From Endomychus coccineus (Eukaryota; Arthropoda; Insecta; Coleoptera; Endomychidae), in assembly GCA_958510875.1 (NCBI GenBank), contig OY294068.1, forward strand, positions 29,926,297 to 29,990,296: 64,000 nucleotides of DNA. Reading direction: 5' to 3'. Below, piece by piece: positions 1-64,000 of this stretch (position 1 is its first letter; each line of letters opens with the position of its first letter). The position numbers and the translations under genes are program-made. The notes beneath the pieces were generated by a model. It made no database searches. It was not told the DNA's origin and saw only the letters and a list, made by a program, of their open reading frames with translations.

Positions 1-580
1 TTACTTGAAAAGCATGCCATTCTTATACACTTCCACCATGTGCCATCATTTTTTATCGGGTCCGTTTATCAGGCCGACCAGTTAAAAATGAACCGAAAAT
101 GGACTGCAAGTTAATCCTCCCAAACGTGGTGGAAAATGTTCATTATTGTGGCAATTGCTATCATACCCTACGCCATCAAAAGTTATCGGTCCATTTCCAA
201 GTAATTGGCCATTATTTGGACCAAACATGTTTCTTTTTTTCATTTTGTGGCTAAAACTTGCTGGTTACAAGGTAACATGATGGCACCATGTTAAATAACT
301 TGATTGGAGGTCAAATGAAGATTTAAAATTATTCCATCACTCCTTGCCTATTTCAACCCCCTAAAACCATCCCCAAAACAAAACAAAAAACGGCCGTTTC
401 AATTGTAAACTCGGCCAGAATCTCAATATTTGACTAAGTTATCATGAAGTTGGTCATATTATCCATATTATTCACATTTTGGGGGGAGGGGGGTTAGGGG
501 GTTTAAATAGGCAAGGAGTGATGGCAATAATTTTAAATCCTAATTTGACCTCCGATACAGTTACTTGAAAAGGGTTAACC
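1..580. repeat. Inverted-repeat (foldback/MITE-like) segment
   Basis: Bases about 305-363 are the imperfect reverse complement of about 494-556; both contain the segment written ctccttgcctattt on one arm and aaataggcaaggag on the other. A 12-base direct repeat, ttacttgaaaag, occurs at 1-12 and 562-573. No coding potential is visible. The structure suggests a small non-autonomous DNA element or its remnant, but no target duplication was found and the left end may lie outside the window. Confidence 0.45.
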
Positions 581-972
581 TAAACAATTTGCGGAGGCTG
601 TATCTCGAGATCTAGCAGTCGGCGAAAATTCGGTCTGTGAGATGAATTGGTCATTGAACCGTCCCCTAACGATAAACCATAGTGCCATCGGGTTAATGTT
701 CAGACCACATCAATATCGCTCTAGCTCCTAGACTAAAATGATGCGGTAGCTTGACATTTTTCAAAAATTAGTGGTGTTGAGGACATAAAGAGACTAATAG
801 ATATTTAATATTAAAATTTAGTTAGATGTAAGGGTAATAAATGAATTACCAAGAATTCATATATTTCAGAATGGATATTTACGATATTTGCCTAATACCT
901 AATATGCACAGTGTTGTTGACCTGGGTTTTAATGGTTTTCAAAGGATTCTTATTTGGTTCATTACTTTGTGT
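581..972. other. No gene seen
   Basis: Non-coding stretch between the inverted repeat and the hAT insertion. The short open frame starting at 841 has no recognisable composition and runs across the hAT boundary, so it is not called. Confidence 0.5.
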
Positions 973-980
973 GTTGGTAC

Positions 981-3198
981 CAGTGGCGGCTCCTCGAAGG
1001 AGGCTAAGGAGGCTCAGCCTCCTCACCAATTTATCTTAATGATCGTTCTCCATTTTATTTCCTGTTTCTCTGATAATTCTTTAAATTTTACAATTAATTC
1101 CCCGTTCTCAGTAGTTATTTTCAATCTGGCAACAGTGGCCAGAGGCTAGATTCTCTATATATCTCAAACGCTAAATACGTGTGGTCAACACAGTTGCCGT
1201 TTTTCCAACCATTCAATTGCCAAGTGGGGTAAAACAGCGAATATGGCAACAGTCTAGGGAGGCTAGCTTCTCGTCTTCTCGTACCCACTCGTCGGTCGAA
1301 TGAAATACGATTACTTGCTCCCGCCTCCAGCTGCTAGAAGAATGCGACACGTGTTCGGTTAGTTGTTGTTTTTATTCCGCGAGGCGTAGTAAGGTTAAGT
1401 AGTTAAGTTATAATTTATCTAATCGGAATCGGTGAACGTTAAATTGATGAGTGACTTAGTTGCTGAGTTCTTAGAAAATCCATTTAGTGAATTAACATAT
1501 GATAGAAAAGTGTTCTTCAAAAACAAACGGCCTTTACCGGATTTGAAAAGATTAGTTTTGACAGCATAGGTAAGTTTCAAAATCGCAGGAACATATCACA
1601 TCGAGTATTAAGTTTAAATTAACCGGTAAACAGAATATTGTTAATGTGATTGATTCTGCTCGTACACGCGAAATAGAAACAGCGATCAATTTATTTAATT
1701 TCTTAATGGAAACATTTGAACTATTTGACTTTGCGAATAAATTAAGTAATTGCTCAAACCTACGACGGCTTATCTGTAATGGCGGGACATTTAAACGGTC
1801 TTCAAACAAAAATAAAATCAGTTTCGCCTCAGGCTATTTTCACCCATTGTTACGCTCACAACATGAATTTGGTTTTAAGTAATGCATGTAATTCCATTAA
1901 GGAAGGTAGAATTTTTTTTTCCAACTTATATTCATTTTCAAATTATTTTAGCAAATCCACCAAACGAACTGAAATTTTGAATAACATAGTAGGAAACAGA
2001 ATTCCCTGTAATGCTCCAACTCGATGGATTTTTACATCACGTGCAGTGTTTACTGTTTACATCCACAAAAATAAAGACAAATTAATTGAAACATTTGATT
2101 TTGTATTAAACAGTGATTACTTTTCAACAGATCAGGTTTCATTAAATGCTGCTGTTGGTTTAAAATCTTATTTAGAAAATGAAGAATTTTTGTTTTTTCT
2201 TGATAATTTTAAATTAATATTTGAACAAACTGATCTTATTTTTCAAATTTTACAACATAAATTCACTGATATAATTTATTCAAGAGATCGTTTAAAACAT
2301 CTCATTGATAAAATTTCAAGTTTCCGTAATACAGAATTTCATTTTAATATTTTATTTGAAAATTTTTCAACTGATGAGGCTCCTCCCGCGAAAAGGAGGA
2401 AAACACATAATTTGATAAACAAGAAACTACATTATAAACAACTTTTTTATGAAATTTTAGATACTATTAAAGGTCAAATTGAGATTCGATTTTCCGATTT
2501 ACATGAATTGAAGTTTTTCTACTTGACGAATAGAAGATTTTTCGGATCTTTTTCAAAAGAGTTTCCCAATACACTTTTAGATAACTTAGTTCTAAAATAT
2601 AAATTTTTTGATAAAATTACACTGCACAATGAATTATGCGTTTTATACTCGGATAAAGATATTTTAGGCCAGTACGACAGTCACGCCGATATGATAAAAT
2701 ATATGATAGACAATGATTTGCAACAAGTTTTACCTCAGTTTTATAAACTACTTTGTTTGACACCATTCCTGTCACGTCTGCATCGGTGGAGAGATCATTT
2801 TCTACTCTCAAACGAATTACAATGGACCAAAATCGTTTATACAATGAAAAAGAAATGATACATTTTATGATAATATTATTGATCATTTTTCGCAAACTAA
2901 AGAACGTAGAATTCCGTTAATATATAAAAAAAAGTTAATAGAATTAATAAAAAAACAAAATATGAAAAATTCCAAAAAAAAAGACAAAATATCAAAAATC
3001 CAAAAAAAAACAAAAAACGAACAAAAAATTTTTTTGCCAAGAGAAACTTTACACCTCCACGCAACAATTAATTTTGTCACTGAAGTAGCTGGTACGGTCG
3101 CTGTGCAAAAGTTAAATTAATTGGCTGAGTAGAGTATATTTTTAATAAAACGTTTTATGTCCAGCCTCCTCTCTTAAAAAGTTCACGAGCCGCCACTG
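981..3198 (+). mobile_element. hAT-superfamily DNA transposon, degenerate
   Basis: The element begins CAGTGGCGGCTC at 981 and ends with its reverse complement gagccgccactg at 3198. It is flanked on both sides by the same 8 bases, GTTGGTAC (973-980 and 3199-3206). Eight-base target duplications, a CAG start and the transposase inside identify a hAT element. The coding region (see the pseudogene entry) is interrupted, so this copy is probably inactive. Because the target duplications are still identical, the insertion is not very ancient. Confidence 0.9.
1447..2880 (+). pseudogene. hAT transposase remnant (ZMYM1-like/TTF-type family)
   Basis: The longest open frame (1779-2858) reads AGHLNGLQTKIKSVSP followed by THCYAHNMNLVLS. 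This is the typical middle of the RNase-H-like transposase in the zinc-finger-MYM-type-1-like hAT family. The C-terminal dimerisation motif, SVERSFSTLKRI, is readable at about 2780-2820 but in a different frame from the body, so at least one frameshift separates them. A short N-terminal frame starting ATG at 1447 and ending in a stop at 1569 may be the beginning of the same gene. An intron or decay separates it from the body. Not expected to be functional. Confidence 0.75.
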
Positions 3199-3206
3199 GT
3201 TGGTAC

Positions 3207-4653
3207 ATAGTCAGAAAAACCCGGTTAACAACCCTTAGCATAATTGTGTGGCATCTTTCCCAATACATAATATTTATTATTAAGATCATTTCTATTGGTG
3301 GATTCTGCATAAGGTTTCCACCCCCTGAAAGTTCAAGTAGTAGAATGTAATTGTAAAGTAAATCAGTATATCAGAGTTTTTCAATGTATCAACAAGTTTA
3401 TCATCAATTATACATCATATCATAATACAACAATTCACATTAATTTATAATTTGAAGATGCAGCAGTTTCACTTTAGTATTTTAAAGTAGTGTAAATAGT
3501 TAGGTCCAATTAACTTCGAGCAAAATAGTGTGAAATCGATATTCACGACTCTACTAACAAAACAAGAGGTATATTTACCCAGTTACGACAATTTATGTTC
3601 ACTTTTCTAAACATATTTTCATAAGGAAGAACACAAAATTAGCAAAACAACAGCGACTTATAGACTGATCCAAAAACACCAATTAATATGTAAATCATAT
3701 TTAATGACCATTCTCTTCAAAGGATAAATAGCATTTAATCACTACAAGATGGTCCAAATAATGATCCGTATAATTGAATAGATTCATTATTGCCTTTTTT
3801 GACGTGACAACGTCTTATAATTCGATGGAGCCGGCTGCACGCACGAGAAAACATGACTCATTTGCCGTTACCTCGCTCTGACCGGCTGTGCGTTACCTCG
3901 CTCTGAGGCGTTCCATTTAAGGCTTGAAGTGCAAGCGAGCTCTTCTACTTGAGTGACCGATGCGATGCGCGTGGACAGCTGCTATACAATAATACATTTA
4001 CATGTTTTCGTAAGTGCAGTGAAAAGTGAATGTGGTGTCAATTGTTTATAGCAACAATAATTGCGGCGATAAAGGTAATGATTCTTTCGTGTTCAGTGAT
4101 ATATTGTCGAATATTCGTGCTTTCATCATTAAAATAAAAGCCTCGGTCCGCTAGTGCAGCGATTGTAGGTTATGCTATAATTGACAAAACTATAACAATA
4201 AGTTAACAGAACTGTTTCACGATGAGTAAAAAATCAATTGCTTTACTATTCGATCGAAATAATTATCGAGCGTAGCTATGATTTCAAAAAATTAAAACGA
4301 TTGTTAAATCTTCCACATATCATAACAACGTGTCTGAAATGACAGGTAGGACCAGCCAGCCGTCAAAGGGAACAATTTTCTCCTATATCAAACACATTGA
4401 GGCGGGCTTTTTAAAAGCTAAATTGACATAATTGTATTTATGCGTACAAATAAATGTAACTTGATCAATTCAATTGTGATTTCCATTTACCTCCTTCTCT
4501 ATATCCATACAAAATATCTATCAAACAAATAAAATTAAAATTTTCTTTTGAAAAATGAAACCATTCCATCAGTATTTTCTTATGACTTTGTCACGTTCAA
4601 CTATCGTCAGTAAACCGACTTTACAGACAACCGATTTTTTGTTCTCCTTTAAG
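3207..4653. other. Probable SMC2 intron sequence with an unclassified repeat
   Basis: No SMC2 exon is recognised here, so the upstream exons must lie left of the window or further left within untypable sequence. About 3780-4080 is more GC-rich and contains a tandem near-duplication of gttacctcgctctga (about 3877 and 3893). It looks like the leader of a high-copy element, but no family can be named from sequence alone. Confidence 0.4.
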
Positions 4654-7600
4654 ATGAATTAACCCAGAAAGAAAGCACATGCAAGGAAACTGGGAAGAAA
4701 TGTGGTCAAAAAGCGAAAGAGCTGGAAATCAAAATGAAGGATTCCAAAGGTTACAAAGATCGACAATTGAAGGAAGCCGAGACAGAAATGAAAAAATTAA
4801 AACAAAAAGCCGATAAAAGTAGACAAGAATGGAAGAAGCGCGAACAAGATTACGAAACGCTCAATCTGGAAATATCAGAATTACAGAAAGGTTTAGAGAA
4901 TACAAAACAACAATTGGTATTGACAGAAGAAACTATACAGCAATTGAAACAACAATTGGAAGAGTTAATCAAAACCCATGATGAGTTGAAGGTAATTTTG
5001 CAGCCAATTAGTGTAAGTTTGCACAGTTGGTAATTTTATTATTCATCTTAGGATAGCCTAAAGGAGTTACAAAATGAAACAAAGCGTGAGAAGGCCATAA
5101 TTGCGGAAAAGAACAAGGAAATCCACAAGAAAAATCATAAAAAGGAGCAGTTACTTGCCCAGAATACTGAATCGGAATTGGAGATCAAGAAGCTCGCGCA
5201 TGATATTAAGAAATTGGAGGACGATTACAAAAATTGCAAATCTAGGGTAAGTTGACAATTTTATTGTCACAAAATTAAATTCACTTATTCAAAAACTTGC
5301 TTGTTTTCCAAAACAGTTGCTATTGTTATTCTTAAGCTCGAAAATTGATAAACTGAGTGGGAAATAATAATAATTATTATATTATTTCAATCTGACAAGT
5401 ATATCAAAAATAATAATGGTGATCAAATATCAACTATTCACAATATTCTCCCCTTAACAATTTTTTTTTCAATTGTTGATTGAAAGAACTCGTTCAAAAC
5501 CATAACGCTACGACAAGACGTCCTGCTCTTGTCATTCTTTGGGCTTCTTATTCATTCTTGTATGCAGTTGCCTTTCCGTATTTCCTTCTCTTTCTGACAT
5601 CCAGTTTTCTTCACTGGAAATGGGCATACAATTTCTCCATTCATTGTCTTCACTTTGGCTACTAGGTGCGTTATCTTTCAAAATACATTTCTAATATTCT
5701 GCCCAAAAACCAATTCATCCTTTTAATCATAAGGTCTTTCTAGTCCAGATCGATCTGTAACGTCATACACTTATAGTTCCAGGCAGCTGTTTCACTATTC
5801 TTATAGAGCTCATGAGTGAAACAAGCAAGTTTGCAACGTTACTGAAGGATCTCTGTTGAAGGTACTCATTAACGACCTACAACGTTGTAAAAAGATGTTT
5901 TTGTCTATAAACTTAGGTTTTGCGCTTTCAAACAGTCTTGACTTGTATGAGATTTTTGGCAAAACAGACAAAATGGTATTCTCTTATCGCCTTTCTTTTC
6001 TTTAGAGTTGTAGAGTATATGGTTGTTGCCGTATGGAGTTCACGCTAACCTGAACTTCTTTTGTCCTTAACACTCATACTTATACTCATAGGTGTTCTTC
6101 TCCTTTCGTAATTGTTTTTTCGAATTCCACCTCGCTTCTCAAAAAAATCTAATATGAAAGATAAATGATCATTTTCTAAACCTCAATTTTTAGTTTGGCC
6201 CTGTAAAACTGAACTTTTATTTTTATTTGCATTTCTGTCTCCCAAACTTTCAATAGGTCCTCTGGTGATGCAAACTCAACGAGGGGAAGTAAAATTGCTG
6301 CATATTTTTCTTTGGTGACCCTAAGTATTTCCAAAGTCTGTAATTGAGTCTCTAATTTATCATATAATTGAGAAAGTGTCATATCTGTATCCTTCATTGC
6401 CTGTTTAAATATCAAACTCAACAACTCTCTTAGTTACGCCTCTATGAGGAACTCGTCCCTAGCGAATCTGGCTTTTAATTGGTTGTGACAGATCACCCTC
6501 CTAAGTTGATTGGAGCAAATACTGAAACTTGTCCTCCAGATCATTATCTTCATTGGAATGGATTCTAACATTTTCATCATACTTCCTGAATTCGATCTTT
6601 GGAAGACTGCAACTAGGTGAACTACATTGATCCTCTTCTATTTTTTACTCAAGGAAGAATCCGCACTTAGACCTGTATTTGATCAATTCTTCCCGGTGGA
6701 ATTCAACTTGATTGTATTCTTTTTCAAAAGATGCGTCGTCGATTTCTAAAGACTGTAGTAACGTTCTTATGTTATCATCTGCTCTGGACAATCTATCGCT
6801 TTTGTCTTGCAATCATCGTGAAACTGCTAGCAGATGTTGCTTACTTGTGGCCTTATATAGTAACATCTGGTCTTACTCTTACTACTGGCAGATTTTTGAG
6901 AAACGTTTTTTCATCAATTCTCGTTCTCTCTTCGTCGATTTCCTATCTTATAAAGCCCTGTCACGGTCGCCAAAATGTAATTTGTAAGCTCGAAAATAGG
7001 AAAATTGTGTCGGAAATAACTCGAAAGTGACAGTTGTACTCAGAAATTTCAATCTGACAAGTAGATCAAAAACAATACATGGTGATCACATATCAACTAT
7101 TCACAACAGCTATGTTGTCACCTAACACCTTCAAACGTCCTCGACAGTTTGATATAAGGCATCCCATGATGTACTTTTTTCTTTTCCCTATCTGAAAATG
7201 AATTTTCTCCATCGATGTTTATCCAATAATCTAAGGTTATGGAAATCTTTTGAGTAGCTTGAGTATCTTGACTCTTCAGATGTTGATGGCTAACTAACTT
7301 GGCTTGTCTTCAGATGCCTCTTATAGGCCTTCAAAACCGACGCTAAGTATTTTCAAAATTAACCAATGAGGTGCTTAGTTTACCTATCAAGAATGCTTTG
7401 TTGATTGTTGCAAACTGACAGAACTATTACATTGTTACTAGTCTGACGTTTATAAAATTGCATCGACCAATCAGAATTTAGTATTCTTTAAATTTTTAAT
7501 TATTGGAGATTTTCAACTTATTTTAAATGATGATGATTCCTTCTTTTTAAATTGATATTGCCTACATTTTTCCACACACTTTGGTATAAGATAACCTATG

Positions 7601-10357
7601 ATTAGGTTATTATTAAAATGATTATTCCTATAATTATTATAAATTTGACAGTTGTATCAATAACATTTCTTTAACATTATATAATTCAAATTTACTAATC
7701 CTAACTTATATCTACAACATTTTTCAATAGTTTGTGCTATCTCATGATAGTTTTTGTAATCATTTTAATTATGATTTCTGCCTTCGTAACACTGTACGTT
7801 TATTCAATTTCACTGAAGTTCTTGTTTTACACTTTTATTCTAATTACATTGTTGTTTATTATGTTTTACATTGTTCATTATATTATACTAACTATTATTT
7901 AACTTTTAATATTGTATTTAATTCCATATAATATCTTTTTATTAATCTTTTCTGATCAATGTTCGGTAAGTTCTAATTTTATCATTTTTGTTGTTTAGGA
8001 AATGAAATCATAACAGTATATATTATGTAGAACAATTATTATTGATACACTAAGCAGTACGTCACCCGTGACAAGAGGGGCGAACGTTACCTTCCAGGTA
8101 ACACTTACATTGATAGATATAGATGTCTCGATATTACACCGAGGACGACATGGTACAATCCTGTCACGGGTACTATTGACTTAGTGATGTTTCTTATTGT
8201 GTATCAGTGAATAAACCACCTTACCACAACGTCATCTTTTATTCTGCGGTGTCCACGCAGATATCTCAACCTCATATAATCAAAAACCACCATTTTCGAT
8301 ATTAGATGCCAGACTTTTATTGTACAACCCTCCAAGTTGATGGGTTTGCTACCTTGGCTTGTAGATTGAAAAATCTATGCTGTCTAACGTAGGGCCAGCT
8401 TATCGTCTTGTGGTGGGAAACCTCTTCCTCTTCTTGTTATTATAATAGTTGTCTGAGGTGTGGTGGAATAAACCAGGCATAAATCAATCGCAGCTCTTCA
8501 TTTTAGAACCTGTGACTAAACCTTTGAACAACTCTCTCTCTTTCTTGGAACCTAGACGAGTTGATGAATGAATTTTTAGTGAAACACATAATCGCCCGAA
8601 TAGTCACCAACATCTCACCTCATACATATATTATATCGTATATGGAAAATTCAGAGAGACAAAGGAAACCGCCCCTCAATGAGAAACTCCATCTGTCAGG
8701 CTAAAATTAATTAAGTTGACTTCACAGCTATTAAATTATGTGTTTTTGGCGGATGACTTGTCTGTTTAAATGAGCAATCTTCCTCCTGTTGAAGATAAAT
8801 GTAGTGTTGTTAAAGGTGCATCACATTTTCCACCAAATAACATTGAATCTCATAGGTTTATTGACTTTCCTTCAAGAAAATTACCTCATTTTATATTAGC
8901 AGTCTATGTTGTTCTCTTAATTTTGAATTACTTTTAGTTTGATTGATATCAAATGCCATAGTTGATGAATTTAACCAAGACATAATAATAAATTCAGAAT
9001 CTCGTTGTTATTTCAGTTTAATTCAAAGTTGATTTATTGTTTACATTCTGAAACCTATTGTTCTATCTGATGTATTGTTCTATTCTAATGTAACTTTGAC
9101 AATTCGGGTTATTTTTACCTATAAACCAAGACTAATGTTGAAATTATTCGTCAGGAAGTAGATTACACAAAGAAAATGAAGAAAGATAAGCAGTATTTGG
9201 AGGAGGGAGCGAAACTAAGCGATAAAGAAGGAAGCGATTTAGAAAGAAGAATTAGAGATATGCAAGAAATAAAAAATAAACTCGGCCGAAAGGTTAATGC
9301 AAAGGCACAAACTATGTTTGAGCATGAGGAAAAACAGGTAATCACATATTGGAATTTAACTAGGAGGTCAGTCGGTACGCTGCGCATGCTCGAAAGGCTA
9401 ACGCTCACTCCGTCTTAATTAAATATTGTAGATTGTATAAGTGGCTTCAAATTTTGATATCAATACAAAGAATTTCAGGTCATGCCACTTACGATGAATT
9501 ACGGGTATATAGTGTATTTTGTTCTTGTTTACAGTACAACGAACTGCACAAAAAACACAACATCGTAGAAAATGATAAAAAGAAACTACTTGCAGTTATG
9601 ACTGAACTTGATGAGAAAAAGAAAAGTTCTCTCAAATTAGCATTCGAGCAAGTTTCGAAAGATTTCGGGTCGATTTTCAGCACTCTTCTACCAGGGGCAA
9701 ATGCAAAATTGGTAGCCCCTTTTGGATCAACAATTTTGGAGGGCCTTGAAGTAAATAGTTTGGCAAATATTTTTTAACATTTTTTAGTAACAACGCTCTT
9801 TCTCAGGTGAAAGTATCTCTGGGTGGAGTATGGAAAGATAGTTTGACGGAATTAAGTGGTGGTCAGAGGTCGTTGGCAGCCTTATCGTTGATTTTAGCAA
9901 TGTTATTGTTTAAACCTGCCCCTTTGTATATATTGGATGAAGTGGACGCAGCTTTAGATCTGTCGCATACTCAAAATATAGGGAATATGTTAAAAAGTCA
10001 CTTTAAAAAGTCTCAGGTATGTTATGGCGTTTATTAAATTGGTTGCCTTGATAATCGAACTTTCGGACACGTTCATTGAGTTCAAATGTGTTAATTACCG
10101 ATTTCGATATTAACCACGACCTCAAAATACGTTATTCGTGATGTTTTGTTACCAGATTATTTTTAATGAATACGCTCTAGCAAAATTAATATGAAATACG
10201 CCCAAAAAACAACTTTAGATAAGTAATTCTACATTTTATATTTCAGTTCATCATTGTTTCCTTAAAAGATGGCATGTTCAATAACGCGAACGTTTTATTC
10301 CGAACAAAGTTTGTTGATGGAGTTTCCACCGTTTCAAGAAGTACCAACAGGTCTTGA
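4654..10357 (+). CDS. SMC2: Structural maintenance of chromosomes protein 2 (condensin subunit), 3' part
   Basis: SMC2 is the ATPase core of condensin, pairing with SMC4 to compact mitotic chromosomes. Seven phase-consistent exons were joined: 4654-4991, 5052-5246, 9155-9337, 9535-9750, 9807-10016 and 10247-10357, preceded by exons outside the visible set. The first two to three exons encode a charged coiled coil (for example [15 protein letters not shown]), the second half of the SMC arm. The last exons encode the C-terminal ATPase head: signature motif [15 protein letters not shown] at about 9852-9895, Walker [18 protein letters not shown] just after it, and the tail [20 protein letters not shown] with the D-loop and switch region, ending TGA at 10355-10357. 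About 417 of the expected roughly 1200 residues are present. The 5' end is cut off. Exon 4654 starts in phase 1, needing one base from the missing exon. The 3.9-kb intron 5247-9154 carries a BEL/Pao element. A polyadenylation signal AATAAA lies at 10455. Family identity is firm; the 5' structure is unseen. Confidence 0.93.
5324..7108 (-). mobile_element. BEL/Pao LTR retrotransposon, internally deleted
   Basis: Two related terminal repeats lie at 5324-5445 and 6976-7108. The whole unit is bounded by the 5-base target duplication GCTAT (5319-5323 and 7109-7113). Read on the minus strand, the 5' LTR is followed directly by TTTTGGCGACCGTGACAGG, a primer-binding site whose complement ends in CCA. 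The 3' LTR is preceded by the purine tract AAGGGGAGAA. The interior (about 1.5 kb) holds only gag-like sequence: the minus frame 6176-6424 includes [12 protein letters not shown] and [18 protein letters not shown], typical of Pao/BEL gag. Protease, reverse transcriptase and integrase are absent. It sits antisense in an SMC2 intron. Confidence 0.82.
7114..9154. other. SMC2 intron, mostly featureless, with an LTR-like patch
   Basis: AT-rich intron with no convincing coding sequence. About 8020-8275 is less AT-rich. It begins near tgtagaac and contains a self-complementary pair around gtgacag/ctgtcac (about 8070 and 8160) and gtgaataaacc near its end, resembling the U3-R-U5 of a solo LTR. No second copy or target duplication was found in the window, so this is a weak call. 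Confidence 0.35.
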
Positions 10358-10454
10358 TATATTTAAGGTTTTTCAATTTGTTATTTGAATATTATAAAGT
10401 ATATTTTGATACTAATTATGTTTTTATATCAACCTTGACTGAATTGGTAGATTC

Positions 10455-10460
10455 AATAAA
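10455..10460 (+). terminator. Likely SMC2 polyadenylation signal
   Basis: AATAAA about 98 bases after the SMC2 stop codon, on the coding strand. Confidence 0.5.
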
Positions 10461-10563
10461 CTTGGCTATATGTACAGTTCTCGTCAAATAACTTGGCCCG
10501 TACGTCATCAATAGGCTTATCAGATTATGAAAAGTTCTTGATTTACACGCGTTATATTGGTAG

Positions 10564-11124
10564 GTCGTACATACAGGTCTGGAAACTCGGGGCTGTTTCC
10601 TATGTGAGAAGTGAGTCCGCTAAGCGTCGGCTGTCGCGTAGTACCAAAAGTCGTCACGTAGGAATATTCTCTGACAACTGTCAGTTGACTTGTAAACACA
10701 AGGAATACCTGCGTTTTTAGAAACAAATTACGAGACCGTGCATTGTGCCGAAATGCAAAACGGGGTACAAAAGTGTAAAGCAAGAAACTTCTGGTTTTAA
10801 AGTGCCGAAAGATGCGGAAATGCGTTAAAAGTGGATGCTTGCGATTCCGGATAGAAATTGTATTAACGAGGTCTTTTATGTGTGCGTCATGTATAACGAA
10901 AAAGGGGAAGCTATTTTCATGGTGAGTAATACATTTTGACAAGAGTAACAGTTATATTCCTCTGTTAAATCAGAATACTTAGTAACACTGCTTGCGATTC
11001 CGGAAAGAAATCGTTTTACCGATCCAAGCGCTAGCTAGTGGCTGAGCGAGGGACTACGAGTTTGGCGACGCGTAAGAGACTCATGTTAAACATACGAGTC
11101 GCCAGACCTGTATGTACGATCGCG
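10564..11124 (+). mobile_element. P-superfamily transposon, deletion derivative with THAP-like exon
   Basis: Ends are inverted copies of the family terminus: left GTCGTACATACAGGTCTGG, right ccagacctgtatgtacgatc. The flanking 8-mers are ATTGGTAG (10556-10563) and GTTGGTAG (11125-11132), a 7/8 match, with the first bases of the left TIR lost. Inside, about 10732-10921 reads PCIVPKCKTGYK and FKVPKDAEMR, then KWMLAIP after one stop. This matches the start of a THAP zinc finger, the DNA-binding domain of P transposases. The frame ends at a GTGAGT donor. The transposase catalytic core is missing. Confidence 0.7.
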
Positions 11125-11132
11125 GTTGGTAG

Positions 11133-11939
11133 TTTTGGTACAGAAATTTCCGTAAGCCACACGCTGCAGAATCAACTTTATCGGTTGTGTTCGTACCTAG
11201 TCGGTTAGCATTTTCAAGTTTCTTATAGTGTTCGTCATTCCGAGCTTATCATGTTTATATATAAATATTTGCAGCTGTTATAACCTATAACATTCGTTAG
11301 ATTACATAGTTTACTCCGATTATCTTTTTAGGGTGAATATTAGTTTCAATACTTTCAATGTATTGTCGTGTATTAGAACGGATTACACTTTTAACGGACG
11401 TGCAGCAGAAATTGTGTTAGGTTCCCTGTGAATGAAGGAATCAGAAGGCAACGGCATTTGAATACTTAAGAATAGACAAGACAGGCCTGCAACTTGACAA
11501 AAATAACGTGATTCAAATACGATAGGACGGGGATGTTTTGTCTCTTTCTAGATCATTACAATGGCATTGACGTATGTGGTTTTCTTAGAAATTATACGTT
11601 ACAATGTTTCTTTATCTAAATCATGAGTTTTAGAAGAAAATGGACAATTTATAATGTGCCGATATTATTTCATACAGGTGCCATGTTATTTGAGGAGAAC
11701 CGTATATAATATTGAACATAGATAACTACTAGTAGAGTTATCTATGATATTAAACAAGCTGTGAATTTATACAAAAGCAAGTGACCACAGATTGCCGTTC
11801 TGAAAGAAAGAAATCTGTTCTATCAAACAGGAACGTAAGCGATGTACACAGAAATACGCTTATGGCTCCATTCGATTGCGGTCCTCACCATAGTTTTGAT
11901 TTGGCGCGAAAGTTGAAATGTGCCTACTAGAAATTATGA
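11133..11939. other. No gene seen
   Basis: Intergenic sequence between two P-related insertions. It has short AT-rich palindromes, such as the pair around 11719-11745 (gataactactagtagagttatc), but no coding signature. Confidence 0.4.
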
Positions 11940-12513
11940 TTATTAAAACCATCGAGGGTGGCGCATGAGTCGAGAGATGTTCTCTGGCACGTATACGATC
12001 GTGTTCTCTAGCAACTGTCATTGTTGACTTGTAAACACAAGGAATACCGGCATTTTTAGAAAAAAATGACGAAACCGTGCATTGTGCCGAAATGCAAAAC
12101 GGGGTACAAGTGTATCGCAAAAAACTTGTTTTTAAAGTGCCGAAAGATGCGGAATGCGAAAAAAGTGGATGCTTGCGATTCCGGAAAGAAATCGTTTCAA
12201 CGAGGTCTTTTATGAAGTTATTTTTAAGGTAATTAATACATTTCGACAAGAGTAACAGTTCTATTCCTCTCTCAAATCAGAATAGTAAATATTGCGTTAC
12301 GAGATAAATTATTTTACTTAAAATGTGCGTTTATTATCAATCAATCTTTGTATTGTGGGGCTTGAAATTTGAACGATATGCGCCTAATCCTGACAACACT
12401 TCGATCCATGCGCCAGCTGGTGGTTGAGCGAGGGACTACGAGTTTGGCGACATGTAAGAGACTCATGTCAAACATGGAGATTCCAGACCTGTATATATGA
12501 CCGTGATTGGAAC
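11940..12513 (+). mobile_element. P-superfamily transposon fragment with THAP-like exon
   Basis: Contains the same subterminal block as the other P copies (ggtggcgcatgagtcgag at about 11951). It also has the THAP-like start MTKPCIVPKCKTGYK at 12066 and a right terminus ccagacctgtatatatgaccgtg ending near 12513. The left TIR was not found at the expected place and the coding part is frameshifted. Orientation is inferred from the THAP reading direction. Confidence 0.6.
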
Positions 12514-13165
12514 TAGCAATTGGTTTGTTCATACGTGATTGAAAAACCAATGCAGCAATGTATACAGAACCTAAAAATTGTCCGATGTTTCGCATTATTT
12601 ATTCATTATACCTTTCAACAATTTCCGATATACCTAACTTTGCATATAGCGCATTACTGCAGAATGAAAAATTTGTATTAAGATAGCAAAATAGCTATCC
12701 AACCAATTTGGCAACAGCGCCTTTTCTAAAAACGAAAGTTACACCAATTGGTTGAGATGAAGATTTATATTAATGCCCTTCTACCGAAATTGCTATAAAT
12801 CTTCTCCCAATGATTTCCAGCGTCAATAACTAGGCACAAACGTATTTCCGCAATGTTAAAATGTTAGCCAGTCACCTGAATGAACACCATGGTATCTACC
12901 CACTTTCAATCATCTCCATGTCAGATTTTCAGTAATCCTAAGATACTATCTCGGCAACTACAAATTTCCTCAAAACAAAAATGGTACCATTAGAATCAGC
13001 TGAGCGCCCACAAGCAGATTTCCAATAAACCAAATTTCAGTCAAAATTAAACTTCAGAACATATATCAACTAACAAGTCAATTCAATGAAAATCAACTCG
13101 TATATTGCTGGTTTGACAAATATAGCAACTTTTCAGGGAAATTGTTCAAATGAATTGGGTGCACT

Positions 13166-13303
13166 CACGGTCGTATATACAGGTCTGGAAACTCGAGGCT
13201 GTTTCCTATGTGAGAAGTGAGTCCGCTAAGCGTCATCTATTGCGTAGTACCAAAAGGGTGGCGCATGAGTCGAGGGATGTTCTCTGGCACGTATACGACC
13301 GTG
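13166..13303. mobile_element. 138-bp MITE of the P-like family
   Basis: Begins CACGGTCGTATATACAGG and ends cacgtatacgaccgtg, flanked by a perfect 8-base duplication GGTGCACT (13158-13165 and 13304-13311). The internal sequence is the two subterminal segments of the larger P derivatives fused together, so this is a non-autonomous deletion product. It is the cleanest evidence for the family's 8-bp target duplication. Confidence 0.88.
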
Positions 13304-13319
13304 GGTGCACTTAATTACT

Positions 13320-13640
13320 AACTGATGTGACTTCTTTCTTATTGTGTTACAATTTCGATTTCGTGTTTCTGTTCGTTTCGACGACGTTCGCATTTTAAAC
13401 GAAATTGGTGCGATAAGGACGCTTTGTGTTATGTGTATACAATTAGTTCTACGTAATCAGGTTATTGAAATAATAAGTCTTCTGATGATGGTCGTGAGAC
13501 TGAAACGTACGTAAAGACGTAAAATATAAAACATAAGTGTTAATGTGACCTATTTCCCGAGAATTTATATAAAACTTATAGTGAACATTGTTTATATTCA
13601 TAGATCTGGGATAGGGTGCAGGAAAATGTGGGTTAATCAT
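13320..13640 (+). mobile_element. Solo terminal repeat (pLTR) of a Penelope-like element
   Basis: About 13350-13570 is closely similar to the reverse complement of 39280-39500 and, in its 3' part, to 41290-41400. Shared landmarks are gcgataaggacgctttgtg, tggtcgtgagactgaaacg and cctatttcccgagaattta. The copies at 39-41 kb flank Penelope-like coding sequence, which identifies this unit. No PLE coding region accompanies it here. It carries the hammerhead ribozyme entry below. Confidence 0.7.
13477..13518 (+). ncRNA. Hammerhead ribozyme motif in a PLE terminal repeat
   Basis: The order of parts is that of a minimal type-I hammerhead. Stem I strand GTCTT (13477-13481). Conserved core CTGATGA (13482-13488). 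Stem II GGTC/GACT with loop GTGA (13490-13501, one G-U pair). GAA (13502-13504). Short stem III in the self-complementary ACGTACGT (13505-13512). Cleavage-site base A (13513). Closing stem I strand AAGAC (13514-13518). All invariant core bases are present. One extra U sits between the core and stem II, as in the sibling copies. Hammerheads in Penelope-like pLTRs are established; activity of this copy is inferred. Confidence 0.72.
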
Positions 13641-13735
13641 TTTGATTATAATGTGAAAACAGTGTGTCGATATTTTGGCAAATTTTCTTTTAGAAATGTT
13701 GAATTATATTTTTCTTATGACTAAACAATATTAAC

Positions 13736-15053
13736 TTAAATTCTAAAAGTCTGAGTCAACAGGCTATCTTCAAACAAGGAATCCAAATTTTTTTGCAATT
13801 TGGCTTTCCATATAGATTTGTGAATCCCCAAAATGTGTTTCAGAGGGTTTTCAAGTCGAGATAAATCCTTTCCCAAGTATTGTACAATGTTCATCAACAT
13901 TTTTCCATAAGCTTTGTCTGTGGCATATTCATCTGCACTGTTTGACATTATTTCCACAATTTTCTTTAAAACATCGTATTCTAGTTCACTATTCAACAAA
14001 TTGTTTAACATTGTTATATCTTTATCTGAAAGTCTGTCACATCTCTCCAGAAATTCGCTAGAAAATATTTACACATTTTAATTTATGAAGACTTACCACA
14101 ACACCCGTTTCATCAGGTCTGTTTTAAACAAGTTGTTCATTTACCTTATCAGAACGTTCTTGTATTTATCATTTAATCCATTAATGTATAAAGAATTGAT
14201 ATCCATATCTCCATTATAAATTGAATCTAATAGTTCTTTTATTGTTGTATTAGGAAATTTCTCTATAAATCTTATGAACAGTTTTCCCAAGTTGTCTGTA
14301 AATTCCATTTTAATCTGAAATATCATTTGTTGACAACAATTAAGAGCAGCAGATTCATTATGACATACAGTTTGTACCAGAAAGTTACTATTAAAATAAA
14401 TGTGTAATTAAAAGTGATGAATTTTTTTTTAAACAAAACTTCAAGTAGCTCTCCTTATTTATTTGTTCAGAGATAATTTACCTGTGGTATTAATAAATAT
14501 TTGCAAAAACTAATTATAATATGATCATCTTGCTGATTTATGAGTTCTTCTAAAGAACATCCCAAATAACAAATATGTTCAGAATTTAATTCCTTAGTAA
14601 GGGTACAAAACATATCCTTTAGTATATTTTCAGGACAACTGTGAATATCAGTAATAATACTTCTGGGTATGGCTTTCATAGTTTCCAAATGTTCCTTTAC
14701 AGTATAAGCAAGATCTTCAGCTGTAGGATTATCAGAGATTTCATTATCTAACTCATCCCCTATGTTCGGTTGGATCACATACTCTTCTGAATCGCTTATT
14801 TCTATGATAGAAGAACAATTACTATGTACGGAATTTTTTAATAGATGCTTGATTTCGGAATTCTAAAAATTAACAGTTGAGTAAAAGATACTGGAATATA
14901 TTTGACAATTCTCACTAATGGCAAGATTTCTTTCCACTTTTCATATTTTTGTAGATCACAAAACTGATTCAACTTCTTATCATTTGAAACTTTCAGAAAT
15001 TCTAAAAACAATTCTTCAGACTCTTTGGAAAATTTGTAGGAAGGTAGCTCCAT
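13736..15053 (-). CDS. FANCE-like helical-repeat protein (tentative), with an in-frame stop
   Basis: Four exons on the minus strand: 15053-14916, 14862-14482, 14314-14097 and 14057-13736, with introns of 53, 167 and 39 bases. Phases agree and give 352 codons plus stop. The protein is all-helical. Its C-terminal part (AYGKMLMNIVQYLGKDLSRL, then HKSIWKAKLQKNLDSLF) resembles the C-terminal domain of FANCE, which links the Fanconi core complex to FANCD2. The earlier PRSIITDIH segment fits the start of that domain. The N-terminal 100 residues are acidic and low in complexity. Exon 3 contains one in-frame TAA (14141-14143), after which the frame continues well as NLFKTDLMKRVL. The only GT-AG alternative there is a 26-base intron that shifts the frame. 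It could be an assembly error, a null allele or a pseudogene. The gene is divergent from WDR89. Family assignment is by pattern only. Confidence 0.55.
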
Positions 15054-15433
15054 TTCTAATTACAATGAATTCGAATTTACGGGTCTTTAAAATTGCAAAT
15101 AAAATAATATATAAAAGGCGCCAAAAATGTTTTGGTTATGTTATGACCATAGATTCGATTTATTTTAATCGAATAAAGGATAATTACTCGATGCATTATA
15201 TTAAAATTGTTTTGTTTTGATCAGCTTACCAACGAGGTCTACTGGTAGTAGACCTCGTTGCAGCTTACATTCTGCTTTAGTTGTTCTGTGGCTTACATCC
15301 GTAGTTCCAAAGAACTCATTTCGCATTTTAACGACTTAACCTAAAACCCGTGTCAAGAAATTTAACCTAGGTTTTGGTGGATTTGACACTAACATTTTTT
15401 AAATTCCTACTTCAGCAGGTTCGTTATAGTATC
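15054..15433. promoter_or_regulatory. Divergent promoter region, FANCE-like gene / WDR89
   Basis: A 380-bp gap separates two start codons pointing away from each other, so both promoters must lie here. It contains a short perfect palindrome, acgaggtctactggtagtagacctcgt (about 15230-15256), that could form a hairpin. No TATA box is convincing. Confidence 0.5.
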
Positions 15434-18400
15434 ATGAATAATTTTGATTTTGAAGAAGAAGTTTATGACGCCAATGAATTAGAATCAGACGAAGACGTGT
15501 GCAATGATGAAGAGATCAGTACATTATTCACCAAATTTCCATGTATAACAGAGGAACATATTACATCTAAATACATTTTACACGTAGCCGCTACACAGTA
15601 AGTTTATAAGAGGGTTGAGAAGTTGAGATTGACTTGTTACCTATCTGAAATTGTGAAATTCATTTGTTTCTAGACAAAGCAGTAGAATTGTAGCTCTTAG
15701 TTCTTCTGATAATCGGATTGAAATCTACAGGTTGAGTGAAGATAGATTAGCTAAAGAATCATCATTGCATGATCATCTGGATACTGTTACTGATTTAAAA
15801 TTCTCTGAACAAAATGAAAATATACTATATACAGGTTCCCATGATGGTCTTATTAGGTTATGGGACTTAAGAACACCAAAAGAAACCGGTTTGAAATTTA
15901 CAGGTAGCTGTTTCGAATTATTCTTAAATTTTTTTTGCATACATATAAAATGGGAATGATTGAATGTAATAGGTCTTGTGTCAGTTTTATTCTTGAAAAG
16001 TGAATTAGTACATAATTGTGAGAAAAGCAGTGATCTCTTCGAATTCCCCTAACTATATTTAATAGTGCATGAACATTCCTGATATTTGAATTGTTACTGA
16101 AAATCAAAATTAATATTTAAGCAAGTATATTGAGATGCAACATTTAGATTTATTACACCTATTTCATTTTGATGAATACAAGCTGGTATAGGGGGAAATT
16201 TTCATTGAGGAATTTTTTATACTAAGTAATGGGACATTTTAGACACAACAGATACAAGCGAACCAAAAGGAAAGAAATTTAATTGTATCGACATATCATC
16301 AAATGGTATTTTGTTGAGTGCTGGATCAGATTTATTCGAAGGAGAAAGTTTCTTATTGTTCTGGGATGTACGAAATACAAAACTGTTAGGTGCATTTTGG
16401 GAATCACATACAGATGACATAACACAGGTTTGTATTAACATTTTTATTAATTTAGTACAAAATTCTGTATTGTATTTATTTATTTATTTATTGAGGTGTT
16501 TATACAACAATTATCAATACATGACATTTGCCCTGCTGAAATGCCTGATTCTTAACAATAATAACTTAAAAACAAAATTATAAATTCTAAATAAAGCCTA
16601 TTTCCAATTGCACATTTTTTTCCTTATTTAACTAATAAACATTAATCAATCATTCAACTCAATCTTTTTGATAAACTTAACGTATTGCATTTTTCAATAA
16701 GAATTTTACTAATTATATTTTCCCGGTTTACAGCTGTTAAGTCTTTCAAGTTTTTTTAATTATTTGGCAATGCATTAAATATCAAACTCGCAACATATCC
16801 ATTTCTTTGTTGTCCCACAGTTTTGTAACATTTAGTTAAACTTCAATTATTATTCCTTGTAAAATTTCTACTTTCATAATCAGTATTTAAATTTATATAA
16901 TTGTACAGCAATGCTTCCAATTTGTACTTTTCTTTTATTGTAAGTAACTTATGTTGCTTAAATGGTTCGTCTAGTTCAATTGGTAAAGTATATTATTCTT
17001 AGCACTCTCAATTGGATTTTCATTATAGGTTTAATATATTTATCATAAGATCCCCCCATGCTAGTATTCCATAATAAACTATCGAAACTATCTCATTATA
17101 ATTAATTTACTGTTCTGATGTAATTATAATAGCTTGAAAGTACCGGGATATCAAAAATTATCTTGGTTAAGGGTGGTTGTGGAATCTAAAACGTGTGTCT
17201 TACTTTACGTTTGAAATAATTATGTCACTGTCACACTGACATCATCAATAACCTACAAATTTGAACCTTTTCAGTGATAGCCACAATCCGGGTCAAAAAC
17301 TGTTTTGAAATAGTTAATTTTCCGTAAATCGAATGACGTTCACGTGAGAAGCCCGTACCACGCGAGTTAGAAAAGTGCAAACTGGTTGTACCTAATACGG
17401 CTTTACGACGACTTTTCGCTTGCCGTTTTCGCTCCATGTAGTTAGATTTAGTATCGGACCGTGCCCGACGGCCCTTCTTTTTTCGATAAATGTCCATTAA
17501 ATAGGAAAATTTTATTAAAACAATTTGAGCTATTCTCAGATCTCAGCTACGCGCGTCTAACGTGCGACGTACCAAAGGGAATTTTCTCGCGACTAAAATA
17601 TACACGAAGCGGGTAAAAGCTAGCGGCCCATAGCCAAAAACACTTTATTACAACTGGCGTCGGTCGCACGGGGCAAGAAACGTCCCCAAATTAACAAGAC
17701 CGAGGTATAATGTATAAACTCTAACTTACGCGCAGCGAGCTCCTCGAGGCATATGTCAAAATGATTTCGTTCGTAGCTAATTACATAGGACGTCTGACGT
17801 TCATGCAATTATGTTTTTTAGATAATTCGAACCTTCTAATTTCGATAGGCCACGTGAAAATCCCGGAGTCCAAAGTGCTAAAGACTTCTGAGTTTTACAA
17901 CATTCGTATAAAATTGCGAAAATTCGCACTTTTAGAAACTTCAAATTAATTATGACATAATTATTTCAAACGTAAAGTAAGACACACGTTTTAGATTCCA
18001 CAACCACCCTTGACCAAGATAATTTTTGATATCCCGGTACAAATGGTTCATTGAAGAATTATGATTTTGAATCTTATTATGTATTAAAGCTGATTTATTT
18101 ACAAAATTCTTATAGTTGTTTCAGGAACAAAAATAATAATACTAATTGTTTTTTGAGAAATAAAAAAATATCTCTATAATAATAGTAAAACTAACAGTAG
18201 TTGTGTGAACAATATTACTTTTAGGTTATATTTCACCCAAGTGATCCTAATCAATTAATATCAGGTTCTACAGATGGTTTGATAAACATTTATGACTTAA
18301 CCCAAACAACAGAAGATGATGCTCTTGTAGATACATTAAACACAGAATCTTCTGTAGAACAATTATCTTTTGAGAAACATAATGCAAAGGATGTATTAAG

Positions 18401-19115
18401 CTGTGTAACACATACAGCGAATGTTCAACTATGGAACATAGATGGAGTTCAACCCTTTTGTGATTTCAAAAGGAGTGACATATCTAAGGAATTACAGGTG
18501 AATACTTTACCATATCAAAATTAACAATGTCTTCATAGATAAAAACAAGAAATTTTACTTTGTTAAATATCACTTTATTTTAAAGAAAGTTGATTGCAAT
18601 TTCGAAACTTTCTTTTAAATAAAGGGATATTTAACAAAGTAAAATTTCTTGTTTTTATCTGTAAAAATGGAATATCACAAAGTAAAGAACAGAGTTCCAT
18701 TCAAATGTCTTCTCTATTAAATGTATCATTTAAGTTGGTATTAAAGTTTCTTAGTTTTTCATTTGTTAGTTTTACATAAATTGATGTTATCATTTCAGAG
18801 GAAATCAGAAAACTATACCTACATTGCCAATACACATTCAACAAATAACAATATGTTTATTTTAGCTGGTTCAAATGTAAAAGATGGAGAATGTGTTCGA
18901 GGTTTAGATGTCCAAAATAAATCTTTAAAGCCATGTTTCTCTTTGACTGATAATAAGCAAAGAGTTCGTTGCAGTTGGTTTGACAGAAATGTAATAACTA
19001 ATTCACCAATAATTAAAACATTTAATTAATTAATTTTTTCTAGACGAATCTATTACTGACAGGAGGTGAGAAAGGTTGGTTAAATGTCTGGAGACGAAAA
19101 ACAGAAAATTATTGA
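15434..19115 (+). CDS. WDR89: WD repeat-containing protein 89
   Basis: Six exons, 15434-15597, 15674-15903, 16243-16427, 18225-18497, 18799-18990 and 19044-19115, join in phase to a 371-residue protein, close to the vertebrate WDR89 length. It is a single WD40 propeller. Visible blades include YTGSHDGLIRLWDLR, LLFWDVRNTKL, the diagnostic VIFHPSDPNQLISGSTDGL with NIYDL, VQLWNIDG, and the last blade NLLTGGEKGWLNVWRR. The HPSxPN..SGSxDGL signature and the SHTDDITQ segment before it match WDR89. The start is the ATG at 15434, followed by an acidic N-terminus rich in D and E. WDR89 is presumed to be a protein-interaction scaffold; no enzymatic role is known. The 1.8-kb intron 3 carries a LINE fragment and a long-TIR element, and intron 4 carries a hairpin MITE. 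A polyadenylation signal AATAAA lies at 19138. Confidence 0.93.
16470..17125 (-). mobile_element. 3' end of a non-LTR retrotransposon (CR1/Jockey-like)
   Basis: Read on the minus strand, the segment ends in a short-repeat tail (caataaataaataaata at about 16493-16477). Before the tail it encodes, with stops, DKYIKPIMKIQLRVLRIIY, the typical C-terminal region after the reverse transcriptase. It is 5'-truncated and antisense in WDR89 intron 3. Confidence 0.6.
17140..18040. mobile_element. Non-autonomous DNA transposon with ~85-bp terminal inverted repeats
   Basis: Bases 17140-17224 (gtaccgggatatcaaaaatt...) and 17952-18040 (...aatttttgatatcccggtac) are near-perfect inverted copies. GTAC at both outer edges is self-complementary, so it is either the last four TIR bases or a 4-base target duplication. 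The roughly 730-base interior has no convincing gene. The superfamily is not assignable from this sequence. Confidence 0.8.
18537..18660. mobile_element. 124-bp near-perfect hairpin MITE
   Basis: The left half, agataaaaacaagaaatttt..., is mirrored by the right half, ...aaaatttcttgtttttatct. Almost every base pairs except a short central loop (about 18592-18606). It lies in WDR89 intron 4. Such high arm identity suggests a recent insertion or gene conversion between arms. Confidence 0.8.
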
Positions 19116-19137
19116 TATTGTGAATCAAATGTTTTAA

Positions 19138-19143
19138 AATAAA
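19138..19143 (+). terminator. Likely WDR89 polyadenylation signal
   Basis: AATAAA 23 bases after the WDR89 stop, followed by a second overlapping copy. Confidence 0.5.
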
Positions 19144-19549
19144 TAAAATTTCATTGATATTCATGACTTCTATTTGGCAGGCATTTATATTTTTATATAA
19201 AAAGGTACGCTTTCTCATAATTTGTTAATTTACATTCACATTTTTTCACATAATACCTTGTATTTATTTTTAATTTGATTCATATTGATGGAAATCTTTA
19301 TTCAAATTAAAGAGACGCGTATAGCTCCCAATATTTTTGTGATTTTTAAAATTAAAATAAGAATAAAAGGTAGTATGATTTTATTTTCATTGGTAAGAAA
19401 GTAGTATATTATGTGTGCATACTATACTTTTTCTATGACAACCACGTTTGATATTCTAATAAAGTATAAAAATGTTCACAGAAAGACTGATGACATACAT
19501 ATCGCATCGCTAGTGTCATTTTTCAAGCCGTCGTCGCATTAGTCGTACC

Positions 19550-20123
19550 CACGGTCTTACATACAGGTCTGGGAACTCGTATGTTTGACATGGGTCTCTT
19601 ACGCGTCGCCAAACTCGTAGTCCATCGCTCAGCCACTACCTAGCGCTTGGATCGAAGTGGTAAAACGATTTCTTTCCGGAATCGCAAGCAGTGTTACTAA
19701 GTATTCTGATTTGAGAGAGGAATAGAACTGTTACTCTTGTCAAAATGTATTACTCACCTTAAAAATAACTTCCCCTTTTTCGTTATACATGACGCACACA
19801 TGAAAGACCTCGATTTCTATCCGGAATCGCAAGCATCCACTTCGGCACTTTAAAAACAGAAGTTTCTTGCTTTACACTTTTGTACCCCGTTTTGTATTTC
19901 GGCACAAAGCACGGTTTCGTAATTTGTTTCTAAAAACGCAGGTATTCCTTGTGTTTACAATTCAAGAATGACAGTTGTCAGAGAACACGGCGTACAGTTG
20001 TCAGAGAACACTCTTCAACTACTGCGCCACCCTTTTTGGTACTACGCGACATTCGACGCTTAGCGGACTCACTTGTCACATAGGAAACAGCCTCGAGTTC
20101 CCAGACCTGTATGTACGACCGTG
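19550..20123 (-). mobile_element. P-superfamily deletion derivative (574 bp) with THAP-like remnant
   Basis: Starts CACGGTC at 19550, ends GACCGTG at 20123, and is flanked by a perfect 8-base duplication GTCGTACC (19542-19549 and 20124-20131). The interior on the minus strand carries the same THAP-like block as the copies at 10.7 and 12.1 kb, ending at a GTGAGT donor near 19757. Several stops are present. This copy and the 138-bp MITE establish the element boundaries beyond doubt. Confidence 0.88.
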
Positions 20124-20240
20124 GTCGTACCGAACCGACCCCTAACAATGATTCATAATGCGGTTGTAGGCAACAATTACAGTATGAACCATAATGTGTC
20201 AAGTCCTCTATGCAAAATGGAGCTGTTTATTATTCAATTT

Positions 20241-20378
20241 ACGGTCGTATACATAGGTCTGGAAACTCTATTGTTTGAGATGAGTCTCTTACATGTCGCT
20301 AAACTCGTAGTCCCTCGCTCAACCACCAGCTGGCGCATGGATCGAAGTATGTTGTGAAGACCTGTTTATATGACCGTG
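20241..20378. mobile_element. P-like MITE copy
   Basis: Left acggtcgtatacataggtctgg and right cctgtttatatgaccgtg are family termini. The interior matches the subterminal block gcatggatcgaagt seen near 12410. Target duplication is not evident, probably because neighbouring insertions disturbed the flanks. Confidence 0.6.
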
Positions 20379-20422
20379 GGCCAGTCAATATAGGATCAAA
20401 AATCAACGAAAATAGTTTTTTT

Positions 20423-20620
20423 CACGGTCGTATACACAGTATGTTGTCAGGATTAGGCGCCATATCGTTCAAATTTCAAGACCCACAATACAAAGATTGC
20501 CAGAGAACATCCCTCGACTCATGCGCCACCCGTTGGTACTACGCGACAGTTGACGCTTAGCGGACTCACTCCTCACATAGGAAACCGCCTCGAGTTTCCA
20601 GACCTGTGTATACGGCCGTG
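20423..20620. mobile_element. P-like MITE copy
   Basis: Left cacggtcgtatacacag and right ccagacctgtgtatacggccgtg are family termini. The interior contains the gactcatgcgccacc block shared with the other copies. The flanking 8-mers do not match, so this may be a rearranged or composite copy with the MITE just upstream. Confidence 0.6.
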
Positions 20621-20629
20621 GTGTAGTGG

Positions 20630-20853
20630 CATAGTCAAAGTATAAAGGTCTGTTGGAGCCTACCTTCTATTCTTTTTAAAATTCGAGTGAAACCTGATTG
20701 GTCGTTTATTTAATGTTATTGTCGACGACATAATATGATGTTACGTGCCGGCGTCGAGCCGATGAGAGCAAGGCTGTGATTGGAGGAGACGGGTGACGTG
20801 TTCCAGCGCGAGATGGTGGGGAGGCTCCAACAGACGTTTATACTTTGACTATG
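20630..20853. mobile_element. 224-bp MITE with ~34-bp TIRs
   Basis: The left end catagtcaaagtataaaggtc and right end gacgtttatactttgactatg are inverted copies, extending inward through tgttggagcc / ggctccaaca. The interior is unusually GC-rich for the window. No target duplication is certain. The family is unrelated to the adjacent P-like copies. Confidence 0.75.
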
Positions 20854-21422
20854 GTTTAATGGACATATATCGATGTTGTAGAGAAAGCGTAGTCTTTTTA
20901 AAATAAAAAATTATCTATTTCTGAACCAAAAATGTTTTGCAACAAAGATTCATTGGATAGAAATATGAAAAGGTTATAAAAAGAACTAATAATTCTAAAC
21001 ATTTTATTCTATTATTTGCCCTTACATATAACATTAAAATATATAATTGAAATTTATTTCTATGTATGTGCTATGTTAAACTAATACATAAAATAATGTC
21101 ATGATAATAAAAACAGAAATTAATCACTCTTTTTCATTAAATATAATTAGTACAACGAATCAATCTCGGAAAATACTAGAAATCAAATGGCAACATACAA
21201 ATGTTGGTAACACACCATTTGTATTATAATAAAAATAAATATAAATCTAACACGTATTCTGAAAAAATAAAATAATTCTTATAAAGACAAAACATAACCT
21301 AAAATAGAGATCCATCCTTGATAATATACGATGTATAAAGAATATTATGGTAATAATTTATTAAGCGACTTTGAATGTCTTTCAAGATGTAAATAAATTC
21401 TTGCAACTCAATTGCAGCCATT
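20854..21422. other. 3' flank of ZFTRAF1, no gene seen
   Basis: AT-rich. It probably contains the ZFTRAF1 3' untranslated region; a minus-strand AATAAA lies at 21357-21362, 61 bases beyond the stop. Confidence 0.45.
21357..21362 (-). terminator. Possible ZFTRAF1 polyadenylation signal
   Basis: Minus-strand AATAAA shortly after the 28-base terminal coding exon. Confidence 0.4.
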
Positions 21423-24400
21423 TCACTTAGAAGCCAGAAACATAATTAACCTGCAACAAATTTCAATATTAAATATGTGTATCGAATTAAAGTAAATGTT
21501 GCGGGAAAAATTACGTAAAGGGAATAAAGGGCGAGTTATGCCAATCATTACAAAAATGTGTCGCGATAAACAAATCGACAGGGTTCTTTGAACTGCATTG
21601 TGAATAATGCTATTATTCCCCCTCAAGATGCGATTTATATGACACATATCCATGGAAAGCAGCGAATTGAACCCTCGAAATTTAACTAAATTGCTCAGAA
21701 TAATGTTTAAACCAATCCGCCGTTTATTTTTGCACTGTTGTTGATGACCCGCTAGACTCTTCGTCGTGTAGGCAGTGATGTTGCCGAAGGTTACATCGAT
21801 AACCTTATATATAATCGTGACATGTTGTTTACATAAATTGTATCTACAATTTCAGCAACGCTCTCTCAATAGAATCCACAAATAACTCCAATTTGAGGAT
21901 CACAGCGTTAACTCTGATACAAACAGATTAAAATTGTCAACTGCAAATGTAACAGATACTTAGCATAGTCATGAAATACGAGTTCCGTGTGTTTGACACT
22001 GAAGATGGTGGTTGATTATTTGTCACCAAAACTAATATTCTATCATGCAAGAACGATGTAACGCAATAAATAACTATATGTGAGTTCCCAGTTCCCACCA
22101 GAAATCAAGATTGTTGTTTTAGTCTTTGAATATATTTTATTAAAAAATTTGTTGATTTTCTTTAGATTAATTATGTGATTTAAACTTTAGACTCCCTGAC
22201 AACGGATTTCGTTAAAGTCCCTATATTAGTGCATATTAGCAAATGGCAAAAATTATTTACTTTGCGATTTTTTCTCTGTACTTTGACTACACGAGAGAAA
22301 AACCTATAATATTCCAAGAACATCGTGTGTGAGCCAGGGATGAAATGTTGGGAGGCATTTGAATTTTTCTTGAAGTTTTGGAGGTTATAGGCATAAGGGA
22401 AGACTTCGCTAGGCAAAGGGTTCCACAATTTCGCCGCTCGATAGAAAAATTAAGTCTAATATGAAGAAGTTCGGTAGGTCTCGAGCTTGACAATGAAGGG
22501 GTAAATAGCCATGAGCTTGATAGTGCGCCTACCTGGAATTTCTCGTGGTGGAATAACAACGAGATTTCTGATGAAAACGATTGAACACCGACCATTGAAA
22601 TATCTATAGAAAAGGGAGAGATCGCCCACCTTTCTACGATGTTCTAGAGAGGACAATGGATTCGCAAGTGTGACATCACCAATAACACGAGTAGCTCTCT
22701 GCTGGATAGAATCCAAGAGCTCCAACGTATGTTTGGGAGTCCAATTCCAAACATCTGAACAGTACTCCGAGACAGGTCCAATCTGTGCTTTGTAAATTAT
22801 GAGGAGCTGCTGGGATGTAAAGTAGCTCTTGGCAAGTTTTTGTGAAGCGGTTTCCTAATGAATTTCACAAGATCATCCCACGAGAGGGTGCTGTTGGTGG
22901 ATATGGAAGACTCCACAAGACATCATCATATTAGAGATTATGGAATTCGTCTTGCTGGAGAAGGTACAAGCTGTACTTATCATCAGATCCCCATTTCAAA
23001 ATCATTGGATGACATAGGTGCCATAGATGAGAAAGCGGTATGAAGTGTACCATCATCTCCATAGCTGTGGACGGGACATGTGGAGCAGAAACAAAGTTGG
23101 TGCCAATACAGAACCGTGGCCACCAGCGTTAATAGCCATTGTATCGGAGGTTTCTTCGTCAACCACCACATGGAGTGAACTGTCTGAGAGAAAACTCGAT
23201 AGTAGGCGGCAAACCATATGAGGCAAGTTTCTCAAAAAGGCCTTGTTACGTAAGCAAGCAGCTCTCCTGTTGATCTCTGCTGATGAAAGTCTTATTGCCA
23301 GTCATTCACGATTTTGGAGCTCTCTAAGGTATTGGATGAGGATAAACAGTCTGTAGAAAACTAGTGCTAATTATGGCGCACATTCCTTGTGAATGAGAGG
23401 TGGAATTCCGTCTGGCCCAAGTCTTTTTGGTATTGATCAAGCAGAATGCCCCTAATTGTGTGCTGACAAAGGATAATTTAAGGCATGAAGCTATAGATGG
23501 CAGCAATATCAGGAGGTGCCTTCCCTTGTGGATCCAAAGTGGAAGGGTTAACTTTTTTTGCGGTGCAGTAGCAGGTGTGCCATCTTATTTGGTTAGGATA
23601 GGGAAGGAACTAGGCGAACGTCCAAAACGAACGGGGCCATTCCGGGATTCGATAAGCTTTGATCTTATTTTGGCGTTATATTTTCACAGAATAGCTATTA
23701 TTTTCTCAAATATTACAACTTTTAAACTATCTTTCTTTTTTTTCATTCTGGGAGGACTACATTATCAAAATATTGTTGACGGAAGCATCTTTCATTTAGT
23801 ATATTTGAGTACCAGTGTGGAATGTAATAAAATATAATTTAGTTTACACTATCACCCTTTTTCCGTTTAAAATTATAATTTATGATGAGTGTAGGTGTTC
23901 CCCAGGGATCAGTGTAAGGACTACTCATATCTATGTTATTTGTCAATGATCTGCTAGATCATATAATTTCAGGATTGATAATGTTTGCAGATGATACGTC
24001 AATAGCTATTTCAGCACGGACTTTTGAAGAGCTGAGCGTTATCGCAAATACGGTGGCTGTTCAGTGTCACACTTGGTGTAAGGCGAATAGTCTAATACTA
24101 GCTGAGGAAAAAACCAAAATTGTGAACTTCTCTTTTTGTTCAAACTATGAGAATTGTAATTTTCTTATGAATAATGTTATCTTGAAGCCACAAAAGTGTT
24201 TTGAAATTTCTAGGCTTATATTTAGATAATACACTTTCAGGGTGTGAACAGGTTGAGCAAGTTTCCAAAAAAATTGATAAAAGCTTCTATGCCATATCTC
24301 AATTAAAATCAATAATACACCAAAAATGTCTCATAAATGTTCATTATGCAATGGTATATTGTCATCCTTCCAACAATGTCACTTTGTGGGGGAACTCGAT

Positions 24401-27400
24401 AAACCACCAGCGAGTTTTCGTCGCTCAAAAGCGAGTGATTAGACTAATGTTCAACATGGGAAGAAGGGATTCCTCTCGACCTATTTTTGTATTAAACAAA
24501 TTGATGACATTCCCCTGCATCTATATCTATAAATGCCTATTAACAATAAGAAATAATTTGGATAACTACAAAACAAATGCCAACTATCATTCGTACGAGA
24601 CTAGGCAGAAGTCGGCATTTGCCATCAAAATACATAATACTTGTAAATATGAAGAAGCCTCTTCCTATATAGGCATTAAACTCTTTAATCATTTGCCCGA
24701 AAATATAAGAACTCTGGAATTGCGAAAGTTCAAGTCATCAGTTAAAACCATGCTTCTCAAGCATGCGTTTTATACTGTAGATGAATATATGAACCAAAAA
24801 CAATTATATTTTTAGTGTGTCTAAATTGACCTTAAAATTGTAGTATCATTGTTATAATGTCTATATTTTACTAATATTAGTTATGTATCTCATTGTAACT
24901 TTATAATCTAACTTTATGATTGTAAATGCTACTTTTTATTATTCAATATGACATGCTCTATCCATTTATGTAAATTGGCTTCTGGATAAATAAAATATCG
25001 TATTCTATTCTATGATAATGACGGCATCGCAGTTGAAATGAGCTTAGATAAGTTATAATTTGAGTGGAAAAGGGAGATAATATGAACTAGATTATATGTT
25101 GGCTAAACAGGTAGATCATTCTGATGTTGTACAGCAAGAACATTTTAATCCCTTCAAACAAAACCAAATTCTTATCTCAAAAGCTGGCGTTTTATAATAG
25201 ATGGTGTTAATTTTAGACTATTTTCGAGTTAATACATCTTGAACAAAATAAAAATACCCTTACATTGACTACCCATGTAAAACAAAAACTTAAGCTCTTC
25301 ATAATCTGCTGTACCGGCTGGAATCTATGCTTTCTTCTGATTATAGTAATGTCTTGTGCTGACTATGTTACTACTTTTTTTTTTTGGAAAGTTGATTTCG
25401 ACTATAAGATGACTACTTACCGAAAATTTATAGTTTTAGCAGCCAGTAAACGATTACACTCATTAGTGTCTGGTATTCGAAGAGGGACATATGGCGTTTC
25501 ATTGTCTTGTTCGGTGAACTCAAACTGATGTATTCTGGGTTTCACTTTGATGTCACCGACAGGACCTCGTAAAACTATGTAACTCAAATTCATGGATGTT
25601 GCCGATTTGGACTTGAGTATTAACTGAAACGAAAAACAAATCATAAATGTAGAATAAGATCAACTGGGCATTAAAAAAAGTATGCTTAATATGTCTTAGG
25701 GTAGGTCAATTACCTGGTATGTAAGATCACGTTCAGAACTCTGGGTTGGATCTTTCTGGCTATTGTTTATTCTTGCTTTCACTACCCATTGATTATTGAA
25801 AGCAGAAAACCGAGACGACTCGTAAAACAAACGATGGACAAACTCTTCAGTTCGGTATGGCTTCAATTGAATGTCTGGAAAACGGAATAAACAGTTGATA
25901 GTGTAAACAAGTTTGCGAAAAATTTTACCGTTAAAAATAATTTTCTCGTATCCGAGCAGTTCAAATATACTGTCGTATATTTTCCTTTCCTCCGCCGTTT
26001 CTTGGTCGATTATCATCAGAGAATCCATGACTTCCGAACCGGAACGATGGGGATGAGTGCATTCACTCTCGTGTTCTTTCCTTTCGTGAAGTGGACCCCT
26101 CCATGGACATCCTATCCTGCTATACTTACAACCTGAAATCCTAAATATAGAGATAGGTTTTAGTTTCGAACAACAGTTTTCCTAAAACGTCTTCAGAATC
26201 AATACTGAAAGGAGGCGTCATACAATCATACACTGCATAGTGAAACTATACACGCCAAGAAGAAATCCCATCATGTACTACAAGGATTGAGGCAGGCAAA
26301 ACTTTCCTCGCGAAATTTTTTTCAAATAGAGCAATTTCAAAACACATTTTATACTATTACTAGCGACCCGCCCCGGCTTCGCACAGGTGCAATGCTGATA
26401 CTAAGTACACTACAGAAAAACTGTGAACGTTGTATATAAAAACATAGCGGCCCGCTCCGGCCGGTACCGCCGCAAACGCTACGTCCCCCAATTTTTAAAT
26501 CTGTAATATCTTCGAAAATATTCATTTAAATCATATGCTGTAAAGGGCCATATAGATCTATATTAAATCAACAATGTATTTAAGGTATTTAATTGGATAA
26601 GGATTAATGCTGTATTGGTTAAAATCGTTTCGAAAATTAGCCATTATTTGTCGTAGAAAGTAAATGACAAAAAAATGGTATTGTGGGATAACCATAAGAG
26701 ATAGACATATACCATCGCGGAGTTTTCTGTAGACCTTTTCAATGTGTACAATACTTAGTACATTATTTTGATACATCTCGTAGGGTTCAGCCTGCGTTTG
26801 CAATGTAAGCGGAAAAAATGTAATTATTTACAACATCACATTAGAAAACTCAAAAATAACAGTATTTCTCCACTATTTAATGGATGTTATTATACATATA
26901 AACCTTCCTCTTCAATCACTCTATCTATTAAAAAAACCGCATCAAAATCCGTTGCGTAGTTTTAAAGATTTAAGCATACATAGGGATATAGGGACAGAAT
27001 AGTGATTTGATATTCTCTTTACATCTACAAAGAACTTAGTTTTACACCATGATCGTAGGTAACATTAGTTTTGCAAACAACCATCAACAACTCACCGTTC
27101 GTCACATTCTTGTTCTTCATGCCTTTCGAGAGAGTTCCTGGGAAATTGCTTGCTGCAGAACTGGCATTCAGATGGTAACTCTGAAACTGCATTTTCTACC
27201 GCCAAATTTCTAGTTGCCAAAGTTTTGCTGATTTCAACCCTACAGCTGGGGCATGTAGCAAGTTCATCTCGGAGACGGGCATCAGCAAGAACATGCGTGA
27301 AGCATCCCGCACACATTAAATGGCCGTTGGTGCACTGCAATATACGCACATAAAATTTACTGTAGCATTTTTTGTGAAGTTCGTCCAGTTCAATTAGGTG

Positions 27401-30290
27401 GTTCGTGCTAGTTGTATTGGAGAAAACAATGAACGGAATATATCTTAAATTACTACAAGGTCGAAAATACTGAAAAATGTACCGTAATATTTAGAGATTT
27501 GGTAAAAGTATTTGGGTATTCTAAATATTGTGGTACATTTTTTATTCCTGAAAACCCATGTTGTGAGACCCCAATCCCTCATTTTATCCAATTGAATTCT
27601 ACATCAACTGCTACAAATACATTGGTGTAGGTTTTGATTATTTTTCTCATAATAAAGAGTTACAAGCAATTTTCCTGTTCAATTACCTCTTCCTGCAAAG
27701 AAAAAATCACATATCTAGAAATGTTAATTCTTCATTTAATTAAACCAATATCATTCACCGAACGATCCCTTTCCAATACCTACCAAGATAAAGGAGCTTA
27801 AAGTTTTATTATTCAGCCAAGTTAAAAAATCTCAAATATTGTGTTGTTAACTATCAAAATTATTTCTTAAAATGATCGAAATGTGCAGAACATATTACAA
27901 CTGGTGAAAATTGTTTGTGATCTCCACAAGTAAACAAAAATGATCAGTTTAGACGAAAAATGCCTTCGATGCAATTCATAGAAAGCCATATTTATTATCA
28001 CTCAAATTTTGAAGTTTCAGCGTTTATTACACGTAAATAATAATAAAATATGAATAAACACTTTCACCACACAATGGCATGTTTAGAATAAATTAATCTG
28101 TAACAATTGATAACACATTGTAAATTAATGATTTATTCTTATTTTATTATTCTACCCTCATCGTATGGATGTTGAAACAGATTCCACAATCAAATGTTCC
28201 AAATTTTAAAACTCATTAATTACTCTCATTTGAGAGATTGATCAATCTCCCAGAATGGTTTCTTTTAAATTACCTTACTCTCATTACATTCTATTTGATG
28301 AGGATACTTTTTTCACAAAATAATTTGCGTTTCTTCATACTGTTCTGTTTCACATTGAATGTAAATACCAGCGCGCTATGAAATTAAATATTAAAACACA
28401 CATTTTCGTATAATTTATTATTTAATTAGATACATAATTTATTATTTTCATTCTGTATAATTAATCACTTCTGAAAATTTTTCTCATTTGTTTTTCATTG
28501 AATTTTTACGCAAATTTAACGATCGAATTTGAATCGTACTATGTTAATCATATTTGATTCTCTATGAAATTGTTTCGAATTTTTGATATAATGCTTACAT
28601 GATTGACAACAATTGATATTTAAAATAATCTTACAAAATATTCCTAAAATGTGTGAAGCATCCAATATAATTGAATTTCATTGAAATATTTACATAAGGT
28701 AGCCTGTCTATATTTTCCCAAGGGTCACCTCATATTTATGTGTGAAGATATTGATTTGGATTCAGTTATTTCTTGTTGATATTATGAATTTCTTGCCAGA
28801 CAAATTGTTTACTGAAAGACTGAGTATCAAAGTCTACTCCTATCCAATTCTATCATTGATCTGGTTTTCAGTACCAGCTAAAATTCTGATCGAGAAAAAT
28901 AAAATATTTACAGTCAAACTTACCAATCCGCTTCATACCCTGTAACTGACATAAATAATATCAATAAATGCATATATTTGGGAAGTCTACAAACTCAAAG
29001 AAAATAATGTTATGGGGATATTACGTTACCTTTCGAATAAGTTGATGTGAGTACCTTTGAATTAAGAAAAGCAAGTAATTTCACATAAGTACTCTACTAA
29101 CAGCGAAGAAAACAAAAACTCATCTCAAATTTCTTATGAAAATAAAGCGAGTGTACCAGGTATTGTTTCAAATGAACCTCAAAAAGGCAGGTTAACTGTG
29201 GAAATTCACATGTCATAGGTACCCAACTTCTTATACCTACCTATTTCAATGAACTCTTTTATTTACTTACATAATATAAATGATGAGGATTCTTTCTCTA
29301 TTTAAATGAATATAAATGGGATGGGATAGGGAAAACTATCATTGTATGAATAACGACGAAAAATATAAATTTAATGCATTTATTGTATATCTCAAAGGAA
29401 AAATGTTATATAAAAATGTATAAGCATCTATGCATATGTATTTCATCACATCTAATGATTATACAAAGACAAATTATTGTTAAAATAATACAAATTATGA
29501 ATAGAAATATTTCTAAATCTTAAATGTTATTGCTAACAATAATTGGTATTAAAAATAGCAAACAGCAAAGAAAATACAGCTGTCAAATACAAAATGGACG
29601 CCCTTCTTGATTAAATATCGTAGATTTTTAGATACCTAAATTACAATATTGAAAAGTACAATGTGCCATGTGGTTCACTAATTTCAAGTCACTTGAAATG
29701 ATGTTTGGGAAGAATTAGAGATAAGGAAGTTTACACAAGATAATGATATTTTGTCTAGAAACAATTCAGGTCAAATAAAATAACATTAATAACTTGACGG
29801 TATCGCTGTAAAAAGTATATAATGAACTATGCAGCAAAGAAAATCCTGTTCATTCATACTTCCTTCGTTCTACATGTATAAATAGGTTCGTAGCGTACCA
29901 AAATAATCAATAGGTAGCTATGCAGGGCTACAGAAGAACAAAGAAAATGACGCAGTTACGTAAGTACCAATATAGGTGCATACATACACATAGGATTGAA
30001 AATACACCAGAAACGCCAGGATAATAATAACATTATCTACTTACCTGGTAAACAGCAGCTTTGGGGAGATCCAAACAAACTGCGCAACATAAGATCCCAC
30101 CCAGTCTGTCTTCAAGTTTATATTTTTTTTCGTCAGTATTTTTATTGGAAATCTTACGGCGTTTTATGTCGGGTTCAATAAATTCCTCCGACTTTTCTAT
30201 AATGTTTTCAGTAATATCTGGACTCGTCTCATTATTGCTGGACGTTGCAGCCTCGGCCTCTGACATCTTTTGTTCCGTCTGTTCACTCAC
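21423..30290 (-). CDS. ZFTRAF1: Zinc finger TRAF-type-containing protein 1 (cysteine/histidine-rich protein 1)
   Basis: Six minus-strand exons, 30290-30045, 27334-27096, 26140-25929, 25874-25714, 25623-25421 and 21450-21423, join in phase to a 362-residue protein, matching the vertebrate CYHR1/ZFTRAF1 length. The acidic N-terminus is followed by a RING-type finger spanning the first splice ([17 protein letters not shown], then [12 protein letters not shown] and [10 protein letters not shown]). A TRAF-like finger follows ([19 protein letters not shown]), then [16 protein letters not shown]. The C-terminal TRAF/MATH-like domain ends [10 protein letters not shown] plus [12 protein letters not shown] and TRAF-like fingers suggest a ubiquitin-pathway role. 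The last coding exon is only 28 bases and lies 4 kb downstream of a LINE-filled intron; it was found from the splice phase and the conserved tail. The start is the ATG at 30290, with a second possible start eight codons in. Divergent from the ADCY10-like gene. Confidence 0.94.
22290..23400 (-). mobile_element. Jockey-like LINE, truncated copy
   Basis: On the minus strand it encodes, with frameshifts, QRSTG and the later [18 protein letters not shown] and [16 protein letters not shown]. These are the same proteins as the copies at 52.9-53.6 and 54.7-56.9 kb: reverse transcriptase fingers, palm and the region after them. It is 5'-truncated, in the sense orientation of ZFTRAF1, within its last intron. 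Confidence 0.7.
23880..25016 (+). mobile_element. CR1/Daphne-like LINE, 3' fragment
   Basis: Begins within the reverse transcriptase: GVPQGS, then [10 protein letters not shown] and the catalytic [11 protein letters not shown] at about 23980. It continues after a frameshift (24201-24815) as [13 protein letters not shown] to the conserved end [20 protein letters not shown]. The tail is a short repeat (attctattctat at about 25003-25014). Two frames are needed, so it is inactive. It is antisense to ZFTRAF1. Confidence 0.75.
26358..27000. repeat. High-copy dispersed repeat (unclassified)
   Basis: Starts ctagcgacccgccccggctt with a partial second copy near 26450 (agcggcccgctccggcc). It ends aaaatccgttgcgtagtttt...agggacagaat. 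This start/end combination recurs in many arthropod genomes, but the class (SINE, RTE tail or Helitron-like) cannot be settled from one copy. It lies in a ZFTRAF1 intron. Confidence 0.45.
27350..30030. other. ZFTRAF1 first intron, no element recognised
   Basis: 2.7 kb, very AT-rich. The short open frames have no recognisable signature. In contrast to the ADCY10-like introns, no TIRs, LINE or PLE sequence are evident. Confidence 0.5.
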
Positions 30291-30768
30291 TCACTTCGTA
30301 TGAAAACACTGAACAGCTGAGCGAGTTATCTTCTCGAAACCAGTAAACAGCTGACGTTGACCTGACCTGACGTTGACGTTTGCCAGCCGTGAACACATGA
30401 ACTAGTGACGTGTATCCCCCCCACTATTATTCAGCCAGTCATTACGCTAGCTAGGAAAGGAGAAAGGACAAAGAATTAGAAACAGTTCAGAGGGGGATTG
30501 AGAATGAGCAAACGACTCAACAATTAACCCGCAGGCGGCAGGGCCGTACGTAAAGTATTCTGTTTCATTAAACCCAGAACGGATTAGAAAACATATCGAA
30601 ACCATCCTACATGCCTTGCATTGCATGACGTTTGGCATAGAATTTTTTAGAAAAACTAACTTCAAAGTTGTATACATTATTATTTTATGGGATTTCGTAA
30701 ATTCTGCAATAATCACTCAGTTTAAAACCAATGAAATAAATACCAATTACTTATAGAACTTTGAAATA
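30291..30768. promoter_or_regulatory. Divergent promoter region, ZFTRAF1 / ADCY10-like
   Basis: 478 bp between two start codons facing away from each other. The segment next to ZFTRAF1 (30300-30400) is GC-richer than its surroundings and contains a repeated motif (cgttgac, three times near 30352-30375). No TATA box is convincing. Confidence 0.5.
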
Positions 30769-33700
30769 ATGTCCGGACCGAAGTACTCTATTAGTGACGT
30801 GCATTTTGAACAGTTCTTACTAATGACCGAATCAAATGAATGGAAAGAACGTCGCTTAACTCCTTTAAGACAACTGCCATCGAATCCGCGTACTATTGGA
30901 TGCGCGATAATGGAGAGTTATCAGTTTAAAACATTGGCTTCTTTTTTACCTGATGAGATAATAAATAATACGGAGGACTTTAAGGCGGAAAAGTGTCACG
31001 TATGTCTACTGTATGTTAAAATGAATGGTAAGTCTAATCTTTCTAAACTAAAACTCGCTCATTATGATGAGTAACTGTAGTTGAGGTTTTGCTCATGTGA
31101 TTTTTCATTTGCATAATCATATTATAAGTACTGCCTCAAGATCTACTTAGAAGAATATGAAGATGCATCTTTAAGTTCATTTCTTTTGATTAATAATTAT
31201 TGCAGGTATCACAGAATTAAGTGAAAAATATATTCATGACGGTCGTTACCTACCTTCACATCTAACAACAATTTTGAATATGTATCTTGGTGCAGTCGTC
31301 CAGGAGATACTTTCTGCTGGAGGCGACATATTGAAAATTTCTGGAGATTACCTAATTGCTGTGTGGAAATGCCCCTTTGACTCTGTGAAAGATCAAGTTC
31401 ATGAAGCCATCGATTGTGCTTTGGGTCTACAAAGGGATTATAGTTCCTACCAGACGGATTCAGGAAAAGTTTTGCAAAGTACCTTTAAACTTGAAATTTA
31501 AACTAAATATATATAGGTAATTGTATAATTTTAGTGAAAGTAATAATATCAACGGGACCAGTGACATTTGATGTGATAGAGGATAAACATGCATCACATC
31601 TTGTATGCATTGGAAAAGCCATAGATGAGGCTCAAACTGCTGAATATTTTTGCTATCCGGGAGATATTTCAGTTACCCCATCAGTGCGTCTATATATCAC
31701 CGGAGAAGAATATATTATACAAGATCTGGATGATAATAATACGCAGATTCATGCTAAGGTAAATCATGCAATAATGCTAAGCGCAGTAAATGTTATATTC
31801 ACTAGAATAAAATGAATCAAACTTTTTATACTTTGTAATGGATGATTATTTCAATTTTAAATGTTATTGGCTTCAATATGAAAGTCCTATTTATCCCAGT
31901 TAGTTAACAAAAATGAAACCTGGAATTAACTTAACCAACTCCATTGATTTTTCTAATGATTTTTGTGTGGTATTGCGATATTGTTATTTTTTGTATAACT
32001 ATCATATATTAACCAGTACTTTTATTATTGCTCCACTTCTAAGCTTGGAACCGTTTTTGAGCTAGTTTCGAACTATGAAGAAGTGTTCCTCTTCAATGGA
32101 GAATGAGCTAACTCAATATTTTTTTGCCATTAATTATAATGATACCATTTATACTCTACTGAGCTTGCGATAACTTTTTTGAAGTTTTACTGGAGTTGTG
32201 AGATTGACTGTTGTCAAACTGACCTGCAGCCATTCTTATTTGATTGTATATTAGGCTAACCATAGGCCTATCTGCTGTAGTGTGGTGGTCGGGGACAAGG
32301 ACTGGAATATCCCAGCGCCCCTGAACCAACTGCAGCGGCTTGCATGCGTAGGCATATTAAGCGGTATGAGGTCGGCTACAACGAAAGTCCTTGAAGCTCT
32401 CGTCGGATCAAAAAAAAAACTGAAGCCATGAGAACGGCGTATAGGTTGAAGAGCGTAGGCCACTGAACCAAAACGCACTACTCTCTTGGACACTCATCGA
32501 TTTTGAGTGAGGCAATCTCTAAATGCCCCATACTAGAAAGCATGATCCCAGCAATATGTCTCACTTCTCCCAAAATCCTCAACCCGGATAGAGGAGATTG
32601 AAGTACCGAAACTCTCACCCTACTGCCACCAGACGGCCTCGTATGGTTCACAGATGAGTCCAAGGTAAGTCAGGCGGGAGTGTACCTAAAAAGGCCAAAG
32701 TACTGAACGGTTTTTCAGGCGGAGATATACGCAATATTGACTTGTGCCATGGAAAACCTGCGAAGAAACTATGTAATGGGCTCATATATATTTGCACAGA
32801 CAGCCGGCCGGCTCTAGGAGCTCTCAAATCACCCAGAGTCACATCAATGCTTGTCAAAGAATGCAAGGATACACTGGCTGAACTAGTCAGGAGAAATAAA
32901 GTTCAACTCATCTAGGTCCCTGGACACAGTGGAGGATCCTAAATGGTCACTGTCGTCTTAACAAACACCTTCACACTATATGGGAATCACAGATGACCCA
33001 ATATGTAGGAAGTGCAAAAAGGCGGAGGAAGCTGCCTCTCACATCTTGTTGGAATGCCCAGCATTAGCGTTCCTCAGGCACCGACACTTCGGAGAATCAA
33101 AACTGCTTCCAGAAGAACTTATGGAAGCCAGCACTAGCAATATTCTGGGTTTCTGGATGGTCACAAACATGCTAGAATAAAATAGGCTTCTGACCACGTG
33201 GCGCACAATGGGCCCAACTAAGTGGCCTAAGTACCCTCAAACGATAAAGATGATGATATTATTCTGTTATGTCAATTTTTAGTATTACCATACGCATTCG
33301 TGAAACAAAACTGAATTTTTTATCACCCGCATGAACAAAAAATTATATACGATATGTCTACAGGTATTGGGTATAGGTCCTAATTGGAGGAAAGTAGCCT
33401 TCATCAAGCGGCTTTCAAATGGTAATATCATGAACAGTTTAATTAAATCCAAGAAACGATGGTGTAGGAACGTATTTTTCAGTTAATCACGTTTCGAGTA
33501 GCTCCAGCGAAAAAACCCTAATTAATGTTATGCCTTCTAATAACGAGGACTTATCGAGTATGTAATTGATTTGATGCTCTTATTAATCTGAAGATCTGAT
33601 ATTATCAAAGTTTTCTTCCAGTAAGATCTTCTGTGATTAGTATTGGAGGGGATTGGAAACAGAAGAACCAAACTTTGTCATTTCTGGTGCCTCCGTTGGC

Positions 33701-36700
33701 TAGAGCAATTTTTGCGAATCAAGTTGTTGAAGATGTAATTGAAATGCATCTGGTGGTATTAATGGTCGTGAATGTTACTTTCACGGATGTTCCAGTTCCT
33801 ATCAAAACACTTCAAGAGTTCTTCAGAATAATCAATCGGTTTGTACAAGCTTTCTCTAATCTAATTGAATAATATGGAATAGCAATCTATAGACTGAAGT
33901 GTAATTCAATGTCAGTTCTGAATGAAAGCTGCTGTATGAGGACGTTAAAAAGAACTCGACGAGGGGCAGCGGCATTGATGAAATCGCTGCCCCTAAGTTT
34001 CAGCAGCCAAAAACTTTATGATAATGAGCTGTGCGACCAACAAGTGAAATTCCTATTCCTCAGTCATGAAGCTATTCACCAAACGGTCGTGTGAGAAAGA
34101 CAGGACTTACCAACAGTCTTGATCGATTCTAAATGACGATGCAAAATACGAATTGGAACATCAAAATCAATATGGTTTTCATTACTAATAAACCATAAAA
34201 GAGTTGACACTGTGGATACACTATAACACTATACATAAGAAATAATCACCTTATCCACTAAAAATACCATTAAAGTACTGAGGACCTTTCGACTACTAAG
34301 TATCCATTATCAGAGGAAACTAAATTATAAATCAAAATGTGCCTGTTTAAATACTATTTGGGAATAATAATGTAAACAAGGAGTTACCCAATCCAGTCGC
34401 TATGCAATTGAGCTACACATAAAAATTAATTTTTTCCACATCTCTATTTTATGATTGATTCTTATGTTTTTTGGGGCGCTGATCACGAATAGGTTAGTTA
34501 AAAATTCGAAAACCTTATGCGCTCTAAGATATTGGCCATTTTTTGTAAAAAAATGGAAATTTCTGGGAATTTTCGCCGTCTTGTGCGTTTTAAACGAAAA
34601 GAACGCATTTTATCGAATAAACTGCTGGAATCGAAGCTGTAGAGGAAGTCAAAACGCATCAAATGGCGCTAATTAAAAGTTCATAAGTCAAGAGGGACCC
34701 ATCTAAGGCCCATTTCCAGGTTTTTTTGGTTTAAAATTTAATTTCTTATTACAGATTTTGCTCTAGGAACTGTATTTTCTGCTGAAAGGTAACATTTCAT
34801 ATTTAATTTCAACCCAATTTTTCTTCTCTATCTTTTTTTGCGCCATAAACCGCCATCTTGAAAAAATTGTATTTTTACGATTACGGCGCAAAAAATGGGT
34901 CTTTTAACCCAAACCAAACTGTAAATTAAAGAGTTTGATGGCTTCTATAACATATCCAAAATCCAACCACTTTGCTTGTACACTAGGCTTTTAAAAAATA
35001 AAAATTTCGTAGGTTAGCAAACTCGTATAAACTTCAAATTGTATTCAAATCAGGACCATTTTACGTGTATTTTAAGCTCTTCTGGCCCTTTTTTTGATAA
35101 GTAGAACTCGAGATATCTCTAATTGTATGTTTGGGCACGTAGTGGGGCCAGTTTTTGCCCTTTTTGGAAAACCCAAGATTCGTTTGAAAGAAGTGGCTTT
35201 ACTCTATCTAATCCTAAAACGTCGACCTCTCAGTTCCTACCTAAAAAATTCTAGCGCTACTTAAAAAAAAGAAGGACGAAAAAATGCAGTCGCGCTTGAA
35301 AGTGGAGCATCAGGAATGCAGATTTCACAAAAAATCTATAAATTTTGATTTCTTTTATATTATTTCGGATAAATTTCTTTGAAAAGTAGGAGAAAAGGAA
35401 ATACAATGTTATATAATTGAAGATTCATTTGAAACGCAAAAAACTTGTCAAAAATAGGCCAATATCTTCGAACGCATCAGGTTTTCGAATTTTTAACTAA
35501 CATATCAGAGATCAGCGCCCCAAAAAACATAAAAGTCAATCATAAAATAGAGATGTGGAAAAAATAAAAATCCCAATCAGCGACTGGACTATCAGCTGCA
35601 GATAAATTGATACATAATTTAGTTTACCCTGATAATGGTTACTTGGTATTTAGAGCAACTTTGAAAAAATCCGTCTGTCTGTCCTTGGCTAATTGCTTGT
35701 CTACACGATAACTCAAAAAAGAAAGATCCTATCATGTTCAAATTTTGACAAAAAATCGTTTGCTGTTCGGTCACGGACCTTTTGTTTTTCAGGGAAATCG
35801 GTTAATAAACACACCCTATTCTGAAGGGTTGCAAATTAAAAAAAAAACATAACGAAAGTATACATCGAATCAATTCAAAACTGTCACAGAAAATTTCAGT
35901 TAATTCAAACTGCTTCACCCAAATTTTAACAACAACAAAAACGAAAACTTGATTTCACAAACGATGATGACCATGGTTCATGAGCTAGGATACTCGACTC
36001 CTACTCAGAAGGCTTGTTTTTGTAACATTTTCTTAAAAATTCATCAATTTGAATATTATTTAGTTGTGTAAAGATAATAAAATGAATAATTTATTTCACT
36101 ATTTTTACATAAATGCTAAAAGTACCTTATATGATGTGAAACAATTATATAAAAATCAGTAATTTGCGAAGAGAGCTTTGACACGCACACTATTTATCAA
36201 TTTTCCAAGGGGCAACACTAGTTTATGTGTGAATTTGTTGATGTCTTATCCATGGTCTCGAGTAATAAAAATATAATTATCATTATAGATAGTATTTGTT
36301 TTTGTACTGCATTGGGGATATTTGCAAATATTATCAAAGTGTTTTTGTTATTTCAGGGTTGTTATAAAAAATAGCGGTTTCATAGCAAATATTACCACTT
36401 CTCAACGAGACATGAAATTTGTGATCCCTTTTGGGATAAGTAGTTTTCAACACGAACGAGAGTGTCAGTCAGCTTTGAGAACCTCCAGATGTTGTCATGC
36501 AGACTTACGAAAATTGCCCGAAGTAAAATCAATCGCAATTGCAGTAATGACAGGTAAGATATGAGCGCCAAATGCGATGTGCTACTGAGAAATCCTCGTT
36601 TTGCTGTTGTTTTCAAAATTGCCTCCGTAATTTACGAGGGGAAGGTGAAAAGTCCCTGAAAAATGAAACGAGAAATGATTTGTTTGGTCAAAACTTATTT

Positions 36701-39700
36701 TATTTCTCAACATGATCTCCTTGTAACGCGATACACTTCGTCGATTTCGATTTCAGCAATTCTTCAAAATAGGCGTTTGTTTCAGGGATGACCTCATTGT
36801 TGGAGCCAAATCTCTTTTCGCTGAGCCATTTCTTCAATTTTGGAAATAGATAAAAATCACAGGGGGCCAAATCTGAAGATTATGGTGAATGACGAACCAA
36901 TTCGTAGCTCAATTCATGCATTTTTTTTCTTTGCCAAATGCAGCCACTTTTGCTTCAAATCGGAGTCGAATCGATCCAACAGCTCTACATAATATACGCC
37001 GGTGATCGTTTTGCCCTTTTCAAGGTAATCGATATGGACGATACCGTGCGCATCCCAAAAAGCTGTCGCCATGACTTTGTTGCTCGATAAATACACTTTG
37101 GCCTTTTTCGGATTCGATTCGCCAGGTCAAGTCCATTGTTTCGACTGTTTTTTGATCTCTGGTGTGTTGTGACGATCCATGTTTCGTCCACGGTTACGAA
37201 ACGGGGCAACAAATCCTTCGTATCCCGCTAGAACACCGCCAAACACGCCTTTGGAGTAGTCACACGGTCTCGGTTGTTGTCAACAGAAAGCATATCAGGC
37301 ATATCAACCTGAAAATTTTAATGCGTTCTAGTTAAAGATGGCACATCACAAATGTCACATGAGATTTCAGATTGTGGTGCCATCTGTTTTATTTTTCAGG
37401 GACTATTTACCTTGCCTTCGTATATCCTTCGAGTACAAGTTGAATATTTCAGAAACAATAGATTAAAATTTCATCAAGATAGGTACTTGTCTGTTTTAAG
37501 GGGTGGGGAAGAGTGTTAGTGTTAAAAACTAAACATTTTATTGATTGGTTTCCTTAAATAAGTATCATGCAATAAAAAAGAAATTTCCAATAAGAGAAAA
37601 CCTATTTCAACAAATTGATCTTAATCACTCAATTAAATATATCATTCCAAATAATGAAACAATAGCTAGTTGAAAATGACAAAAGAGCTGCGAAAGTGCC
37701 AGGTTTCGATCCAGACTCCTGTCGCTACAACAGACCCAGTTCCTTCAAGTTCGAAATATATACATAGCCTACTAGAATGGGAGGCCGTTGAATCTAAGAC
37801 ATATGATCGAATCGAGCTGACCGAAGAAATATGTGGATGAATTTATTTTAGATTCCCATATAATAGCAGCCTACAATAGAATTGTGGCAAATAGCAATTA
37901 AAAAAAAAACTGTCTTCATTAATATTGGTCGTCTATTTGAAGAGGAAAATTTTTTCATATACTATGAATTGTTTTGATTTCAATTCTAGAGCAGTATCTA
38001 AATGAACTATAAAAGAGTTCACACTGTGGATATATTATAACAACATTGATAAGAAATGATCACACTTATCCACTAAAAATACTATTAAAGAATTGAGGAC
38101 CTTACGGGCTACCAAGTAGCCATCATCTGAGTAAACTAAATTATAAATCAAAATGTTCCCGTTTAAATACTATTTGGGGATAATAATGTAAACAAAGGGT
38201 TACCCTCAGGGGGTGATAAATCGAAATATAATAAATGCTTTTTCGTTTATACATTTCCATCCCTTCTAAATCACCTAGATATTTGTCTGTACTGTATTTT
38301 AAAAAAGATTAAACTTTCTTGAGAAATGTTGTTAGCTGTATTCAAAATATGTTCGACTACCGCTAATTTTTCACCATTATTTTTCTTTATATGGGCAAAG
38401 TATAACGAGTGAAAATTTACCTTCCAGTTTAACCCACATAGAATCATTTTCTATTAGAATTGCACTAAAGCGACCTGGGCCTTTGTATTAAAAATCTGTT
38501 TTAATATAAATGCAAGGATATATTATTTAAAAAGACGAATTTTATAGGACGAGTTTCTATTATATGTCAATTGTTTTCAATTTGTTATATTTTAGACCGA
38601 AGAAGAAGATGAAATTATTATATTCACAAAGAAAAATTGTTAAATAGTGTTATATTATGGAACGCCGTTTTAATATTTATTAATAGCAAGCTTAGGTTTT
38701 GAAATAAATTGGCAACCAATTACAAAGTATCCAGAGAGATAACTCGATTAACTGACCAAGAATTTATTATTTAAGGGAAGGCGTACTGTGGTGTTATTGG
38801 ACATATACTAAGGCGGGATTATACTATAATAAGTTCTGTTATATCGAAAGCATCATCATTAGTAACGAACTATCCAAATAAAATAATATGCGACAAAATA
38901 ACAACGACACATTCGAAACTGGAATCTGAACATTTTGTTTTGCTGGTAGATGAAAGTCGTAACGGATGTGAACAGGAACCTGTTTATGAATATGTACATC
39001 TGACGGAGTAAGTATTCTTGTTCATTTCCAAATGCTCGTAATTGTTTTTTCAAGTATTGTGCAGAAAGTACAGTATAGAGAAGTATGAAAAAACATCTAA
39101 TAAGCAATCCTAGCAACCCGTTGATATTTCGAAATCGAAATACTTATTTCGGCAGCTAGGTTGCCATCTATAGTAGAGCATTAGAAAAGGCAAGATTCCC
39201 CTAAAGCCTAATTCAATCACAACTAACTAGGCCTCTTGAAGAAAAAACTCATAGCCTCTTTTATATGATGTTTTATATATAAATTCTTTGGAAATAGGTC
39301 ACATTAACACATATGCTCATTATTTTCGTCTTTACGTACGTTTCGGTCTCACGACCATCAACAGAAGACGTATCAATGTCTAAAACGAGATTTCTTAAAA
39401 CTAATTGTATCAGCACAAAGCGTCTTTATCGCACAATTTCAATTTTAAAAAATGCCCACGTTGCCGAAACGAGCAGAAGCACGAGTAATCGAAATTGCAA
39501 CATATTAATGTTTTAAGTATTTGAATATGTATCAAGAATCCACTGCTTAGCAATTTACTCATAATATACGAAGTCATGTCAAACAAAGTTTGTATACGAC
39601 TGAAACAAAAAAATATAACGCTCAAGTATCCACTTTCGAACTAGATGTTAAGATTTATGAGGTTATAGAAGAAGGTTGTCAGACATTATTAGAAATATTG

Positions 39701-42700
39701 CTATTTAAGCATTCTACCTAAATATACTCAACATTATAAAGACGCATGTAGGAATTTGCAAGGGTTTTAATTAATTAAATTAGTACAAATCTGGCTTAAT
39801 GATTGAATGGCTGTTCTCTGATTTACAGACTTGGAGTCACGTTTTATGTAAATCATCTCCAGAATGAATCTTTTATAATAATTGGGTTCCTTAGTTAAAA
39901 TATTAACATTTTTGTACTCGAATTGATGGTTATAATCAAAACAGTGTTTAGCAAGGGCGGTGGAAGTTTTTATTTCTTGTAATATACTTTTGGCCATACA
40001 TTCTTTTTTGTAAATATTGTTTAGAGATTCCTGAATAGGTCCCATCGCAATATAAACAATTTAATTTGTATACTGTGTGGGTTTGTGTATCTTTAGCTAT
40101 TAAAGGTTTCAGATTTGAAAAATATTTCCCAACAGTTAGTAGGTTTATGCGCAACATTTATATCATACTTTTTTAAACATGTCTTAATTTTATCTGACGT
40201 CTCCGGAATGTATGGTAATGTTATAAAAATATCTGTATTACCTTTTATGTGATTTATATATGACGTTCCATTATTTCATTTCATTGAAAAACTTCAAACG
40301 CTAACAGTTGACTCAGGAAATTGGCTCGTTAGCTTCGACGTCGAATCACTCTTTACCAATGTTCCCATTCCAGACACCCTTTCCATAATTTCTCAATTGT
40401 TACCTGCCAAAAACATTTCAATGGACTTGCTACCGTTAATTGATTTTTGTCTATCTTCTACATATTTTCTGTACGATGGCAAGTTTTACGAGCAGTCCCC
40501 GGGAGCTGCCATGGGTTCCCCCCTTTCTCCGATCATAGCTAATATCTTCATGGAAACTTTTGAGCAAGATACTATTGACTCATCTGTTCTCAAGCCGAAA
40601 TGTTGGTTTAGATAGGGCGACGACACTTTTGTTATTTGGCAACATGGTCGCGAAAATCTTGTTCCCTTCCTCAATCATTTAAATTCATTACATCCCAATA
40701 TCCTTTTCACCATGGAAGTCGAATCGCAAGGTTCACTCACAAAACTTTACTGCATTTATAAATTCAGATTGATCTAGGTGTGTGGTTTTTAATCTCTGCC
40801 CAACGTTTTTTGATGCTACTCAATGCCAAAACGAGTTGTAAATTTGTAAATGAAGAAACAACGTCCAAGGAAATTAATAGATGATCTACGGGTACGGATT
40901 GACTTATTTATTTAGGAATTTATTCATGTCATTTTGTACTGATAACGTAGGGTCAGATTTTAATTTTTTGTAAGTTGCTTCATCATTTAATAAATTCCCT
41001 ATTTTGTTTTCGTAGTCATCTCTATGCATTATGACAGTTTTATTACATTTATCCGCGTTCAAAACTAATATTTGAGGGTTAGCATCTAGGAACTTTTTTT
41101 TTGTGTGATAGTTAAAACGATTTTTTGCTATGCCTATTTCTGCTTTCTGTTTATTGTTTTTATTTGTCAAGATGTTACAAATTTTATTTCTAATTTCATG
41201 TTTTCCTTCTAAATTTTTATTTCTAATTCCGCATTCTAAATTAGTTATTATATTGCCGATAGGCATTTTTTTATTATCAGGCAATGCAAATTTCGGATGA
41301 TGGTCGTGAGAGCGAAACGTAGGCAAAGAGGAAAATAATAAGCATATGTGTTAGTGATAGTGTGACCTATTTCCCGAGAATTTATATTTAATTCATACCT
41401 GGGTCAAGAATCATTATTAATTTATATGATCTTACTTAACGATTATATGACCCAAATATTCTTTGCTAAATTGTTTCATATTTTATTTCCAGCTCTGAAA
41501 CTGAATTTGTACATCCCATCTTGAATCGAGAACAGGAAATAGAACAATTTTTATCGATGTTCGAAAGTTACAGTCGTTTCTTCATGAATTATATTGTAGG
41601 AAAATCATGTGCGGCAAGACCAATAAATATGTTGATAATAGACGGAGACGAAGGTCAAGGCAAAACTAGACTACTCAATGAGCTTGTCTATACAATTTCT
41701 GAAGCTATACCGATAATTAAATTTAAGTTGTCTTCAGAAGACTCTGAGGTTAGTATGTTTATCACAAGCTGAAATATTTATGAAGGATGGTTTACGATCA
41801 AACTGATTCTAATGGACGTTCGCTACGTTCCGCCGTTTATCGCATAAGCCAATAAAGAGCGCCTGCCTCAGTCTGCCTAGTTTTGCGAGCTCGATTCCTC
41901 TATGTAGAAGCCGATTTGAGCATATTTCATTTCCAATTAATTTGTTAATGTTTCAAACTAAATTGCATGTTTGTTCTAAGCTCGTCAGCATTTCAAACCG
42001 CGATGTGAGTTCCCGTGAACGCCACATGCATTTGGCTATCTGCGCTCCATCTTCAAAGTGGATAGTCTATTATAGTAAGATACAAATTCATGTATATGAA
42101 TCAGTTGACATCACAAAGAGAAAGCATCATAGGCACACAAAGCTGAAAGCAGATCAATCTGGCAAATCTAGTTTTCTCAACGGCCGACTGTAAATTGTAG
42201 AGAGCGCTCCGGTACATGACTAATTTCCGATTTATAAGCCCTAGTCGGCCAGATAGTTAGCGCACCGAACATTGAGCGAAACTAAGCCAATAGCGTCGAG
42301 TATTTCGACGAGCCACTCTGCTCAATAATTCGAAAACGGCTTATTGGAACGACATTGAATTTTTATGCCATTTTTTCAAGCTTCATATCTAGTTAACACT
42401 AATCAATCGAGACACGACTTCGTTCACTAACTCTCACTACGCGTTAAAAAAACAAAAACAATACCTACTTTGGATCTGTGTGGAACTATAGTCCAAGCAA
42501 TACGGCATGAAATGAGTGATTTTTTGACATTAAATCTACCTGAAAACCGACTGTGCCATTATGTTCAGGTAAGTGGAGACATTAATTGTATCACGTTTTC
42601 GACTCTGAAATGTGGTCACCCTATTTATTATAAACATTTTAAACAAAAAAAAGGCACTTTTTTTAGTTTTTTGTTAATAACTCAACAAATAATGAAGTAA

Positions 42701-45700
42701 TCGAAATAAAATAAATAGACAAAATGTAGGTAATTGAATTACGAACAAAACAAACTTTCGAGCGACTAGATCGGATGATTAGAAGCCGAGAAAACTACGG
42801 AAAAGCGGGAAATTCGACGTTTTTTTAAAAATTCATATCGCCGTTGTTTATTATTTTGTAGAATCGAATCTTTGCAAAAATGTTCTAGTACTTATGCACT
42901 TCACGTGTGCAAAAAACTGTCGCTGTGAATCAATTAGTTTGGGTGTAATTGTAATTCAAAGTTTTTTAAGCGATAATTTGCAAAATCGCTAGATGCGTCT
43001 GAGATAATCCGATTTTAAATTTTAAAACGGTTTTAAAAAATATAAGATCCGTACAACAAAACGTATATTCTCGTTAGCAATTGATAATAATGATGGGAAG
43101 TGCCTCAAAAACGCTGGGAAAGTCGGTTCGAAACGGCGGATCGCGCGGAAACGCTCGAGTAGTGGGGGTGAGGGAGCGAAGGGGAGGCACACATATATAG
43201 ATATAGAGGCGCGCTGCGCCGGGCTTCAAATTTTTGTATTATAATATCTTAACAATGACGCAAGCTATCTTGTTAATTTTTATTTTATTTTGGTGCTAAT
43301 GAATTCCAGGAAATTGATTTTTTATTTATAATTAATAAATAAGCAATGGTTAGGCGTATATTCATGAAATTGAAAATTGTTTTAACTTTATATTGATGAT
43401 ATGAGAATAAAGGGTTGTATGAATGTACAAAAGTGATGTTTACAGGTATTTACATTCATTAACATTTATTTCAACATATATTTACGTATTTATAACTATT
43501 TATCTACACGCACGCAATGTACCTATTTATATTTAATTTTTTACAATAATTTACCTTACAATAAATTCAAGTTTATCTATCGTGTGCGACCGGGTTGTCT
43601 TCAGACACATAACAGTTCTATAAAGATTCATTCAAAATAAATTAATTGGCTCAATTTATTGAACATAGTGTCATTTTTTACACAGATACTTGAAAATTAT
43701 TAAGATAGCTTGCGTCATTGTTAAGATATTATAATACAAAAATTTGAAGCCCGGCGTAGCGCGTCTCTATATCTATATATGTGTGCCTCTCCTTCGCTCC
43801 CTCTCCCCCCACTACTCTAGCGTTTCCGCGCGATCCGCCGTTTCGAACCGAATTTCCCAGCGTTTTTAAGGCACGTCCCATCATTTGAATTGATAACGAG
43901 AATATACGTTTTGTTGTACGGATCTTATATTTTTCAAAACCGTTTTAAAATTTAAAATCGGATTATCTCAGCATCCAGCGATTCTGCAAAATATCGCTTA
44001 AAAAACTTTGAATTACAATTACACCCAAACTAATTGATTTACAGCGACAGTTTTTTGCACACGTGAAGTGCATAAGTATTAGAACATTTTTGCAAAGATT
44101 CGATTCCACAAAATAATAAACAACGGAGATATGAATTTTTAAAAAAACGTCGAATTTCCCGTTTTTCCGTAGTTTTCTCGGCTTCTAATTATTCGATTTA
44201 GTCGCTCGAAAATTTGTTTTGTTCGTAATTCAATTACCTACATTTTGTCCATGTATACCATTTCGATTACTTCATTATTTGTTGAGTTATTAACAAAAAA
44301 CTAAAAAAAGTGCATTTTTTTGTTTAAAATGTTTATAATAAATAGAGTGACCACATTTGAGAGTCGAAAACATGATACAATTAATGTCTCCACTTACCTT
44401 CTCAAGTAGTATTACTGTAACGATTAAACCCCTATTGCTTGGCCTACTAGTAAAGTTCTAACCATATGTCGGAGATGTCTTTCCCTACGGGATCTATGTC
44501 TATGAATCACTGTTGCTTATACTTACTTTCTTCTTCTACCCCGTTTTGTATATTAGTTGCATTTATCCCAACTGTACTAAATAAATAAATAAAATTTTAT
44601 TGGTAGGGTATTATTTTCTTGAACATTCACTCGAATAAAAATGCGTGGAGCTATATTTATACAGAAAGATTATAGGCGTGGCTGTTATCACATATTTACT
44701 TAGATCTGAAAATTTCTCGAACATCAGTTGAACTGCGAAAGACGCGCTTACATTTGTAAAAAAATGTAAAAAAAGATATTGGGCTTTAAATGAATCTAGT
44801 AGTTCATAATGTTAAGCAACAACAATTTGAAAGCATATTTAGTTGTGAGTCAATAATTTCCAGGATCCTTTCCAAACGACGAGGCGTATTTTTGAACCAT
44901 TACTAGAGTTTAGTCAATCTAACAGAAAAATGAACGAAGAAAAAATTATAGAACGTCTTGGGAATATGCCTGCGTCTGATTTTATATGTGCCTTCAATAA
45001 ACCATTAAATATAAGTTTTGAAGAAAATGATTTGTACAACTTGTATTCAGACGAAGAAAAACAAATTATACTCGAAGATATGTTCAAACAGCTCGCCCAA
45101 AATGTAAGTGTAAGAATTAATCGTATATTCTCTTAGTTAAACATTAGATTAGCTAGGCACGAAGGCATCCTCTACCTTGGTGGCTATTGTAAAATCTGTG
45201 AATTGCTGGAATTGATTGGCCTAAAGTTTAGGCCCTGAACATTGATTAATATTTAATCCATGGCCTAAATAATGAATATTGCAGAAATATTTTTGAAGGT
45301 ATTTGGAATGACGCTTAAGATTCCTCTTGGACTACGTCTAACTTTTGTTTCCACTATTCTAGAATATTGATTCGTTTGTTTTAGGATTCGACATGTTTTA
45401 AGGGGGTTATTTGACAATGAAATGCCACTCTTAGGGTTGTCAAGCTTTTGAATCAGCCGCCCATTCCGGGTAAGACGCTTTTTGCAGGCCCTCACTCTGA
45501 GTCATAAGCTGCTTTGCCAGTTTTGGTCTGCCTCTGGTATTTCATTTTCCCGGTACCACTCATATCTTAGATCGCCCTCCCCCCAAGCGAGTGATGAACT
45601 TTTTCTACTTAAAGAGTATTTAAAACTTGGCTTCCGTCAACTAGTCAGATTAGCTTCATTAAATGTACATTCTGAAATAGAGTTGAATGTAGAACAAATT

Positions 45701-48700
45701 AGTGATAGATTTGCTCAAAGCCCAATAGATCTTTGGTCATTGCATCTTCCCCTCCCCCCGGAAAGACTGCTGGATCCGCCCCTGCACCGTACGAGAGACA
45801 ATGTCAATGGATATTCCCACCAAAAATATTTCTACGACATCCATTATTTCTGCTGTAGAAGCATCTCTACATAAGGTTCCCCATCTCGCAGCAGATGAAA
45901 TTCGTTTCGAAACTGCTAAAATTCTTCGTTATTCCAACATTCCTAAATCAAATTGCCCTAAACCTTTAATCCAAGCTCTTAATTTACTCAAATCAAATCC
46001 TGATTTATCTATTTTGAAAGCTGATAAAGAAAATCCTACTGTTCCGATTATGATGACAAAATCCTGCAACATCTCCAAAATAATTCCTATAAACTCCTAC
46101 CAAAAGATCCCACCCCCTTTATAGAACGTTCAATTTCACAAATTATTCGTCATTCTTCCCTTCTTGATCCAGATAAGAAATTTCTTATCCCCCTTGTTCA
46201 AGAAACCCCCGTTAATATAGTTTGCCTAAAATGCATAAGCCCTCAGTTCCCCTGAGACCAATTGTCAGCACCGTCGGATCCCCTACTTATAAACTCTCGA
46301 TATCTGTCAACTATTATCAAACCTCTTGAAGGGAATTCCAACAGTTTTATCCTACATTCCTTTCATTTCGTTGAAAAACTCCAAACTCCAAAAGTTGACC
46401 CAGGCGATTTGCTCGTCAGCTTCGACGTCGAATCACTCTTTACCAATGTTTCCATTCCAGGCACCCTTTCCATAATTTCTCAACTGTTACGTGCCAAAAA
46501 TCATTCAATGGACTTACTACCGTTGATTGATGATTGTCTATCTTCCACATATTTTCTGTACGATGGTAAGATTTACGAGCAGTCATCGGGAGCGGCTATG
46601 GGTTTCCCACTTTCTCCGGTCATAGCTAATATCTTCATGGAAACTTTTGAGCAAGATGCTATTGACTCATCTGTTCTCAAGCCGAAATGTTGGTTTAGAT
46701 TGGTCGATGACACTTTTGTTATTTGGCAACATGGTCGCGAAAATCTTGTTACCTTCCTCAATCATTTAAATTCATTACATCCCAATATCCTTTTCACCAT
46801 GGAAGTTGAATAGAAAGGTTCACTCCCGTTCCTAGATGTATTAGTTAGTCGACAGACTGACGGTACTTCAGAACATTCTATGTATCGAAAAACCACTCAC
46901 ACCGATAGATACCTCAATGGTCTTTCCCACCACCACCCTGCCCAAAAGCAATCTGTAATGAACTCCTTGGTCCACACTTCACAGAGCTGTTAACTTATCT
47001 CAACCGCAATCCTTGGAATCAGAATTAAAACATCTTTCATCTGTCTTGTTATCAAATAATTTCTCCCATTACAACATTTAAAAAGCAATAAAGAAATACA
47101 CTTCGCCTAAAATTTCAAATCAACCTAAGCCACAATCGCCCGCCTGTTTTATCCACTGCCTCTCTTCCATATATTGAAAATATAACAGATCGAATTTCCA
47201 AAATCCCTAAAAAACATAATATTTCTTCTCGGTTTTCCACACTTCCAAAACTCTCTCAGTTTTACAAACCTATCAAAGATTCCCTTCCTCCTCTTCACTT
47301 AGAAGGTGTTTACAGTATTCCCTGTTCTTGCGGTAAAGTCTACATTGGAGAAACAGGTCTTACAGTAGCTACTCGTGTGAAGAAACATGAGCGCTGTACA
47401 AGGCTTCGTGAGACCAGTAGATCTGCATTTGCGGAACACAAGTTTGACAATAATCATCAAATCCTTTTCGAAAATAGCGAAAAATCCTTGAAGCTATAGA
47501 AATCCTAATAAAACATCCAAATAATCTGAACCGTGACTCAGGATATTACCTTCCCAACATTTGGAAACCCATGCTCGAAAATTCCCCTTCGCACAAGATC
47601 ACACAACGGCAGGGTCAGATGCCAGAACGGAGTCAACCACCGGAATAAAGGTAGTGAACTGTGTAGCGTGGAAGGTTTTTTTCCTACAATAAATACCGCT
47701 ACAGAAACCAGTAGAATCAGTTTCAGTTCAAGCCTCAAGACTGCCCTGAAGATGCCACCTCTAATGGTTGGCGAAACGTCGGCATCAAGTCGTGCTATTG
47801 TGACGCGGAATTCATCCGGAAGCCTAGATTTTTCAAGATTAGCTTAGCTATCCGCGGAAGCCTACTATTCAAGATATAATGGATATTCGCGCCGGACAAA
47901 CCTTGAAACAAAATGATGACATATAGAAAGAACAAGATAATAATTATACATTGAAGATCAAGGAATCATATACAAAGGAAAGGAGGATCGCACTTTCAAG
48001 AAACATGCTAGATCGAGATGGATGCAAATCGTTCACGATAGAGGAGCATGGAGGAGGAAAGAGATGTATATGTGCAAAGGTGGACATCCGGGGCTGATTG
48101 GATAGGTAGATCCTGGAATGAATCCTATTCAAATAGAACTATTTTTTTCAGAGTTTCGATTGTCCTCATTTAATAGCTATTGATAACGGTGAATACATAG
48201 ATGAAGAAACTTGGAATATCATGTACGATTTCTTGGACATTTCGATTTGTTTCTTTGTTATAACTGTAAAACGAAACCATCCATTGGGAGTTAATGCGGA
48301 AAGAACGAGTAAACATCCCAATTCGAAAATAATCAGTCTTCAAAATATTGATCAATCTTATTATACTACTCTGGTATGTCAAATTTTGAATGTAGAAGCT
48401 ATTCCAACAGAATTGGAAAGGTGAGTTGAACATATTTTTATATAAAGGTGTTTCTTATTTCAAAATACCAAGTATTATTCTATAATTGGTTAATGAGATC
48501 TCATGCTCATAATATATTTAATTTCTTCAATTTCAAAATAATAATTTAGGACACTTAAATACACAAGTTAAATATATGCGTATATTTATGGATGCCGAAA
48601 GCACCACTTGCAAGGGGGCTGTTGTTCCTCGAAATAGTACAGTTACTGTTTACACAGTTTTTGATTCGTACGACCAATGGGAATGGCCCAATCATCTACA

Positions 48701-51700
48701 CAGTGGGTTACGCACACAGAAAGGTCCATAATGAATATTTCTACGAAAACTCGCAAATTTTCTCAGGACGATTACAATACTCCCCTTCTACTACGGGACG
48801 TACTTTTCCACATTTTTAATTCTTGCAAATCTAAACAGGTTCAAAGTTTTTGAATATTATACTATACTATAATTCGCGAATTTTATCAACTAGGGCAATA
48901 ATGTGACTATGCTATCTAAAACGTGAGTCGATTATTACTTCGAGATATCTGGTTTGGTAACCAATCGCTAGGCAATTAGATTTATGAATAAACGTTTCTT
49001 GAACCGAGGCAAACGGGTGCAACAAGTTTTGCCCATATTGAATAGTTAATACTAGTGATATTTTTTTGTATCTATTATTTTTATGATGTTAGCTTTTATA
49101 TCTTCGTCATATGAAATAATGAAGCCATTTTGGTCGAGCTACAAGAGGGGGATTATCTAAACTAAAATAAGAATTGGTCCCAGAATAGTGCCATGGGGTA
49201 CATCATTTTCCAGTTTCTCAGTAGGACTGTAAGCGTTGTCTATTTTAACCTTTAGTTCGCGATGTGTTCGATAATACTTGAATAGATTATTATTAAATAA
49301 TGCTTCTGACATCTAAGAAAACTGTACATTGTACCCCTTCATCAAGCCTTCCCTAATTTCCTTAATCCGCATATACCTTTTTTAGTACTTTTATTCTCAC
49401 TGAATCCATATTGGTGCTCAAATATTAATTCATTATTTTCGAGGAATGAAATTAATTTTCTTGTAATTTGGACCTTCTGTTCGGACGGTAATTTGCCATG
49501 TTATTACTATTGCTTGATTTGAGAATTGGTGTGCCTGTGGTGGAATTTTCAAACTGAATAGGAAAAATTGTTGTCGATATGACTGAATTTGTAATGTATA
49601 AAATGAGAAAAAGTTCAGGAACTTGGATCTACTTGGACATATATCTCCATTATAGAACTTGCTGATGAGCATATAATACGTTGAATAAGAGAAATTTAAG
49701 TTCTTTTAAGGAAACGAACCGTGGAAATCCTAGAAGCGCAGAGCGTTTTATAAGCAATATTTTAGAAAATAATGGACTAGTCACAAGAACGATTGGTGTA
49801 GATCAAGTTAAGGACTTCAATCTAGTTTTTCCAAACATTTCTCCCTCGGACAGGTACATTTTAAAATATTTCACCCCAGAACTAGTTCAGATATCGGCCA
49901 TATTTGTTTCAGCTTACCACAGACAATACCTGAACAAAATAAAGTACAAAACAACAACGCAAAGAAGATTTTGGATAGTAATACCGATATCAAAGCCACC
50001 GAAGTGAGTAACTATTTCCATTTATTCCATTCAAATGTGGTTTCTTGAAACCTAGTTTAATTTTTATTCCAAGTTATTTGGATATTAATATTATTATATT
50101 AGAAATACTGGAACGATTATCAGAATTCATTTGTATAAATCTAGTTTTACATCATTGGTATGTGTTAGGTCCGGATAATGTAAATTTCGAGGTATAAATT
50201 ACTTTATTTGAAAATGTTCTATTGAATTCATTGATCATTTTGATTTGTGTATCATTCCATCGCGCCTCATTGAGTCACCTTAACTTGAACGATGTTGTTC
50301 AAGATCTAGGTCCTTCAGCAAACCCGAACTGTCTTCGGGGATTTTTTGATCATGGAGAAACTAAGCAGGGAAATTAAGGAATTGAAAGAGGAAATTATTC
50401 CTCATGGACGAAACATAATGCAGATACCACCAATTAAAGGAAGCGAGTTGGAAACTGGGCTAGAAGCTGTAAAGAGGAAGCCACTCACTTAAAGGAATAT
50501 ATTTAAATACCAATAACCCAGAAGAAGGTCAGAAGAAACTATTCACCAAGAAAAGAGAATAAGAAATTAATACATGAATTTGTTGCGGAAACCAAGCATA
50601 ACATAGCCCAAAAAGGGCTCTTGGACTACAATTAATAACTGGAGATATACATAAGTGGAAAACCGTCATATATGATCTGTTCATATATACGATCATCATG
50701 TCTAAGTTCCCTCAGAAACTATTACTCAAAATAATACAACCAAGAAAACCCAATCCCAGACCACCAGTTCAGATTCAGGCGTAAACAGGCGAGAATAGGT
50801 CACTCATATGATGAAAATGCGTTAGAAGAAAACAAAGTACGCTTTGTAGTATTCTTAGATGTAGCTCAAGCGTTTGTTAAGATTTGAGAGATTACATTAT
50901 AAATTAAAATCTATCTTTCCCAATATACAGATATTTTAAAATCCTACTTATCAGACAAACACTTCTGTATTGAGCAAGAAAATGCCTAATCGGATCTTAA
51001 ATACATCTAAGCAGGAGTCCCACAAGGACTAGGTCCTGTGCTCTACTTTCTGTATACGTGTGATCTACCAGATTCAGAAGATAACAATATAGTTAATTTT
51101 TTCGACGATACTGCTATAATAGCAATGGGCAAAAAATATACAGAAACAGCTAAAAAACATCGATACGCCTTCAATAAATTCCAAAACTGAACCAAGAAAT
51201 GGAAAATTAAATTAAATGAAGAAACATCATTTCATACTGATTTCACTATAAATAAAAAGGCTTACATTATGCAGAGCTGTTGGATCGATTCGACGCCGAT
51301 TTGAAGCGAAAAAGCGGCCGCATTTGGCAAACAAAAAAGTGCTCTTCCACCAGGTCAACGCACAGGTCCGCAGTCGCAATGGCAAAATTTCATGAATTGC
51401 GCTACGAATTGGTTCGTCATCCACCATATTCTCCAAATTTAGCCCCCTGTGATTTTTATCTACTTCCAATCTTGAAGAAATGGCTCGGCGGATAGAGATT
51501 AGGCTCCAACGATGAGGTCATCGCTGAAGAAAACGTCTATTTTGAATGATTGCCGAAATCGTATTATTTGGGAGGGCTACAAGGAGATTATGTTGAGAAA
51601 TAAAATAAGTTTTGGCCAAATAAATCATTTCTTGCTTAATTTTTCAGGAACTTTTCACCTTGCCCTCGTATAATCGACGACAACCGACGAACAATTTTAT

Positions 51701-54700
51701 CTTTTGTTGCGTAAAAGATCTAGGATAAGAAATGCGATTCTTATTTTGCAATGCACTCCAAATACAAAAATTCGTTTCAGATATTCGACATTTCCTGCAC
51801 CAAAGATGATTGCAACGATAATAAAAAATTAGTGGTTGTTTGTGTATTGGCGCCACATTTTAACTTTAACGAAGACCCTAAAGGAATATCGAAGGAATTG
51901 AAGATATTCAAATCTTACGAATATTTGCCAACTTACGAACAATATCTGTTGAAATGTGCTGCTATTCTTGGGAAAACATTTTCCAGAGATTTACTCTTCT
52001 ACGTATTTTCTTCGAAATACTATGAGAAATATTCCATGCAAATAGTCTTAGGTAAGATTTCGAACTGAATTTAGGTACATGAAATCAGAAATTCATTTAG
52101 TGTCAAATTCAAGTATATCTTACTGCTTGGCCAAAGGAAGCTTCTATTGTCGAACCATACCATATATTTGACTTGGTCAATCCAGCTTCATGCCATTTTG
52201 CTCCTATTCCAAGGATTTAACAGATGATCCATGATTTATCTAGATTATTTGCCAGACAGTCAAAAAAGTATTGATTATAACAATGGTCAATCGCCAGAAT
52301 CTCATCGAGGGCATTCAATTAAAATCGCAGGTCCAAGCTTTCCAGTGTATGAAAAATGGTGCAAAATATTGACCTGCAATATTTCCCCAAATCACTGCCA
52401 TGTAGAAATTGTTTTGGACGTATCACACCCAACAAGTTACCAAAATATTACTGATTTCTAGCTATACAAACTTTGTTCGAGTTGAGAATATTATCATGCG
52501 CAAATAGAACGAAAAATCTCAACAACAATTCTATGCAATCTGAGAGGCGCAAAGATTTAAGAGCTCACATATGTATCAAATGTGATTGTCCCAATCTGGA
52601 AGTTACAGGTATATTAACAGAAACTTGTAAAAATTGTTGATCCACATGGTTCTTTTATATTTGTTGAAGCACACAGTCACTTGCCAAAATATACGTTCTG
52701 CGGATCTCTTCATTTCCGTTCTAAGGTATACCAAGACGCTATTTACAAACTGTTGACGGATATTGAGAAAATTGAATTCCACATGAAAGCGTTCAAGTAC
52801 TTGTGTAAGCATGCAAAGAAATGTTCAGCATGCGGGAATGGTCCCCTAAATTTGAAATTATTGTTTACACAGAAGACGATGGAGGTGAGAAATTTATTAT
52901 AATCTTGTAACAAAATATATCTATATTTGTTGATTTAATTAATGAAGATTTTGAAATGGGAATCTGATAATCTAGTAGTTAAATGCAACCAAAACTCAAG
53001 CTTGTATCTTCTCCAAGAAGGAGGATCCCATAATTTCTGATATGATGATGTCTGGTACAACTATTCCTGTGAAGTCTTTACATCTATTCGCAGGATCACC
53101 ACCAACAACACCTTCTCATAGGATGATCATGTGGAGTCCATTGGTTTTCTATTCCGTGCCAAGAGGTACTTTACATCCTAGCAGCTCCTCATAATCTACA
53201 AAGCATGGATTCGACCTGTTCCGGAGTACTGTTCACATGTTTGGAGTTCGACTCCCAAAAATACGCTGAAGCTCTTGGATTCTATCCAGAAGAGAGCTAT
53301 TCGTTTGATTGATGATGTCACACATCCCTTTTTTATAGATATTTCCATGGTCTGTGATCATCAGAAATCTCGTATGCTATTCCACCACGAGAGATTCCAG
53401 GTAGGCGGACAAAACTCAAGCTGTTCACCCAGTCATTGTCAAGCTCGTGACCTGCCGTACAACTACCTATCAATTTTTCTATCAAACTGCATAGTTTTGT
53501 CTGGTGAGGTTTTCCCCATACGCCTATAACCTCCAAAGCTTCAAGAAAAATTCGAATGCCTATCTCCTCGCCCTACATTCTACCACTGGCTCACACGATG
53601 TTCTGTGAACATTATAGGCTTTCCTCTCGTGGTTTCTTCTCAAAGTGTGGAAAAAAAATGAATATCAGAACTACAATAATATCTGAAACGTCAATAGGTT
53701 CGTATTTGGGAAACAACAATCTGGAGCCAACAGAAAAGGGTGAAGAAGGAAATTACATCCTTCTGCTTTATCTTATGCTTATTATCAGGAATCTGGAAGC
53801 AGCACAAACTGGTCACAAAAATCCATCAATTGTGTAATTTGACGATTATTTTGCTGTTACCGCATTCCTAAAATGGGCAATGTGGTAGAATTGCTAAGTA
53901 GATGCTGACATAAGAAAATAGTAGGGCATCAATACTGTTTTTGCAGATGGTGCTGAATACCTCTAGCTTTTGGACTTGCCTACTAGTTTCCTAATAAACC
54001 AATAGTTTTCTTAATGAGAGTATCGTTATCCACTCACTCCCCTAAATGTTGTGAATTAAGTCATGTATCGATGAATTTCAGAAACGAGTTAAGAAAAATA
54101 AGACCGAAAAGACCGCACATAGAATAAATGAAGGAGGAGATGCAGCTTTATCGCCAAGGACTAACAAGGCAGAAAATATGTCACCTCGAACAGATATTGA
54201 GGAAATTAAATCAATAACCGGTTATTTACCAACTTATCTTAATAGAGGTAGATCGTGTAATTCTTGTTTGATATGAGCATTGACTAGAATTTTTTATTAT
54301 TGTAGATTATCCAGAATCAACAAACCAAATGTTGGCCTTTCCGTCCTTCTTTCGTTGTAATTTCGCGAACTGCCAATGCGGAAGTACATTAAGTACTACG
54401 TACAGAAATTTAGTGGATCATGCCAATGGATCAGGTTATGTGTTTTAGTCCATTTATTTAGTTCTTAGTCAGTTTAAATATTATAAAGTTTTGGTAGAAA
54501 CACCAACCGAAAATTTACGAAAAGGAATCTAGGTAACACCGAAAACGATATATCTACATATATTACCGGCTAGAGGAATCTTGCTTTTCGTAAAACTGTT
54601 TTTTTTTATAGTATCATCTATAGAATAGATCGGCTCCTGAATTGCCGCGAAAAAAAAAACAAGTATACATATTGCGTTAAATTTATCTTCGAAACAACGT

Positions 54701-57700
54701 TAGTTAATTCAAGAATGGGTAGCAATATAGGGTTCCCCTAGTCGCACGGTGCTAATTTTTTGGCAGAGGACTGGCTTCGTGAATTGGAGCTAAGGGTTAA
54801 TAAGATAAATTTGAAGATAGACCTCTGTAACATCCGAGCTCTTAGCAAAAACATAAACGCTGTACATTACCACCTGCAGACAGACAAACCAGACATACTG
54901 GCCTTAACTGAGACGCAGGTCAATCCATCCACCAAAACGACCTATATGCTCTGCCCCCGGCTATGAGTTCCACACTCGTTTCAGATTTAAAGGAGGTATC
55001 TGTCTCTATTCTACAAATGATCTCTCAAGCCGCCGAGAGGAGAATCTAAAACCATAAGAATTCGATGTAATGTGGATCAAGTTTGATAATAACAAACAGA
55101 CAAAATTTCTCGGTTGTCCTTATTTATCACCAAATGAACCAGCTCATGGTGACCTATTTGAATTTCTTTCTCTGAAACTTGACCTCATTCAGCAGAACTA
55201 TCCGGCAGCTGAAATTATTATCATGGGTGATTTCAACGTTCACAACTCTGAGGCCTTCGCCATTACCTACGGTCTCGAGCAGTTAATTAATGAACCAACA
55301 CGGATCCGTGATAATAACAATCATTATGCCATTTTGCTGGAATGCAAATTCAACTTTGGATTCACAAGGGAAGGACCCTCCTAATATTGCTGTCATCGAT
55401 AGCCATATGCCTGAAATTGCATTCATTTAGGTGCATTCTGCTTCATCTCAATACCAAAAAGTCTATTGGAACAAACGGCATTTCACCTGTCGTTCTCATG
55501 GAATATGCGCCTGAATTTACACCAGTTTCTGCAGGTTGTTTATCTTTTCATACAAACTTGGTATTTCCTTCCACCTGGAAGACAGCTAGAGTGCAACCAA
55601 GTTCAAAAAAAGGAAAGAAGATCTTTCCTAATAATTATAGACCCATTGCACTATTATCTGTTATTTTTAAAGTGATGGAGAAAGCAATCAACATCGAGCT
55701 TATCAAATACCTAGAGAGCTACAAAATTGTAAATAACCGGCAATATGGCTTTCGTCAGCAGAGATCAACAAGAGACCTGCTTGCAGAAATCTATTGATAA
55801 ATATGGGTAATCTCTAGCTGTATTATTGGATATCTCTAAAGCATTTGACCGAGGCTGGCATCAAAGTCTCCTTGAGAAACTTCCGTCGTATTGTTTGCTG
55901 CCTCAACTTTGTCGCTTACTATCGAGTTTTCTCTCAGATAGATCACTCCATGTGGTGGTTGACGTAGTATCCTTCGATACAATGGGATATCTATCAACGC
56001 TGGTACTCAACAGGGATCTGTCTTGGCACCAATTTTGTTTCTGCTCCATATCAACGATCTGCTGGAAGTGACCACCAGTCCCGTCCACACCCGTCCACAG
56101 ATTTGCAGATGATGGTACACTTCATACCGCTTTCTCATCTAGAGCCCCTATACCATCCAATGAAGCCAGAGGAGCTAGGCAGGGACAGGCTGACGCAATT
56201 AATGGAGATCTGGCAAAGATTTTGAAGTGGGGATCTGATAATCTAATAAAGTTTGATGCAACCAAAACTCAAACTTGCGTCTTCTCCAGGAAGGCGGATT
56301 CCACATTCCCTAATATGATGATGTCAGGTACAAGTCTTCCATAACAATGCTCGGGATCACCACCAACATCACCCTCTCATGGGACGATTATGTGAGTTCC
56401 ATTGCGAAAACCGCTTCACAAAAACTTCAGTATCTCATAATCTACAAAGCACAGATTCGACCTGTCCTGGAGTACTATTCACATATTTGGAGTTCGGCTC
56501 CCAAACATACGCTGCAGCTCTTGGATTCTATTCAGAAGAGAGCTATTCGTTATTCACTTACGAGTTCATTGACCTCTCTAGAACATCGTAGAAAGTTGGG
56601 AAATTTCTCCCTTTTCTATAGATATTCCCATGGTCGTTGTTCATCAGAAATCTCGTCTGTTGTCCCACCACGAGTGGTTCCAGATAGGCGGACTAGACGA
56701 GCTCAAACTAGTCACCACTTCAGTGTCAAACTCGAGACCTGCCGAACTTCGTCCTACCAGACCATTTTTTTTATCAAACAGCGAAGTTGTGGAAATCTTT
56801 ACCTGGTGAGGGCTTTCCTATGCCTATAACCTCCAAACCTTCAAGAAAAATACGAATACTCTACTCCACTGCTGGCTCACACGATGTTTTTCGAACATTA
56901 AAAAAAAACTCAGAGTCTCTGGGGGTACTGAAAGGCTTCTAGTGATAGAACCATTAGGGGATCTGATGCAGTTGATAACAATAATAGTTAATGCACGAAC
57001 CTATATTCTACTGATATATGTCGTAACAAGAGAACCGTGAATAATTCTCAAATACCTTGTTATTTTCAGGTCAGTATCTGAAGATGCTGGAGAACATTAT
57101 TAATTATGCCGTCACCTCATTCGAATACAATCATTACTCAGACAGTTTCAATTTGTTAAGAGACGCTATCAGATTTCTACAGGTACGTTTTGTGTAGGTA
57201 TACAGGTTGGAAAGTTCAAATTAGTAGTTGGGTATTGCGAGTGTTGGAATAGCGTATCCGTTTAGACGAGGATAAAGCGTAACAGCGTCAGCGATCGCCT
57301 CTAGAGGGAGATCGCAGTCTTGAACTTTAGTAGTTGTTTCAGTAACTGTGAACGTGTAAGCGAAAGCATGAGTTCACATCGCATCCTTTCTACCAGGAAA
57401 TAAATTGAGTAAATTACATCAGCAGGAGAGAATGCAATTATTCTATTGCTTTTATCTTTTCTTAGCGAAAAAGAGCGAAACTATTACTTATAGTTCTAAA
57501 TAATAATATTAAATCAAACTACAACTACAAATGTTCCAAATTAAATCTCAAAGTATTTTCAATATTTATACACAGGTCAGGAAAATTATCGGCCCTAGAT
57601 TCTTGAAAACTAAAAATTTCTGAGGAGAAGAATGCTGAAATTATGTTCCAATGCCACCGCTATGTATCCAGAATTCTGATACTCGATGTTCCTTCAAATT

Positions 57701-60700
57701 TGCCGCATTTAACTTTATGGTATTTCCAAAATAAAGTCAATACAAACTTTATGCCTACTTATAGCAGTGACATTTTGTTTACTGTTAATTTATTATCTCA
57801 ATTCATAATGAATTTTCATTTAGATGCAATTCATCATTGCAATATATTCCATTTAGTATTTTAAAACAGGTATTGATATACCTTTGATAGAAAAAAATTA
57901 TGATAGAAAATTCAATGCGAAAAATGGGAATTTCCATTCAAATTTGTATTCTTAGCTTTCGTTCTTTCGATCTCTTCTTTATTTTGTTGAAAAAATGATA
58001 AGAATAATACAATCCCTGTTATATTTACAGAGACTAAATTGACCTGGCGCTAACACCTCGAACATCGAGTGAAGAAGGTCTCTGCATCCTGTTGGGCGTG
58101 CAGAAGAGCTTTCAGCAGCACATGTACAGACAAAGATTCTTTATTGATTCTATACCACTGTGATCAGGTGTATGGTCACTTATGCTGCGGTAGTGTGTTG
58201 TCGGGTACAAGGACTGTTATGTCCCAGCGCCTCCTGGATCGACTGCAGCGGCTTGCATACGTGGGTATATTGAGCGATATGAGGTCGGCTCCAAAGAGGG
58301 CCCTTGAAGCTCTCGCAGGATTACCACCTCTACACTTATATCTAAAAACTGAGGCCATGAAAACGGCGTATAGGTTAAAGGGCCTAGGTCACTGGACCAA
58401 AATACAGTACTCTCGTGGACACTCAGAGAAATGAAGCAAGATAGCATGATCCCAGCTATATGGTTCACTTCTCCCAAAATCCTCATCCCGTATAGAGGAG
58501 ATTGGAGTAACGAAACTCTCCCCCTACTGCCGCTAGGTGGGCTTATGGCTCCGTGCTCCCAGAACTTATGGAAGCCAGCGTTGGCAATATTCTGGGTTTC
58601 TGGCCGGCCACAAACCTGCTAGAATAGAATAGGCTTCTGACCACCCCCTCCCCTCAAATGATGATGATGATGGTATATTCACAGTTCACATTTTATCTCG
58701 GTTACCGGCAATTTCAGGAAAACATAATAAGTGGATATGTATACAGTGGAAAACGACTATGCTAAATCGTATATTTATTTAATAATTCTTAACATTGACT
58801 GAAATAAAAATGTCAAACTGATTCCAGATCAATCTTTCGTATTTACATTTGGCAAGGGAGAAATAGTTATTAATCCAGATCTGAATACACATCGAATCTC
58901 TATATTGGTTCCTATACTATACTATACACTAATTTCTAAAATCTAGCTAAGCCCGTGAAGCACTTTCAATGAATAAGTCTATTGTACAGTGCACAATGGT
59001 CTTGAGGTATATCATCTATGCATTTGAAAAACAATTAATTAAAAGAATCAATTAATTGGAATATTTATTAATGAGATAACGTAACGAATTATAAAATAGA
59101 ATAATTATCCAATGCACAGTAACGCCCATAAATGCTTAAATTTCAGCTGTTGTTGATTTGGTAGGAGTTGTCAATAAATATTCACCAAATTATTTATGGA
59201 AATTTCTACCTACTATTCTAATAAATATTGTACTGAACCGATTTATCATAATTAATTAAGTTAACATAAACTAACTTCATGAATTCATTAAAACTGTTAA
59301 TGTAGGTATTTGAAATACAAATACATTGCAAATATGTATTTGAAATTAAAATTACAAAATACAAATATATTTCAAAAACATTTTATTGAGTTACTGCGAA
59401 GCCCTGCTTCACGCACTGGCGAACTCCCGGAATGTGCCAATGTCTACCATTGTAGGCGTTGACCGTATTTCATCTCCTTTGCTCTCATGAAAATAGGATA
59501 CACATGTGTCTATATTCTAACACTAGCATACTCTTGTATCTAATGGTTTCCAGTTTCTAACTTGTATGCCCACTTAGTATATAACACAATTAGACCACTG
59601 ACTGTTTCTCTTTCAATTCAAACCCGAAAAATAAGGGTTCCGTTCCTTTTTAGATCTCTTCGCACAATCTGAACATACCACAATGGGAGATATCCCTAAT
59701 TGAGGGAAAATGCTTTGCTTTATTAGGAGACTCGCATTTGAAACTTGGCGAAATAAACGAGGGTTATAAGAACTATCACGTAGCAATGATGAAATTTGGT
59801 AAGTAATTATACCATCGAATCCACTGGAGTGGAAAAGGCGATTTACTCTTCCTGTTCCTCATTTCATAGATTAGACTTATATATTTTCAGGATCGAAATT
59901 TCCAACGAGTCATTTGACGGTATTCCTGAAATTGTACACACTGAAATTCAGACAAACCCTTGGATTGTATGCATCTCCAGAGTTATTTCATAAACACCAT
60001 GATACAAAAGGAGCATATCATTGCGATAGTGTTTCTCAATGTTTAACTGGACTTTACAATGTTTATAAGGTGAGTGGAATCATGATTGAGAAAGGAGACA
60101 AGTGCCCACATGATGTGATGGAAGTCTGTTTCGTTCTTTGATTCTAGATCAGAAACATGTGGAAGGAGGCGGAACTGGCTGCTATTTGGGCATTAAGCAA
60201 AGCTTTGGAGAATCAAATGAACTTCGTGGGAATATGCGAGTGTTTGGCAAACATGTTGTACATTTGTCAGCGACAAAAGAAGCAACTGTTATTCACTACT
60301 TTGGAAGCGTACGCCATCCGTTTGTGCCAAAAAAAGAAAGTGGAATATATCGAACGGAGAGACCTTGTAGCTGTGATCGTGTTATACCAGACAATTTTTT
60401 CGTCAAGGTAATATTACAAAATAAAGATTTATACAGCCCCGGACTGCCTCGTCTCCAGGGACTGAGGGCCCTGGTTAATTATGACTGGGATCCTACAATT
60501 AAATCTCAGGATAGCCTAAAAATAATTTTATTTCAGTCAGTTACAAGAACCACAAAAAATTTGCTTTTTTCAAATAGAATGCCATGTACATTATTTCTTA
60601 TTCGGAAAGTCGTTTAAATTTGCTACTTCTCTATGTAGTGTTCGTAAATATATTTTCAATAATTATTGTTGACTTATGAGTAAAGCTCAGATTATAGGCA

Positions 60701-62846
60701 AATTGCCTTTTTTTGCCTATTCTAGATTTTTTTCCACATTTTGCCATTTTTCGTAAATTCTGCCTTTTTGTGGCCTTTTAAATTTGATGCTACCTACCCA
60801 TGATATTATTCATATTTCTATTACTAAGCCTTTCTGTAATAAAATTTTGGTACTATAAAAAAATATTAATGGTTTGTTTATTAATGGTAAGTAAAGAACA
60901 CACATTTTAAAAAGTTTTAAACGATTCGTGAGTTTGTTTAGAAAGATGAGCTCTAAGTTGAATGTATGGATCCGACCATATCCGTAACTTTATCTAGAAG
61001 GAGATGGCGCATTTCGTAAATCGTGCGGCAAATCGATTAAGTTTTCTTAAAGGCTCTGTTGTGGGTGCAGATATATAAAAAAAGATTTCCCGATGTCCCT
61101 TTGCCACCTAAACCAGTAATTACAAGGTGGGGAACGTGGCTCGAAGCAGTTTTTTTTACTTTGAACACTGCAATGAAATAGAATTAGTAATGTCAGAATT
61201 TGATCATGATATTTCTGAAACAATTCGAGAAAAAAAATATTAAAAAATCCGAAATTGAAACAGCAACTTGCATATATCAATGGCAATTATAAATTAATGG
61301 TTAGCACAATTATCTTATTAGAAAAACAAGAGTTTATTTACGTAAGTCAGTTAAATTAATAGTTAATTTAAAGTCAAAAATTAAATCAGCACCTGGAAGT
61401 AATGGTCAATTAATTTCTAAAAAAATTAAATATGTTTTTGACAATAATGAAGGTATCTCGTTTTTATCTGATGTTGCTAAAATTTTGAATAGGACGTTTT
61501 CCGAAGAATTATAAATTGAGCCTGATTTATTATTTGCTCTTAAATATGCTCCGATTACATCTGTCGATGTAGAATGTTCATTTTCAATGTACAAATTAAT
61601 TTTGAGTGATAGAAGACAGAATTTTAAAACAGAAAATATAGATAAGAACTTAGTTGTATCTATTAATGATAAAATTTTAAGTGGTTACAATGTTTTATTA
61701 TTAATTAACAATTATTTAGCTATTATGTTGTATAATAAATAATAACTTATTATTAATAATTAATTAATTATGGTGAAGGTATTTTGCCTATATTGTCTAT
61801 ATATGTTAAGATTTCAGTCTTTATCAATAAAAATCTTTGCCTATGTAAAGCGCCTTTTTCTTCCTTTCATAAATCCGAGCTTTACTTATGAGTGTATAAT
61901 TGCAAAAAATAATAATACGCAACAATTCCTTCATTTTTCGAGTCGGCTATGAAAACAATTATGTTAAAAGAGTTACTGACCTTTAACTTGACGTTTCTTT
62001 AGTATCGTTTAGTTTTGAAGAGGAAATTCAATTTTTCGAGTACAGAGGTGGATGGAAACAGCTATTCACATTCAGAGCCTATGAATTTATTTATTTTACA
62101 TGGATTATGCGATAAAATAATTAGTTACACTTGGTTTAATGAAATGTATTCAAATTTAACACAATTAATGGTGGACATTTTCTTTCGTTTATCGTTATAA
62201 AGTTCAAACTCCACTGTTTGGCTTTGCTAATTTGCAAACCTTGTGCTTGTTTGGCATTTTTACAAACCGGCCCTATTTTGAATCGGCCCGATGGCCTAGA
62301 CTTACATCATCACTTCTTTTACCCATAAATTGGACTTCAGTTTCAACTTAAATTTCAGATTCTTGCACTCTAAATTCGAGGATGCTTTATACTTAGGCCA
62401 TACGATTCTTAGAATTTCACGATATGTGGGCGCTGCAGATGTGTCTGCGATCATCTCGTCAATTTTCACTCTACTTATATATACGAAGAGCATAATGGAA
62501 GCTATTTCACTTTTGCATGACTTGGAATTTTATTCAAATGAGAATGAAAACGTTGAAGGTGAGGCACTTTTGTTTTCGCAATGTAGTGTTAAAAATTTAA
62601 ATTTTACCAGATCATACTCAACTCTCCTAATCACCGTAGGTTCTTTCATAAAACTACCAATCTGATATTATTTATTGTAGGTCAAATAAGATTCTGCAGT
62701 GCGTCTTTGACTCTCCAATTGGAAACTGGATTTGCAACAGTTACACAATGCCAATGCCTGAAACGCTTACACGAGCGAGGAATTGACCTAAAAATGCTTG
62801 AACGTAATATCTGGCTTCAGAAATTTATAAATATAATGTGGCTCTG
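30769..62846 (+). CDS. ADCY10-like: Adenylate cyclase type 10-like (soluble adenylyl cyclase family), probably catalytically degenerate
   Basis: Exons: 30769-31027, 31206-31478, 31535-31758, 33364-33421, 33622-33838, 36357-36553, 38776-39007, 41493-41748, 44864-45103, 48152-48420, 49701-49853, 49913-50003, 51781-about 52051, 52621-52884, 54082-54247, 54306-54434, 57070-57182, 59654-59798, 59891-60069, 60148-60407, about 62013-62130, 62359-62558 and 62681-62846 or beyond. The order follows human sAC: C1 ([16 protein letters not shown]), C2 ([24 protein letters not shown]), P-loop GDEGQGKT, Walker-B-like [15 protein letters not shown], then TPR-like helices ([19 protein letters not shown]). The family makes cAMP in response to bicarbonate and calcium. 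Here, residues aligned with human D47, R176, K334, N412 and R416 read K, Q, R, S and S; K95, D99 and T405 are kept. Splice phase is unresolved at 52044-52621 and in exon 62013. After 62846 either the gene continues past the window (GTAAAT donor) or ends at TAA. Confidence 0.85.
32235..33260 (+). mobile_element. LINE fragment with RNase H region (R1/I group)
   Basis: Carries pieces of the post-RT region ([16 protein letters not shown]), an RNase H stretch (WFTDESK, then [14 protein letters not shown]) and the terminal zinc-knuckle-like block [22 protein letters not shown] (32995-33060). Frameshifts and stops break it. A related copy lies at 58060-58675. It is inserted sense in ADCY10-like intron 3. 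Confidence 0.7.
34195..34392 (-). mobile_element. PLE-type terminal repeat with hammerhead-like motif (copy 1)
   Basis: About 200 bases closely similar to 38005-38215; shared blocks include cttatccactaaaaatac, aaactaaattataaatcaaa and gtttaaatactatttggg. On the minus strand, 34280-34316 reads core CTGATAA, a hairpin GGATACT/AGTAGTC, GAA and AGGTC. This is a hammerhead-like order with a one-pair stem III. One core base differs from consensus (G8 to A). PLE identity is inferred from the ribozyme-like fold. Confidence 0.5.
34393..35587. mobile_element. Non-autonomous DNA element with long TIRs (~150 bp)
   Basis: Left CCAGTCGCT at 34393 and right AGCGACTGG ending at 35587. The arms stay alike inward through ccacatctctattttatgat and ttttttggggcgctgat and on to gaaaacct.atgcg. 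The interior has no gene. It is inserted between two oppositely oriented fragments of the same terminal repeat (34195-34392 and 35600-35660). Confidence 0.75.
35600..35660 (+). repeat. Short fragment of the same PLE-type repeat, inverted
   Basis: acataatttagtttaccctgataatggttacttgg is the reverse complement of the matching part of the copies at 34.3 and 38.1 kb. The sequence after it (atttagagc) departs from the ribozyme consensus. Confidence 0.5.
36635..37420 (-). mobile_element. mariner transposon, internally deleted (786 bp)
   Basis: TIRs begin CGAGGGGAAGGTGAAAAGTC at 36635 and end with the reverse complement of CGAAGGCAAGGTAAATAGTC at 37420, bounded by TA on both sides. The minus strand encodes FVTVDETWI, then, frameshifted, [20 protein letters not shown] and [20 protein letters not shown]. 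This is the mariner DDD catalytic core with the first and second aspartates visible. The N-terminal DNA-binding part and the region with the third Asp are missing or scrambled. Confidence 0.88.
37421..37995. other. ADCY10-like intron, nothing recognised
   Basis: AT-rich, no coding or repeat signature found. Confidence 0.4.
38005..38215 (-). mobile_element. PLE-type terminal repeat with hammerhead-like motif (copy 2)
   Basis: Second copy of the 34195-34392 repeat. On the minus strand, 38135-38094 reads CAGATGA (one change from the CTGATGA core), a perfect stem GGCTAC/GTAGCC with loop TTG, then CGTAAGGTC where the sibling has CGAAAGGTC. The stem is better preserved than in copy 1 while the core is worse, so together they define an intact consensus. 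Confidence 0.55.
39327..39370 (-). ncRNA. Hammerhead ribozyme motif, one core change
   Basis: Minus strand: stem I CGTCTT/AAGACG (six pairs), core CTGTTGA (position A6 is T), stem II GGTC/GACC with loop GTGA, GAA, ACGTACGT and cleavage base A. Stems are stronger than in the 13477 copy, but the A6 change should abolish or reduce cleavage. Confidence 0.65.
40262..40775 (+). mobile_element. Penelope-like reverse transcriptase fragment (family of 45.5-47.9 kb)
   Basis: Encodes [20 protein letters not shown], then [20 protein letters not shown] and, after a stop, [14 protein letters not shown]. These are PLE RT motifs A, B and C. It is nearly the same protein as 46402-46800 and so a truncated copy of that family. 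It is nested inside the minus-strand PLE. Confidence 0.82.
41290..41335 (+). ncRNA. Degenerate hammerhead motif
   Basis: Same layout as 13477-13518 but the core reads CGGATGA and stem I and stem III are broken (acgtaggcaaagagg). Kept as a marker of the terminal repeat, not as an active ribozyme. Confidence 0.45.
41749..42566. other. ADCY10-like intron with an orphan exon-like frame
   Basis: 42470-42568 is open, reads [20 protein letters not shown] and ends at a perfect donor-like CAG/GTAAGTGG. Exons at 41493-41748 and 44864-45103 already align without a gap to human sAC, so this is not needed by the host gene. It may belong to an inserted element. The rest (41790-42260) is unclassified. Confidence 0.35.
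42567..44399. mobile_element. 1.8-kb near-palindromic element with ~710-bp inverted arms
   Basis: The left arm (42567-about 43282) and right arm (about 43690-44399) are reverse complements over about 710 bases with scattered mismatches. Both tips read AGGTAAGTGGAGACATTAAT. The 400-base spacer is AT-rich without a gene. Matching blocks include ggcgcgctgcgccgggcttc against gaagcccggcgtagcgcgtc near the arm bases. The structure is a foldback or long-TIR non-autonomous transposon. The superfamily is unknown and no clear target duplication was found. Confidence 0.85.
45104..45470. other. ADCY10-like intron, nothing recognised
   Basis: No gene. It contains short palindromes such as ggcctaaagtttaggcc (about 45219-45235). 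Confidence 0.4.
45480..47880 (+). mobile_element. Penelope-like retroelement, nearly full length but broken
   Basis: Plus-strand coding order: N-terminal region ([16 protein letters not shown], then [14 protein letters not shown]) at 45801-46124. Reverse transcriptase at 46262-46813 with [33 protein letters not shown] and catalytic [10 protein letters not shown]. After a stop, [22 protein letters not shown] endonuclease at about 47300-47500 ([18 protein letters not shown], then [13 protein letters not shown]). Stops and frameshifts separate the pieces. The 3' end carries a hammerhead motif (47742-47784). It is sense in an ADCY10-like intron. Confidence 0.85.
47742..47784 (+). ncRNA. Hammerhead ribozyme motif of the second PLE family
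   Basis: Stem I TGCC (47742-47745) pairs with GGCA (47781-47784). Core CTGAAGA (47746-47752) keeps all invariant bases, with A at the variable position 7. Stem II GCCACC/GGTTGGC (47754-47759 with 47766-47772) has one bulged T. GAA is at 47773-47775. A minimal ACGT stem III (47776-47779) and cleavage-site C at 47780 complete it. The one-pair stem III is typical of PLE hammerheads, which are thought to act as dimers. Confidence 0.7.
48960..49660 (-). mobile_element. Non-LTR retrotransposon RT fragment
   Basis: Minus strand reads [20 protein letters not shown] with NKST following, and further on [14 protein letters not shown]. These are the fingers and motif B of a LINE reverse transcriptase, with stops. 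It is antisense in the ADCY10-like intron 48421-49700. Confidence 0.6.
50330..51240 (+). mobile_element. Jockey-type LINE RT fragment
   Basis: Readable pieces are [57 protein letters not shown] and [20 protein letters not shown]. These are jockey RT motifs in order, with stops and small indels. It ends abruptly against the mariner fragment. Confidence 0.68.
51245..51668 (+). mobile_element. mariner fragment, 5'-truncated
   Basis: Encodes [12 protein letters not shown], then [20 protein letters not shown] with DFYL, the third catalytic region of mariner. It ends in the TIR ttcacct tgccctcg followed by TA (51669-51670). The TIR matches the mariner at 36635-37420, so it is the same family. The 5' end is lost at the junction with the LINE fragment. 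Confidence 0.8.
52945..53640 (+). mobile_element. Jockey-like LINE, short copy
   Basis: Corresponds to the last part of the 54.7-56.9 kb element: [20 protein letters not shown], then [14 protein letters not shown] and the 3' block ending near ctggctcacacgatgtt. It is frameshifted and 5'-truncated. Confidence 0.65.
54690..56905 (+). mobile_element. Jockey-like LINE, longest copy of its family
   Basis: Starts with an endonuclease region ([31 protein letters not shown], then [15 protein letters not shown]). RT follows: [60 protein letters not shown], a degenerate catalytic region near 56100 ([11 protein letters not shown]), and [20 protein letters not shown]. Several frameshifts and an internal deletion are present. 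Two further partial copies lie at 22.3-23.4 (minus) and 52.9-53.6 kb. Confidence 0.78.
57183..58040. other. ADCY10-like intron, nothing recognised
   Basis: AT-rich sequence. The short frame at 57643-57864 has no signature. Confidence 0.4.
58060..58675 (+). mobile_element. LINE fragment with RNase H-side sequence, second copy
   Basis: Matches 32235-33260: [40 protein letters not shown] and the 3' end gtttctggccggccacaaac before a short GAT repeat tail. The middle is deleted around 58550. It is sense in an ADCY10-like intron. Confidence 0.68.
58676..59653. other. ADCY10-like intron, nothing recognised
   Basis: AT-rich. The segment around 59395-59460 is GC-richer (gaagccctgcttcacgc) but has no coding potential. 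Confidence 0.4.
60681..61884 (+). mobile_element. hAT-superfamily element, internally deleted (1204 bp)
   Basis: TIRs begin TAAAGCTCAGATT (60681) and end aatccgagcttta (61884), flanked by a perfect 8-base duplication CTTATGAG (60673-60680 and 61885-61892). Inside, 61530-61665 encodes the hAT dimerisation motif: [19 protein letters not shown], then [20 protein letters not shown]. Most of the transposase is missing. It is unrelated in sequence to the hAT at 981-3198. Confidence 0.88.
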
Positions 62847-62974
62847 GTAAATGTTCTGAGTGTGTTTATCACTTTACATACTTGTCATATTCGAGATGCC
62901 TTATACAAGCCGATATCAGTCTAGCATTACCTTTTGTTAGATATTAAATACGGTCGACCAGATACTGCAATGCA

Positions 62975-64000
62975 ATATACAGCATGTCCAAAAAGTGCTG
63001 GGAAATAAAACTACCACTCATTGTAGAGGTCAAAATAAGTCTATTGACCGTTTGTTCGTGAGGAGAGTTCAAAATTCTCTTGAAAAATTACATTTTTCTG
63101 CGCTATTCACAAATGCGTGGAAAAATTTTGGTGAAATTTTGCAAGAGTGCTTTGTAGAAAGCTACCCTACTCTCAGTAATCAAATAAATTCAAAGGACAT
63201 TGTAGAAGGGTTAAACCACCCTCACGGCTCTGATGTTTTTAAAATAATTTTATCAGGGGTCGTGATATGGTTCTACAATTTTTTCAACAGAAAGGCTTAT
63301 TCATTATCTTCATTTGTTTATCTCTTGTGAAAATACTGTATTTCGCATAGTTTAGAAGGAAAAAATGTTTTCTAAACACTGATAACTGATATTCTTAGAA
63401 CAAGTTTAATGAAATTGTAGTACAAAATTTAGTTGGCCGTGGACAAAGTCATGATTTTGACAAGAAACAAATTGAGTTTCGATGTTTCGATAATTTGAAT
63501 TTAGTTGCTTTTGTATTGTTTTTTCCCCAATTACTGTTATTACTTAATTACTATTGCTGTTATGGCTGCTTTTAATTGGCAGTATTAAATATGGATTTCC
63601 CTTTTATTGACCAGGTCGATACGCTTTTAGTTCTTGAATTTTGTCAAGGTAACTGCCTCGAAAGTGCCCGCGTCTATCAAGAGAGGTATCCAAATCGGAG
63701 AATTCCAAGTCACAAAACTTTTGCCCGAATTGAAAGACGTTTTCTAGAAACAGGGAGGTTGAAGCCAGCCAGAATCAACGCTGGAAGACCTCGACAAGCC
63801 CGAACACCCATTGTGGAAGATGGTGTTCTTCAAATGATTGATAACATTCCTGAGACCAGTACCAGAACATTGCAACGAGAGATTGGGATTCCAAAAAGCA
63901 CTGCATGTCGACTTTTGAGCGAACAATTAACTCGTCCATTCCACATCCAGGCAGTGCAAGAATTATTGCCACTTGACCACGGATCACGTTTAAATTTTGC
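62975..64000 (+). mobile_element. DNA transposon with DUF4817/HTH transposase, 5' part, runs off the window
   Basis: 63591-64000 is one uninterrupted open frame from ATG, 136 codons, still open at the window end. It starts MDFPFIDQVDTLLVLEFCQG and continues YPNRRIPSHKTFARIERRF, INAGRPRQ, STRTLQREIGIPKSTACRLL and VQELLPLDHGSRLNF. That is a DUF4817-type helix-turn-helix followed by the linker to a DDE transposase. The likely 5' end is near acagcatgtccaaaaag at 62979. Lack of stops suggests a young copy. It lies just 3' of the last visible ADCY10-like exon, probably within its next intron. Confidence 0.72.

Follow-up and report, generated by a model that had tools for sequence, protein, structure and literature searches.

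The gene that begins at position 30,769 of the 64,000-nucleotide stretch of the Endomychus coccineus genome analyzed here (hereafter, the window) raises the question of whether a homolog of the soluble adenylyl cyclase (sAC, ADCY10) in which most of the catalytic residues are replaced still encodes an enzyme, encodes a protein maintained for another role, or is a gene on its way to being lost. By descent, the gene belongs to the ADCY10/sAC family, with tandem class III C1 and C2 domains followed by an NTPase domain and a TPR-like region. The alignment with human sAC that had been noticed in a preliminary description is borne out by a match to the catalytic domains of human ADCY10 (PDB sequence; residues 56-487, E 2.6e-35), and the PF00211 profile matches the protein in one stretch, in C1 (E 3.2e-9). 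Exon-wise homology to the C terminus of sAC extends over the P-loop NTPase and the long TPR-like region; the AAA_22 profile match is below the cut-off for that profile, the Walker A motif (GDEGQGKT) is intact, and the Walker B motif contains DN, not DD, as is also the case in several canonical beetle sACs. The protein shares with insect ADCY10/sAC (P0124 from Cryptolaemus, P0053 from Tenebrio) the C1-C2-P-loop NTPase-TPR-like order, a length of about 1700 aa, the C-terminal ending and exon-wise homology, but differs from these proteins in that 8 of the 12 functional positions are altered and the sequence has evolved at a strongly raised rate, with C2 the most affected domain.

The gene consists of 26 exons with GT-AG introns, of which 23 lie within the window (30769-62846, plus strand) and three past its edge, the end being at 67840 in extended coordinates. 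The exons form a single open frame of 1662 aa that has no internal stops and ends as other sACs do, and the marks of a pseudogene (stops, frameshifts, broken splice sites) are absent over all 26; the frames previously reported to be open over 20-plus exons are indeed open throughout, and only their extent had been understated. The stretch 30769-39007 comprises exons 1-7 (C1, linker and C2), with GT..AG introns and agreeing phases. Pieces of transposons are present inside the introns. The exons are the following.

30769..31027, plus strand: exon 1, start ATG and C1 onset; codon 31018-31020 AAA (K84) at the human Asp47 position; gene model, tblastn
31206..31478, plus strand: exon 2, C1, 10-residue segment retaining K95 and D99; gene model, tblastn
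31535..31758, plus strand: exon 3, C1, K144 retained; codon 31633-31635 CAA (Q211) at the human Arg176 position, Lys in other insects; gene model, tblastn
33364..33421, plus strand: exon 4, C1-C2 linker; gene model, weak tblastn match
33622..33838, plus strand: exon 5, linker and C2 onset; gene model and human sAC alignment, no tblastn match
36357..36553, plus strand: exon 6, C2; codon 36388-36390 AAT (N355) at the Lys334 position, SQR for the FDK loop; gene model, human alignment, tblastn
38776..39007, plus strand: exon 7, C2, T405 retained; codons 38844-38846 (S433) and 38856-38858 (S437) at the Asn412 and Arg416 positions; gene model, tblastn
41493..41748, plus strand: exon 8, NTPase, Walker A intact; gene model, tblastn
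44864..45103, plus strand: exon 9, NTPase; gene model, tblastn
48152..48420, plus strand: exon 10, NTPase, Walker B-like 11-residue segment; gene model, tblastn
49701..49853, plus strand: exon 11, NTPase; gene model, weak tblastn matches
49913..50003, plus strand: exon 12; phase and splice sites only
51781..52051, plus strand: exon 13; gene model, tblastn
52462..52608, plus strand: exon 14; gene model, tblastn
52670..52884, plus strand: exon 15; gene model, tblastn
54082..54247, plus strand: exon 16, linker; phase and splice sites only
54306..54434, plus strand: exon 17; gene model, tblastn
57070..57182, plus strand: exon 18, C-terminal region; phase and splice sites, no tblastn match
59654..59798, plus strand: exon 19, C-terminal TPR-like region; gene model, tblastn
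59891..60069, plus strand: exon 20, C-terminal TPR-like region; gene model, tblastn
60148..60407, plus strand: exon 21, C-terminal TPR-like region; gene model, tblastn
62359..62558, plus strand: exon 22, C-terminal TPR-like region; gene model, tblastn
62681..62846, plus strand: exon 23; gene model, tblastn
65076-65327, 67499-67637 and 67703-67840 in extended coordinates: exons 24-26, outside the window

When 12 functional positions were checked, four (K95, D99, K144 and T405) were found to be kept; Asp47 is replaced by Lys, position 176 is Gln, K334 is Asn, the F338-D339-K340 loop reads SQR, and both N412 and R416 are Ser. With respect to the full residue set of the enzyme (two metal-binding Asp, Lys334, the FDK loop, Asn412 and Arg416), only D99 remains, and the altered Asp47 position is embedded in YVKMNG, with no adjoining acidic residue. 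Alignment to the human and insect sequences agrees with the preliminary description on the Lys at position 47, on the survival of K95 and D99 (to which K144 is to be added) and on the retention of T405 next to serines at 412 and 416, but not on the K334 position, which was read as Arg and actually is Asn (FIAN), the Arg being located at the K340 position. The Gln at the bicarbonate-site position 176 was also read correctly, but the Arg that it was thought to replace is the mammalian state: Lys occupies this position in all 115 canonical insect rows that have a letter there, and Lys rather than Arg is also reported for insect sACs (PMC12867704).

Because the functional positions are near-invariant in 125 canonical insect rows, the losses go beyond chance; among the conserved columns of C1 and C2, loss affects 8 of 10 functional positions as against 31 of 84 others (Fisher p 0.015). 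The protein rows came from the 120 listed of 430 matches, and in another search scoring was confined to the 7,986 candidates with the most shared words; bacterial or unlabeled rows (P0017-P0022, P0162, P0163) were dropped before the counts. Apparent losses of D47 in P0103, P0117 and P0157 were attributed to wrong gene models, the starts of which do not match those of other sACs. A tblastn search of the whole window with five canonical or hymenopteran proteins, at E up to 1, detected no further copy of the exon segments that correspond to D47, K334 or R416, and so none of the alternative exons that might restore these residues, a possibility raised in the preliminary description.

The same genome holds two neighboring sAC loci, A and B, with all these catalytic residues, by virtue of which both are predicted to be active, and three further loci with catalytic losses; with 27 of 72 candidates scored, the family has at least this many members. 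Loci A, B and C were read from exon matches, and the stretch of A includes 200 N. A Ser at D47 in A and an Ala at K144 in C were rejected, the stitched rows having run into introns; the exon matches show D47 (GDVSG) and Lys (YFTAK), respectively. Copy D is intronless, with a complete frame of 1711 aa, and E also has long open frames, two in number, with a gap between them. Locus F is a processed (spliced) retrocopy of C, a sister pseudo-sAC, to which it is 91.7-99.3% identical by segment. The window gene combines homology to sAC, lost active-site residues, an intact frame and the presence of paralogs with an intact site, the combination that characterizes a pseudoenzyme paralog.

Phylogenetic analysis placed the window gene inside the beetle sAC clade with a support of 100, with and without Cryptolaemus, and a group uniting the window gene with Cryptolaemus and copies A, B, C and D was supported as a whole (100; quick tree, SH-aLRT only). 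The pairing of the window gene with Cryptolaemus alone was dismissed as a case of long branches meeting; identity to ladybird-clade relatives is 28-34%, and the closest relative is 34-35% identical. A second, separate clade of sAC paralogs was found in ants, bees and wasps, both kinds being present in at least 12 species. This clade comprises 28 rows (P0011-P0016, P0133-P0154), nine placed by the tree and the rest by similarity, and, like the window gene, its members are full-length and exist beside a canonical copy. In these proteins, K334 is lost in 25 of 25 rows with a letter, N412 in 28 of 28 and T405 in 27 of 28, and Walker A is kept in 24 of 24. They differ from the window gene in forming a clade of their own, in having mostly D47N, T405A/M and N412D, and in the retention of D47 and D99 in some bee and wasp rows; a common origin with the window gene was rejected (AU p 0.000191).

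The two halves of the window protein are unequally constrained. Conserved columns are kept at 60 of 106 positions in C1, linker and C2 vs 47 of 63 in NTPase and TPR, compared with 100/106 vs 57/63 in Cryptolaemus and 58/105 vs 57/63 in the intronless copy D. Given that the NTPase/TPR count is 47 against 57 in Cryptolaemus, constraint on the window gene appears to be relaxed overall, less so in this half. Path lengths from the beetle ancestor for the window gene, Cryptolaemus and the median of 24 other beetles are 1.53, 0.84 and 0.51 in C1; 2.62, 1.18 and 0.60 in C2; 2.01, 1.79 and 1.07 in the NTPase; and 2.36, 2.06 and 0.95 in TPR. Relative-rate counts of the window gene against Cryptolaemus are 102:27 in the cyclase part and 136:91 in NTPase+TPR (p 2.6e-4); canonical control pairs gave p 0.11 with the trend reversed (Lamprigera/Aquatica) and p 0.57 (Cryptolaemus/Onthophagus), while the pattern recurs in the separate hymenopteran clade, for which one of three pairs was not significant (p 0.11). 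Copy B is a poor yardstick because canonical A (31:6 vs 42:34, p 0.003) and Cryptolaemus (32:11 vs 65:52, p 0.044) are also cyclase-skewed against it.

Taken as a whole, these observations make it likely that the window gene encodes a maintained, full-length sAC pseudoenzyme paralog with a non-catalytic NTPase/TPR role. The preliminary description had proposed such a pseudo-cyclase rather than ordinary decay, and the 26-exon frame, the lack of restoring exons in the window, the better-kept NTPase/TPR columns and the two intact loci support it. On this reading, duplication in the ladybird-like lineage was followed by retention of the catalytic residues in the two neighboring copies and their loss in the window copy, which loci A and B, with all these residues, could have freed. 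With Lys at one of the two metal-binding Asp positions, and in the absence of the adenine-recognizing Lys334, the FDK loop, Asn412 and the phosphate-binding Arg416, the C1-C2 part should still fold but should produce no cAMP. Since the P-loop NTPase and the TPR-like part are better kept, the protein is most likely a nucleotide-gated scaffold or partner protein. In other organisms sAC is known from sperm, which, together with the processed retrocopy derived from the sister pseudo-sAC, plausibly points to germ-line or sperm expression.

A different role, which we deem unlikely, would be regulation of the intact copies, whereby the dead C1-C2 pairs with, stabilizes or competes with canonical A or B in the manner of a prozyme or a dominant negative. 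The two loci with canonical residues and the partial retention of structural columns (27/43 in C1, 28/51 in C2) are compatible with such a role, and activation by dead paralogs is a known principle (PMC5201418); however, the sAC active site is formed within one chain, so that a partner is unneeded, and the acceleration of the window gene is greatest in the cyclase domains. That the gene lost selection recently and its frame is open by chance seems quite improbable. The long branch (tip length of 1.62-2.0 changes per column in 50-56-row trees and 2.83 in the 29-row beetle tree) and the intronic transposon pieces would fit this scenario, but it accounts poorly for a frame that, at less than 35% identity, runs through 26 exons without an internal stop and with every splice site and phase intact, and for the long open frames of D and E. 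Simulated neutral point mutation of a 1486-aa part at 0.3 substitutions per site yielded at least 31 stops in each of 20 runs. Moreover, the young retrocopy F, in which part of the C sequence is missing and the frame is broken by single-base gaps, shows the speed with which copies break in this genome. The pN/pS ratio between C and F is 0.62, which is not significant (p 0.11; over 739 codons, 18 differences are synonymous and 43 nonsynonymous), and the polarization is even (23 vs 22, 26 unclear), so that this comparison is uninformative about selection. That the protein is a cyclase whose chemistry or substrate has changed, employing the 4 of 12 kept positions (D99, K95, K144, T405) that include one metal-binding Asp, is very improbable given that R416 and K334, required for phosphate and base recognition, are gone together with D47, beside which there is no acidic residue.

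The proposed pseudoenzyme has general parallels: the trypanosome AdoMetDC prozyme and Fam20A, which are not class III nucleotidyl cyclases, likewise have lost catalytic residues, with the fold and the gene kept beside an active paralog. No description of such insect or dead sAC proteins was found in the open-licence literature (for some questions, among the top-ranked matches only), and, to our knowledge, no function has been settled for the large NTPase/TPR half of this enzyme. The presence of pseudo-sAC copies beside two copies with a normal site suggests that the non-enzymatic part has a job of its own. Tentatively, and with the balance somewhat against it, one may speculate that pseudo-sACs form an established protein class in insects, with several origins (the window gene, C and D; one clade in ants, bees and wasps), that locus E perhaps belongs to the hymenopteran clade, in which case one of these origins would predate the divergence of beetles from Hymenoptera, and that the NTPase/TPR half is essential by itself, for example, as an SLC9C-tied sperm-tail scaffold of which the cyclase is one output. 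The annotation 'adenylate cyclase type 10' in insects can label a protein that is probably unable to produce cAMP, and the parallel dropping of the cyclase in beetles and Hymenoptera, with the NTPase/TPR half kept, makes it possible to investigate that half in isolation.

The ADCY10-like gene has 23 exons within the window, at 30769-62846 on the plus strand, assigned from open frames, splice sites and phase, with GT..AG introns of consistent phase; for exons 12, 16 and 18 the assignment used splice sites and phase alone, and the matches to exons 4 and 11 are all weak. The span 30769-39007 of the preliminary description corresponds to exons 1-7, and the gene extends far beyond it. Matching of the sAC (soluble adenylyl cyclase) C-termini of other beetles located three further exons past the window edge, given here in the window numbering carried past position 64,000:

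C2:29926297-29990296 (assembly sequence C2, in its own numbering), the window in the 906-Mb assembly of the same genome
65076-65327, plus strand, exon past the window edge
67499-67637, plus strand, exon past the window edge
67703-67840, plus strand, exon past the window edge

With these three, the frame is complete at 1662 aa, with a single terminal stop and the typical ending of the family, which bears out the openness over 20-plus exons described previously. The introns contain transposon pieces at 36914-37126 (minus strand), 40253-40612, 46256-46810 and 51256-51492, namely, a mariner-like Transposase_1 piece, two of reverse transcriptase and one that matches DDE_3 weakly. Two minus-strand frames, at 27092-27490 (a Sina_RING match below the curated cut-off) and 30033-30290 (matching nothing), were taken by eye as one putative RING-finger gene in a head-to-head arrangement with the ADCY10-like gene, its putative ATG lying ~500 bases from 30769.

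In human numbering, derived from the alignment to human sAC and Table 1 of PMC12867704 (T405 from the preliminary description), the first cyclase domain of the window protein has D47 replaced with K, retains K95, D99 and K144, and has Q at position 176; in the second cyclase domain, K334 is replaced with N, F338-D339-K340 with S-Q-R, and N412 and R416 each with S, and T405 is kept. The states given earlier for D47, K95, D99, 176, T405, N412 and R416 thus hold in the residue table, but the Arg reported at K334 was a register slip, the residue being Asn; and Arg is not the insect state at 176, where 115/115 insect rows with a letter carry K, so that the loss is Lys to Gln. Among the matches listed, with 125 other insect rows and denominators counting rows with a letter at the position, D47 is D in 109/112, K95 is kept in 111/115, D99 in 115/115, K144 in 114/114, K334 in 124/124, T405 in 113/123, N412 in 123/123 and R416 in 124/124; the full canonical set is present in 29/32 of the beetle rows listed.

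Searching the same genome with the sAC of the ladybird Cryptolaemus as query, with 27 of 72 candidates scored, and examining stretches of it revealed at least six further sAC loci (C1, C2 and C5 are assembly sequences here; L-numbers are genome stretches):

A and B: C5, about 3.19 and 3.25 Mb, some 30 kb apart, intron-bearing
C: C2, about 35.7 Mb, intron-bearing
D: C5:118.58 Mb, L024 906-6041, minus strand, intronless
E: C5:0.112 Mb, L025 2473-7252, two long frames of 219 and 1276 aa
F: C1:146.02 Mb, L026 about 2538-4861, minus strand, copy of C (L016-L023)

A and B carry canonical motifs (GDVSG, FSGDA, KEAE, NKVSLFDKD, EYTVI, VNKAAR), and therefore the window gene is a paralogue rather than the only sAC of this genome; over its two best single matches, B shares 75 and 80% identity with the Cryptolaemus protein, and 53% overall, which together with the tree suggests that this beetle is a ladybird or closely related to ladybirds. 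Locus C has D47 replaced with Q, D99 with N, FDK with SEK and R416 with A, and keeps K334, T405 and N412. Locus D, a complete 1711-aa frame, is changed at 9/12 functional positions (K95Q, D99N, 176L, K334F, F338I, D339H, T405M, N412A, R416H). The very divergent, sAC-like E keeps D47, K95 and D99 and has lost K334, T405, N412 and R416. F, 91.7-99.3% identical to C by segment, is an exon-joined, 5'-truncated and frame-broken processed retrocopy of the pseudo-sAC C, and it shows that splicing of the C mRNA took place in the germ line on one occasion or more. The absence of introns in D suggests that its source was likewise spliced there.

Under simulated neutral point mutation at 0.3 substitutions per site, the 1486-aa coding part acquired a mean of 40 stops (minimum 31 in 20 runs), whereas the window gene, which shares 28-34% identity with Cryptolaemus and with loci A to D, has 0 internal stops; this supports the earlier view that this is not ordinary decay. 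Constraint along the protein is uneven. Of the columns conserved in >=95% of 38 canonical insect rows, the window gene keeps 27/43 in the first cyclase domain (C1), 5/12 in the linker, 28/51 in the second (C2), 16/22 in the NTPase and 31/41 in the rest (cyclase part 60/106 versus others 50/66, Fisher p 0.014), and its branch-length excess, in per-domain lengths on a fixed tree, lies mainly in C2 and C1. Relative-rate counts agree, both against Cryptolaemus (cyclase 102:27, elsewhere 136:91, p 2.6e-4) and against Onthophagus (123:20 and 179:68, p 0.0024), and the skew is absent in two canonical control pairs. With B, another locus of this genome, as the reference, the window gene is strongly skewed, but so are Cryptolaemus (p 0.044) and the canonical A (p 0.003), and this test is therefore not clean. 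The clearest case of cyclase loss with the NTPase and TPR-like regions kept is locus D (58/105 conserved cyclase columns and 57/63 NTPase+TPR columns, the latter count equal to that of Cryptolaemus), whereas in E both parts have eroded (57/100 and 33/63).

In the tree with the beetle's own copies, the window gene groups with Cryptolaemus and loci A to D in a six-member clade inside beetles (SH-aLRT 100), with the inner order not settled and the window gene on a long branch. E falls outside (AU p 0.0006 against holding it with those six) and joins a second sAC paralogue of ants, bees and wasps at a support of only 41.7, with long branches on both; the two are possibly related. Membership of the window gene in this hymenopteran clade is rejected (AU p 0.0002), and the second paralogue is a parallel case in a separate clade. 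It comprises at least 28 rows, collected with an ant-protein query and the residue table, 9 placed by tree and the rest by similarity. Among rows with a letter, K334 is kept in 0/25, N412 in 0/28, T405 in 1/28 and R416 in 9/28; D47 and D99 are retained in 5/23 and 6/21, so the loss is clearest in C2. Walker A is intact in 24/24 rows. At least 12 species have both this paralogue and a canonical sAC (11 complete rows, 1 partial), and the same cyclase skew is seen in 2/3 such pairs (p 0.0019, 0.009), with a trend in the third (p 0.11). The Vespula vulgaris model P0154, named UBX domain-containing protein, includes a second-paralogue sAC part; this combination is probably an annotation join.

Among the papers listed by open-licence literature searches on insect or dead sAC, none was found to describe sAC paralogues that are catalytically dead. 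C1-C2 of the window protein probably retains the fold without turnover, and the P-loop NTPase and TPR-like array would bind nucleotide and partners. Human full-length sAC is predicted to contain a P-loop as well as a C-terminal domain that is autoinhibitory (PMC12802110), and the co-occurrence of sAC, SLC9C and CatSper genes in animals is stated in PMC10573352; from these, the most natural guess is that the window protein is a sperm scaffold, the chief rival being that it regulates the intact sAC copies.
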